Below are positions 1 to 64,000 of a stretch of 64,000 nucleotides of DNA, piece after piece. The DNA comes from Earliella scabrosa (taxonomy: Eukaryota > Basidiomycota > Agaricomycetes > Polyporales > Polyporaceae). Each line of letters begins with the position of its first letter. Position 1 is the stretch's first letter. Made by a program: the position numbers and the translations under genes. Below the pieces are notes generated by a model. It was not told the DNA's origin, ran no database searches, and saw nothing but the letters and a program-made list of their open reading frames with translations. The stretch spans positions 2,418,001-2,482,000 of the forward strand of contig JABYQQ010000001.1 in assembly GCA_022605405.1 (NCBI GenBank). Reading direction: 5' to 3'.

Positions 1-432
1 CTCGCGTCGCGCAGTGGCCCATGTTGTGCCCATCCTTGTCAGTCCCACCCAGGTTACGTATACATCATCGTATACATTAATGAGTATTCGTTCTCTTTGG
101 GCGGAGTACAATAGCTCGTGAGGTATGGGATCTTAGTGGAAACCCACTGTTGACTGGTCTTGAGCAACTTCATTGAAGTCGAGCAGTATCGCGCGAGGAG
201 ATATGTTGTCAATAGTTGTGAGAGCTGAACATCTGTACGTACGGTGATGTCCTCTAGGGCAGGAAAACTTAGGATGGCGTGAGTATCAAAATCATTACCT
301 ATGTCGTCGGGTAGTGGCGGTCGTTGGACCGAGTACAGTTAGTGGCGCGTCATTGGATCCAAGGGCATCACGACCTTGGTGGTCCAGGCGAAGCATAGAA
401 GGTGGATTGTGCGATTTCATACTTTCATGTAC

Positions 433-3163
433 CTAACGGTTTTGTACAATGGGACACACGGCATTACTCAATCCCAGCTCCCATGCGTCGGCTTGCATAC
501 CGTGCTGTCAGCGGGCTTTAGCCAAAAGTCTGCACCCTTAGGGAAGGAATGTCAACTCACAAGTATAGTTTCGTCTTCCGTACATATGTCCACAGGCATG
601 ACTTCGCTCTGGTCGATATACGCCGCTCTGTCTGACGCCATCTCCAAGTATACGTTCGGACTTATGTCTCGTGCTGTCCGATATAGCTCCATAATTTCAC
701 TTGGGATACCGTCGATATGTTGTATTGACCCTAGTGTGTGTGTCAGCGATCTCTTATTGCGTGGAGTGATTGCATGTACCGTCTGTCATCATGATTGACG
801 ATCGAACTGCTGCGTTCCACATTCCAATCTCCCTCAACGCGTCGACCAACGAGCGCCGGACTTCGACGTAACTTCTGTTGATGACCTCTCGGCAGAGCAC
901 GTTCCTGTATTAGGGACAACATTCAATGATGACGAGAAGCACGGTATGAGGGTGTACTGACGTCAATTGGGGCCCCGCTCCGGGAGCATACGGAAAGGCG
1001 TGCAGTGGTCCGGACTGGGGGCACTGTGTGGTGATCACAGCGTTGCGGAGGCCGTGTAGTATGATGCGGGTCCGTAGGTTGTCGAAGTCGTAGCTATGAG
1101 TGCCTTGTAGCGGCCATTGGTCGACGTGAAGCACTCCGCGATAGGCTGGAGATCTTCTCCAGTCGGCGTAAGGTCCGCTACGCTCAGCTAGCTCAGTACT
1201 CATCTCGAGTGCCCCGTGGTACAGAGTCTGGAAGATGTCGATGTTGAGTGCTCTTGATTCATTGGAACCGTAAGAGACCCCGAAGGCGATGAAGGTGTCC
1301 GCAAGGCCCACTGCGCTAATATTGAGGGCACGAGTGCGTGTAGCGGAGCGTTGTGAGGCTGTGGTTGGGTAGGAGAGCATATCCACCATGCGATCGCAGT
1401 TGAGCACTGTGAGTCGCGCTATGTCGTGCAGGGTATCGAGATCATATTCTCCGCTTTGCCGGACGAACTTTTCAAGCGAGATGTACGCAACAGGAGGGCA
1501 AGGAGTAGTGTTGGTGCATGAGACTTGGGAAACTTCCCCTGTCGTATTCCCGGCCCTTATGAGCCCTAGGTGGGTTTGCACGCTTTTACCTGTAGATTGA
1601 TCAGATTGAGAAGCTTCGTATGTTCACTGTATGCATGCTTACGATTAACAGTGCAGCTAAACACGCAAGTCGGGTACCCGGTATTTCTTTGTGCTTCGCA
1701 CAAGGCCTGCCACACGTCTTCGGCTGGTAGCACGGCGATTGGGGTGACATGGTTCTCGTATTGCTCGTATGCGTATGTAAGAGATTGCCCATAAGACGCC
1801 TGTAGAAGAGGTACGTCATCCGGGTCGAACATGGTCCATCTTCCCTCAGTTTCCAGTCTTTCCATGCTGTCATTGGTATTTGGTCAGCAGGGGAGGACTG
1901 CCAGGTTAGAACGACTCACAAAGCATCGGGAATCAACACAGCGGGCATTATGAGGTCGATCGGTTGACCATGCTCCGCACCGTTGAGAGTGTGACAGCGT
2001 ATAAAGCTCATGATATCGCCATGCCATATGGGGAGATATGCGGTCGCCAACGGTGGGTCCCTGAGATAGGTCCAGTTGTGGTACTTGGCATGGGAGTTGA
2101 GCAACTGCAGCGTTGCTACCACACCGCGATTTACTGAACGACCTTCTCTGAAAGGACGAAGGTCAATATGTGCGCGCGCGGGTTTCGTAGGGCTAGGTGC
2201 ACCTTTGCGCAGGAATGGCGCTCATACCTATTCCCATCGTGGCACCGGTGGCCCAGATATCGTCGATTTCATCCATATTCGGATTCTGTTGACCGTCCGG
2301 GATGGTAAGCTCGTATATGAATGACGGGGGATAGAGAGGTTCCGTGGTTCCTGCTCGTAACATGAACTCCGCAGAGTATGAGCAGAGGCCGCGTGATAAA
2401 GCGTCGTAGGTTTTCACGACCATCTCGAGGTCATGACCGTGAATTGCGAGTGCTGCGCGCATGTACGCGAATTGAGGTCGCTCGATTATGTCTCTTCGCG
2501 GTGATCGCCTGAGGCAATGCGCTGTTAAGCCACGGAGTGAAGGACTGACATCCGTGAGATATAGCATTAGTGTTGAGTATGAGCCTTACTAGTAATATTC
2601 GGAATCCCTTTCGTGTACCAGAACGGAATCGAGAAAAGAGCCATGGGTGCGCACTGCCTCAAGTATGGTGGACGACAGATTGATCTCATATTCTGGGAGG
2701 GTGTCATCACGTATGCGCAGAGGCCCACGATGGATACGTACTTGAGCATATGACTTCTACCCACATAGCGAAGGACGGGGGTGTGACGTCGTGGAGGTGG
2801 TGTGCGAGGACTCTCGATGCGAGCATGTAGTACTCGTGGTCGTAAGTGCCAAGTTCCGCGATAGCTGCGGCACTCATCGGCTGTGACTGGGTCTGAGTAT
2901 GGGATATTGGTTGGGACGTGCAGAACCCACCCCGAACTGCTGTGGTCCCGAGAGATGAGGAATTAATCTGAATACTGTCTCTACGACCCTGATGTACTTT
3001 CAATGTCAGCGGAATTGGTCGAGGTCGTTCTGCTGCTTTACGACTTACAGGTTTATGTTCCGACTAGCTGTTGGTAGTCCATCCGACATCTGCGCCTGTA
3101 AGTGAAGAGGGAGCAGGAGGAGGGGCAAAAGTACGACCTCACCTTGATCAAGTGGTCGGTAAA
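433..3163 (-). CDS. RNR1-like pseudo-enzyme, array copy 1
   Basis: Homologous along most of its length to the large (alpha) subunit of class I ribonucleotide reductase, which normally makes deoxynucleotides in the cytosol. Removing introns 505-560, 731-779, 905-961, 1590-1642, 1867-1919, 2148-2202, 2545-2589, 2693-2741, 2887-2930, 2989-3048 and 3096-3142 gives 714 continuous codons (stop 433-435). Family landmarks in order: YYMLASRVLAHHLH, RDIIERPQF, AIHG, MGIG, WHGD, MERLETEGRWTMF, NRKSVQTHLG, LNISAVGLADTF, FDNLRTRIILHGLRN, GSIQHIDGIP, AAYIDQS. By human RRM1 numbering C218 is Ser, C429 is Thr (GNTTGE, with N427 and E431 kept), Y737-Y738 is Cys-Pro, and the protein stops before the C-terminal cysteine tail. 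C444 is ambiguous: a Cys lies one position away. Catalysis looks impossible by the known mechanism. The first exon is not resolved; a start near 3379 or elsewhere upstream is possible. Confidence 0.88.
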
Positions 3164-3400
3164 CTTCACATTGAAGGGTGAGTAAATGTACAGAGTCAGA
3201 TCATGTTGCAGTCACCTCTTCCTTGCGCACGAAATGGTGCGTGCTGCACTGATATCAGCGACGGTTTAGAAGCGTTCTAGTCTGTACGCACTCAACTGCG
3301 AAACACGCAGTGAGCGGCTTAATCAAGCAAGTATCTGCGTTTGGCACCTACTTGCTCTAAATACGATGGGATGTGCCATACTTCGATTGTGCCTTAGAGC

Positions 3401-4243
3401 TAGTGATGTGCCGGGCCGGGCCGGGCTCAATTGCCCGGGCTAGGGCCGGGCTTATGAGGGCTGGGGCTCCCAGATATGTCAAGCCCGGCCCTCCAAGAGG
3501 GCTCAGGCTGGGCTCGGGCCGGGCCGGGCTTAAGCCCGGGCTTATGATAGGGTTATAACTAATGATAGTTACCGCCTTCCAGTACAAAGTACAATATGTT
3601 CACGGTCGAGAACTGCATACTTCAGCATACAAGTGATTACTACTATGCATACAAACACTTACCAGAGTGTACTTCCTCCGCTATGGTGCTATTCGGAACC
3701 CTGCGCCTTGTTCTATGAGCGGCTATATGCGGTTAACATAAGCAATCAGTAACGAAGCGATTGGAAATTACAATGACACTTACCGATGACTATTATGGAC
3801 TCTCTATTTCCGCTCCACACATCCACGCTGACCTCCCATTCAGACCACTCATGCTCTTGGGTTCCAAGTGCCAGCTAATTTAGGTTAAGATGACCGTCGA
3901 CAGGCACTATGGGACTGTTTACTTACGGAGAGACACCGCTCAGTCGGGAGCGCGCTTGCTACGGTGTGGGAAGCCATTGAGTAAAGAAGGTTTGATGACA
4001 GATCTCATCGGTCACGACCTCCGGACCACTCATATACAGTTCTCAGCCACCAATTTCCGCCGAACTCCGGCACATTTCCTTATTTAGACAAGCCCGGGCT
4101 CACAGGCCGGGCTCAGGCTTTCAAAATCTGAAGCCCAGGCCCTCGAGCCCTATGAGCCCACCCTAAGGGCCGGGCCGGGCAGGGCTTATGAGGGCCGGGT
4201 ACCCAGGGCTTCCGGGCTTCAAGCCTGGCCCGGCACATCACTA
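3401..4243. mobile_element. hAT-type MITE, 843 bp, array copy 1
   Basis: Non-autonomous DNA transposon. It starts TAGTGATGTGCCGGGCC and ends with the exact inverted complement (ggcccggcacatcacta). It is flanked by perfect 8-bp direct repeats CTTAGAGC at 3393-3400 and 4244-4251, the target duplication length of hAT elements. The first 150 and last 150 bp are rich in GGGCCGGGC/GCCCGGGCT subterminal motifs in both orientations, which in hAT elements are typical transposase-binding repeats. No transposase frame is present; the 65-codon plus-strand frame at 3890-4087 is too short to matter. It sits just upstream of the RNR1-like gene. Confidence 0.93.
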
Positions 4244-5043
4244 CTTAGAGCGGGTGTCTGAGGGTTAGTTAGGTCACTGTGATCGGGACATTATAGTCTG
4301 TGGCTCTCCACACCTGTACAAGCGTTTCCCTCTGATGATAGTGCTGGGATAGTCTTCCTTCAAGGTCAGAATGGTGGATGGTTACTCGTACTTATAGCTC
4401 AGGATGTGGTGTACGCGCACTTGCCTCAATGGACATCGTTTTTGGGTTATCTGCGGGTTTCTGAACAACTCGAGTGCTTTGATGTAGCGCAGAGCTCGGC
4501 CCGATGCTCCGGTCAGGCATGTGAGGGATTGGTCCCACGGGGAGAAGTTCTTCCGTTCCTGTGGCGGTCAGTAGGCCGATGATCGCAGCAGCCACTTTGA
4601 TAATGTGGCGGGGCACTTCGCGGACACGGATGCTGAAGTTAGAATGTGGTCTCGGCCCCGATGCTGTTAAGAATGTTCGACGTGAACGGTCTGAGGTTTG
4701 CAACGAGATCTAGGCGTTTCCTTGGCAAGTGCCTCCGATCGGCAGATCCATTCTATGTGGCGTTGTGTTGTGCGGCGTGGACGCCTTCGTTCCCCAAGAT
4801 AGTACCTTAATAACGGCAGCCCGGTCCCTGGGTACGTTCTCCCGGGTTGTGAATGGCGAACAGGCGACAATAACGCGTCATTATGAGCGCCATTGTCTTG
4901 TACACACTGATCGTGAATAACGCCAGTGCTATTCACGGGACTAAGTCTACGTAACGGTGAGAGTAGACGGCTGCGATATGCGAGCAGTCGGGCTATTCGT
5001 TCACACGTTCCGTATAGCATGGCTGCCCCGCGGCCTGAATGAT

Positions 5044-5959
5044 CTATACGTCTCGGTGGATTATAGAGGTAGGTGCGTTCTGTGGGAATGGTGCGTACCG
5101 GTACATGATGAACTCGATGAGTTGCCGGTCAGCCGAAGATACGTTGATCAGCGCCATGGGAGTGCGAGCTGAGTGCTTCAGGACGAGTAGGTTTCCTCGC
5201 ATAGCTAATCCAGTCGCTCGTTGCAAGGTCTCGTTGACAGGGCACTGGGAGCACGTTAACGCAGTGATGAGGGTGAAGTCATTGACGAGATTGAACGTAG
5301 TGTAAGGGATGTTGTACGTGTAACGGGTGCTGTAGCCCGCTGGAAACCAGCGCAAGACGTTGAGATCCTCAGTCCACGCTGAGCGAGTGATGTCCCCGTC
5401 CACATTGGTCGTGACGGGAAGCAGGATGACCCTCGACCTTGAGCAGCCGATTGGGTACAGGAGGCCTTTGATCAGTTTCCACGCTTGTCCCTAGGTGGGG
5501 TACGCCTACGTATGTCATGGCGTTATTTATTCTGGAAGTACCGGTGGCTCACCTCACGTTGCATTGCCCTTGCTCGTTCATTCCATCTTCTGATCGCGTC
5601 GGGTGTCGCTCTCGCTCCTTGAGATGCATGGTTCTATGTTTCCAGGCGGTGAGAACATGGTAAGAGCGGGCGGGGAAGTTTTGCATACAGCGGTGCTGTG
5701 GCTGCGACGTCTCCGTGCCATGGGCTTTCGCGGGTGAGCGCTTTGCGTATCGCACGGCAGTAACAATAGAGGAGGTATTTATACGGCTATACGGCATAGA
5801 CGCCATTGGCAAAAAATGGTCAGAGGGGATTGCGAGCGAAACTGGGACCCACTGAAGGCCGTGAACGCTATGCGCTTCGGGGCGACAAACAAGTACAAAC
5901 TGTCCGGATATAGTAAGTTGAAGCGCCGAAACATTGTCTCCCGGGCGGAGTGCCCTCAA
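5044..5959 (-). CDS. Unnamed agaricomycete family protein, array copy 1
   Basis: Two exons, 5558-5959 and 5044-5490, around an intron of 67 nt (GTGAGG..CCTAG) that keeps the frame; about 280 residues. I do not know a function. The C-terminal part has a distinctive block: an LNVLRWFPA segment, a VNDFTLITALTCSQCPVNE segment, then RGNLLVLKHS followed about 10 residues later by INVSSADRQLIEFI. The last block aligns with the end of the protein at 45001-45582 (GCVVVMKTSS .. VDMTPSDIEHVREFF), so the two are probably distant relatives. The start is uncertain: the frame is open to 5959, but an upstream exon cannot be excluded. Confidence 0.6.
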
Positions 5960-6254
5960 AATATAACTATTGAGACTGATTCTGATTTACGAAGCACAGT
6001 CATTTCAACGTTCGACAGCATCACTGTTTAGGTGCTTCCTACTGTGATATGATCCTTGTTTGTGGCCTTTGGGTCATACGATAAAGCACCTTCTTGCTAG
6101 ACGGCAAAGACGAGTGAGGTGAGGTTCCACACGTCACTCCGATACACCGCGAACAGGGATGACAATAGCACGCTCCAGCGACAGCCCTTCTGGACAGGGG
6201 GATCGAACATAATCAGCGATTTTTGAGCACGAACGACCTAGTCGTACATGGCGA

Positions 6255-8715
6255 TCAGCTAGGTCCAAGACTACCTCGTGCTGGAAAGTTTACTCAGTCT
6301 TTTCGTTCGTGCCCTGCCCTCGACGAACAACTTTGCCTGCCGCCGGTGGAGCACTGCATACCGCATTCATCCACTTTGTTTTTGGAAGTACCGCACCGCC
6401 AGAGTTTGCTGCTGTTGCTGTTGGTTGGTACCTCCTTCCCCGTCGAGCTGTGCCCTTTAGTAATTTCTCTACAGCTCCGTTGTCTAGTTCGCCGACTCCC
6501 GTCGCAAAGAGGTCTGCCAAGGCCGGTCTCCGGAGGAAGGCCTAACCGGGACCTACCGCGCCCAAGCCTACGAAACGGAAAGTGCCGATCGAGGAGGCTG
6601 TGGATGAGAACGTTTCTCCTAGAGCCCTTGTCGACGATGCTGCTACTCGACCAACCAAACGTGCTCGCACCTCTTCCCCGGACAACTCAGCAGCGTCCAG
6701 AGACCTTCTTGACGTCACAGGACGACAATCAACAGCGCAAATTGTCATGGGAGCGACGACGAGAACGCTCCGGCCGCCCCAATCCCTGCACCTCAAGGTC
6801 CCCCTTGGCCTAAGAGAGTCGGCGCGAGTGCAGCAAAAAAGAAGGTCAAAGAGGATGCGAACCCAGCGACGGAGCAGGTAATGAAGAGTAAACCCTCTCC
6901 AGTCCGAATTTCAACACAGGCGCCTGTCGCCGTTAAGGGTCAGAACAACGCGCAGGAGAAGCGTCAGGCCGTGGAAGATATCGCGATGCCGATGCACAAC
7001 AAGACCACAGCGCCGGTGGAAGTGATCTTCGACTGGGATGCTATACCGGCCGACATGACACGCCCTCCCGTCGTCGTAAACCTCTTCCCAGGATTGCTCG
7101 CGTTGGCTCTATAACCCATATTGGCACGTTCCGTTGAATGCTTCCCCTTTACTCCCACAAGTGATCTTCGCACGAAGCGCAAACGGTGCAGTCAAGCCAT
7201 CGACGAAAGCAGTACAACCAGCAGTTGCCTTTGACAAGGTAAGTGAGCTTCGCGAATTCATGAATGCGCTACACTCAATCTGCCATCATTCGTTGCGCAG
7301 GCTGGTGCTAGTATGGCCACTTCGTGCTCGAAGAAGTCAAACCGTACTCGTTGAGATGCAATCGCCAACAGTGCTCCTGTCCACGACGCGCTTCTCTCAA
7401 AACCTGCGACCGCTGCTACAGATGCCGTCATCCAAGCTGTGTCGTCCGACGAGATCCACGATGAGCCGCAAGACGCGGGCGGAGACGTCACCCTTATTGA
7501 GGTACCTGTACCTCCCAACCGCGAAGCACAGAAATCAGACATGCCCCTCCCCAAGGACGGCACGACGAGGATCGTGAGTCCGGTTGTCGAGGTATGCAGT
7601 CGTATTGACTCATCGATCATGTTTCTCTCACACGCCATTTATGGTCCAGTCCAACGGCACGACTCTGCCATCGTGTACCCATAAAGTGGGCCATTCGCTT
7701 GGTCCTTAGATAATCCGCTCATGGTCTTTGATACCCAGGTCGTCGACTCTGCACCTTGAAGAACCCTGTTACCGGCAAGAACGAACTCCGAAACCAGTGA
7801 TCTCCCTCTAGAATCCCCTCCCAGGCCGACTCTGCGCGTTCCCAAGTCCCTGCGCGGGCGGTCGCTGCGTTTGTCTCCGCCTCCGGTAGTGCCTCAAGAG
7901 GTTGAAGATAATATGGGTATCAATGATGAGCCACGGATGGCGCACACCTGAGTCTATCTTCCGCCCTCTGCACCGCGGGATCCCAGTGAATACCACCACA
8001 GCGGGAGTTTGGCATCTGAATAGTCGGAGGAAGACGACGGGCCGAACGAACGTCATCACCAACCTGTGAACCCCCGCCTAAGTAAATACACTTATATCCA
8101 ATTAACCCTGAGAGGCTGACACTGCCTTCGAGGGGTCGCCACCACATCGAAGCAAGTGAAGCGTCTCGAGGAGCAATTCGCTGCACATATCCAGAAAACC
8201 GCCGTCGAGGCTCCTAGTGCTGGGACCTCTGTCTATCACAACGATCCTTGCATGGAGCGCATCGTGGAGGTGTTAGACCAACTGCATCAGGTATGCTTAG
8301 CTTCCAATTCCAAGTTACACGGTAGCTTGTGTCTCTTATCATCTCGCTGGCAGGGGGTCATCAGCAACTTTAGAGACAAGTCCGAGAGTGTGCGCCCCGA
8401 GGCACGCGTCGGGCAAGATGAGACTCTGCGGCGAGCTGCGGACAATCTGCACTCTATTCGTCTGGTTCCATTCATTAGGTTTGAGAACGCCTAGCCAGAT
8501 CACTGTGTACCATAACGCACTTGAATCAACTATTTGACCTCGAAGCCCAGTACGCTACGGTCAGCAGGAACCTGATGAACGGCACCGAAGATTCGACGAA
8601 GCTAAACCGGGAGATCTACCACGAGTTATGTCAGGCAGTGGAGACCCACGATGGGAATATGTTGCGGAAGGGATTTCCGGTCAGGTCGGTGCCCGGGCCT
8701 ACGATGAAGTGGTAA
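6255..8715 (+). pseudogene. Degraded multi-exon gene, array copy 1
   Basis: Plus-strand sequence with protein-like composition but no continuous model. Pieces: a Pro/Ala/Arg-rich stretch near 6470-6540 ending in a stop; TKRKVPIEEAVDENVSP and TKRARTSSPDN near 6570-6700; SAAKKKVKEDANP near 6830; a fragment near 7440-7520; and a probable coiled-coil part, KRLEEQFAAHIQKT at 8156 joined by a plausible 63-nt intron (8290-8352) to a stretch ending near 8494, then LFDLEAQYATVSRNL at 8530. Basic KR clusters suggest a nuclear protein, but I do not recognise it. The unit boundary at 6254/6255 cuts directly upstream, so the 5' end may have been lost at the duplication breakpoint. Confidence 0.45.
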
Positions 8716-8932
8716 CCCTTAGCATGTTGTTACTCTTCGTATCGTATACCCCAATGTTGTCGTCTTGCTGTGCCTGCTGCCAATGTTCGTAGCGTCAGAC
8801 GCGTTTGGCATATGCTGTGCGAGAGCCGCCGCATTACCATTTTTGCAAGATTCCCGGTTTCCTCCTTGCGCGCTTCCTTCTTCGTTCTGCTCTCTCAGCC
8901 TGAATTCTTTTTCTTGTCTTCGCACCGTCCCT

Positions 8933-10525
8933 ATGCCCAAGGCAATAAAGACGAAAGCCGACAAAACGCCTGTCAAGCCTACTTATGCGCAGAAAGCTGC
9001 CCCTTCGTCCACGAAGACACCCGCCACCAAGCCCGTCCCTTTGCAGGAAGTCATCACGAACGCGCACGAACAGGTATATAGGAGATTGCCTACACGCCAG
9101 GTATGGACATGTATGGAGCTCTATTGGCTAAGGCTGAGGTGAAGGTGAAAGGCAAGAAGGGATAGGACTGCAGAATCGATGATTCCGAGTCCGAGTCCGA
9201 TAAACACTGAAAGCTCACGACACGGTCAGTCTTCATCATCAGATCACCGGTTTCGTAGAACCTAAACGCGTTTACATTCTTGTCCTACAGCCCAAGGCAT
9301 ACGCGAAACCCAAGGAGTCCATTGCGGAAAAGTCTGCAAATGAGATGAAGTCCAAGTTCGAGGCCGCCAATGGCTAGGTGCGCGCGATTGCATACCACGA
9401 AGATCTTGACGCTGATGCTGCGTGTAGGCAGTACCTGCAAAAGGCGCACCGAAAGCGGCCAAGAAGCCAGCTCCTATGGAGCACGCGAACTCCAGTGACT
9501 CCGACTCTTGAGAGTGGGGGTCCCAGTATGACAAGAAGTCTGCCGGAGCACCTCAAGCCATGAAAGGCAAGGTGCGTCCCGATTTTCAACGACTATTGCC
9601 TATCTTCTAAGCCATGGTATAGCGGGCCGCCTCGAGTAGCCGCAAGGTGAGCAGCCAGTCAGAGTCAGAGTCTGACGACAAGAGGTCTAACGCACCGCAA
9701 GGAAAGGCAATACTCGAGAAGGTTGCTCCGTAGAAGTCGCATAGCTCGTGGTAGGACGAAGCTCGCGTGAAGCATACTGTACGGGCAGAGAAGCCCACTC
9801 GCTCGAAGGGGCCTCCGGCACACGTGGCCCCTGCAACCAACGCTGATTCGGTGCTCCCGTTGGCGAGGAAACCTGCAGCAGTACCGAAAGAGCAGGCGAA
9901 GAAGTGCGACTTTGATTCGGACTCGTCAACTTCTGATTTTCACTCCGGGTCAATTCCAAGTCTTCTGCTGACGAGGACGAGGATGTCGAGATGGCTAATG
10001 CTACTGGTGCCGGTGCCAAAAGTGAGTGCGCTCTACTCTCGGTATCCCTTCTCAACTCGACCTTTGGACTGCGTCAGGTAGGCGGAAACCTGAGGACGAC
10101 GACCGTGTTCCTGGCAAATTGGTGAAGATTCCTAACGGCGACGCCGCCCCTTCCTCCAACTCCGGCACAACCATCACCGTTTTCTATCGCCGCGCCTCAT
10201 GGAACGTCATGAACGAGTGGCTTGCGCAACAGCTCGCTGAATGTGGTGAGCTCGTATCCGTCCGCGTGCATATGGACCTCAACACCGGCTCCTCGCGTGA
10301 GTGTGGTTACGTGACGTTCGCGGCCACGCAGGCTGTCAAGGCTGCCCACGTACCCAACGGCAAAGAGAGGGACTGCCATGCGGTCAACGTTAACAATTCC
10401 AAAAGAAGCACAATGACACCGTGCGCGAAAACCGCGCTAAGCTGTTTGACGACACACAGAACGCAGCCACCCTCGCTCTCTTCGAGAGCCAACCCAGCTT
10501 CAACCTTACCCAGGACACCGTGTAG
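8933..10525 (+). pseudogene. Nucleolin/Gar2/Nsr1-like pseudogene, array copy 1
   Basis: Remnant of a nucleolar RNA-binding protein of the nucleolin (Gar2/Nsr1) family, which acts in pre-rRNA processing. A Lys/Pro/Ala-rich N terminus begins at ATG 8933 after a pyrimidine-rich leader. Acidic serine tracts follow (DDSESESDK near 9178, SQSESESDDKRS near 9650, and an EDEDVEMANATGAGA reading near 9980). Then comes an RRM: degenerate RNP2 ITVFYRRAS, EWLAQQLAECGELVSVRV, RNP1-like SRECGYVTF and ERDCHAVNVNNS near 10180-10390. After a +1 shift near 10400 the frame reads NRAKLFDDTQNAA and SFNLTQDTV, the linker and start of a second RRM, then a stop. Stops at about 9163 and 9730 and the shift make it non-functional. 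Retained intron-like segments suggest a duplicated gene rather than a retrocopy. Confidence 0.72.
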
Positions 10526-11413
10526 TAAGTCTTCGCAGGGTACGCCTGCGGGGGCCGCATGAGTTGGGCCATGATGAACGGGTCAACCGCAGGTGAGTAG
10601 TCGTCACCGTTGGACTTAGGGCATCCTCAATTAATGTCTTCACCCAAAGACCTTCGTCGACCGCGGTACACAATCAGTGTGCAGCGTTGAGTGGCGAGCA
10701 GCAGGAGTCGGTGAAATTACAGCACCGCGGTATGGAGGTAGAGAGCGAAAGATCCCTCGCGGTGGATCTGCAGGCCAACATTGTTGGCGTCCTTCGGAAG
10801 TAGAATGATGATGTGGTGTAATATCATAGCGAGCAAGGCAGAATACCACACAAGTTGCCCCCCTAACCCGATTAACCTATTGAAGCGTACTCACCAGCCT
10901 TGGGCACGACTGCTAAGGGTCATGCGGGCTGGAGTTATCGATCGTATGCACAAATGCATAGCGGGAGTAGCGGAGCACCGTATCAACGACGTCAGTTCGC
11001 TTTGCGATCCTGGGTTCATCTGGTGGTGAAGGTAGTGTGCACTTGTTGTTGTATCGCATGGAGGCATTTTGCGCGCATAGGCGAGGCAGTCGATATAGGA
11101 ATCGCGGAGAAGTGAGTGGTTCGCATGTGCAAATTTCGCCCGCGCCATGTGGCCTGGTGGACTACATCCTGTAATGCGGTGTGTCCGTTTGCCGCGGTGC
11201 TACGGATCGAAACGTCAAACTTCATGAAGTTGACAGGTCTTTTGCCCCATACTAGTTGCAATCAATTACAGATGGGCATTGTTGCGCGCTCGTCATGCTA
11301 GTCAGGCATATTCTTCACTTCCAGTGACACGCACAGGCGCAAATAAAATGGGTGAGAATCATCACATTTGAAGCGGTAACGAACCCTGTATGAACGACAA
11401 TGTACTGCATGAC
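10526..11413. other. Region without a supported gene, array copy 1
   Basis: About 890 bp between the nucleolin-like remnant and the F-box-like gene. It holds only overlapping short frames on both strands (up to 85 codons at 10891-11148, minus strand). None has recognisable motifs or convincing splice connections. The same sequence is at 25712-26600. Confidence 0.5.
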
Positions 11414-12517
11414 CTATCGACAGCTCGACTTTGAGCGACGTGGTCCATACTGCTTGGTACCTACGGTGACGAGGCAGGATGATGGGATCTGCAAGGGGTT
11501 CCTACGACCTTGAATGCGGAACGGGTTAGGGAGGAAGAGGACTGGAGTGGTAACTAGCCATTCATGTAGTACAGGGTCCTCGGCTTCGCAGCCGTCTATG
11601 CAGTCGTAGGTCGTCAGGAGGCGCCATGCCACAGTTGGACCGAATGGAGGTACATTGAGTGCGCGGAGATTGTTAAACGCAGGACTCTTCGGGTCGAAGA
11701 ATCCTACAAGAGATCCTGCATCTCCGAAGTAGTGCCCCTGATGGGGACATAGGAATCGAGCTCTAAGGCAGGCGAACGCCTCGGTGGCAGGTGTGTGTGG
11801 GTAAGTGGGCTGATATTCCGGCCACTGGAGTGGGTTGACCACGAGATCAAATCCCGCAGCCACTAGGGTAAGCATGGACAGGTAGTCGGTGTCACAACAG
11901 TTGTGAAGGCGCATATTGGAGATGATTCCTCGGCGACTGAAGGTCAGCTCCGGGTAGCCGCACGCGAAGGTATGTTCGGTGACGTAGTTCATGAGTGCGG
12001 ATGACACAGAGCGGGCAATGATGGAAGAGCCGGTCATAATGCTGGAGCGATAAACGATAATGGAGCGCTTGTTGCGTAGGCGGAATGTGGCAACGCAAGT
12101 GATGTGACGCTCGCGCGAGAATTGGGGGGGAATGCCCGTGGGCTGAAGGGACAGTCGAACTCCGGCTTGGTGTTCGGCGGCCTGGACGGCGTCGACGAAC
12201 CCCTGGAACGCCGTGTTTCCGACGTAGATTTGGAGAATGTCGCTTTGGATGGACGGGTCTCGCAGAACGAATGCCACTGCTGCGATGCCCCCTATGACGG
12301 CGCGGAATTTGGTGAGGAGGTGGAGGAACACAGTCGGGCTTGAGACGAACTTCTCGAGGATCGCGAGCCTCTCCCTGTAGAGTGCGCTCGTCACCTCCTC
12401 GTAAAGAGCACGGCATACCGCGCGCCATCGAATTGCGGTTTCTATGTCCATGGCGCTGGCAATCATCCCATGGATTTCGGGGTGTAGGCTAGATAGGATC
12501 ATATCAGCTTCGACCAC
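11414..12517 (-). CDS. F-box-like protein with degenerate nucleotidyltransferase-like segment, array copy 1
   Basis: Intronless, 367 residues. The N terminus (LHPEIHGMIASAMDIETA followed by RAVCRALYEEV, residues about 10-43) resembles an F-box helix bundle, which would link a target to an SCF ubiquitin ligase. Next, AVIGGIAAVAFVLRD (about 68-82) followed by QSDILQIYV recalls the G[GS]xxAL..FL..[DE]xDI signature of nucleotidyltransferase-fold domains, but the paired acidic residues are not convincing. A C-terminal block with CPHQGHYFGDAGSLVGFFDP and LNVPPFGPTVAWRL is shared almost word for word with the gene at 41188-42537, proving a paralogous family. No function is established. The divergent plus-strand side (12518 onward) is the likely promoter. 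Confidence 0.72.
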   Translation of the reverse strand: MVEADMILSSLHPEIHGMIASAMDIETAIRWRAVCRALYEEVTSALYRERLAILEKFVSSPTVFLHLLTKFRAVIGGIAAVAFVLRDPSIQSDILQIYVGNTAFQGFVDAVQAAEHQAGVRLSLQPTGIPPQFSRERHITCVATFRLRNKRSIIVYRSSIMTGSSIIARSVSSALMNYVTEHTFACGYPELTFSRRGIISNMRLHNCCDTDYLSMLTLVAAGFDLVVNPLQWPEYQPTYPHTPATEAFACLRARFLCPHQGHYFGDAGSLVGFFDPKSPAFNNLRALNVPPFGPTVAWRLLTTYDCIDGCEAEDPVLHEWLVTTPVLFLPNPFRIQGRRNPLQIPSSCLVTVGTKQYGPRRSKSSCR

Positions 12518-13825
12518 TTGTGGCGCTGGAAGCTGGGCACAGACAGACGTACTCGAGAATGTTGTCTGGACGCTCTTCTCGACGGTACAGCCAGACAGTC
12601 GTTGGTGCTAGCGAAGTACTATTTCCTGAATCGTGAGATGGATTCTACGCGATTCGCTCAACGTCAATACATTAGGTGGAATGTGGGCCTGACTCGTACC
12701 TGTGGGAGTGGTACCTGCGCGTGATAGCTCCAGCGGGACGTCGATGTCGCCATGCGGACAGCGGTATATGTGGGTGTGTTCACGTTGAGCGGTAGGGCAG
12801 ACTCAGTAGTATTGCCGGCGCATTGTGGTGCCTTTTGAACAGAACATCACCTTTCCGAATTGTGAAGCTAGGTTTATTGATCAGGTACATATGTCCGCAC
12901 CATGTTCACGATTGTTCTCACCCGGAGCGCCATTGAAATGGTGCCTTGTGGCTTGTTCTAAAGGTAGTACGTGCCTCGTGCGCGGCTGGAAAAAGAGATT
13001 GATAATACGTCATCGGTGAACGTTGGGTTAGTGCTAGAGCTTTGGACATGTTCCTGATTGCGTGGATCCGCTTACTATAGTCTGTAGATGCCAACGGCTC
13101 ACTGGTGCACGTATTGTCGGCCCTGTGGTGCTGATGTACTCTCCATCTGGACGCTCTATGCCAGGCACCAGGGGTTATGGACCGATGTTCGTCCGGTCAA
13201 GCACCGCGATACCCTGTACCGCCAAGTCAGGGTCATTCGGCGAAGCAGGCCACGATTCATACCTCCTTCAGCTTTCCTAGGTTCAAGCGCACCAGCGCGA
13301 GGTTATTTAGCAACTGTGTGCTTCCCGAGGTCCAAAGTTCGTCTGGATGCAGTGAAGTTTTGACCGTACTTCTGGAAGGTTAATGAACATTTACAACATC
13401 CAGCAAAATCTCTTCCATGCCGTGGTGACGACCACACGCACACACACACACAACAGCAGGCAATAGCAATCAGTCACTAACATTGAGAGACTCCATTATG
13501 TATGACCAACGACGACAAACCACAGGACTCGATGCTCGTATTGTCCATACCGCCGCCGCCTGACAATACACCCCCTCTGCACTCCTCGTCAGACGTCAAA
13601 GGACTCACCCACTGTCTATCCCCGGTCTCGTTGTCTGCGTATCTATCGTTGCCGGTATGCTGGATCTAGATCTGAGGATGCGCAGTTGGTATACAAAGAG
13701 AACGACAAGCAAATGGAATAGCACCTTGTCAACGGTCGTGCTGACGACCTTGGGGAACGCACCGAGAGCCTTGAAGACAACCTAAGAACACAAAAGACGA
13801 CCTAAGAACACACTCAGCAACAACG
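12518..13825. other. Non-coding region with a CA microsatellite, array copy 1
   Basis: Upstream of the F-box-like gene. Short overlapping plus-strand frames (60-90 codons at 12518, 12825, 13062 and 13088) have no recognisable motifs. A short CA repeat lies at about 13436-13451. A tandem pair of the 13-mer gacgacctaagaacaca-type sequence lies near 13783-13815 (the block acctaagaacaca occurs twice, 21 bp apart). Equivalent region in copy 2: 27705-29012. Confidence 0.45.
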
Positions 13826-14617
13826 TCAACCACGCGTCAATAGACCGGCACTTACGATCACGAAACCGGCGATGAGGTGGCCAAGACCCTTGACGGTAAT
13901 CTGGGCGGTGGCACCTTCGACGGAGGGGACCATGACCTTAACGGGCTGGCCGCAGAAGCATGCGATGACGATTGTCTTAATCTCACCGATGAGGACCGAC
14001 TCAGCCCCAACCGTGCTTTTCGTGCAGGCCACATACTCTGTTGTACAACCATTAGCCCACTGTTCTTACCACGAAACCGCGGTAGTACTCACATCGTTAG
14101 GGCGTGACCGCCACAAGCCAGGCGTGCACGGCGATGGACACAACCAGGATCCTCGTGGGTGCCGCAACGCGGGGAAGAACACCACCGACCGCAGGAAGGG
14201 CGAGAACGCCGTTTGTGGCGGTCTTCACGGCACCGAAGAGCGACAGCGACTACAAGTACCGAGGCGACCATGAGTGAGCTGTTCCAAGTACAAATGGGAT
14301 AGACGAATACAAACAAAAACAGACCAAAGAGAGACGGAGCTGCAGCCAGAGAGGGCAGTCCGAGAGACCAGAGGCAAATAACGATGACGACCGTCCTTGT
14401 CGCCAAAGAGAGTGAGAACGACGGCTAACCTTGTGGCCAGAGAACGACAATGACATGGAAGTTCTAAAGGGTGACCCAAGACGCAAGTAGTCAGCTCACA
14501 TGAAGGAAGTAGAGAGAATGTGACTGGACTTAGCAGGTCGTGAACTCGAACCTGACAAATCAATCTGCGGAGTTTCAATACTCCGGCCAAAGCCGCCGCA
14601 GGTAACGAGGCGCCCAT
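13826..14617 (-). CDS. Hydrophobic protein of unknown function, fragmented model, array copy 1
   Basis: Minus-strand stretches with protein-like, strongly hydrophobic composition, probably exons of one small gene or its remnant. MGASLPAAALAGVLKL at 14617 looks like a start. VVIVICLWSLGLPSLAAA (near 14390) and a following FLFVFVYPICTW could be a membrane segment or signal. A frame ending near 14104 reads ATNGVLALPAVGGVLP. The next stretch (13826-14032) carries ACTKSTVGAES, IACFCGQPVKVMVP and KGLGHLIAGFVIVSAG. I could not splice these into one frame with confidence and do not recognise the family. Confidence 0.3.
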
Positions 14618-14749
14618 GCTGTCTTGATTTGGAAGGCGGTGGGTGAACTCCTTTGCCTGTGCATTGATCTCGAAAGGTTGCGGCTACATCAAAAGGCTAG
14701 GCAAGTTCGCTCTTGAAAGGTCAAAGGTCCGAGCACAAGGTCAAAGTTG

Positions 14750-15213
14750 GCGGAACGTCCAAAAGTTCAGGTGGATTGTGCTGATCGGCGGCCGTTCGGT
14801 GCGAGGGTCTTCTCCAGCTCCATTGTCACGCGCGGCCAGTCACCGTCGGCGGATGGGAAGAGCGCGGCGTTCATGATCTTCCGCAACGAATTCGCGCTGG
14901 GGTCCTCGGCGACCGCCGCGAAGCGCGTAGCGGACATCGCGACGTACTCGCCCTGGATGTGAATGCGCGCGACCGCGGACCGGAGCGCAGGCGAGGTGAC
15001 GTTGTCGCGCCGAAGACACATGGGCTGGGGCAGTTTCCCCCGCCGCAAAGTCCTGCACGCCGGCGGTTCAACACCTTGCACTCGGTGTTTAAAAATGGAT
15101 GCGCACACACCTTCATCTCGATGAGCTACGAGGCGAGGATGAGACAGACCCGCGCGCCGCGGTCGATCCGAGTCCACATGCCCGCCGCGGCCTCGCGTCG
15201 CGCAGTGGCCCAT
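14750..15213 (-). other. GC-rich, possibly coding block, array copy 1
   Basis: Composition changes abruptly to GC-rich from about 14780. The minus strand has an open frame (15213-14767) whose second half reads like protein (VARIHIQGEYVAMSATRF, AEDPSANSLRKIMNAALF, MELEKTLAPNG). Two other minus frames are also open here, as is common in GC-rich DNA. No family recognised. It lies about 1.6 kb downstream of the next array copy of the RNR1-like gene. Confidence 0.3.
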
Positions 15214-15623
15214 GTTGTGCCCATCCTTGTCAGTCCCACCCAGGTTACGTATACATCATCGTATACATTAATGAGTATTCGTTCTCTTTGGGCGGAGTAC
15301 AATAGCTCGTGAGGTATGGGATCTTAGTGGAAACCCACTGTTGACTGGTCTTGAGCAACTTCATTGAAGTCGAGCAGTATCGCGCGAGGAGATATGTTGT
15401 CAATAGTTGTGAGAGCTGAACATCTGTACGTACGGTGATGTCCTCTAGGGCAGGAAAACTTAGGATGGCGTGAGTATCAAAATCATTACCTATGTCGTCG
15501 GGTAGTGGCGGTCGTTGGACCGAGTACAGTTAGTGGCGCGTCATTGGATCCAAGGGCATCACGACCTTGGTGGTCCAGGCGAAGCATAGAAGGTGGATTG
15601 TGCGATTTCATACTTTCATGTAC

Positions 15624-18348
15624 CTAACGGTTTGTACATGGGACACACGGCATTACTCAATCCAGCTCCCATGCGTCGGCTTGCATACCGTGCTGTCAGC
15701 GGGCTTTAGCCAAAAGTCTGCACCCTTAGGGAAGGAATGTCAACTCACAAGTATAGTTTCGTCTTCCGTACATATGTCCACAGGCATGACTTCGCTCTGG
15801 TCGATATACGCCGCTCTGTCTGACGCCATCTCCAAGTATACGTTCGGACTTATGTCTCGTGCTGTCCGATATAGCTCCATAATTTCACTTGGGATACCGT
15901 CGATATGTTGTATTGACCCTAGTGTGTGTGTCAGCGATCTCTTATTGCGTGGAGTGATTGCATGTACCGTCTGTCATCATGATTGACGATCGAACTGCTG
16001 CGTTCCACATTCCAATCTCCCTCAACGCGTCGACCAACGAGCGCCGGACTTCGACGTAACTTCTGTTGATGACCTCTCGGCAGAGCACGTTCCTGTATTA
16101 GGGACAACATTCAATGATGACGAGAAGCACGGTATGAGGGTGTACTGACGTCAATTGGGGCCCCGCTCCGGGAGCATACGGAAAGGCGTGCAGTGGTCCG
16201 GACTGGGGGCACTGTGTGGTGATCACAGCGTTGCGGAGGCCGTGTAGTATGATGCGGGTCCGTAGGTTGTCGAAGTCGTAGCTATGAGTGCCTTGTAGCG
16301 GCCATTGGTCGACGTGAAGCACTCCGCGATAGGCTGGAGATCTTCTCCAGTCGGCGTAAGGTCCGCTACGCTCAGCTAGCTCAGTACTCATCTCGAGTGC
16401 CCCGTGGTACAGAGTCTGGAAGATGTCGATGTTGAGTGCTCTTGATTCATTGGAACCGTAAGAGACCCCGAAGGCGATGAAGGTGTCCGCAAGGCCCACT
16501 GCGCTAATATTGAGGGCACGAGTGCGTGTAGCGGAGCGTTGTGAGGCTGTGGTTGGGTAGGAGAGCATATCCACCATGCGATCGCAGTTGAGCACTGTGA
16601 GTCGCGCTATGTCGTGCAGGGTATCGAGATCATATTCTCCGCTTTGCCGGACGAACTTTTCAAGCGAGATGTACGCAACAGGAGGGCAAGGAGTAGTGTT
16701 GGTGCATGAGACTTGGGAAACTTCCCCTGTCGTATTCCCCGGCCCTTATGAGCCCTAGGTGGGTTTGCACGCTTTTACCTGTAGATTGATCAGATTGAGA
16801 AGCTTCGTATGTTCACTGTATGCATGCTTACGATTAACAGTGCAGCTAAAACACGCAAGTCGGGTACCCGGTATTTCTTTGTGCTTCGCACAAGGCCTGC
16901 CACACGTCTTCGGCTGGTAGCACGGCGATTGGGGTGACATGGTTCTCGTATTGCTCGTATGCGTATGTAAGAGATTGCCCATAAGACGCCTGTAGAAGAG
17001 GTACGTCATCCGGGTCGAACATGGTCCATCTTCCCTCAGTTTCCAGTCTTTCCATGCTGTCATTGGTATTTGGTCAGCAGGGGAGGACTGCCAGGTTAGA
17101 ACGACTCACAAAGCATCGGGAATCAACACAGCGGCATTATGAGGTCGATCGGTTGACCATGCTCCGCACCGTTGAGAGTGTGACAGCGTATAAAGCTCAT
17201 GATATCGCCATGCCATATGGGGAGATATGCGTCGCCACGGTGGGTCCCTGAGATAGGTCCAGTTGTGGTACTTGGCATGGGAGTTGAGCAACTGCAGCGT
17301 TGCTACCACACCGCGATTTACTGAACGACCTTCTCTGAAAGGACGAAGGTCAATATGTGCGCGCGCGGGTTTCGTAGGGCTAGGTGCACCTTTGCGCAGG
17401 AATGGCGCTCATACCTATTCCCATCGTGGCACCGGTGGCCCAGATATCGTCGATTTCACCATATTCGGATTCTGTTGACCTCCGGGATGGTAAGCTCGTA
17501 TATGAATGACGGGGGATAGAGAGGTTCCGTGGTTCCTGCTCGTAACATGAACTCCGCAGAGTATGAGCAGAGGCCGCGTGATAAAGCGTCGTAGGTTTTC
17601 ACGACCATCTCGAGGTCATGACCGTGAATTGCGAGTGCTGCGCGCATGTACGCGAATTGAGGTCGCTCGATTATGTCTCTTCGCGGTGATCGCCTGAGGC
17701 AATGCGCTGTTAAGCCACGGAGTGAAGGACTGACATCCGTGAGATATAGCATTAGTGTTGAGTATGAGCCTTACTAGTAATATTCGGAATCCCTTTCGTG
17801 TACCAGAACGGAATCGAGAAAAGAGCCATGGGTGCGCACTGCCTCAAGTATGGTGGACGACAGATTGATCTCATATTCTGGGAGGGTGTCATCACGTATG
17901 CGCAGAGGCCCACGATGGATACGTACTTGAGCATATGACTTCTACCCACATAGCGAAGGACGGGGGTGTGACGTCGTGGAGGTGGTGTGCGAGGACTCTC
18001 GATGCGAGCATGTAGTACTCGTGGTCGTAAGTGCCAAGTTCCGCGATAGCTGCGGCACTCATCGGCTGTGACTGGGTCTGAGTATGGGATATTGGTTGGG
18101 ACGTGCAGAACCCACCCCGAACTGCTGTGGTCCCGAGAGATGAGGAATTAATCTGAATACTGTCTCTACGACCCTGATGTACTTTCAATGTCAGCGGAAT
18201 TGGTCGAGGTCGTTCTGCTGCTTTACGACTTACAGGTTTATGTTCCGACTAGCTGTTGGTAGTCCATCCGACATCTGCGCCTGTAAGTGAAGAGGGAGCA
18301 GGAGGAGGGGCAAAAGTACGACCTCACCTTGATCAAGTGGTCGGTAAA
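15624..18348 (-). pseudogene. RNR1-like gene, array copy 2, with frameshifting indels
   Basis: Second copy of the RNR1-like gene at 433-3163, with the same exon order and splice sites. Single-base differences fall inside exons: three losses in the last exon near 15632-15662, a gained c near 16740, a gained a near 16850, and losses near 17133, 17231-17236, 17459 and 17480. Several would shift the frame, so as written this copy cannot make the full protein. All the differences are indels in or next to short runs of one base, the pattern of uncorrected long-read error, so the copy may really be intact. The same catalytic replacements are present. Confidence 0.75.
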
Positions 18349-18586
18349 CTTCACATTGAAGGGTGAGTAAATGTACAGAGTCAGATCATGTTGCAGTCAC
18401 CTCTTCCTTGCGCACGAAATGGTGCGTGCTGCACTGATATCAGCGACGGTTTAGAAGCGTTCTAGTCTGTACGCACTCAACTGCGAAACACGCAGTGAGC
18501 GGCTTAATCAAGCAAGTATCTGCGTTTGGCACCTACTTGCTCTAAATACCGATGGGATGTGCCATACTTCGATTGTGCCTTAGAGC

Positions 18587-19429
18587 TAGTGATGTGCCGG
18601 GCCGGGCCGGGCTCAATTGCCCGGGCTAGGGCCGGGCTTATGAGGGCTGGGGCTCCCAGATATGTCAAGCCCGGCCCTCCAAGAGGGCTCAGGCTGGGCT
18701 CGGGCCGGGCCGGGCTTAAGCCCGGGCTTATGATAGGGTTATAACTAATGATAGTTACCGCCTTCCAGTACAAAGTACAATATGTTCACGGTCGAGAACT
18801 GCATACTTCAGCATACAAGTGATTACTACTATGCATACAAACACTTACCAGAGTGTACTTCCTCCGCTATGGTGCTATTCGGAACCCTGCGCCTTGTTCT
18901 ATGAGCGGCTATATGCGGTTAACATAAGCAATCAGTAACGAAGCGATTGGAAATTACAATGACACTTACCGATGACTATTATGGACTCTCTATTTCCGCT
19001 CCACACATCCACGCTGACCTCCCATTCAGACCACTCATGCTCTTGGGTTCCAAGTGCCAGCTAATTTAGGTTAAGATGACCGTCGACAGGCACTATGGGA
19101 CTGTTTACTTACGGAGAGACACCGCTCAGTCGGGAGCGCGCTTGCTACGGTGTGGGAAGCCATTGAGTAAAGAAGGTTTGATGACAGATCTCATCGGTCA
19201 CGACCTCCGGACCACTCATATACAGTTCTCAGCCACCAATTTCCGCCGAACTCCGGCACATTTCCTTATTTAGACAAGCCCGGGCTCACAGGCCGGGCTC
19301 AGGCTTTCAAAATCTGAAGCCCAGGCCCTCGAGCCCTATGAGCCCACCCTAAGGGCCGGGCCGGGCAGGGCTTATGAGGGCCGGGTACCCAGGGCTTCCG
19401 GGCTTCAAGCCTGGCCCGGCACATCACTA
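18587..19429. mobile_element. hAT-type MITE, array copy 2
   Basis: Same 843-bp element as in array copy 1, with the same termini and the same CTTAGAGC duplications at 18579-18586 and 19430-19437. Identical flanks in every copy show that it inserted once, before the array was amplified. Confidence 0.93.
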
Positions 19430-20227
19430 CTTAGAGCGGGTGTCTGAGGGTTAGTTAGGTCACTGTGATCGGGACATTATAGTCTGTGGCTCTCCACACC
19501 TGTACAAGCGTTTCCCTCTGATGATAGTGCTGGGATAGTCTTCCTTCAAGGTCAGAATGGTGGATGGTTACTCGTACTTATAGCTCAGGATGTGGTGTAC
19601 GCGCACTTGCCTCAATGGACATCGTTTTTGGGTTATCTGCGGGTTTCTGAACAACTCGAGTGCTTTGATGTAGCGCAGAGCTCGGCCCGATGCTCCGGTC
19701 AGGCATGTGAGGGATTGGTCCCACGGGGAGAAGTTCTTCCGTTCCTGTGGCGGTCAGTAGGCCGATGATCGCAGCAGCCACTTTGATATGTGGCGGGCAC
19801 TTCGCGGACACGGATGCTGAAGTTAGAATGTGGTCTCGGCCCCGATGCTGTTAAGAATGTTCGACGTGAACGGTCTGAGGTTTGCAACGAGATCTAGGCG
19901 TTTCCTTGGCAAGTGCCTCCGATCGGCAGATCCATTCTATGTGGCGTTGTGTTGTGCGGCGTGGACGCCTTCGTTCCCCAAGATAGTACCTTAATAACGG
20001 CAGCCCGGTCCCTGGGTACGTTCTCCCGGGTTGTGAATGGCGAACAGGCGACAATAACGCGTCATTATGAGCGCCATTGTCTTGTACACACTGATCGTGA
20101 ATAACGCCAGTGCTATTCACGGGACTAAGTCTACGTAACGGTGAGAGTAGACGGCTGCGATATGCGAGCAGTCGGGCTATTCGTTCACACGTTCCGTATA
20201 GCATGGCTGCCCCGCGGCCTGAATGAT

Positions 20228-21143
20228 CTATACGTCTCGGTGGATTATAGAGGTAGGTGCGTTCTGTGGGAATGGTGCGTACCGGTACATGATGAACTCG
20301 ATGAGTTGCCGGTCAGCCGAAGATACGTTGATCAGCGCCATGGGAGTGCGAGCTGAGTGCTTCAGGACGAGTAGGTTTCCTCGCATAGCTAATCCAGTCG
20401 CTCGTTGCAAGGTCTCGTTGACAGGGCACTGGGAGCACGTTAACGCAGTGATGAGGGTGAAGTCATTGACGAGATTGAACGTAGTGTAAGGGATGTTGTA
20501 CGTGTAACGGGTGCTGTAGCCCGCTGGAAACCAGCGCAAGACGTTGAGATCCTCAGTCCACGCTGAGCGAGTGATGTCCCCGTCCACATTGGTCGTGACG
20601 GGAAGCAGGATGACCCTCGACCTTGAGCAGCCGATTGGGTACAGGAGGCCTTTGATCAGTTTCCACGCTTGTCCCTAGGTGGGGTACGCCTACGTATGTC
20701 ATGGCGTTATTTATTCTGGAAGTACCGGTGGCTCACCTCACGTTGCATTGCCCTTGCTCGTTCATTCCATCTTCTGATCGCGTCGGGTGTCGCTCTCGCT
20801 CCTTGAGATGCATGGTTCTATGTTTCCAGGCGGTGAGAACATGGTAAGAGCGGGCGGGGAAGTTTTGCATACAGCGGTGCTGTGGCTGCGACGTCTCCGT
20901 GCCATGGGCTTTCGCGGGTGAGCGCTTTGCGTATCGCACGGCAGTAACAATAGAGGAGGTATTTATACGGCTATACGGCATAGACGCCATTGGCAAAAAA
21001 TGGTCAGAGGGGATTGCGAGCGAAACTGGGACCCACTGAAGGCCGTGAACGCTATGCGCTTCGGGGCGACAAACAAGTACAAACTGTCCGGATATAGTAA
21101 GTTGAAGCGCCGAAACATTGTCTCCCGGGCGGAGTGCCCTCAA
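20228..21143 (-). CDS. Unnamed agaricomycete family protein, array copy 2
   Basis: Same two-exon gene as at 5044-5959. No difference was noticed across this part of the repeat, so the predicted protein is identical, including the RGNLLVLKHS and INVSSADRQLIEFI blocks. Function unknown. Confidence 0.6.
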
Positions 21144-21438
21144 AATATAACTATTGAGACTGATTCTGATTTACGAAGCACAGTCATTTCAACGTTCGAC
21201 AGCATCACTGTTTAGGTGCTTCCTACTGTGATATGATCCTTGTTTGTGGCCTTTGGGTCATACGATAAAGCACCTTCTTGCTAGACGGCAAAGACGAGTG
21301 AGGTGAGGTTCCACACGTCACTCCGATACACCGCGAACAGGGATGACAATAGCACGCTCCAGCGACAGCCCTTCTGGACAGGGGGATCGAACATAATCAG
21401 CGATTTTTGAGCACGAACGACCTAGTCGTACATGGCGA

Positions 21439-23902
21439 TCAGCTAGGTCCAAGACTACCTCGTGCTGGAAAGTTTACTCAGTCTTTTCGTTCGTGCCCTG
21501 CCCTCGACGAACAACTTTGCCTGCCGCCGGTGGAGCACTGCATACCGCATTCATCCACTTTGTTTTTGGAAGTACCGCACCGCCAGAGTTTGCTGCTGTT
21601 GCTGTTGGTTGGTACCTCCTTCCCCGTCGAGCTGTGCCCTTTAGTAATTTCTCTACAGCTCCGTTGTCTAGTTCGCCGACTCCCGTCGCAAAGAGGTCTG
21701 CCAAGGCCGGTCTCCGGAGGAAGGCCTAACCGGGACCTACCGCGCCCAAGCCTACGAAACGGAAAGTGCCGATCGAGGAGGCTGTGGATGAGAACGTTTC
21801 TCCTAGAGCCCTTGTCGACGATGCTGCTACTCGACCAACCAAACGTGCTCGCACCTCTTCCCCGGACAACTCAGCAGCGTCCAGAGACCTTCTTGACGTC
21901 ACAGGACGACAATCAACAGCGCAAATTGTCATGGGAGCGACGACGAGAACGCTCCGGCCGCCCCAATCCCTGCACCTCAAGGTCCCCCTTGGCCTAAGAG
22001 AGTCGGCGCGAGTGCAGCAAAAAAGAAGGTCAAAGAGGATGCGAACCCAGCGACGGAGCAGGTAATGAAGAGTAAACCCTCTCCAGTCCGAATTTCAACA
22101 CAGGCGCCTGTCGCCGTTAAGGGTCAGAACAACGCGCAGGAGAAGCGTCAGGCCGTGGAAGATATCGCGATGCCGATGCACAACAAGACCACAGCGCCGG
22201 TGGAAGTGATCTTCGACTGGGATGCTATACCGGCCGACATGACACGCCCTCCCGTCGTCGTAAACCTCTTCCCAGGATTGCTCGCGTTGGCTCTATAACC
22301 CATATTGGCACGTTCCGTTGAATGCTTCCCCTTTACTCCCACAAGTGATCTTCGCACGAAGCGCAAACGGTGCAGTCAAGCCATCGACGAAAGCAGTACA
22401 ACCAGCAGTTGCCTTTGACAAGGTAAGTGAGCTTCGCGAATTCATGAATGCGCTACACTCAATCTGCCATCATTCGTTGCGCAGGCTGGTGCTAGTATGG
22501 CCACTTCGTGCTCGAAGAAGTCAAACCGTACTCGTTGAGATGCAATCGCCAACAGTGCTCCTGTCCACGACGCGCTTCTCTCAAAACCTGCGACCGCTGC
22601 TACAGTGCCGTCATCCAAGCTGTGTCGTCCGACGAGATCCACGATGAGCCGCAAGACGCGGGCGGAGACGTCACCCTTATTGAGGTACCTGTACCTCCCA
22701 ACCGCGAAGCACAGAAATCAGACATGGCCCCTCCCCAAGGACGGCAACGACGAGGATCGTGAGTCCGGTTGTCGAGGTATGCAGTCGTATTGACTCATCG
22801 ATCATGTTTCTCTCACACGCCATTTATGGTCCAGTCCAACGGCACGACTCTGCCATCGTGTACCCATAAAGTGGGCCATTCGCTTGGTCCTTAGATAATC
22901 CGCTCATGGTCTTTGATACCCAGGTCGTCGACCTCTGCACCTTGAAGAACCCTGTTACCCGGCAAGAACGAACTCCGAAACCAGTGATCTCCCTCTAGAA
23001 TCCCCTCCCAGGCCGACTCTGCGCGTTCCCAAGTCCCTGCGCGGGCGGGTCGCTGCGTTTGTCTCCGCCTCCGGTAGTGCCTCAAGAGGTTGAAGATAAT
23101 ATGGGTATCAATGATGAGCCACGGATGGCGCACACCTGAGTCTATCTTCCGCCCTCTGCACCGCGGGATCCCAGTGAATACCACCACAGCGGGAGTTTGG
23201 CATCTGAATAGTCGGAGGAAGACGACGGGCCGAACGAACGTCATCACCAACCTGTGAACCCCCGCCTAAGTAAATACACTTATATCCAATTAACCCTGAG
23301 AGGCTGACACTGCCTTCGAGGGGTCGCCACCACATCGAAGCAAGTGAAGCGTCTCGAGGAGCAATTCGCTGCACATATCCAGAAAACCGCCGTCGAGGCT
23401 CCTAGTGCTGGGACCTCTGTCTATCACACGATCCTTGCATGGAGCGCATCGTGGAGGTGTTAGACCAACTGCATCAGGTATGCTTAGCTTCCAATTCCAA
23501 GTTACACGGTAGCTTGTGTCTCTTATCATCTCGCTGGCAGGGGGGTCATCAGCAACTTTAGAGACAAGTCCGAGAGTGTGCGCCCCGAGGCACGCGTCGG
23601 CAAGATGAGACTCTGCGGCGAGCTGCGGACAATCTGCACCTATTCGTCTGGTTCCATTCATTAGGTTGAGAACGCCTAGCCAGATCACTGTGTACCATAA
23701 CGCACTTGAATCAACTATTTTGACCTCGAAGCCCAGTACGCTACGGTCAGCAGGAACCTGATGAACGGCACCGAAGATTCGACGAAGCTAAACCGGGAGA
23801 TCTACCACGAGTTAGTGTCAGGCAGTGGAGACCCACGATGGAATATGTTGCGGAAGGGATTTCCGGTCAGGTCGGTGCCCCGGGCCTACGATGAAGTGGT
23901 AA
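21439..23902 (+). pseudogene. Degraded multi-exon gene, array copy 2
   Basis: Second copy of the degraded gene at 6255-8715. It carries extra one-base indels relative to copy 1 near 22605, 22725-22745, 22932, 22959, 23047, 23428, 23541, 23600, 23640, 23665, 23720, 23816, 23841 and 23880. This is the densest run of differences in the array. Function unknown. Confidence 0.42.
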
Positions 23903-24120
23903 CCCTTAGCATGTTGTTACTCTTCGTATCGTATACCCCAATGTTGTCGTCTTGCTGTGCCTGCTGCCAATGTTCGTAGCGTCAGACGCGTTTGGCATAT
24001 GCTGTGCGAGAGCCGCCGCATTACCATTTTTGCAAGATTCCCGGTTTCCTCCTTGCGCGCTTCCCTTCTTCGTTCTGCTCTCTCAGCCTGAATTCTTTTT
24101 CTTGTCTTCGCACCGTCCCT

Positions 24121-25711
24121 ATGCCCAAGGCAATAAAGACGAAAGCCGACAAAACGCCTGTCAAGCCTACTTATGCGCAGAAAGCTGCCCCTTCGTCACG
24201 AAGACACCCGCCACCAAGCCCGTCCCTTTGCAGGAAGTCATCACGAACGCGCACGAACAGGTATATAGGAGATTGCCTACACGCCAGGTATGGACATGTA
24301 TGGAGCTCTATTGGCTAAGGCTGAGGTGAAGGTGAAAGGCAAGAAGGGATAGGACTGCAGAATCGATGATTCCGAGTCCGAGTCCGATAAACACTGAAAG
24401 CTCACGACACGGTCAGTCTTCATCATCAGATCACCGGTTTCGTAGAACCTAAACGCGTTTACATTCTTGTCCTACAGCCCAAGGCATACGCGAAACCCAA
24501 GGAGTCCATTGCGGAAAAGTCTGCAAATGAGATGAAGTCCAAGTTCGAGGCCGCCAATGGCTAGGTGCGCGCGATTGCATACCACGAAGATCTTGACGCT
24601 GATGCTGCGTGTAGGCAGTACCTGCAAAAGGCGCACCGAAAGCGGCCAAGAAGCCAGCTCCTATGGAGCACGCGAACTCCAGTGACTCCGACTCTTGAGA
24701 GTGGGGGGTCCCAGTATGACAAGAGTCTGCCGGAGCACCTCAAGCCATGAAAGGCAAGGTGCGTCCCGATTTTCAACGACTATTGCCTATCTTCTAAGCC
24801 ATGGTATAGCGGGCCGCCTCGAGTAGCCGCAAGGTGAGCAGCCAGTCAGAGTCAGAGTCTGACGACAAGAGGTCTAACGCACCGCAAGGAAAGGCAATAC
24901 TCGAGAAGGTTGCTCCGTAGAAGTCGCATAGCTCGTGGTAGGACGAAGCTCGCGTGAAGCATACTGTACGGGCAGAGAAGCCCACTCGCTCGAAGGGGCC
25001 TCCGGCACACGTGGCCCCTGCAACCAACGCTGATTCGGTGCTCCCGTTGGCGAGGAAACCTGCAGCAGTACCGAAAAGAGCAGGCGAAGAAGTGCGACTT
25101 TGATTCGGACTCGTCAACTTCTGATTTTCACTCCGGGTCAATTCCAAGTCTTCTGCTGACGAGGACGAGGATGTCGAGATGGCTAATGCTACTGGTGCCG
25201 GTGCCAAAGTGAGTGCGCTCTACTCTCGGTATCCCTTCTCAACTCGACCTTTGGACTGCGTCAGGTAGGCGGAAACCTGAGGACGACGACCGTGTTCCTG
25301 GCAATTGGTGAAGATTCCTAACGGCGACGCCGCCCCTTCCTCAACTACCGGCACAACCATCACCGTTTTCTATCGCCGCGCCTCATGGAACGTCATGAAC
25401 GAGTGGCTTGCGCAACAGCTCGCTGAATGTGGTGAGCTCGTATCCGTCCGCGTGCATATGGACCTCAACACCGGCTCCTCGCGTGAGTGTGGTTACGTGA
25501 CGTTCGCGGCCACGCAGGCTGTCAAGGCTGCCCACGTACCCAACGGCAAAGAGAGGGACTGCCATGCGGTCAACGTTAACAATTCCAAAAGAAGCACAAT
25601 GACACCGTGCGCGAAAACCGCGCTAAGCTGTTTGACGACACACAGAACGCAGCCACCCTCGCTCTCTTCGAGAGCCAACCCAGCTTCAACCTTACCCAGG
25701 ACACCGTGTAG
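24121..25711 (+). pseudogene. Nucleolin/Gar2/Nsr1-like pseudogene, array copy 2
   Basis: Second copy of the nucleolin-like pseudogene at 8933-10525, with the same stops and the same frame shift before the second RRM, plus a few one-base indels (near 24197, 24707, 25073, 25208, 25305 and 25342-25349). The shared lesions predate amplification of the unit. Confidence 0.7.
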
Positions 25712-26600
25712 TAAGTCTTCGCAGGGTACGCCTGCGGGGGCCGCATGAGTTGGGCCATGATGAACGGGTCAACCGCAGGTGAGTAGTCGTCACCGTTGGA
25801 CTTAGGGCATCCTCAATTAATGTCTTCACCCAAAGACCTTCGTCGACCGCGGTACACAATCAGTGTGCAGCGTTGAGTGGCGAGCAGCAGGAGTCGGTGA
25901 AATTACAGCACCGCGGTATGGAGGTAGAGAGCGAAAGATCCCTCGCGGTGGATCTGCAGGCCAACATTGTTGGCGTCCTTCGGAAGTAGAATGATGATGT
26001 GGTGTAATATCATAGCGAGCAAGGCAGAATACCACACAAGTTGCCCCCCTAACCCGATTAACCTATTGAAGCGTACTCACCAGCCTTGGGCACGACTGCT
26101 AAGGGTCATGCGGGCTGGAGTTATCGATCGTATGCACAAATGCATAGCGGGAGTAGCGGAGCACCGTATCAACGACGTCAGTTCGCTTTGCGATCCTGGG
26201 TTCATCTGGTGGTGAAGGTAGTGTGCACTTGTTGTTGTATCGCATGGAGGCATTTTGCGCGCATAGGCGAGGCAGTCGATATAGGAATCGCGGAGAAGTG
26301 AGTGGTTCGCATGTGCAAATTTCGCCCGCGCCATGTGGCCTGGTGGACTACATCCTGTAATGCGGTGTGTCCGTTTGCCGCGGTGCTACGGATCGAAACG
26401 TCAAACTTCATGAAGTTGACAGGTCTTTTGCCCCATACTAGTTGCAATCAATTACAGATGGGCATTGTTGCGCGCTCGTCATGCTAGTCAGGCATATTCT
26501 TCACTTCCAGTGACACGCACAGGCGCAAATAAAATGGGTGAGAATCATCACATTTGAAGCGGGTAACGAACCCTGTATGAACGACAATGTACTGCATGAC

Positions 26601-27704
26601 CTATCGACAGCTCGACTTTGAGCGACGTGGTCCATACTGCTTGGTACCTACGGTGACGAGGCAGGATGATGGGATCTGCAAGGGGTTCCTACGACCTTGA
26701 ATGCGGAACGGGTTAGGGAGGAAGAGGACTGGAGTGGTAACTAGCCATTCATGTAGTACAGGGTCCTCGGCTTCGCAGCCGTCTATGCAGTCGTAGGTCG
26801 TCAGGAGGCGCCATGCCACAGTTGGACCGAATGGAGGTACATTGAGTGCGCGGAGATTGTTAAACGCAGGACTCTTCGGGTCGAAGAATCCTACAAGAGA
26901 TCCTGCATCTCCGAAGTAGTGCCCCTGATGGGGACATAGGAATCGAGCTCTAAGGCAGGCGAACGCCTCGGTGGCAGGTGTGTGTGGGTAAGTGGGCTGA
27001 TATTCCGGCCACTGGAGTGGGTTGACCACGAGATCAAATCCCGCAGCCACTAGGGTAAGCATGGACAGGTAGTCGGTGTCACAACAGTTGTGAAGGCGCA
27101 TATTGGAGATGATTCCTCGGCGACTGAAGGTCAGCTCCGGGTAGCCGCACGCGAAGGTATGTTCGGTGACGTAGTTCATGAGTGCGGATGACACAGAGCG
27201 GGCAATGATGGAAGAGCCGGTCATAATGCTGGAGCGATAAACGATAATGGAGCGCTTGTTGCGTAGGCGGAATGTGGCAACGCAAGTGATGTGACGCTCG
27301 CGCGAGAATTGGGGGGGAATGCCCGTGGGCTGAAGGGACAGTCGAACTCCGGCTTGGTGTTCGGCGGCCTGGACGGCGTCGACGAACCCCTGGAACGCCG
27401 TGTTTCCGACGTAGATTTGGAGAATGTCGCTTTGGATGGACGGGTCTCGCAGAACGAATGCCACTGCTGCGATGCCCCCTATGACGGCGCGGAATTTGGT
27501 GAGGAGGTGGAGGAACACAGTCGGGCTTGAGACGAACTTCTCGAGGATCGCGAGCCTCTCCCTGTAGAGTGCGCTCGTCACCTCCTCGTAAAGAGCACGG
27601 CATACCGCGCGCCATCGAATTGCGGTTTCTATGTCCATGGCGCTGGCAATCATCCCATGGATTTCGGGGTGTAGGCTAGATAGGATCATATCAGCTTCGA
27701 CCAC
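26601..27704 (-). CDS. F-box-like protein, array copy 2
   Basis: Identical 367-residue product to the copy at 11414-12517. The whole frame is preserved; the nearest difference is a gained g at about 26563, downstream of the stop. The third array copy does not reach this gene, so there are two array copies and one diverged paralogue at 41188-42537. Confidence 0.72.
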   Translation of the reverse strand: MVEADMILSSLHPEIHGMIASAMDIETAIRWRAVCRALYEEVTSALYRERLAILEKFVSSPTVFLHLLTKFRAVIGGIAAVAFVLRDPSIQSDILQIYVGNTAFQGFVDAVQAAEHQAGVRLSLQPTGIPPQFSRERHITCVATFRLRNKRSIIVYRSSIMTGSSIIARSVSSALMNYVTEHTFACGYPELTFSRRGIISNMRLHNCCDTDYLSMLTLVAAGFDLVVNPLQWPEYQPTYPHTPATEAFACLRARFLCPHQGHYFGDAGSLVGFFDPKSPAFNNLRALNVPPFGPTVAWRLLTTYDCIDGCEAEDPVLHEWLVTTPVLFLPNPFRIQGRRNPLQIPSSCLVTVGTKQYGPRRSKSSCR

Positions 27705-29012
27705 TTGTGGCGCTGGAAGCTGGGCACAGACAGACGTACTCGAGAATGTTGTCTGGACGCTCTTCTCGACGGTACAGCCAGACAGTCGTTGGTGCTAGCG
27801 AAGTACTATTTCCTGAATCGTGAGATGGATTCTACGCGATTCGCTCAACGTCAATACATTAGGTGGAATGTGGGCCTGACTCGTACCTGTGGGAGTGGTA
27901 CCTGCGCGTGATAGCTCCAGCGGGACGTCGATGTCGCCATGCGGACAGCGGTATATGTGGGTGTGTTCACGTTGAGCGGTAGGGCAGACTCAGTAGTATT
28001 GCCGGCGCATTGTGGTGCCTTTTGAACAGAACATCACCTTTCCGAATTGTGAAGCTAGGTTTATTGATCAGGTACATATGTCCGCACCATGTTCACGATT
28101 GTTCTCACCCGGAGCGCCATTGAAATGGTGCCTTGTGGCTTGTTCTAAAGGTAGTACGTGCCTCGTGCGCGGCTGGAAAAAGAGATTGATAATACGTCAT
28201 CGGTGAACGTTGGGTTAGTGCTAGAGCTTTGGACATGTTCCTGATTGCGTGGATCCGCTTACTATAGTCTGTAGATGCCAACGGCTCACTGGTGCACGTA
28301 TTGTCGGCCCTGTGGTGCTGATGTACTCTCCATCTGGACGCTCTATGCCAGGCACCAGGGGTTATGGACCGATGTTCGTCCGGTCAAGCACCGCGATACC
28401 CTGTACCGCCAAGTCAGGGTCATTCGGCGAAGCAGGCCACGATTCATACCTCCTTCAGCTTTCCTAGGTTCAAGCGCACCAGCGCGAGGTTATTTAGCAA
28501 CTGTGTGCTTCCCGAGGTCCAAAGTTCGTCTGGATGCAGTGAAGTTTTGACCGTACTTCTGGAAGGTTAATGAACATTTACAACATCCAGCAAAATCTCT
28601 TCCATGCCGTGGTGACGACCACACGCACACACACACACAACAGCAGGCAATAGCAATCAGTCACTAACATTGAGAGACTCCATTATGTATGACCAACGAC
28701 GACAAACCACAGGACTCGATGCTCGTATTGTCCATACCGCCGCCGCCTGACAATACACCCCCTCTGCACTCCTCGTCAGACGTCAAAGGACTCACCCACT
28801 GTCTATCCCCGGTCTCGTTGTCTGCGTATCTATCGTTGCCGGTATGCTGGATCTAGATCTGAGGATGCGCAGTTGGTATACAAAGAGAACGACAAGCAAA
28901 TGGAATAGCACCTTGTCAACGGTCGTGCTGACGACCTTGGGGAACGCACCGAGAGCCTTGAAGACAACCTAAGAACACAAAAGACGACCTAAGAACACAC
29001 TCAGCAACAACG

Positions 29013-29804
29013 TCAACCACGCGTCAATAGACCGGCACTTACGATCACGAAACCGGCGATGAGGTGGCCAAGACCCTTGACGGTAATCTGGGCGGTGGCA
29101 CCTTCGACGGAGGGGACCATGACCTTAACGGGCTGGCCGCAGAAGCATGCGATGACGATTGTCTTAATCTCACCGATGAGGACCGACTCAGCCCCAACCG
29201 TGCTTTTCGTGCAGGCCACATACTCTGTTGTACAACCATTAGCCCACTGTTCTTACCACGAAACCGCGGTAGTACTCACATCGTTAGGGCGTGACCGCCA
29301 CAAGCCAGGCGTGCACGGCGATGGACACAACCAGGATCCTCGTGGGTGCCGCAACGCGGGGAAGAACACCACCGACCGCAGGAAGGGCGAGAACGCCGTT
29401 TGTGGCGGTCTTCACGGCACCGAAGAGCGACAGCGACTACAAGTACCGAGGCGACCATGAGTGAGCTGTTCCAAGTACAAATGGGATAGACGAATACAAA
29501 CAAAAACAGACCAAAGAGAGACGGAGCTGCAGCCAGAGAGGGCAGTCCGAGAGACCAGAGGCAAATAACGATGACGACCGTCCTTGTCGCCAAAGAGAGT
29601 GAGAACGACGGCTAACCTTGTGGCCAGAGAACGACAATGACATGGAAGTTCTAAAGGGTGACCCAAGACGCAAGTAGTCAGCTCACATGAAGGAAGTAGA
29701 GAGAATGTGACTGGACTTAGCAGGTCGTGAACTCGAACCTGACAAATCAATCTGCGGAGTTTCAATACTCCGGCCAAAGCCGCCGCAGGTAACGAGGCGC
29801 CCAT
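29013..29804 (-). CDS. Hydrophobic protein of unknown function, array copy 2
   Basis: Second copy of the fragmented minus-strand region at 13826-14617, with the same stretches in the same order and no difference seen. Coding status is equally uncertain. Confidence 0.3.
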
Positions 29805-29935
29805 GCTGTCTTGATTTGGAAGGCGGTGGGTGAACTCCTTTGCCTGTGCATTGATCTCGAAAGGTTGCGGCTACATCAAAAGGCTAGGCAAGTTCGCTCT
29901 TGAAAGGTCAAAGGTCCGAGCACAAGGTCAAAGTT

Positions 29936-30400
29936 GGCGGAACGTCCAAAAGTTCAGGTGGGATTGTGCTGATCGGCGGCCGTTCGGTGCGAGGGTCTTC
30001 TCCAGCTCCATTGTCACGCGCGGCCAGTCACCGTCGGCGGATGGGAAGAGCGCGGCGTTCATGATCTTCCGCAACGAATTCGCGCTGGGGTCCTCGGCGA
30101 CCGCCGCGAAGCGCGTAGCGGACATCGCGACGTACTCGCCCTGGATGTGAATGCGCGCGACCGCGGACCGGAGCGCAGGCGAGGTGACGTTGTCGCGCCG
30201 AAGACACATGGGCTGGGGCAGTTTCCCCGCCGCAAAGTCCTGCACGCCGGCGGTTCAACACCTTGCACTCGGTGTTTAAAAATGGATGCGCACACACCTT
30301 CATCTCGATGAGCTACGAGGCGAGGATGAGACAGACCCGCGCGCCGCGGTCGATCCGAGTCCACATGCCCGCCGCGGCCTCGCGTCGCGCAGTGGCCCAT
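29936..30400 (-). other. GC-rich, possibly coding block, array copy 2
   Basis: Second copy of the GC-rich block at 14750-15213. It differs by a gained g near 29960 and a lost c near 30228, which moves the frame between the two halves seen in copy 1. Family unknown. Confidence 0.3.
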
Positions 30401-30810
30401 GTTGTGCCCATCCTTGTCAGTCCCACCCAGGTTACGTATACATCATCGTATACATTAATGAGTATTCGTTCTCTTTGGGCGGAGTACAATAGCTCGTGAG
30501 GTATGGGATCTTAGTGGAAACCCACTGTTGACTGGTCTTGAGCAACTTCATTGAAGTCGAGCAGTATCGCGCGAGGAGATATGTTGTCAATAGTTGTGAG
30601 AGCTGAACATCTGTACGTACGGTGATGTCCTCTAGGGCAGGAAAACTTAGGATGGCGTGAGTATCAAAATCATTACCTATGTCGTCGGGTAGTGGCGGTC
30701 GTTGGACCGAGTACAGTTAGTGGCGCGTCATTGGATCCAAGGGCATCACGACCTTGGTGGTCCAGGCGAAGCATAGAAGGTGGATTGTGCGATTTCATAC
30801 TTTCATGTAC

Positions 30811-33541
30811 CTAACGGTTTTGTACAATGGGACACACGGCATTACTCAATCCCAGCTCCCATGCGTCGGCTTGCATACCGTGCTGTCAGCGGGCTTTAGC
30901 CAAAAGTCTGCACCCTTAGGGAAGGAATGTCAACTCACAAGTATAGTTTCGTCTTCCGTACATATGTCCACAGGCATGACTTCGCTCTGGTCGATATACG
31001 CCGCTCTGTCTGACGCCATCTCCAAGTATACGTTCGGACTTATGTCTCGTGCTGTCCGATATAGCTCCATAATTTCACTTGGGATACCGTCGATATGTTG
31101 TATTGACCCTAGTGTGTGTGTCAGCGATCTCTTATTGCGTGGAGTGATTGCATGTACCGTCTGTCATCATGATTGACGATCGAACTGCTGCGTTCCACAT
31201 TCCAATCTCCCTCAACGCGTCGACCAACGAGCGCCGGACTTCGACGTAACTTCTGTTGATGACCTCTCGGCAGAGCACGTTCCTGTATTAGGGACAACAT
31301 TCAATGATGACGAGAAGCACGGTATGAGGGTGTACTGACGTCAATTGGGGCCCCGCTCCGGGAGCATACGGAAAGGCGTGCAGTGGTCCGGACTGGGGGC
31401 ACTGTGTGGTGATCACAGCGTTGCGGAGGCCGTGTAGTATGATGCGGGTCCGTAGGTTGTCGAAGTCGTAGCTATGAGTGCCTTGTAGCGGCCATTGGTC
31501 GACGTGAAGCACTCCGCGATAGGCTGGAGATCTTCTCCAGTCGGCGTAAGGTCCGCTACGCTCAGCTAGCTCAGTACTCATCTCGAGTGCCCCGTGGTAC
31601 AGAGTCTGGAAGATGTCGATGTTGAGTGCTCTTGATTCATTGGAACCGTAAGAGACCCCGAAGGCGATGAAGGTGTCCGCAAGGCCCACTGCGCTAATAT
31701 TGAGGGCACGAGTGCGTGTAGCGGAGCGTTGTGAGGCTGTGGTTGGGTAGGAGAGCATATCCACCATGCGATCGCAGTTGAGCACTGTGAGTCGCGCTAT
31801 GTCGTGCAGGGTATCGAGATCATATTCTCCGCTTTGCCGGACGAACTTTTCAAGCGAGATGTACGCAACAGGAGGGCAAGGAGTAGTGTTGGTGCATGAG
31901 ACTTGGGAAACTTCCCCTGTCGTATTCCCGGCCCTTATGAGCCCTAGGTGGGTTTGCACGCTTTTACCTGTAGATTGATCAGATTGAGAAGCTTCGTATG
32001 TTCACTGTATGCATGCTTACGATTAACAGTGCAGCTAAACACGCAAGTCGGGTACCCGGTATTTCTTTGTGCTTCGCACAAGGCCTGCCACACGTCTTCG
32101 GCTGGTAGCACGGCGATTGGGGTGACATGGTTCTCGTATTGCTCGTATGCGTATGTAAGAGATTGCCCATAAGACGCCTGTAGAAGAGGTACGTCATCCG
32201 GGTCGAACATGGTCCATCTTCCCTCAGTTTCCAGTCTTTCCATGCTGTCATTGGTATTTGGTCAGCAGGGGAGGACTGCCAGGTTAGAACGACTCACAAA
32301 GCATCGGGAATCAACACAGCGGGCATTATGAGGTCGATCGGTTGACCATGCTCCGCACCGTTGAGAGTGTGACAGCGTATAAAGCTCATGATATCGCCAT
32401 GCCATATGGGGAGATATGCGGTCGCCAACGGTGGGTCCCTGAGATAGGTCCAGTTGTGGTACTTGGCATGGGAGTTGAGCAACTGCAGCGTTGCTACCAC
32501 ACCGCGATTTACTGAACGACCTTCTCTGAAAGGACGAAGGTCAATATGTGCGCGCGCGGGTTTCGTAGGGCTAGGTGCACCTTTGCGCAGGAATGGCGCT
32601 CATACCTATTCCCATCGTGGCACCGGTGGCCCAGATATCGTCGATTTCATCCATATTCGGATTCTGTTGACCGTCCGGGATGGTAAGCTCGTATATGAAT
32701 GACGGGGGATAGAGAGGTTCCGTGGTTCCTGCTCGTAACATGAACTCCGCAGAGTATGAGCAGAGGCCGCGTGATAAAGCGTCGTAGGTTTTCACGACCA
32801 TCTCGAGGTCATGACCGTGAATTGCGAGTGCTGCGCGCATGTACGCGAATTGAGGTCGCTCGATTATGTCTCTTCGCGGTGATCGCCTGAGGCAATGCGC
32901 TGTTAAGCCACGGAGTGAAGGACTGACATCCGTGAGATATAGCATTAGTGTTGAGTATGAGCCTTACTAGTAATATTCGGAATCCCTTTCGTGTACCAGA
33001 ACGGAATCGAGAAAAGAGCCATGGGTGCGCACTGCCTCAAGTATGGTGGACGACAGATTGATCTCATATTCTGGGAGGGTGTCATCACGTATGCGCAGAG
33101 GCCCACGATGGATACGTACTTGAGCATATGACTTCTACCCACATAGCGAAGGACGGGGGTGTGACGTCGTGGAGGTGGTGTGCGAGGACTCTCGATGCGA
33201 GCATGTAGTACTCGTGGTCGTAAGTGCCAAGTTCCGCGATAGCTGCGGCACTCATCGGCTGTGACTGGGTCTGAGTATGGGATATTGGTTGGGACGTGCA
33301 GAACCCACCCCGAACTGCTGTGGTCCCGAGAGATGAGGAATTAATCTGAATACTGTCTCTACGACCCTGATGTACTTTCAATGTCAGCGGAATTGGTCGA
33401 GGTCGTTCTGCTGCTTTACGACTTACAGGTTTATGTTCCGACTAGCTGTTGGTAGTCCATCCGACATCTGCGCCTGTAAGTGAAGAGGGAGCAGGAGGAG
33501 GGGCAAAAGTACGACCTCACCTTGATCAAGTGGTCGGTAAA
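30811..33541 (-). CDS. RNR1-like pseudo-enzyme, array copy 3
   Basis: Third copy of the RNR1-like gene, offset exactly 30378 from copy 1 with no difference seen. It therefore carries the same 11 predicted introns, the same 714-codon frame (stop 30811-30813) and the same changes: Thr for the thiyl-radical Cys, Ser for the first redox Cys, no Tyr-Tyr pair and no C-terminal cysteine tail. Upstream, the hAT MITE at 33779-34621 lies in the likely promoter or first-intron region. That two copies keep the spliced frame argues against simple decay, although very recent duplication explains it equally well. Confidence 0.86.
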
Positions 33542-33778
33542 CTTCACATTGAAGGGTGAGTAAATGTACAGAGTCAGATCATGTTGCAGTCACCTCTTCC
33601 TTGCGCACGAAATGGTGCGTGCTGCACTGATATCAGCGACGGTTTAGAAGCGTTCTAGTCTGTACGCACTCAACTGCGAAACACGCAGTGAGCGGCTTAA
33701 TCAAGCAAGTATCTGCGTTTGGCACCTACTTGCTCTAAATACGATGGGATGTGCCATACTTCGATTGTGCCTTAGAGC

Positions 33779-34621
33779 TAGTGATGTGCCGGGCCGGGCC
33801 GGGCTCAATTGCCCGGGCTAGGGCCGGGCTTATGAGGGCTGGGGCTCCCAGATATGTCAAGCCCGGCCCTCCAAGAGGGCTCAGGCTGGGCTCGGGCCGG
33901 GCCGGGCTTAAGCCCGGGCTTATGATAGGGTTATAACTAATGATAGTTACCGCCTTCCAGTACAAAGTACAATATGTTCACGGTCGAGAACTGCATACTT
34001 CAGCATACAAGTGATTACTACTATGCATACAAACACTTACCAGAGTGTACTTCCTCCGCTATGGTGCTATTCGGAACCCTGCGCCTTGTTCTATGAGCGG
34101 CTATATGCGGTTAACATAAGCAATCAGTAACGAAGCGATTGGAAATTACAATGACACTTACCGATGACTATTATGGACTCTCTATTTCCGCTCCACACAT
34201 CCACGCTGACCTCCCATTCAGACCACTCATGCTCTTGGGTTCCAAGTGCCAGCTAATTTAGGTTAAGATGACCGTCGACAGGCACTATGGGACTGTTTAC
34301 TTACGGAGAGACACCGCTCAGTCGGGAGCGCGCTTGCTACGGTGTGGGAAGCCATTGAGTAAAGAAGGTTTGATGACAGATCTCATCGGTCACGACCTCC
34401 GGACCACTCATATACAGTTCTCAGCCACCAATTTCCGCCGAACTCCGGCACATTTCCTTATTTAGACAAGCCCGGGCTCACAGGCCGGGCTCAGGCTTTC
34501 AAAATCTGAAGCCCAGGCCCTCGAGCCCTATGAGCCCACCCTAAGGGCCGGGCCGGGCAGGGCTTATGAGGGCCGGGTACCCAGGGCTTCCGGGCTTCAA
34601 GCCTGGCCCGGCACATCACTA
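33779..34621. mobile_element. hAT-type MITE, array copy 3
   Basis: Same 843-bp element, offset 30378 from copy 1, with identical termini and target-site duplications. Confidence 0.93.
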
Positions 34622-35421
34622 CTTAGAGCGGGTGTCTGAGGGTTAGTTAGGTCACTGTGATCGGGACATTATAGTCTGTGGCTCTCCACACCTGTACAAG
34701 CGTTTCCCTCTGATGATAGTGCTGGGATAGTCTTCCTTCAAGGTCAGAATGGTGGATGGTTACTCGTACTTATAGCTCAGGATGTGGTGTACGCGCACTT
34801 GCCTCAATGGACATCGTTTTTGGGTTATCTGCGGGTTTCTGAACAACTCGAGTGCTTTGATGTAGCGCAGAGCTCGGCCCGATGCTCCGGTCAGGCATGT
34901 GAGGGATTGGTCCCACGGGGAGAAGTTCTTCCGTTCCTGTGGCGGTCAGTAGGCCGATGATCGCAGCAGCCACTTTGATAATGTGGCGGGGCACTTCGCG
35001 GACACGGATGCTGAAGTTAGAATGTGGTCTCGGCCCCGATGCTGTTAAGAATGTTCGACGTGAACGGTCTGAGGTTTGCAACGAGATCTAGGCGTTTCCT
35101 TGGCAAGTGCCTCCGATCGGCAGATCCATTCTATGTGGCGTTGTGTTGTGCGGCGTGGACGCCTTCGTTCCCCAAGATAGTACCTTAATAACGGCAGCCC
35201 GGTCCCTGGGTACGTTCTCCCGGGTTGTGAATGGCGAACAGGCGACAATAACGCGTCATTATGAGCGCCATTGTCTTGTACACACTGATCGTGAATAACG
35301 CCAGTGCTATTCACGGGACTAAGTCTACGTAACGGTGAGAGTAGACGGCTGCGATATGCGAGCAGTCGGGCTATTCGTTCACACGTTCCGTATAGCATGG
35401 CTGCCCCGCGGCCTGAATGAT

Positions 35422-36337
35422 CTATACGTCTCGGTGGATTATAGAGGTAGGTGCGTTCTGTGGGAATGGTGCGTACCGGTACATGATGAACTCGATGAGT
35501 TGCCGGTCAGCCGAAGATACGTTGATCAGCGCCATGGGAGTGCGAGCTGAGTGCTTCAGGACGAGTAGGTTTCCTCGCATAGCTAATCCAGTCGCTCGTT
35601 GCAAGGTCTCGTTGACAGGGCACTGGGAGCACGTTAACGCAGTGATGAGGGTGAAGTCATTGACGAGATTGAACGTAGTGTAAGGGATGTTGTACGTGTA
35701 ACGGGTGCTGTAGCCCGCTGGAAACCAGCGCAAGACGTTGAGATCCTCAGTCCACGCTGAGCGAGTGATGTCCCCGTCCACATTGGTCGTGACGGGAAGC
35801 AGGATGACCCTCGACCTTGAGCAGCCGATTGGGTACAGGAGGCCTTTGATCAGTTTCCACGCTTGTCCCTAGGTGGGGTACGCCTACGTATGTCATGGCG
35901 TTATTTATTCTGGAAGTACCGGTGGCTCACCTCACGTTGCATTGCCCTTGCTCGTTCATTCCATCTTCTGATCGCGTCGGGTGTCGCTCTCGCTCCTTGA
36001 GATGCATGGTTCTATGTTTCCAGGCGGTGAGAACATGGTAAGAGCGGGCGGGGAAGTTTTGCATACAGCGGTGCTGTGGCTGCGACGTCTCCGTGCCATG
36101 GGCTTTCGCGGGTGAGCGCTTTGCGTATCGCACGGCAGTAACAATAGAGGAGGTATTTATACGGCTATACGGCATAGACGCCATTGGCAAAAAATGGTCA
36201 GAGGGGATTGCGAGCGAAACTGGGACCCACTGAAGGCCGTGAACGCTATGCGCTTCGGGGCGACAAACAAGTACAAACTGTCCGGATATAGTAAGTTGAA
36301 GCGCCGAAACATTGTCTCCCGGGCGGAGTGCCCTCAA
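35422..36337 (-). CDS. Unnamed agaricomycete family protein, array copy 3
   Basis: Same two-exon gene as at 5044-5959, offset 30378. It is the last complete gene before the array ends at 36632, about 300 bp upstream of its predicted start. A distant relative lies outside the array at 45001-45582. Confidence 0.6.
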
Positions 36338-36632
36338 AATATAACTATTGAGACTGATTCTGATTTACGAAGCACAGTCATTTCAACGTTCGACAGCATC
36401 ACTGTTTAGGTGCTTCCTACTGTGATATGATCCTTGTTTGTGGCCTTTGGGTCATACGATAAAGCACCTTCTTGCTAGACGGCAAAGACGAGTGAGGTGA
36501 GGTTCCACACGTCACTCCGATACACCGCGAACAGGGATGACAATAGCACGCTCCAGCGACAGCCCTTCTGGACAGGGGGATCGAACATAATCAGCGATTT
36601 TTGAGCACGAACGACCTAGTCGTACATGGCGA

Positions 36633-36896
36633 GCAACATACACGCAGAACACGAACACCAACATATCATTACACAACAGACCAACGTCGGACGAGTGAGG
36701 CCCCATGGCCAGAATTTGAAGCCGCGATAATCGCACTAGGTCTAACAAGAAAAAGCTCCCCTCCCTTCATTCGCCTTGTGAGTCATAACGTCCGGGGACA
36801 TCAAGAATACGAGCACAAGATGGATGGACTGCGTGCACTTGCGACGCCGATCGACCGTGAGTCCTGAGTGGTAGGACTGAGTGACAGGGTCTTTTG
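36633..36896. other. Unique flank at the right end of the array
   Basis: First unique sequence after the array breakpoint at 36632. A short plus-strand frame crosses the junction to 36867 (it contains HNVRGHQEYEHKMDGL) but its start belongs to the repeat. I see no gene here that I can support. Confidence 0.5.
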
Positions 36897-38436
36897 TTAC
36901 ATGTAGGGTGCGTGGTCCGACGAGGTGTCTTGCAACAAGGACGCGTTGTTGGGGAACGCGTACGAGGAGTCGTCCACTAGGCCACCTGTACTGTCATGCA
37001 AGGAAGTCGCATTCGACACCTCGCCACGCGCAGTGTGTGCATCGGAGAAGTCGTTGGCGTATACAATGGATATGTCGCTCGGATGATCTGAGGGATGATG
37101 GGCGCCATGAGCAGCGTCACCAAATTGCTCGGAGGGAGTGCGAGCAATTGCAGTGGGCGGCTCCATGCTTGAAGCAGAGGTCCGCGCGAGCTGAGGGTAC
37201 CCACCAGCGAATTGCGACATAGAGTCGTCTGCCTGTGCGAATGTCGCTGGGTCCGAAGAGTATGTGCTCGCATGCTGAGTATGCGTGCCGCTGAAGTGAG
37301 AATGCGTCGTACCCAGTTCGGCAGCGGCATCCGCGAACCCAGTCGCCAAGGCTGTGAAAGTAGAAAGCGCGAAGGCGCCTGTCTCGGACGTCGCGACGCC
37401 CGCCGATCCGTGTGCGCTGATGAATGTAGAGGGCGCGTTCGCATAGCCGGAGACGTTGGACGTGGGTGCATCCGCGACAGCGCTTTCGCTTGAGAAACCA
37501 CGAGACTGATTGACTGCAATAGAACTCTCGCGGGCGAGCCACGAGGACTCGTTCGCGCCAAATGATTCGCTCCCGAGAGGAGCCATGTCGTTTGAATGAG
37601 GAAATGCTGTGCTTCCGAACGCAGACGGCCCGCTCTCAAGAGAAGAGTGCCCACGCGCGAGCGGAATCGACCCGCTCGCGAAAGACGAGCGCGCGAGCGG
37701 AGTCGACCCGCTCTCGAAAGACGAGTGCCCACGCGCGAGCGGACTCGACCCGCTTGCAAAAGGAGATGGCGTACTCGCGAATCGAGTTGGCGCGCTCGCG
37801 AAAGGAGAGAGCGTGCTCGCGAAGGGAGACGGCGCGGTGATGAACGAGGAGCGGGTGCTCGCGGACAGAGATGGGATGTTTGCGAAAGGGGATGGCTCGC
37901 TCGAGAGAGGAAAGCGCGCACTCATGGACGGTGTACCGGTGCCTCCGAGACGAGATGTCGTGTTCGCAGACAGCTGAGCCACGTTGGCGAGCGGAGGAGA
38001 TGCGCTGGCAAAGGCAGGAGCAGTGCTCATAGGGGGAGGGGCCATGCTCGCGGTAGCAGACAGCGCAGTCCTGGGAAGAGCAGCTGCATTCGGGAACGAA
38101 GACGGCGCGCTTGAGACCGTGGATGATGGGGGGAGCCCAGGACTGAGCGTGCCTCGGTCACTGTAACCCGTGTAATCGGCATTATACGACGCGCCAGCGT
38201 CCCCGGAGTGCATGGGGAGTCCGCGCGAACGCATGGGGTCATCCTGTGCCAGGTGTCCGTCTTGTACGTTAAGTCCAGTGCTGCGAGAAGGCATTGGGTA
38301 CGCAGGGGACGACCTTTGAAGCAAGCTTGCAGCCGCACCGAAGGTATGCGAGCTCGGGTTCGCGCGAGAAGTAGACGTCGCGGGGGAAGGATCAGCGGTC
38401 CGAGTGAGAGACACGGTTCCCGCGAACCCGACTGCG
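36897..38436 (-). CDS. Ser/Ala-rich low-complexity repeat protein
   Basis: Minus-strand frame of about 505 residues ending APYM-stop (36897-36899). The middle (about 37640-37920) is built of short imperfect repeats: SPFAS, TRFAS, SSPLARGHSSFESG, STPLARSSFASG, IPLARGHSSLESG. The rest is rich in Ser, Ala, Thr and Pro, so the protein is probably disordered. Several other frames are open across the same DNA, which the repeats explain. The start is unresolved. It may be a separate gene, or the last exon of the Zn(II)2Cys6 gene just upstream: a GTGAGT..CATAG intron at 38437-38485 could join them, but the upstream frame I favour stops first. Confidence 0.5.
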
Positions 38437-38488
38437 CTATGCAGTGAGCACAGCGCGGACGTGAGAGGTAGGCGGTCGCACTCACATC

Positions 38489-39645
38489 TTATAGCTTGCG
38501 CAGGTATTCCTCGGGCTGCGTCGCGCAGTGGGCTGTTAAGCGTGCAACTACGGGGAACGTGGTGGCACCTGACTCACGTTCCTGTCCAGAGGTTGTGGGT
38601 GGATTGTTCAGCAGTCCGCGGGGCATATGGCGTCTAGACAGACTGGCGAGGGCGAGTTGGCGAGGGTTCTCGTTGACGAAACGAATGACGTTGCCTTGGG
38701 ACTGTGATGGAGGCAGTCAGTCGCAGTTGAGGGGTTATCCTGTACTGAAAGTACCTGATCGCGATGCAGTGGTAAAGGGACGGTGGTGTACGGACTACCG
38801 AGCATCGTTTCCGGCGAGATGCGAGGGGTACTGAGCGCGTCTGGGCTCCGATCATGGCGCGAAGGGTTACGAGAGCCGGGGTTGCTGACACGACGCGACG
38901 GAGCCCTCGAACCCGATCGCTGCCTTAAGGTCGAGCGCCCACGAATCGTCTCGGTGTGGGGATAGGAATGGACCATCGAGAGGTCTTGCACAAGTTCGGT
39001 TGTAGAGGGCTGAGTGGTTCCGGGTCCTTCATTCAGGTGCCTGGACGCTATGATCTATAATCAAGCATTATGAGCTCACACTGACCAGTGACGTCCAAGA
39101 TTCGCGGTACGTACTGGAGGGACAGGTGCGTCTGAGTCTCTGAAGCCGTTGTTCCATCCGATGACGTCTTGGGCGCTTATAGTTCCGTAGTGCGCCTGTG
39201 CGATGCGTCCGTCGTCGACGGGCGCAGTGGCGAGCGCGTAGGGATCGTGCCAGGTTCCCGGGTGAGCTGTTGGTGTGCTCAGGAACTGGAAAGGGTACGT
39301 TGGGTTCAGTACACAGTAACCGTGCGCGGAGGGCTGGGAGTACGAGGCAACTTACATTGTTGTCGGCCTGTGGCGCCTCCCTGGTTGCCTCAAGTGCTTG
39401 CTGAGTTCCGGATAGTGAGATCATGCGCTCCTCTTCGTTCGCCCCGGATTCCGTCGTTACGGGGACACACTGGTCCCCGGTGATTCGGCAGAGTACGCAG
39501 GGTGGCTCTCCGTCACGGTGACACTGGTTATACCCGTGCAGCCGTCTCATGGTAGATGTACAGCGACATAACTCACCGGAATTCCGACCTTCGCGCACTC
39601 CGTGCATCCAGGGGCACGCAGCGTGTATGTTGGAGGTGGCGCCAT
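38489..39645 (-). CDS. Zn(II)2Cys6 transcription factor
   Basis: Probable fungal zinc-cluster DNA-binding regulator. The exons 39577-39645, 39356-39523, 39086-39285, 38644-39040 and 38489-38581 join in frame into about 308 residues starting MAPPPTYTL. Joining exons 1 and 2 across a 53-nt intron (39524-39576) creates CTECAKVGIPC then HRDGEPPCVLCRITGDQC, an exact C-X2-C-X6-C-X7-C-X2-C-X6-C zinc cluster at residues 14-42. The intron splits the cluster immediately before the third cysteine. Downstream there is an ISLSGTQQALEA segment and a basic Ser/Arg-rich stretch. No middle-homology domain was seen. The last splice is the weakest, so the C terminus may differ, or continue into the Ser/Ala-rich frame. 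Confidence 0.72.
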
Positions 39646-41187
39646 CCCGAGTTTGCTGAACGAATCGCGAAGTTGTAAGTGAAAGTAGTGCGATCAAAGG
39701 CTGGGAGAGTGTAAGTACCTGACAACGTTTGTCTCGGATATTCCAAAGCGTCCCTGAGGAGGTATGACGCTGCTTTCCTCGCCTGAGTGTCAGCGTTGAT
39801 TGTCAGTGTTGTACACTTGTGATAGAGCCCCAGAGAGAGCCGGTTGCAGCAGCGCAGACGGTCGCCGAGAAGATTGTGTCCGCAGGGAAGTTAGCAGGGC
39901 CACAGTGGCAAGTGTAGAGGCCAGGTGCAAGAGACTTGGGCGTCGATGTCCTTATTACTTCATGAAGGCGGTCCGATGCACTGGGACCGGGTTTCCCGCG
40001 TCCAGCGCGTCAACGTTTCCTCGCTCGATAGGGATCTCGAAATAAGGTTTGACGGCGTACTGCAACGCCGTCATGGCACGGCCTGCCGCTGATTTTCTGG
40101 ATTATGGGTTGCGAGAAATCCGAGGCTCATTTCCCAGGGAATCGATGGGTGTTCGTCGTGGTTCTGTGACCCGTCGTCCGCCTACAGGTCGGATGTTGTT
40201 GATGGACTAGAGCTGGGATCCAGTCCGGCAGGACAAGATGTCATAGCTCGGGAATCTACGTCTTGCGCATCGTGCACCGTGCCTGGATGACTAGTGTGTC
40301 ATTGTCCTGTTTAAGACGTTGTCAGTTCCAGTTTTACTGACTATGTTCGACGTGCCCACGCAGGGCGCTCGCCCGAAGGAATGAGGCGTTTCAGAATACG
40401 AACCTCCCATCGTTGCAAGCAGTACCTGGCGCAGCTTACTCGTGTACTTCGGCATCCGTTCGGCTGGAGTACTGGTCGTCTTGTGTACGACATCATGAGT
40501 GGTGGCACTCCGGCCAGGGGTCATCGTGTGTGGTGCTTTCCCCATGCCCCTTTGGCGGGCTGCGGGATCGTGGACGAACGTCACGGTCGGAACGACTATC
40601 GGTAAAATGCTTTCGTGTTTAGTCTTTCCGTGTTCGTACGATGCACGCCTCATGTGTGCGTCAAAGTGCTTCTGACTCATATCTATAATTATCTGTCTGT
40701 GCGTTGGCAATGGTAGAGTGGATGAGAATTCGATGCAATCGGGGTAGCAGAGACGGGTGCTAGTGCTTACCTCTCCTTGTGCCCCATTATAGAACCACCT
40801 TGTGATATCTGGCCCTGTGTAACTATAGGCCTGCAGGGAAGTCACATTGAGAGTCACCCAGGGCTAAGGACGAGTGCTCCGCAGTGCCAATGGGTGACAA
40901 CGCATGGACCTCAGGAAAATCACCCCGTGAGAAAATAATCTAATCGAGGATAATCAGTTTGCGATAACAAAGGCGAACGGGGTCCGAAGCAGTGGATCCT
41001 TCTCATTGTGAAGGACCCGCCGCGGGGCGCTGCGCCGGCTATCCAAAGCAGAATAGAGTTCGAGTAGATTACGATCTTTGATCTCGGCCGAAAGGTCATA
41101 ATACAAATGCGGAGTACATAGACAGAAGCTTAAAGCACATATGGACATTTGAAATTCCTCGTGCTACGGCAGTCCGATCCGATGGCT
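39646..41187. other. Region with one weak minus-strand frame
   Basis: No supported gene. The longest frame is minus strand 40291-40857 (188 codons; it opens TLNVTSLQAYSYTGPDITRW and could splice at a GTAAGC donor near 40772). It has no recognised domain and lies just downstream of the F-box-like paralogue. The rest shows only short frames. Confidence 0.4.
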
Positions 41188-42537
41188 CTACACGCTGGCT
41201 CCCCTCTTCCTCCCTCGGGCGCGCTGAGGCCACGACGTCATGGCGGGTGGCGCGGGACGCGTTATGGGCGGCGCGGGGCATGCAAAGAAGACAGGATTAT
41301 CAACGAGCATGAGGTCCATGGCTATGACGCCCTCCGGTAGCAACTCGTCGTGGCGCACGCAGCCGAAGCTGCAAGATACTGTGCACCACATCCGCCACGC
41401 GACCATGTGGCCAAAGGGCGGCAGGCGCGCTGAGTGCACGGCGTGAATGGCAGGGGAAAGGGGGTCGACAAAGTCAACTAAGGACCCGCCATCGCCGAAG
41501 TAGCGGCCTTGATCAGGGCAGATGTACAAGTCGCGCATGCATGGCACGATGCCGGGAGGGGTGTGACGGTCTGGCCGTCGGTAGTCGGTCCAACGTGACG
41601 CAGCTGTTCCGAATGTGAAACCGTACTGTAACATTCTACCCATGATTTGGAGGTCGCGCGTGGTGAGAGTGCTCAGTCCGAGGTCGGACACTAACCCTCG
41701 GCGGCGCAGTGTGAGGCGAGGGGTAGCACATCCGAATGAGGTGGCAGTAACGAAGTTCATCAGCGCTCCCGTCCATGACCGGACGATGGGAGCACAAGGG
41801 CTCATCGTTGTGGACTCGTAGACGTAGATCGTGCGCTGGGTGGACGTGTGGAAGACTGCGAACCGTGCTATGTCGCGTTGAGCAGAGAACTTGACGGATG
41901 GGAGCGCGATAGTTTCGAGTGCAAACCGAATGAGTGAAGAAGACGAGTATGAGAAGAAGTCGAGGAGGAGGTGGAACTGAGTGTCGACCGCGAAGATTTC
42001 GAGAGTGCGAGTAGGAAAGGTGGCATCCCTAAGGAAGAACGCCAACGCAACTTCCCCGCCGATGACGGCACCAGATGTCGTCAGAGCCTGTAGGAATTCT
42101 TCCGGCTCCGACATGAAGCTCTTTAAGGAATGACTGAGATAGTACTTGAGACTTCGGACCACGCCTCGGTACGTCGTGCGGCTGGCGTTGCGCCATTGAA
42201 GCAGGGTAGGGAAATCCAAGGCATTTGTAATGAGGTCGCAGAGGCTAGGGTCGTACCTAAGGCGGACGTAGTTGTTAGGAGAATGGTGCAACATGCGCAT
42301 AATATCTACGTACGTAATGCGGGAGCTTGGAGAGTCTGGCGCGACGAGCACCCTGTCTTCGTTCGGGCGCAGCTGCATCACGAGCATAGCTGAGTGACTG
42401 TGCCGAATTCGCGTAGTCAGCACGCGAAGTCTCCCGTAGAACAACTTTCCACGTACCTTGTCATCTTGTTGTGTGAGCTGGGTACAACCCTTGGTGCACA
42501 ATGTTCGCTTTTTGCGTTCGGGCGATGTTTGGTCCAC
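41188..42537 (-). CDS. F-box-like protein, solo paralogue of the array genes
   Basis: Intronless, up to 449 residues; the true start may be one of the internal Met codons near 42382 or 42298, since the array homologue lacks the basic N-terminal extension. It contains SLCDLITNALDFPTLLQWR followed by RTTYRGVVRSL, the F-box-like helices, then AVIGGEVALAFFLRDATF followed by RTLEIFAVD, matching the nucleotidyltransferase-like segment of the array copies but without a clear acidic pair. The C-terminal block CPDQGRYFGDGGSLVDFVDP and LPPFGHMVAWRM is nearly the same as in the array genes. A likely role as substrate adaptor of an SCF ligase is inferred only from the F-box-like start. Confidence 0.74.
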   Translation of the reverse strand: MDQTSPERKKRTLCTKGCTQLTQQDDKVRGKLFYGRLRVLTTRIRHSHSAMLVMQLRPNEDRVLVAPDSPSSRITYVDIMRMLHHSPNNYVRLRYDPSLCDLITNALDFPTLLQWRNASRTTYRGVVRSLKYYLSHSLKSFMSEPEEFLQALTTSGAVIGGEVALAFFLRDATFPTRTLEIFAVDTQFHLLLDFFSYSSSSLIRFALETIALPSVKFSAQRDIARFAVFHTSTQRTIYVYESTTMSPCAPIVRSWTGALMNFVTATSFGCATPRLTLRRRGLVSDLGLSTLTTRDLQIMGRMLQYGFTFGTAASRWTDYRRPDRHTPPGIVPCMRDLYICPDQGRYFGDGGSLVDFVDPLSPAIHAVHSARLPPFGHMVAWRMWCTVSCSFGCVRHDELLPEGVIAMDLMLVDNPVFFACPAPPITRPAPPAMTSWPQRARGRKRGASV

Positions 42538-43313
42538 TTGACATAGACCTGTGTCAGCGTCTTGTTGACCGAGAATATGTCAACGCCACCGCGTTGGTTA
42601 GCTACCGAAGTTCGAATCAAACGCAGTTCTTGCCTGGCGCCGAACCGCGTAATCACTAAGCAATGACGACTGTAGAAGGGAAGTTCGATGCACGCAATGA
42701 CATGCTGCGGTGCCTGTGCTGCAGAGGCCGATTGTCCGAGGGTCTGTGGTCCAGGTGGAAAAGCGGGACGCCGGAGGATGTGCTCTGTCCATAACCTAGT
42801 TACAAAAGAGGAAATATGGACCCTGCGCCACGTGTGCGCGGTCTCCCTGCGGCTAGCTTCGTATGTGCCTGAGGAGCTCCAAAGCAGATGGTGGCGTTAG
42901 TAGGGACGAGACGGAATTCGCGGCGGGGACGAGTACTATTAGAGTATGCCGTCATAACGTTCACACGGTTCACCGACGCCGCCGGGGCGTCCCGATTTGG
43001 GCCGTGAGGATACAGTCCGCTGCCTGTACGCCCTTGGTCTGAACCAGACCTCACCGCGACTCTTGCCCGTTGTGCAGCCGGATCACAAGTGATGCAGGTG
43101 AGTATTTCAAGTCCTTCTTGCCGGTGTATCACTGGGTGTTCGAGCGGAATGTTCCCATCTGTTGCATGGATCGCGTCTTGGGCCGGTAGTTCTTTGGCTT
43201 TGTTGATTCAAAGGCCATGCATCATAGTGGGCATATTTAAGCCGCGTCGCCGAGGCAGTCTGAGGCCTCGTGAAGCTCTGCTTGACTCCACAGTCGCACG
43301 CATTCCTACACTG
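42538..43313. other. Intergenic region between divergent genes
   Basis: Lies between the divergently transcribed F-box-like gene and the BTB-like gene, so it should contain both promoters. Only short overlapping frames on both strands; nothing recognised. Confidence 0.5.
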
Positions 43314-44427
43314 ATGCCTTCTTCGTACACCCCGAGACCCTTTCCTCCGCCGCCGTTGGTGGGCGTCCCGACCCAGTTCATCATCCACCAGCTACGCAGC
43401 CTTGCGCCTTCGTACTGGAACAGGCCTGAAACGTCTGACTGTACTATTGGTACGTTGTATGTTAGAGTTACTTTGATGGCAACTGATGCGCTCTCTACGC
43501 ACGAAGTCTTCCCGTTGGAGCTGCCTACTACCCCGTCGTCGCATGAGGCTGATGTCGGGAACCTAAGCGAGACTTTAGGCAATATGACGCTAGACTCGGA
43601 CTCGGCGAGGACACCACGGGCCTCGCCTACGCCTGAGCGGCAACGAATGAATTCCACGGGAACCGAGCTCCCTCCCTGGAGGGCCCTGCGTGATCACGTC
43701 GCCATGCAGGTATGTCGGAATCGCTTGCTTCCTCAGGTCGAGCTGAAAGTCTTCCTAGGTCCACGTAGATTATCTCTGTTTGCATTCGCTGCTACTGCGA
43801 CGGTTGTTGACCGTCCAGTTGCCGGACATGCCCAGCCGCGCGGAACCGCTCCCCCCTCCTGCTCATTTCGGTCCCGAGCTGTCTAGTTCTCTGTCCCTCC
43901 ACCCTGCAGCACCTCCGCTCCCCGCCCCACGTCTCCTGCCAGACTCGGAGCCCGATCATCCGGTTGTCTACCTGCCCGTACCGGATCCTGCTTCGCTGCA
44001 CTACCTCATTCATTACATGTATTTCGGGTCCACATATCACATCGACCAGGCCCTCGATCGCGGAACCTTGTCGTGGGACGGAGTCGCCAGGAACGTCGAA
44101 TACCTTGGGATGAGCACCGACGTAGAGCTCTTCCTCGCTCTATACTGGCGCTACCTACGCGCGTTTTACGGCAGAGTTAGCGAGGCTCTGAACGTGAACG
44201 ACGAGGTCAACACCGCCTACGATATCGAGATTGGTGTGGACGACCCTATGGTGACTCCGGTCGATGACGGTGATCAGCACGGGGACAATAGCAGTGAGAC
44301 AGATGATGAAGGTCGTGGCAGAGCGCGCGGGGTGCGTCCGCTCGCACAGTCGAGCGCCACGTCGGGGGACCAGGAGGAACGTGCTCAGAACACTCGTGGC
44401 CTCGTGCGCCGTAGCGTCAGCCAGTGA
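43314..44427 (+). CDS. BTB/POZ-like protein of an agaricomycete family
   Basis: Three exons, 43314-43449, 43507-43709 and 43759-44427, total exactly 335 codons plus stop. Introns 43450-43506 (GTACGT) and 43710-43758 (GTATGT) fit fungal consensus. After an N-terminal region with RPFPPPPLVGVPTQF and WRALRDHV, the order V-H-V-D-Y-L-C-L-H-SLLLRRLL, then VVYLPVPDP, LHYLIHYMYFG, VARNVEYLGM and ELFLALYWRYL resembles a BTB-type fold: a buried hairpin, then helices ending in the NVEYLG block. The last 80 residues are acidic, then basic and disordered. Such proteins are common in mushroom-forming fungi, some annotated as Clp1-like or BTB; I cannot choose between them. Confidence 0.68.
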
Positions 44428-45000
44428 TGAGCGGCATTCTCATAATGAACCGAGGTGAGTCAGAGCTTGTTGCCCTTCGTGCGATGCTTATCCTTCTGCA
44501 GGCAATATCTCCTTTCGTGCAAGTACGCGTTGCGCCTTCGTTCTTGTACTGGCTGTGGACTGTGTTATCGGTTTGAACGTCAATTGTAGTGTCGCGTTCT
44601 GTTGTCTCTTGGCCCAATGAATGCCTGGTGTCACCTGTCTTGGTGGGCGCACGGGTGGTATAATCGTCGATGTATCTTGCATGATGAGCGCAGACCTCCT
44701 ATTGTACCTAAGCAATGTTCTGTATAGCGTGACAGACCTCTGTCTTTTGTACTATGAATCCATGTTGGCAACGCGGTCATCTTGACCTGGTCGTCTTCCG
44801 TGGCTCCAGAGTACAAGGGCAGTGCACTGCCGCACTGAGTGAATGGTTCGATTGTATCGCCCTCCCAAGTTGCGCTCCTGTTGAAACAGCAACATGCGAA
44901 CAAGAGTCTCAGATTGGGCGAGCGATGCATGTCCCTAGGCTACCTGCACGAGGCCCTCAGCAAACTCTGTACTTATTTGTTTAGATTAGACCATAGATAC
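44428..45000. other. Intergenic region
   Basis: Between the convergent BTB-like gene and the unnamed-family gene. Short frames only; no gene supported. Confidence 0.5.
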
Positions 45001-45582
45001 TCATAAGATGAAACTCACATCGGGCTCATAAAGAAAAAATTCCCGAACGTGTTCGATATCGGAAGGTGTCATGTCGACATAAACAGGATCGTGTGCGCTC
45101 GATGTCTTCATCACTACCACGCAGCCTTGCTCTTGGTGAGACGCGGGGCGCGATTCTTCGAGAAAGGTGTCGAGTGCGCGATTGCGGCCCCCGCCGTCAT
45201 GTGGACAACTGCCGTCACGGAATATTTGCAGGGGTTGGTCTAGGAGAGTCATTGAAGCACCGAAGAGAACGGTAGTGCGGCGGACATATGTTTTAAAGTA
45301 CGGCTGCAAGATAGGAGCAAGTGGAGGGGATCCACTGCGGGACAGATTGACCATGAGGTATATCGGGGTAAAACCGAAAGCTGCCGGCAGGTGAGAGTTA
45401 GGACATGATGTAGTACTGATCCGCTTACAACCAGACACGGGGAGAACAAATCCTACGGCGCTCCCAACGACCCCCGACACAACGGGGATGGCGATCGAGG
45501 AGGGAGTGGTAGGTCGACAGACCGCGGGCAGACGCTGCGAGACTTCATGTCTGCGGGTCATCAAGCGAACGTTGAATGTCAC
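45001..45582 (-). CDS. Unnamed family protein, probable relative of the array genes
   Basis: Frame of 193 residues beginning MTFNVRLMTRRHEVS. A canonical intron (45381-45428, 48 nt, GTAAGC..CTTTCGG-side AG) can be removed without breaking the frame, joining VGFVLPVSG to FGFTPIYLMVNLSRSGSP. Further blocks: RRTTVLFGASMTLLDQPLQ, then GCVVVMKTSS and VDMTPSDIEHVREFFL. The last two align with RGNLLVLKHS and INVSSADRQLIEFI in the array genes at 5044, 20228 and 35422. Function unknown; no signal peptide or membrane segment is obvious. Confidence 0.58.
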   Translation of the reverse strand: MTFNVRLMTRRHEVSQRLPAVCRPTTPSSIAIPVVSGVVGSAVGFVLPVSGCKRISTTSCPNSHLPAAFGFTPIYLMVNLSRSGSPPLAPILQPYFKTYVRRTTVLFGASMTLLDQPLQIFRDGSCPHDGGGRNRALDTFLEESRPASHQEQGCVVVMKTSSAHDPVYVDMTPSDIEHVREFFLYEPDVSFIL

Positions 45583-46901
45583 GTCAACATTGACGCAATC
45601 ACATGTTTGCCCGTGATTGGGCCAGTCCTATGTATGTAGAGATGGTTCAAATGGGCCCATAATCGGGAAATAACGCATGTGAAACGCTTACTTGTATGAA
45701 GTGAACTGGTGAGCAGTAAGCCGGTGAGTTCGTGCATAGGTTGCAAGCAAAGATGGTTTGTGTGCCACAAACCACGCAATGCGGCAAGTTTGCTATGCGC
45801 AAAGACAGAAGTGGATGGGGCCTGTTCGCCGGCTTTTCGCTACCAGGTAGGTTACAGGATGTTGACATTAGGCAGTGAGTAGAGTGGATGGCAGTGGATC
45901 GTGAACACCGTCCTTGTGTAAGTTAAGTTATTGCAGGCGTCATGTTGGTTTACCGGTCTCACCACGGCCGGTGATGATCCGGGATGAGATAAGATCAGAG
46001 TTGGAGACGGTGGTTGAGCGGCCCAGGCACCCTTGTCCTTGGATGCACGTCGGGTGAACAATGGTTTGACAGTACACCGCTCACGTTGGGCAGTATACTT
46101 CACACCTGTCTCATTTTTTGCGCTCCTGCGAACACGTTAGGTATAGTAAAGTCGTACAGGGGTGTGCGTTGGAAAGCAGCTGTCCGAAGGAACGTCTGGC
46201 GGATACTGTCGGCACGATACACTTGTGCACTGGCAGCAAGACTGTGCGAGGGCATCTCGGGACCACACAAACTCCACCACATACTGCTCAGCGATGAGCT
46301 CACTTCCGCCTTGCCTTCTTCCACCACCTCCCCACCATGTCAACGGTACCGAAAGCGCAAACGACGCCCCCGCTCTCGGTCGACCTCTTCATCCTCAGCA
46401 CATGCCGGTCGTCGACGTTCCTCATCCCTCCTCCCGTCGCGCGGGGAGTCGCCGACACAACGAAGACGCGCACGGGGCGCGCCAGCACAATCGCGTTCGA
46501 TTTCCGGCCCCCCTGGGACGACGCGCGCTCGTACGCAGCCCAGCCCCACGCGGAGACGGGGCGTCACCTTCCCGATATACGCGCCCGGTGCGTCTCGACT
46601 CTCGTGCGCCTCCGCGAGCAGAGACATCCGGACCCAAAGGAAGGTAGCAGCAAGACGACGTTCATCCAGGTTGGCTCGACGGGGATTTGGGCCGTCAGTA
46701 GTCTGACGTTCAAAGCGTGGCGTAGGCAATAGGGAGAAGGCGGGAGGGACCCATGGAGAGACAGACAGTGGGGAGGGGTCAATTGTGTTGACATCAGCAT
46801 ACCGACAACGTGTTGCTGATGTCCTTGTCGCAGAGCGGACCGACAGCGACGGGCAAGACTGCGCGTCGGGCAATGGCAGCGGCGGGATGCGAAAAGCGAG
46901 G
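45583..46901. other. Region with arginine/serine-rich frames but no firm gene
   Basis: 45583-46300 shows nothing. At 46300-46740 several frames are open on both strands. The plus frame gives RKRKRRPRSRSTSSSSAH and other Arg/Ser-rich pieces; the minus frame gives acidic/Arg pieces. GC-rich low-complexity DNA explains all of them, so I do not call a gene. Confidence 0.4.
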
Positions 46902-47095
46902 GCGCGTTCGATTGGACGAACCGGTACTCCAAGTTCAACGAGAACAACGAGCGCGCGTGGACGGAGGCCTAGCTGCTCGCGGTCGCGCCCGGGACTCCGA
47001 CGACAGTGCTGAAACTGCGCAGGTTCTGGGGCGGGTACCTGCAGGTCAAGACATTCATGCCGCGGAGGGCGACGCCGCAGGACATCTTCAGTTGT
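46902..47095 (+). pseudogene. Broken exon of an unknown gene with an in-frame TAG
   Basis: The plus frame reads AFDWTNRYSKFNENNERAW then TEA, an in-frame TAG, and continues LLAVAPGTPTTVLKLRR, FWGGYLQVKTFMPRRATP and QDIFSCK, ending at a good AAG|GTGAGT donor. Composition is clearly protein-like on both sides of the stop. No family recognised. Upstream in-frame sequence to about 46830 (QWQRRDAKSEG) may belong to it. Confidence 0.45.
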
Positions 47096-48445
47096 AAGGT
47101 GAGTGTGCGCATGCAGCTGGACGGGATGGGTGTACTCACCTCGGATAGATATGGGAACATCCATATGATCCACACGCTCGATGTCTCAAGGGCCGTTCGC
47201 TGACCATGCGCACCTTGACGAATCTGTTGACCAACGCTGGCCGGTGACAGATGGGCATGTGTATTGGGGAGGAGGGAAAGCAGCTACGCTGGGTGAGGTA
47301 GCCTTCGAATCAGACTGCCGTCCACGCACTTCCTAGGCTGCCCGAAGGTGTTCATACAGCAACTTGCCCATGTTCGGTTTCGTCCGCGGGAGTCGCGCAT
47401 ATGCGTTCTTGTCGTCCAAGTCGCTATGAAGCTGATGAACAACACCACCTTCTGGGTCTCTCGAGATAGTGCCACGGGACCCTCCTCCCTGTTCCCCGTA
47501 GTCATAGGCATAGTCGTGATCGGGCGCGCCCGTCGGCGGAATTGGAGTCTGAGTCTGGGTCGCTCGAGTCTGAGGAAGAACACTCAGCGTGACTATTCGG
47601 CTCATGGTATATTAAGCACACTAGCCTACAAGAGAGACGTTGAGCGGGGACATGGATCTGGGCGGAATGGGGGATGGGTGCAGTGTGGCTTCGAGCATCC
47701 CAGGACAAACATACTCACTTTGCGACTACTTCTTCCCAAATCTTTCATTGTCCACGACATCCTAGCGACAAATGATTCGGGACCTATTCCTGCGAGCAAC
47801 GCAGAGACGGAGGGTACGAACGGGGATAGGATCGATATGACTGTGGTTTTCCTTCAAGCTGGTTGTCCTGAACCATGATCGTCCGCAACCCTTCAGATGG
47901 GGTAGAGGGTCCGGGGCCTGCTTCTCTGGTGGAGATGGTGAATCGTGGGCACGGAGGTCAAAACGGAGAGTTACGGTAGACGACAAGTTAGAAGAACTGT
48001 CTGCAGAGCGGCGGCGATAAGACCGGGTAGACGCTAGTGACGTCACTACTGTGAGCTGTCTAGTGCCGAACGACCGCATTTTCATGTCACCCTCTACCTC
48101 CTCGTAACATGTCTGACTACCTGTCGATGTCCCCAAGTGCTAAGTTCCTCTCAGTCAAGTCCAAAAGCTTGTGTTAGATCAGTCCTAGAATGGCGCCACT
48201 TCAGACCCGGGGCGTGCTACGACATCGCAAACAACACTCGATCACGAAGATCTATCCCCTTATGTGAGTGGAGTCCGTGCCACATATGTTCTATGGCTTA
48301 TAACCTAGGCATATTCCGCACATGATACCAGACAACTTCGCTGCAATGTGGACCCACCTGGCTCTCCCATTCCTGGCTCACTCTAACCTTACGAACGCGT
48401 TAGCGGTGTACTCGTTCATCCGGTACTCGAGCTGAACGATGGGCC
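47096..48445. other. Region without a supported gene
   Basis: A minus-strand frame at 47333-47605 (90 codons, with DHDYAYDYGEQ) and a plus frame at 47348-47878 overlap; neither has recognisable motifs. Nothing else supported. Upstream exon(s) of the GH85 gene may start in its right part. Confidence 0.4.
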
Positions 48446-50989
48446 ATGGTAGCAGGAACTTCAAGCTCCAGAAAACATGAATGCGTCCTACCCTACCACC
48501 CTCGGAGAGATGTAGAAGGAATGAACGGCGCTGCTGCAAGAGGGAAGCTGCTGGTAGGACGTTCCCTTGCTCGCCGTGGCAATATGAGAGGCTCACCCGC
48601 ACGACGCTCGCCGCAGGTCTGCCATCACTACAAGGGGAGTCGGCGTGCGACGGGATGCCTTGCGCTCAGCTGAATATCGAACCGCGTCGTTCGTAGGGAG
48701 GCTACGTGGAATCACCCACGGCTCCGTCGTATACGTTCAACTTTTGGAACTACTGCGAATCGTTCATCTAGTACGTTATCGCCGTTGGGGTCGCTTCACT
48801 ACGCTGTTCTAATCGGATCTGGCAGCTTCTCCCACCATAGAGTGACCATCCCTCCTTCGGGATGGATAACCGCTGCCCATCGACATGGCGTCAAAATGCT
48901 CGGGAATCTGTAAGGCCGAAAATGCTCCTTGTATTTGCGGCGGCGCACGCTCACGTCGTCCCTCACAGGATTTTCGAGCACGCCGAGTCGGAAGCTGATT
49001 GTCTACAATTACTCGTCAGCTCGTTGCCGAAGTCCACGACAGGCCCGGCGAAGCCTAACGCGCAGACTCTGCCTGTCTCTCGTCACTATGCCCGGCTGCT
49101 CGCCGACCTCGCGTACCAGAGAGGATTTGATGGCTACCTCCTGAACTTCGAGGTGCCGTTCCAAGGTGGGGTCGAGCAGACACGCGCTTTAACGCTGTGG
49201 ATAGCAATGCTGGAGCAGGAACTCAAGCGCAAGGTCGGCGTGCACGCTGAAGTGGTCTGGTATGTGTCTTCCACTATGTGTCTTCCATTCAAAACATGCT
49301 GGGTTACGATCGCTAACGCCTTGTGTACATCTCTAGGTATGACAGTGTGATCGTCAACGGACGGCTACGGTGGCAAGACCGACTCAACAGCGTCAACCTC
49401 CCCTACTTCTTGCCTTCGACGGCCTTCTTCTCAAACTACACCGTGAGTCATGCACGTCTCCCGCGTAGGTTCATGTTCTGATCTCCGCCTAGTGGCCGAA
49501 CGTGTACCCGTCGATGACGGCACAATATCTCGTCAGTCTCGACCAGACCCACTACCCTCGTCCCAAGCAGCTCAAAGACCTCTTTATCGGCGTTGACATG
49601 TGGGGCCGCGGCTCGCACGGCGGTGGTGGCTTCGGCATCTACAGAGCGATTTGGCACATCGATCCCGAGTTCCTCAGGCTGAGCGTAGCCCTCTTCGGGC
49701 ACGCGTGGACGTGGGAGAGCGAACAGGACAAGCCGGGCTGGTCATGGAAGACGTGGTGGAAGTACGAGCGCAAGCTCTGGCTAGGGCCGGAGAAGCTGGG
49801 CGAGGACGTCCCCGTTCCCGAGCTCAAGCTACGCAAGAGCGAGCCGCCGTGTGAGCATGGGCCATTTCAGCCCGTCGCGGACTTCATCCCGCGCCTGCCT
49901 CCGCCCAACCCGGCGGACCTCCCGTTCTTCTCGACGTTCTCGCCCGGGGTCGGGTGGGGGTGGTTTGTATCCGGCAAGAAGGTGTTCCACTCAGAGAGTG
50001 GGTGGACGGACGTCAACAAGACGACGTCCATTGGAGATTTGGTGTTCACGCGTCCGGCGCTGGCTTGGGAGAACGGCGACCGCGAGGAGCCTGTACCAGA
50101 AGCTCACTCCGATCTCTCGATGGACGATGCCTGGCTCGGCGGGAGCTCGCTCGTGGTCTCCGTGTCGGTCCCAGGGTCCGAGGCGGAGGACGCGTTCTTC
50201 CGTTGCGTATGGTTGCCCATCCAATCCCTCACAATCACCGCGCGCAGGTCGTACCGGATGACGGTCGTGTACAAGATCGACGGGCCTGTCGAGGCGAACG
50301 TCGGCGCGTCTGTGAAGTCGTTGTGGCAAAGCCACGTCGTCGATTTTGAGGTCTCGTCCTTGCCTGAGACACCTCTGGAGAAGGGTTGGACCGAGCTCGT
50401 CCTGGACTTCACGCTCACCCTCGACCACCCGACGGATATTCTCACAGCGGCCGGCCTCGTCGTTGGCTTCATGTGCGACGACCCCACGCAGCCCGTCGAC
50501 TTTGCATGCCACGCAGGCCTGCTCAGCGTCCACGGCAACCCTCCCACACCGGCGCACACCCCGCTCAGCCCAAAGGTGATTTGGGCCGACTTCGCTGCGG
50601 ACGCGCCTAAGGGAGAGACAGCGTTTGCGGGGACGCTGACATGGGACACGGGAATATCCTTAGGCCCGCTTCCGATGCTGAGCCTGACCTCGGCCGAGGA
50701 CACGCAGCCGGCATGGATCCTCGACTATCCCCCACCGGGCTTTGCGTGGTTCAACGTGTACGTCCAGGCCCATACGGGTGAGGGTTCAGCGATGCCTCCT
50801 GAGGAGGCGATTTGGGTGGGGACGACGGGTCTGGACGGACGCGCCAATAGGTTCTACGTGGATCCTGCATGCGTGCGGGAGGAGCTGGAGGGTGCAAGTC
50901 GTGCCCGGTTCTATGTGCAGGGAGTGACGGACAAGGGGAGGGTTCTGGGTTGGAAGGATTGTGCCTTCGTGGACGTGACTGCGTCGTAG
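48446..50989 (+). CDS. GH85 endo-beta-N-acetylglucosaminidase (ENGase)
   Basis: Cleaves the chitobiose core of N-glycans, usually in the cytosol; no signal peptide is seen. Exons 48446-48553, 48617-48634, 48697-48770, 48826-48909, 48969-49259, 49337-49442 and 49493-50989 join in frame to about 725 residues. Motifs in order: ARGKLLVCHHYKGGYVE, SYTFNFWNYCESFIYFSHH, VTIPPSGWITAAHRHGVK, FEHAESEADCLQLL, GFDGYLLNFEV (the Asn and Glu of the family's catalytic N-x-E), YDSVIVNGRLRWQDRLN, LFIGVDMWGRG, then a beta-rich C-terminal region. The exon ending CHHYK at 48634 is followed by GGGAGT instead of GTGAGT, so this donor is non-canonical. The start is unresolved: Met at 48446 is in frame, but an upstream exon is likely. 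Confidence 0.87.
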
Positions 50990-51682
50990 ATGTTGCACCC
51001 GTCCAACGGGTAAGCAATTGATCTTTTGGGTGAAGATAGAAATTTTCGAGCTACTTTTCTCCCAAGTCGCACAAAGATAGAGACGGAAAGAGTGGCATTG
51101 AGTCGCTAGACTACTGTACAACATCCATGTCCGATAGATCTAGGTCATAACATGCAGGATGACGACGCACCTGAAGCAATCCACCATCTTCATGGAGCGT
51201 GTATGCTTTTCTTAGTGCTCAATCGTCCACGGTGTATCAACGCGAAGTTCGAACGGTCAAGCGTGGAGAAAGCGAAGTCAATCTTCCGCATCACCAGTAA
51301 AGGAGACGAAGGCATTGAACGCCATGTCCCTAGGCATAAGCGAGTGGGCAGGAGGGGTCGACGAGGTTACAGGCGGGACTACACTGAGCAGATTGGCCGG
51401 GACGGAAAGTTGCAAACGTATAGATTGAGAATATTGCTGGAGGGGATGTCGGTGCAAGAGCAGAAGATTAGACACCTTGAAACACCGAGACGAAATGCGT
51501 GTTGGTTTGGACCTGCCCTGAAGTTGGCGAGCCCATCACGTGACATACACGCGCCCAGTCGGACGCGTCTCGCGTCGGGTCGTCTGCCCTGAAACACCAC
51601 TTGAACCACTCCCATCATCCTCTCCTCGTCCTTCGCGCCCGACCGCCTCCATCTTGCTCGCGAACACGACAACGAAAATGAT
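50990..51682. other. Region without a supported gene
   Basis: A plus frame of 146 codons at 51152-51592 and minus frames across 51379-51771 have no recognisable motifs. The right part probably contains the 5' end of the acidic-protein gene. Confidence 0.4.
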
Positions 51683-53434
51683 GTTGACACCCTCAACGGA
51701 ACCACCCCCACCGGCAAACGACTCGCATCGAGCCTCAGACGCAGGCGGTCAAACCAGACGTTACCCTGCAACCACCCAACATCAGCCAGTCATGTGGGCA
51801 ACCCGGAGACAGCAACCGCGTTGCGGACGGACTACTGGAGAGGCTGAAAGTGCCGACGGTGGTACTCGAAACACCGTCGATGTCCCCCGCAATCGCAGGA
51901 GCGCTCTCACTCTCGCTACTCGGGCATACACTCTTCGTGAAAAATCAGATCCCCTTGTACGTTCATCCCTGTCCTAAGTTGTACTGCTACTGATCATTGT
52001 GATAGCCCCGTGGCTCAGCTAACCCGTATGCCGGCAGGCAAGGCTAACCCGAAGGCAGCGAAGAAGCGGGAACAGCTCATCACGACCTTCGATACCCTTG
52101 ACTCACACCTGCGCACCACATTCGATGCAATTTCGACTGCGTACGCGAAGTGCAAGTCTGGCCACACTGCGAATTCCAGCCCGAGCGACAATCACCAGAT
52201 CGAAAGCGCGTCAAGTGGGCCAGCACCCGCTGGCAAGGGCACAGCACACCTGATGTTCGTCCTAGGATCCAGTGTCGCCGCAGCTCGCGCACGGATCCTC
52301 CTCACTATCGATGGAATAGATGTGAAAATGTGGGGTTCGCGTACCCAAGACCAATCGGACGACGAGGACGTTAGCGGTAGTGACGAAGAATCCGACTGCG
52401 AGAGCAGTGGGGAAGAAGAATCTCAGTGTGAGAGTGGCGAGGAGGGATCCGAGGAGAGCGATGACGAGGACACTGGAGAGGATGAAGATGACGAGGACAG
52501 ACTATCGGACTCCACGGATAGCGATGAAGGCTTGAGCGGCGGCGAGTCGTCTGACTCCGATTCCGGACCACCACTCTCCCGTACGCCATCTCCGGACCTG
52601 CCGGTAACCCGCTCCCTTGCGCCCTCGCCAGACCCATTACCCTCTGCTCAAGTGCCCTCAACGCCTCCAGGTGCGCCTCCAATGCCGTTCATGTTCGTCC
52701 CACCACCGCCACCTCCTTTATCCACCATTACGTCCACTATCACCAATGCAATGTCTCCGCGCATCATCGAGGCAAATCGGCCGTCACCACCTTGCTACTC
52801 CAAACCGAATGTAAAATCGCCGTTTACCATGGAACTCTCTACACCGCAACCTCCACGCAAACCCGCAGTAAAGCAATCTTCTGCCTCACGGGAGGTGACT
52901 CCCGCTCCTCAGTTGACACACGTCGAAGAACAGCAAGCCCTTCGTTCCGCTCAACGACTGCTTTTCCGCACCCGGATGAACGCATGGGTCAATGGCGACG
53001 GTGACGAGTCGAGCTAAGTCGGTACGTCCCAGTCCCATCTCTAATGTCGGCGTACATTGTGTCTGACAGATGCAATAGCCCCGACGCAGACGCATATATA
53101 CCTGCGCGCCCCGCGACGATTCGCGCATCCTGCCTGGGCGGCGCAACAAAACCTGACGCGCACCTTGGATGGAATGCTGAAATTTTTCCTCGAGGATGCC
53201 GGAGCGGTGACCGCAACGCCTGGTACGAAGGCGAAACCCAGGAGCCGCGGTACGCGGACTGAAGGCACGTGGATTGGGTGCACAGGCAGATCAGCGTTCG
53301 CTGCGCGCGAGTCCATCAAGCGTGCGCCGACCGCCCCTCAAGGACGGAGCGAGGACGACATCATGAGAAATGACGAGGGACACAGACGCCAGCACAAACG
53401 AGGACGCGGAGGACGAGGAGATCTGAGGGCGTGA
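51683..53434 (+). CDS. Acidic, serine- and proline-rich protein of unknown function
   Basis: Exon 51683(or upstream)-51956 reads NRVADGLLERLKVPTVVLE and SLSLLGHTLFVKNQIPF. A 49-nt intron (51957-52005) joins it to PVAQLTRM, KREQLITTFDTLDSHL and RTTFDAISTAYAKCK, a helical region. A long Asp/Glu/Ser tract follows (about 52355-52570), then a Pro-rich stretch with a run of prolines (MFVPPPPPPLS). The frame meets TAA at 53015-53017. A donor at 53001 (GTGACG, 69-nt intron to 53069) would avoid this stop and join in phase to AIAPTQTHIYLRAPRRF and LTRTLDGMLKFFLEDAG, ending with a basic tail at 53434. The start is unresolved. The acidic tract suggests a nuclear or chromatin role, by inference only. Confidence 0.6.
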
Positions 53435-55306
53435 GACGGGAAAACTGTGGACTTTGCGGACTGGTAATGTACCAATGTTTTCCTTGTGTCGTCTACATTG
53501 ACCACTCTTCGCTTCACAAACGCACACAGACGTCGCATCGACTTGCCGAGAGGGCGACAACGGTCCACAAGTACGCGTATTGGGCTGCATGGCATCTCCT
53601 ACAGTACTTATGACGACCTACCACCCCAATCGCCACCTACTTAACATGTCCGCCTACCCAACGCAATGTAAAACCCGAGGAGCAACGCCCGCATCCGTTC
53701 GAGACTCCGCAGCTCAAAAGAAGACTCTGCAGACTTCGCGTAGTAAAAGTTCCAGAGCGCGACTTCGTCTCTAGGCCCGGGGTCCACGAAGAAGACCAGA
53801 AGTGCCAATGGCCCCTGCACAAGGAGTTTTCGCAGGCAGCACGAGCGACGGGCTTGGAACACACATTCAGTCGATGTGCGTTCATTTCCGTCTCGCCGAG
53901 ATGCTCGATAAAGTCTGATCTTGCAGACAGAGCCGAGGGATTGTACCAGCTGTCGAAAAGGATTTTGGTAGCACATTAGAATGTGTACTACAGCTACGCT
54001 CGTCATAACTCGCGCCTTTTAAGTACACCGTATGCTGAACAATGAACGCACCAATGCCCCAGCAACACAAACGGCATGCATACCCGCCGAGCCTCCTTTG
54101 CCGTACCGCCGTCGAGAGCGCGAACCATCTCATCCTCGCTTTAGACATAGTCGTGCTCCGACCCCTTGAGGACGTCTCCGTCCGTGTGCCTGGTGATCAT
54201 CGCGCTGGAATCACTTTTGTCCGTACGGCGCGTATGCTCTGAGTGATCCCGTACGCGTGGCAAGATGCCTTCGCTACGACGACATACAACCTTCCGTTTA
54301 CAACCGCACGACGGCGGTCCTTGATAGCGAGGCAACGCCGCACACCGCTCTGAAGGCTGGTCAGAGGGAGGTGCACGGTACGACAACGCGGTGCGGGAGA
54401 ACCTTCGTATGGTGCGCATATTGATCCGCTGACAGGTCATTCCTCCCAGTTCTTCGAGCCGCGTTGGCTGGTAGTCCGAAGCAGCGTTACATGCATGTCT
54501 AACTCATAGGATTGACGCTTAGGTCTGTGAGTAGTAGTTACAAACAACTTGCTCTATTAGAGACACTTCGTTCGATGTGTTGGGGTGAAACATGAGTATA
54601 GAACGAGTTATTGAGGATGAATGAAAGCAAGTGAAGGCGTCATAGCGGTCACGGAATGCGTTCCCTGTTACTACGAGATACGACCGATGTCTAAAAGAAT
54701 GTATCAGTGTGAGCTGGTGGTCGCCACGTCCGGACTGAAAGGATATCAAGATACATGGACGTTTGGGCTGTGTGCCAGATAAACATCTTGCCCAGACGAC
54801 TGTGGGCATCAGTTTGAGGGGAGCATTTGTTTCTACGGTCCAGGGTGATCTTGTGAAGGTTGCGTGGACGACTGGCGCTGTTGAAAGTCTGGTTTTGGGC
54901 ACAGACAACAGCTGGGAATCTACGTAACACTCTCCCTTCTGGTCAATGCGCGCGCTCCACTGCGTGCTGGAACAGAAGTGTCGCAATGATGGACGCACTT
55001 GAACAATGACAAGCAGGACTCACCGTTGTGGCCCAACGCATGCATTCAACCACAAGAAAGCGCTAGCATTGCCGGAGGACCGATGAGTAGCACGCGATGA
55101 AAGGTTATTTGTCAGGTACCGTCGCAGATGTTCACAGTTGCCAGATTAAGTTTGAGGAGTTGCTCGCGGGCGATTGTCACTCTCTTTCAGAGCCCAAGCA
55201 ATACGAGCTACCTGCTGTTTGATGGATGGTGCTGACTGTTCAGCATCGGTTGGCACAAATGAGGTCTGGCAGGCCGCAAGGGCCATGTTGTGGTGTTGGG
55301 AGCAGT
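53435..55306. other. Gene-poor region
   Basis: About 1.9 kb with overlapping short frames on both strands (largest 159 codons, minus, 54519-54998). No motif, repeat or splice pattern that I could support as a gene. Confidence 0.45.
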
Positions 55307-55639
55307 CTAAGCGCAGCGCACCTGAAAGTCAAGAGAACCTATGATCAGAACAAGTATCTTCGAGCACCGTGCGAAGACACGTCCCTGCAGTCCAGGAAGG
55401 AATGGTCTCCGCCGGCCGATCGGAGGTGATGTTGAGGAGGAACAGGAAGGGTGTGGTGATGGTGGCAGGAAAGCTTGAGCAGGACTGGCGCCCAACCCGG
55501 CATGTGGCGCAGCGACAACGCGCTTAAGGTTATTGTCCAGCCAGCCATTCGCGAACCTGACACTCTTATTGCTCGGCATACCGCTATCTACAACAGAACA
55601 CGAACTCCGTAAATTGCAGCGGGATTGCCATTGCCGCAA
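55307..55639 (-). CDS. Possible fragment of a KxVRF-type hypothetical protein
   Basis: 110-codon minus frame with MPSNKSVRFANGWLDNN followed by a Pro/Ser-rich stretch (LPPSPHPSCSSSTSPP). A KxVxF segment followed by Pro/Ser-rich low complexity resembles a common uncharacterised agaricomycete family, but the conserved C-terminal part is not found nearby. Probably a fragment or chance frame. Confidence 0.22.
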   Translation of the reverse strand: MRQWQSRCNLRSSCSVVDSGMPSNKSVRFANGWLDNNLKRVVAAPHAGLGASPAQAFLPPSPHPSCSSSTSPPIGRRRPFLPGLQGRVFARCSKILVLIIGSLDFQVRCA

Positions 55640-55807
55640 TTACAACGGGTACGTCGACGTATTCTGCTAGACTTGACATGTCGGCCCTACTTGTTCTAGT
55701 ATGGAGTTCAGCAACCCGCCGACGGAATTCAGTTGACGAATGCATCAAAATGGAGTCGACCGACATAGATCCTCGGTCCGCGACCGCATCCACGAGACAT
55801 AACGTTT

Positions 55808-56300
55808 GTGGAAGAAGTGCCTCTAGACGATTGTTGCTGCACTTCACGAACGCGTGGACCTCTGTCTGTATCGCCTGCTGCCGAGTTCTGCCGACTCATT
55901 AAGTTCAACAGTGTGATTGTCTCAACGGACGGCGAGTCTGACAGGCCGAAGGGCTGGGACTACATCAAGTACGTCGGCATCCAGTCTGCGAAGAACATAG
56001 ACAAGAAACTAGGCCGCACCGGAATTGATGGTGTCCGGACTACACTCGGGCAACAAATGGGAATGGCGGGCATGGACACGTGAGTCATAGAGCTCAAAAC
56101 ATTATAACAGGAAAACACTGATGCGCCGTGTACCGCTTCGGTGACCATGGCGGCCCGGGCGAAAGCCGTCGTGGACGTAGTTCCGGCGACCGAGGCGGTC
56201 GCGCGCACGATTTCAGCGCCACAGGTGGACTCAGGACCAGGTTCGAAGGGGATAGCGGCGGACTAACGGCCGCGCTGCACTGACGCTTCGCCACGGAGAT
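55808..56300 (+). pseudogene. Protein-like fragments of an unknown gene
   Basis: The frame 55808-56083 reads RLIKFNSVIVSTDGESDRP, GWDYIKYVGIQSAKNID and KKLGRTGIDGVRTTLGQQM, ending at ACGTGAGTC, a good donor. A second stretch (56127-56282) reads YRFGDHGGPGESRRGRSSG. I find no acceptor that joins the two cleanly. No family recognised. Confidence 0.3.
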
Positions 56301-58068
56301 ATCGGGCCTGCGCATTGTGCCATGAACACTGAATGGAGCACGTCTACACGCGGACGTCCCCTTGGTACTGCACAAACTATTCGTAGGAACAAGTAGAAAA
56401 AGATGAGGTGCGGTAAATCGTCCTTCAGTTACGAGCGGTACTATAGGCAAGGGGCTGGAGGACGAAATCAAGGATACACTATGCTTCGGTGACTTAAAGG
56501 GGCAACAAGACAATGCGACAGAAAGTGTACAACCGACATCATGTCCCATGTGTCATCACGCAGTACTACAAGGTCGTGCCGAAGCAATAACTTGTGGTGG
56601 TGCTGGTGACCCGACCCGCTCCGAAGTACACAAGATTAACGTCACTCAGCACACAAGCAACAAAAGTTCTCCCTACTTACAAGAATGCCACCCGTCAAAC
56701 TGACCACAAGGACATATCGTAGAAATCAAAGCAGTTGACAGACGTATAAGAGATAACTTCCTACACTAGCTCTAAGAAGTACACAGACAGCGCTGCTATA
56801 TCGTTCTCGCATACATCAGCGAACATCCTCCTCCTTGAATCGTTATATTTCAGTACAGAGGGAACTCAGTACGGTAGTTCCAACTGATTCGTCTAACAGG
56901 CCGTGGAACTTTCAACTGGTTGGAAACCCGCGGAGCGCTCGCATGGGACTACGAAAGGTTGCCCTGGAATGGCCTCGGGCTTCCAACCGGTGTAACTCCC
57001 TCCATCCTTGACGCGCGTTCTCACGCCGCCCTCTGTTCTCACCGCCGCGCAGTGGTCCTCCTACTGCACTTCTCACCACTGTCCTGTTGTCCTCCCTCTG
57101 CATCCGCTCAGACTTCCAACTCTACCCAGCAGACTGCCAGTACTACGTTCCCGCCGAGCAACGCGCCTTCGTATCGCCCTCTCTGCTCCTTTCGCCGCCA
57201 CGCACTCCTCCTCCGGCCGCTCGTCCCCCAAGACGCTGCCGGCGTTCGACCTCCCTCACGGCCACCAGATCCATGGACTCCTCATCAGCTCCTTCTTGAG
57301 CCCGAGCTCCTACAAGGTCGTCGACAAGCGTCGTCTTCGTCCTCGTCATCCGAAGGGGCAACCTTCCGAAAGACGGCGTGTTGGGGCGAGCTTCTCATCG
57401 CTGCAGCCATCGCGGGGACCCAGGCGCAAACTGCCTGCAGAGCGTCTTGGCCAAGGTACGTCTTCGCGCTCCGATGGGTTGTGCTCCGGGCTCGGCCACT
57501 GCACGGATGTCTTCCATCGACGGGCGGACATGCTCTGTGTCAGGGTGTGGTCCAACAGCCTCCCTAGGTGTTGGTGAGGGTTGGATCGCTCGTCGTTGAG
57601 CAGCACTCCTGGAACCACATTTGGTCGGCGTGTCAGGGGCGTCAGGTCGAGCGAGTATTGAGCTCAGGCTCCGGTAGTGTCCACCAGCTTCGATTGTAGA
57701 GCTCTTGTGTCAATGCCCTCGCATATACATAATCCGATACCCATTCCTTGCTTGTGTGGACCCTTGTCGATGCTGCAGCTCCAGTGTATAGTTCCCCCTT
57801 CATTACCTCCAAACCAGTTGCCAAGTTCGACCCGTGAACTCTTCGTACGAGGGTCTCGCTACACGTCCTCCTCCCCCTGAGGCTCACCCAGCCCCTCCAG
57901 GGCCGCGTTCTTCGCTCTTCTCCATCGCACCATCTGCCTACGCATACACCCGCCGCCTGCGTTCTCAGCTGAATTGGCCCTTGTATTCCGTCTTCTGGAG
58001 GTGATGGCTGGTCGGGCTCCGAGCTGTGAAGGTGAAGCCGCAGGTTCAGCTGCCTCCACGATAAAACG
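56301..58068. other. Region with unresolved, possibly coding stretches
   Basis: 56301-56910 shows nothing. From 56920 to 57600 two plus frames and from 57859 to 58140 both strands are open, rich in Pro, Ser, Arg and Leu. GC-rich composition alone could do this. No motif allowed me to choose a frame. Confidence 0.35.
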
Positions 58069-59133
58069 GTGTCGCTGCGCCGGTGCGGCTGTCAGTCCCG
58101 AAGCCGCTCGCGCGCCGTGCTCGATATGTGCCCTCACTCAGCCTACGGTTGGAGCATTGCTGTCCTGAGACGAGGAGATGCGGATCTATGGTTGAATGAT
58201 ATCAATTCAATGCTCGCGCGGGCGCGAGTGTGCTGTCCAGCAGCTACGCACAGCCAACAGCCCCGCGGCGGGCACGATACGTCAGCGGGACCATGGGCAT
58301 CACGGCGGGCAGCTTCGACGTCCCATGCTCCAGTCTTGCCTCAGTGTCCGGGCCGCCGGTTCGTCCATTGCATGACATATTATCCTCCCCGCCGTCTGCC
58401 TCACTCCGAGAACATTGAGGACGTTACATACGCGGAATCTGTCGGCCGCAGAGCCGCGGCTCTCGTTGCTCCCCATCGGTTGACGTCTCAATCCACTCTC
58501 TCTAACCCCCTTCATCTGCGGCCAGACTCGCAGGTACTCCTTCAGTATGATCATGAACAACTCCACGTGCTACCTCAGGGCAAATTCTGTCAGCGAATCC
58601 TCCTCGCGCATGCATGCGTCCGCGGCGTGGGGGGGGGCGCAGTCATCCGCGCGTATGGCACCTATATGCATGTTAGTGCAGGACCTATGTCTCGCAAAGC
58701 TGATCAAGTGACAGCTATCGCCACAAGCGCACACGAGCTCTTTGTCCTCACGGTCTTTTCGATAATATCTCTGACAGTTGTCCCCTTGGAGGACGCGCCT
58801 TGGGCTTTTCGCAAGGTGGTTCTAGACGTAAGACCAGTCAAGCGAGTCCGATCTCACCTTGAGGTTAGCCATCCCATGGCGATCAAGTACTTAATTGTCC
58901 AAGGTGGGGTCACCGCGACGACTTGTTGGCTCCTCGGGGGGACTATGAATCACCTACCTATGTGTCCGGCGGCTGCCGCGTGTGGGCGTCTATGCGCACT
59001 CGTGTCACCGTCCTGTTACTTACTAAGTATCGCACGCGCCCGATGCGACTTGGTCTCCTCCATCAGTACCCCTCAGGCCCCATCTGCCGATTTGGAACCC
59101 CGGTTCGTCAATGCATGCGCCGATCGTTTATGA
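58069..59133 (+). other. Long open frame without recognisable domains
   Basis: 354 codons open on the plus strand. The sequence is rich in Cys, Arg, Ser and His, with no hydrophobic periodicity, repeat or motif typical of a domain. Overlapping frames are also open at 58230-58418 and, on the minus strand, 58300-58566. I regard it as a chance or decayed frame upstream of the TATA box at 59148. Confidence 0.2.
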
Positions 59134-59147
59134 TTCACTGGCGGGGC

Positions 59148-59154
59148 ATATATA
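59148..59154 (+). promoter_or_regulatory. TATA box of the gene at 59218
   Basis: TATATAG, 64 bp upstream of the ATG at 59218, in a GC-rich setting. Spacing fits a fungal core promoter with a short leader. Confidence 0.55.
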
Positions 59155-59217
59155 GCTCGCCAAAGCCCAAGTCACGTCTTGACTGACGCCCTTTGTCCCC
59201 CCTCTCTGCGAATCACA

Positions 59218-59979
59218 ATGGATCCTTCATCTGCTCAGAACGGGACACACGCCGACCTCTCTCGTTCGGATCTCATCTGCCACATGCACGGTCGCGCAAG
59301 CTCTGTCTCCCAAAACCCTGCGTATCATGAGAGCTCTCAGGCTGAAGAGAACTACTTGCCTGAGGTGCGTTACAACCAGGGGTCACCGATCGACTTGCTG
59401 ACTTGCGGCTAGGTGGAATCATCTGGAGAGGTGGAGTACACACTCTCTTATGACATGATGTGCCGCAGGAGCGTGGCGGGCACCTCGGAGCCACAAGGTC
59501 TCTATGAGGGCGAAAACGCGGATCGTCTCTGGGCACAGTTCCGACCCCCACAACCAGGCGAGCGGGGCGAGTTTTGGATACCGGACGTTCTCCGCACACG
59601 GGACGAGCCACACCTCGAATACTTACAGACCGCATGGGAGGTAAGTCACATCCTATCCGCCTCTCCTCAGTAAGGAGGTGGCTCACATCGAGCTCCGCAG
59701 CGCATGTTCGCCCGTGATGAAGCGTCTGTGCATGCACACGTTCATTCGCAGGCGGCGCCTGAGGATGGGCCGTCGGCGCCTGGACTTGCTAGCGGCACAA
59801 TGCCTGCTCCAGTGGAAGCGTGTACCAAGCCTACGTACGCACTGCTCCATATCCTCTCATCTGTCCGCCGCTCACCTGGGGCCGGCAGCAGGCCTGCAGC
59901 CCGGACGTCGACAAATCTTACGCTCGACGAGGTCCAGGAGACCGGCAGTGACGCACGCACAACGGGACAGGCGACGTAG
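59218..59979 (+). CDS. Unrecognised three-exon protein, 217 residues
   Basis: Exons 59218-59364, 59413-59640 and 59701-59979 (49, 76 and 93 codons, the last with its stop) each end on a codon boundary. Intron 59365-59412 has a GTGCGT donor and a perfect TTGCTGAC branch site; intron 59641-59700 has GTAAGT. The protein starts MDPSSAQNGTHADLSRSD. Its most conserved-looking part is ADRLWAQFRPPQPGERGEF, WIPDVLRTRDEPHLEYL and QTAWERMF (about residues 90-130). The last exon is Ala/Pro-rich, ending DEVQETGSDARTTGQAT. Function unknown. The final 26 codons and stop lie in the first half of a tandem duplication. Confidence 0.58.
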
Positions 59980-60062
59980 GAGTACGTCGACAAATGTTAC
60001 GCTCGACGACGTCCAGGAGACCGGCAGTGACGCACGCACAACGGGACAGGCGACGTAGGAGT
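59905..60062. repeat. 79-bp perfect-register tandem duplication
   Basis: Two adjacent 79-bp copies, 59905-59983 and 59984-60062, beginning ACGTCGACAAAT and ending GACGTAGGAGT. Two substitutions were seen (CTTAC/GTTAC and GACGAGG/GACGACG). The first copy carries the C-terminal codons and stop of the 217-residue gene, so the second copy is a non-translated echo of them. Confidence 0.93.
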
Positions 60063-60812
60063 GGTCGACACTGCTTCATGCTTCAGTCCCACCAACTATA
60101 TTCCTCCGCCTCATTCTCGACCCCGTTCCCCCTCCCCGCCTCTCCCACGTTCTCCGTTCCTCCTGTATACATTGCACAAATATGTACCCACTCACCTTCC
60201 GATGTTCCCGACCCTGGCTGGCATGACTCCTTACGCCCCACTGTGCTCGGCATGTCGTGACTAATACCAGTGGGAAATACATCCATCGCAAAGCCCTCTC
60301 TCCCAACGAGCCCACCACCGCACCATCCTTGTACCGCCCCGGTGGCAGCAATGCCTACTTGCGCCCCTGTTCGGGTGTGCATCGTCCACTGCATGACTGA
60401 CTCGCACGACAGGTCACGCGCGCTCCCTGCTCTGCCATTCCGGCGCTTCGAGTGCACAATGTGAGCTATCCAAGCGAGAGCGGTTCGTACTAGGAGTCCC
60501 ATGCCCGGCCGCCCCACTCCGCCGTCGCCAGCCTCTCTGCGCGCCGCATGCACACCATAGGGGCGTGCTCTTGACCTCCCCGCCGCAGTGCGTGGCACAT
60601 CCCGAATCGCACAGCGATGGACACGGCATCTCCTGCGGGATGCGCTGCCGGATGTCATCCCCATGCGCAGCGAACATGGCACAGATACACCTTCACCCCA
60701 CAGAGACCCTTCGACTGTTGGCCCTTCACATCCGATCTAGATAGAGCATCAAGAGGGCTAAAGACCCCTGTCCATATGTCCTGACTCCTGCCGAGCCCAG
60801 ATCATGCTCACT
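60063..60812. other. Proline-rich, possibly coding fragments
   Basis: Short plus-strand stretches look protein-like (PVYIAQICTHSPSDVPDPG near 60160, SGKYIHRKALSPNEPTTAP near 60270, RDALPDVIPMRSEHGTD near 60640) but lie in different frames with stops between. They may be exons or remnants of a gene downstream of the 217-residue one. No family recognised. Confidence 0.3.
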
Positions 60813-61100
60813 TCCAACGGTTGAATGTCGTCGTCCTGGCGGGCCGTGCGCACACTTCAACCGTTGGAAGTCCCTACTCCAACCGTTGGAAGTCCCTACT
60901 CCGACGGTCGGCCATTGCCAACGCCGGCCTTCGGCCGCACTCCAACCGTTGAAAGTCCTCGACCCACACCCCGGTCGGCCATTCGCATGCTGCAAAGCTC
61001 CAACCGTTGGAAATCCTGATGGGCGGACTCCGAGCAACAGGTCAGGCACCTCCCCCGCCGTTTCTCGCCCTCCGTCCCCTCGACCATGATTCCAACCGTT
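60813..61100. repeat. Cluster of CAACCGTTG (MYB-site-like) repeats
   Basis: Six copies of a near-palindromic core TCCAACCGTTGGA or its complement lie at about 60813-60825, 60856-60869, 60878-60890, 60941-60953, 60999-61011 and 61091-61100, plus a diverged copy (CCGACGGTCGG) at 60901-60911. Two are separated by the identical spacer agtccctactcc. AACCGTT contains the YAAC[GT]G core bound by MYB proteins on each strand. Target gene and function are unknown. Confidence 0.7.
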
Positions 61101-61622
61101 CGTACTCCCTCATCATCTCCCTGTCCCCTCATCCCTCCTCATCATGGGCGAACTACCCCCTGCTCGTCCTAGTATGCCCCCGCGTCCTCTGCCTTCAATC
61201 TCGTGCCACAGCTTCATCTCCCTCTCCATGCTTGTCTTCGTCAGAGGGACCGTTCGGTCCATGTCGGTCTCGCTGTTGGAGATTCCTCCGGCTGCGTCGA
61301 CACTCTCCGCTGACAACACCCCACCCCAGGGCACTATTCGGTGCATCTCGGTCGGCTCATTGCGAGTTTCCTCGCAGTGGACGCGGGACCTGGGCAGGGT
61401 CGGGTTTTCCACTAATGCGCAAGTCGCGCTCGTCGGCGAAGGTGCCGGTTAGAGTGTTCGTGGCATTTCCCCGCATGTACGTCCCTATCTCTCAAATGTC
61501 TCTTTTACTTGCCTCGCCCTCGCACACGCACATTCCTTCAAGTGTCTCTCGTCGGCCCCAGGTCCCTACTCCCGATTTCATGCATCGAGCCTGTGCATGA
61601 AATTCGTTGCTTGCTGCCGACA
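61101..61622. other. Overlapping open frames, no firm gene
   Basis: A plus frame at 61144-61452 (102 codons, MGELPPARPSMPPRP start, in-frame stop at the end) and another at 61007-61600 overlap. No domain or motif recognised. A near-repeat of the segment TTCGGTSCATSTCGGTC occurs at about 61254-61270 and 61339-61355. Confidence 0.3.
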
Positions 61623-61815
61623 TCACTCTTGCTTATCCTGTACACGTACGCACTTATATCTCATCCTCATCTCTTCTCTACTGGATCGCCCTCCACTCCT
61701 CCTCATCGTCATTTCTTCTTTACTGGATCGCCCTCCACTCCTCACTCTTGCTTATCGTGTGCTCGTACGCACCTCTATGTCATCGTCATATCATCTTTAC
61801 TGGATCGTCCTCCTC
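61623..61815. repeat. Interleaved direct repeats
   Basis: Block A (ACTCTTGCTTATC..TGT.C.CGTACGCAC.TCTAT) occurs at about 61623 and 61743. Block B (TACTGGATCGCCCTCCACT) occurs at about 61679 and 61723, with a variant (TACTGGATCGTCCTCCTCT) at 61798. The arrangement A-B-B-A-B suggests duplication of a segment of about 120 bp with a smaller internal duplication. Plus-strand frames through it show the matching repeated peptide but no recognisable protein. Confidence 0.75.
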
Positions 61816-62216
61816 TCATCAAAACGTGTGTTGTGTGCGCGAAGTCTCCCCGTACTCTCGCGGTGGGTTGTGTGCGCCAAGTCTGCTTCTACCACTCTCG
61901 CCGTCCATGCAATTGGACGGCTTTTCGTGCGATGCTCGCCCTGTCGCCCCTCGCGCCCCGTTGGCACTCGAGGCTACATTATAAGACACTTCGGCTTGCT
62001 ATTGTCGGTCACGGTGTACGTGTCCGGATCGCACATCGACTCGACGATCCTCTATGCGCGCGCGGGTGGCGAGGTGCGTTAGTTCTCCCAAATCGTCTCA
62101 AAGCCCATTCAGGCGATTCGCTCCGGGGCGTAGAAATGCTCTTATCCACCCTCCTGCCCTCCCTCAGTGTACGTCGTGGTCGACGCGATTACAGTTCATT
62201 CCTATTTCCTGACTGT

Positions 62217-64000
62217 CTATACACTGCAACCCGACTGCCGCCTCGACTGCGCCCTCTGCGCTCGGTGCGCCGCCACCCTCGCTAGCTCGTCGGGGTCGTC
62301 CACAAATTCTATCGACAGGCTGCGCTCCCGAGGCAGAGTTCTGCTGCTGCTCGAGGTAGACCCCTGCGACGCATTCGGGGTAGGGAGGCCGCTCGCCGGC
62401 GACAAAGGGGTGGTCACCGCTAGTTTGCCCTCCTAGTGTTAAGACGTAGTCAATACTCGCGCTTCCAAGGAATCGCCGAAGCGTGTACTCACCTGCCGTG
62501 CGGTCCTGTCAGCGGGCGTCGCCAGTCGAGTTGGGTCCACCACAGTCGTCGCCGGGTAGCCACGCTGTCTCTCGAGAGAACGCAATGCTTGACCCAGCCT
62601 GTGAATGGAGAAGGCGTCTTCCCGTCGAAGAAGGACAAATGGGCAGTTCGGCTCGATGTACAGGGTGGAAGATTTGGAGAAGCGCTTCCAATTACCCAAA
62701 ACTTCGTCCCAGTACGCCATCTTCCTCGCGCCTTCTAACCCTGTGACGCCGTCGCGATATGCTTGAGTCGACTCCAAGCACAGCAGGCGTGATGACGGCA
62801 GGCGGAACTTGAAGACAAGAGGGCCCGCATGGTCCTTCATTGGCAAACCGGCAAGTGAGACCGCTGTTTTCTAAGAACCAGAACAGACATGGAGCGCTCT
62901 CACCTCGACCCAAAGCAACGTCCAGATCCAACCGTCGCAGCGCTCTCCCACCATGTCGTCGGATTGGGGAACCTGGGCAACCCAGCCGCACGTCAACTCG
63001 ATCAGAAACAACTCGGAGGCGAAACCCGCAGCTTTGACACCCCGCACACGGACAAGGACGGTATCGCTCTCCGCTGGCACGTCTATGTCGTCCGCCGAGC
63101 TCGCGAGTAGCAGCCAACAAGCGAGATCTAAACTCCACCACTCAAACTCGTCGCCGTGGCGTGAGATCCACCATATGTCCTGGACCGAGATGACTTCTCC
63201 CTCGGTCCCTTCGTCGAGCTGCCACGGTCGTTTTTTGGCGGGGGCGTCATTCTGGACAGGCTATATCAGATGGTTTCTCGAAGAGCACGAGCGATTCACG
63301 ACTTGCCGCGAAGAAGAACACCACGGTCACAAAGCGACCGCGAGGCGTGCGGTTAGACTGCATCCTCTTTCAGCTCGGCGGCGTATGCTGAGGGGACAGT
63401 CGACGTACCAAGTTCGGAGTCCCCGTCGCAGGTTGTTCGCCAGGCCCGCCAGAGGCTATCACGTCTGGAGCGTCCGTCACTTCGACAGAGTGGGGATTGA
63501 TTGGACGAGCCTGTGCGGGTTCAGTCGCATGCTCAGAGATTTCGGGTGATCCGCGCGTCCGCCACATACCTTTTTCTGCGTCTTCGGTTTCGAGGTTTTG
63601 CCGTGAGCCAGCAATTTCTTTTGGAGTGAAGTTTGGGAGGTCGTGACTTCTGTGCTGCTTCTCGCACGTCCTGCCGATGTCTTCGGCTGTGAGGGGCGGC
63701 CGCGACTCGGCCTGTCCGGGGATGGTTGCATGGCGTTTTGCAAGGATCGCGCCGCTTCGATCTCCTCGAGTAAGTCTTCACTAGGACCCTCTTGCACAGG
63801 GTAGTGTCGATGGTTGCACGATCTCCCCTGGTGATAGAGCGGTCATCTCCTAGGAATGGTGAGGCACGATGCGCAGACTCACAATGAAGATGTACGCGCC
63901 GGCCAGGCCTTCCATGTAACAGACTTGCTTCCAGTACAGGGTCTGTACTCCGCACCCATCGTGAGGACATCGCTCGGGATCAGGTGGGACACGAGCAGCC
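62217..64000 (-). CDS. Multi-exon protein with Cys/His-rich segment, partial at right edge
   Basis: Exons 63883->64000, 63570-63827, 63409-63510, 63325-63357, 62904-63251, 62493-62834 and 62217-62432 all join in phase, giving at least 470 residues; the start lies beyond the window. The N-terminal visible part reads CPHDGCGVQTLYWKQVCY, EGLAGAYIF, RSCNHRHYP, a possible zinc-binding arrangement. Then come a basic Ser/Thr linker (QKKLLAHGKTSKPKTQKK), a Trp-rich domain (DIWWISRHGDEFEWWSLDL, SDTVLVRVRGVKAAGF, FLIELTCGWVAQVP, WIWTLLWVE) and a Ser/Arg-rich tail ending QSGCSV. The Trp-rich domain could be BAH- or chromo-like, but I am not sure. Probably nuclear. Confidence 0.65.

Follow-up and report, generated by a model that had tools for sequence, protein, structure and literature searches.

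How does a spliced, near-full-length homologue of the ribonucleotide reductase (RNR) large subunit keep its reading frame after losing the residues of its chemistry, and what carries it in a fungal genome? The question is raised by a minus-strand gene at the left end of the window, the 64,000-nucleotide stretch of contig C1 of Earliella scabrosa (Polyporales) considered here (Table 1). We think it probable that the RNR genes of this locus are cargo of a giant element of the Helitron superfamily, in which a catalytically complete large subunit (A) and an R2 protein form an element-encoded RNR, and the window gene (type B) is a non-catalytic alpha partner or a binder of a host protein.

Splicing, residues and predicted fold of the window gene

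Read from 3163 to 433, the window gene contains 11 introns of 45-60 nt, each bounded by GT and AG (11/11), and a spliced frame of 716 codons without a stop that ends in TAG at 435-433. The first-pass annotation had the 11 introns right, while its count of 714 codons is replaced by 716, or by 718 with an alternative acceptor of the first intron. Position 3163 carries no ATG, so the true start may lie further 5'. Exon-wise searches matched the Pfam profiles Ribonuc_red_lgC (best exon 2e-36) and lgN (3e-9), and the NCBI model P0001, 100% identical to the window gene across 84% of the query, matched PF02867 (lgC) at 6e-91, in agreement with the earlier assignment to near-full-length class I RNR alpha. 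A second spliced alignment, made without the first-pass exons, placed nine introns, eight of them of the kind first annotated; the ninth (194 nt) extends beyond the gene end and was rejected as spurious. When aligned with a fungal RNR1, the housekeeping gene of the same genome, five of the eight introns fall on its intron sites exactly or at most two codons off (146, 258/260, 339, 414 and 622). Two more of the eight, 664 and 720, are present in paralogues and absent from housekeeping RNR1, and the three 5' introns match exon joins of the NCBI model P0003. The automatic NCBI models P0001 and P0003 do not track the tandem copies: the former lacks the 5' exons, and the latter joins the B gene, minus its middle, to a frame from the G2 stretch.

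Residues are given in human RRM1 numbering, transferred through an alignment to the genome's own RNR1, on which the sites were placed by motifs that we take to mark them. The gene carries C218S, C429T, C444P, Y737C and Y738P and retains N427 and E431; all the replacements named in the first-pass annotation (Thr for C429, Ser for C218, Cys-Pro for Y737-Y738), and the two retained residues, are borne out. Threonine thus occupies the site of the thiyl-radical Cys429, and serine and proline those of the redox pair Cys218/Cys444, leaving the product without these catalytic cysteines. The PTAS phosphate loop is altered to CPQSG. AlphaFold modelled P0001 (582 aa, 29 sequences) with a pLDDT of 82.5 and a pTM of 0.85, and the model superposes on human RRM1 (6lkm) with a TM score of 0.91 by query length. 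The window-gene product is therefore predicted to keep the RNR alpha fold.

Table 1. Positions of the RNR1-like genes and neighbouring features in the window
Feature	Position	Strand	Remarks
15.19-kb tandem repeat array	1..36635		1-21441 vs 15192-36635, 99.75%; presumably starts left of the window
B-type (catalytically dead) RNR1-like gene, tandem copy 1	433..3163	-	12 exons, 716 codons
'G2' frame	5047..5490	-	also matched in 8 loci fetched from other elements
'FBN1' gene	11417..12607	-	family without Pfam match
B-type gene, tandem copy 2 (W2)	15624..18348	-	coordinates approximate; 10 single-base indels vs copies 1 and 3 over the gene region
FBN1, tandem copy	26604..27794	-	
B-type gene, tandem copy 3 (W3)	30811..33541	-	open like copy 1
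Second FBN-family gene	41191..42579	-	best match C10:1235974-1237086 (C10 element), 49%
'Gene X' frames	45004..45922	-	also found in the C10 and other elements; rightmost element-like sequence of the window

Catalytically complete A genes

The genome contains 99 exon matches to PF02867. Grouped visually, they make up 45 loci, comprising the housekeeping RNR1 (C9, L009), the three tandem copies of the window gene and 41 further loci. The 42 loci counted as non-housekeeping were sorted, again visually and on the basis of position and score, as A (30 loci) or B (12 loci), of which 19 and three, respectively, were examined. Spliced alignment of the 19 A genes (L010-L028) gave no stop and no frameshift, with the proviso that the aligner can present an insertion as an intron. 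It did so with a 522-bp insertion in the frame of L027 (L027:5487-6008), which is absent from the 99.8% identical L028; the A gene of L027 is probably broken. The matches flanking this insertion overlap by 11 bp, like a target duplication.

Introns 664 and 720 are found in 19/19 A genes, and the housekeeping gene lacks both. N427, C429, E431, C444, Y737 and Y738 are likewise kept in all 19, and C218 in all except L017, which has C218S, so that 18 are complete at all seven positions. Our own automatic A models lack the last exon; among A-like NCBI models of this and other Polyporales, 8/17 end in CxxC. One E. scabrosa protein, P0148, has C218S, N427S and C444S, but retains C429. The stretch around the specificity loop is shortened in A and B genes. 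In other RNRs the ATP-cone is the dATP feedback site. Two of five A-like models matched it under the cut-off (E values of 0.0015 and 0.0007) and three were unmatched, two of these starting after that domain; the ATP-cone of the element A genes thus appears to be degenerate. Species of Lentinus, Polyporus, Ganoderma, Daedaleopsis and Trametes have A-type relatives for which no ATP-cone is listed. A conserved multi-exon gene, 'G1', lies divergently about 1-3 kb upstream of A in L010-L028, and as many as 16 other loci contain related frames; G1 yielded no convincing Pfam match.

Constraint on the dead B genes

The twelve B loci are positioned beside an FBN gene and are mostly low-scoring. C218, C429 and C444 are missing in all three B genes examined (window, C10 and C13). 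The C10 gene, read in DNA, has T218, N427, S429, S431, A444, Y737 and Q738. The C13 gene, taken as the NCBI protein model P0002, which is labelled partial and stops before the relay, has S218, S427, T429, D431 and V444.

Both B genes read in DNA, those of the window and C10, are free of stops and frameshifts over about 680 codons. Across 667 codons they share 43% amino-acid identity, with differences at codon positions 1/2/3 of 0.45/0.34/0.65. In the elements that carry these two B genes, the A genes (L010 vs L013) are 61% identical and differ by 0.33/0.20/0.64, so that B changes faster than A. Codon positions 1 and 2 of B are constrained. As a reference we used 142 positions at which no fewer than 18 of the 19 A genes agree with one another and with the housekeeping gene. 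Of these, 86/142 are conserved in the window gene, 93/141 in C10 and 92/131 in C13 (61-70%), and 70 are conserved in all the B rows covering them. All three B genes have lost 30, four of them only via a gap in the C13 row, and 16 of the 30 lie around the active site, at 200-219, 429-453 and 602-607 of the reference.

The tree unites the three B sequences in a single clade (100/100), with a program warning about their long branches. The same tree groups 11/19 A genes (99/95), including those read from B-carrying elements. B groups with fungal A genes; this tree contains no herpesvirus R1. Among the best 120 of 122 matches in one profile search, none could be recognised as a B-type gene from a different species.

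A pseudo-enzyme kept by selection rather than in decay, as the first-pass annotation had proposed, is supported within this genome by the sequence comparisons, the third dead B gene being available as an NCBI model. What that proposal missed is the larger fact, the setting of the gene in a multicopy giant Helitron-superfamily element with an apparently active RNR1 and RNR2.

The strongest rival concerns the role of B. It holds that B is purely a decoy or inhibitor of a host protein (a defence, cell-cycle or DNA-editing factor) on an R1 scaffold, unrelated to nucleotide reduction. It overlaps with the last clause of our preferred reading, and we regard it as rather unlikely. There are viral precedents, since inactive betaherpesvirus R1 homologues act on RIP1 signalling (PMC5469499) and the R1 of KSHV sequesters APOBEC3B (PMC12282084). 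In B, too, the active site has been lost more than the scaffold, and the faster divergence from C1 to C10 would suit a decoy. However, B shares its element with R2 and A, which fits an RNR-internal role equally well, and the host partner is only hypothetical. A regulatory alpha partner is favoured over a host-protein decoy, only slightly.

It is improbable that the B genes are decaying passengers, that is, duplicated A genes heading for loss and spread by the element. The replacements at catalytic positions differ among B genes and their branches are long, as decay would predict, but two of them lack any stop or frameshift despite 65% third-position differences, their first and second codon positions are constrained, and the 70 A-invariant positions persist in every covering row. 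Open frames and codon-position bias likewise disfavour a plain pseudogene.

Linkage of R2 and RepHel

PF00268 gave 80 matches in the genome. Apart from a housekeeping pair on C5, they represent 28 extra R2 loci. The pair (C5:1027425-1030462; L029 and L030) is a divergent tandem of housekeeping-like R2 genes with 85% identity over the core. Among seven element R2 genes read, E170, H173, Y177, E233, E267 and H270 are present in 7/7 and D139 in 6/7; the exception, L035, has D139N, which leaves the six metal ligands and Tyr177 complete in 6/7.

Beside the R2 gene on C10, and divergent from it, is a RepHel gene in a single frame of 2041 aa with matches to DUF6570, Helitron_like_N (PF14214; 2e-34) and PIF1 (PF05970; 4e-26). 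Its translation contains HCH, YYVTDYITK and GGVGGTGKS, which we take to be RepHel motifs. The C10 element thus encodes the combination of a Rep domain and a PIF1-type helicase that identifies a Helitron RepHel. PF14214 had 68 matches in the genome, and two fragment rows were left out. A RepHel lies within 5 kb of 24/28 extra R2 genes, in divergent orientation in all 24 and at 3.2-3.6 kb from match start to match start, where 0.36 would be expected under uniform placement. Of the four remaining R2 genes, one (C8) has a RepHel at 9.5 kb and one is at a contig end. The linkage extends to the large subunits, 38/42 RNR1 loci being within 65 kb of an extra R2. The window's own element has a RepHel match in a 1992-aa frame (C1:2395750), an R2 gene at C1:2392523 and L010 as its A gene. 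About 40 further RepHel places have no extra R2 within 5 kb (G000 C1:2146813, C6:2114187 and others), and several of their frames exceed 2500 aa.

Terminus, layout and span of the probable element

Downstream of A, the similarity among L027, L028 and L014 (99.8% identity for the first two, 78% for the third) ends at one shared place, after GGCCAGGTCCGCCCGGAGGGCCCTTACCTAT, beyond which the flanks are unrelated. The terminal motif was found at 10/19 A loci (at most 6 mismatches in 24), and in all ten the aligned motif ends in YTAT. Its core has 86 matches genome-wide with at most two mismatches, and the reversed control has none. A terminus lies on the same strand within 5.5 kb downstream of 22/30 A loci and 0/12 B loci; eight A loci have none within that distance. 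The 63 of 86 matches away from RNR genes may belong to other or non-autonomous members. Within the window, the motif was absent at up to three mismatches. The canonical mark of a Helitron 3' end is CTRR. The end found here is YTAT, and the element is accordingly filed at the level of the Helitron superfamily only. A GCCC-GGA-GGGC hairpin inside the 3' end is conserved, and in four sequences it was no stronger than in shuffles. Helitrons insert between A and T and make no target duplication; here, TA is followed by T at 10/10 ends, all of them the same, single identified end of the element.

Given one identified end, the sizes obtained are spans between the outermost assigned parts rather than full elements: about 38 kb (C9), 41 kb (C10) and 74 kb (C13). 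On C10 the order is FBN1, B, G2, FBN, FBN, RepHel, R2, gene X, FBN, FBN, G1, A and terminus. Eleven B loci have an R2 within 65 kb; in eight of them B and R2 lie on opposite strands, and in three (the window copy, C8 and C13) they share a strand. The position of A loci near a shared terminus (22/30), together with the R2-RepHel linkage, identifies the RNR genes as probable cargo of very large Helitron-superfamily elements, with about 25 copies in the genome.

An ordinary fungal gene cluster that arose by segmental duplication from a host locus and received Helitron insertions by chance would account for the spliced, host-like genes and for the 15.2-kb tandem duplication. This is very doubtful, as the spacing and orientation of RepHel and R2 are constant in 24 copies and the sequences beyond the terminus are unrelated in three. 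An endogenised DNA virus with spliced genes, for which RNR1 plus RNR2 would be a typical gene set, is the least credible origin: the introns match host RNR1, the conserved replication gene is RepHel, and a search for DNA polymerase B, which also led us to reject an endogenous giant virus or mirusvirus, found no expansion (18 matches in five places, four of them away from the blocks). A single-copy DNA polymerase B place, C8:1700115-1701642, lies just past an FBN gene, at a distance of about 1 kb, and some 8 kb from a B locus.

Proposed role of the RNR cargo and comparison with known systems

In the Helitron-cargo reading, a full element would comprise RepHel, an R2 with metal ligands and radical tyrosine, a catalytically complete A near the terminus, and FBN genes, to which one sub-lineage would have added B, a second large subunit without the thiyl-radical and redox cysteines. 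Judged by their residues, an intact A and R2 should yield dNDPs, and the pair may raise dNTPs where and when the element copies itself. A degenerate ATP-cone in A would imply weaker feedback inhibition. Extra dNTPs would be an advantage when tens of kilobases are copied by rolling circle outside S phase. As a scaffold without chemistry, B might pair with A, R2 or host RNR1 and tune the complex, or bind a host protein. We advance more tentatively the idea of a transposon with its own dNTP factory, in which giant rolling-circle elements would encode a complete, feedback-loosened RNR (A and R2) and a dedicated dead alpha, B, as regulator or decoy, and would handle nucleotide supply as large DNA viruses do.

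Fungal Helitrons of up to 14 kb and maize Helitrons of up to 39 kb have been described, and full-length host gene capture is considered exceptionally rare in the same review (PMC6431247). Like the fungal RepHel elements HELPO1/2 of Pleurotus ostreatus (PMC4289320), the E. scabrosa element has Rep and PIF1-type helicase regions, extra genes and a short conserved terminus in many copies. Unlike known Helitrons, it spans 38-74 kb between its outermost assigned parts, carries full-length spliced genes for both RNR subunits and ends in YTAT rather than CTRR. Neither 'ribonucleotide' nor 'reductase' occurs in the main text of the Pleurotus Helitron paper (PMC4289320). Fungal DNA transposons carrying TET/JBP genes, Helitrons included (PMC12730594), likewise retain a host-type enzyme gene as cargo; the enzyme is a different one, and 'ribonucleotide' is absent from the main text of that paper. 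A literature search at the level of listings and the opening lines of abstracts found no report of RNR cargo in Helitrons or rolling-circle transposons.

Catalytic residues and introns of eukaryotic class Ia RNR (RNR1/RNR2) are preserved in A and R2, and some A-like models keep the CxxC end; the differences are the degenerate ATP-cone, the shortened specificity-loop stretch of A and B and the location in a transposon. The B genes resemble betaherpesvirus R1 (HCMV UL45, MCMV M45) as RNR large-subunit homologues without catalytic residues in a genetic parasite (PMC5469499), but they are a separate lineage, and the E. scabrosa element also has what appear to be an active R1 and R2.

Whole spliced RNR genes have been retained under selection in a diversifying Helitron lineage until more than half of third positions differ, which suggests that nucleotide supply limits the copying of large rolling-circle elements. 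Such a system would be the equivalent, in a eukaryotic transposon, of viral RNRs and inactive viral R1s, and its naturally paired active and dead R1 genes lend themselves to testing how a subunit without chemistry is put to use.

Tandem array and neighbouring genes of the window

The B-G2-FBN1 stretch of the window sits inside the 15.19-kb array, which has at least 2.6 units when the part left of the window is counted. Copies W1 and W3 of the B gene are identical over the gene. W2 differs from these two by its indels and by no substitution over the first 3.3 kb of the unit, and its single-base indels are therefore read as probable sequencing errors, not decay. The array could be a rolling-circle product, the outcome of unequal exchange or an assembly artefact. 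Matches to the fetched loci end near 46 kb of the window, and a GH85 gene follows at 49.5 kb.

For the FBN family, 74 of 109 places were used, two tandem copies and the weakest being left out; of the strongest 62 used, 61 have an RNR1 or R2 within 65 kb. The two FBN-family genes of the window have, by eye, an F-box-like start and a GGxxAxxxLRD-like stretch recalling nucleotidyltransferases, and the family has dozens of copies, mostly in RNR blocks. Its structure prediction was too poor for use (pLDDT 37.8). Immediately right of the array end, at 36897-38573, is a Ser/Ala-rich frame of 558 aa with 42-bp repeats. Between the B gene and G2, at 3401-4243, are paired GC-rich inverted repeats (I1, 21 nt, 95%) of MITE-like appearance.
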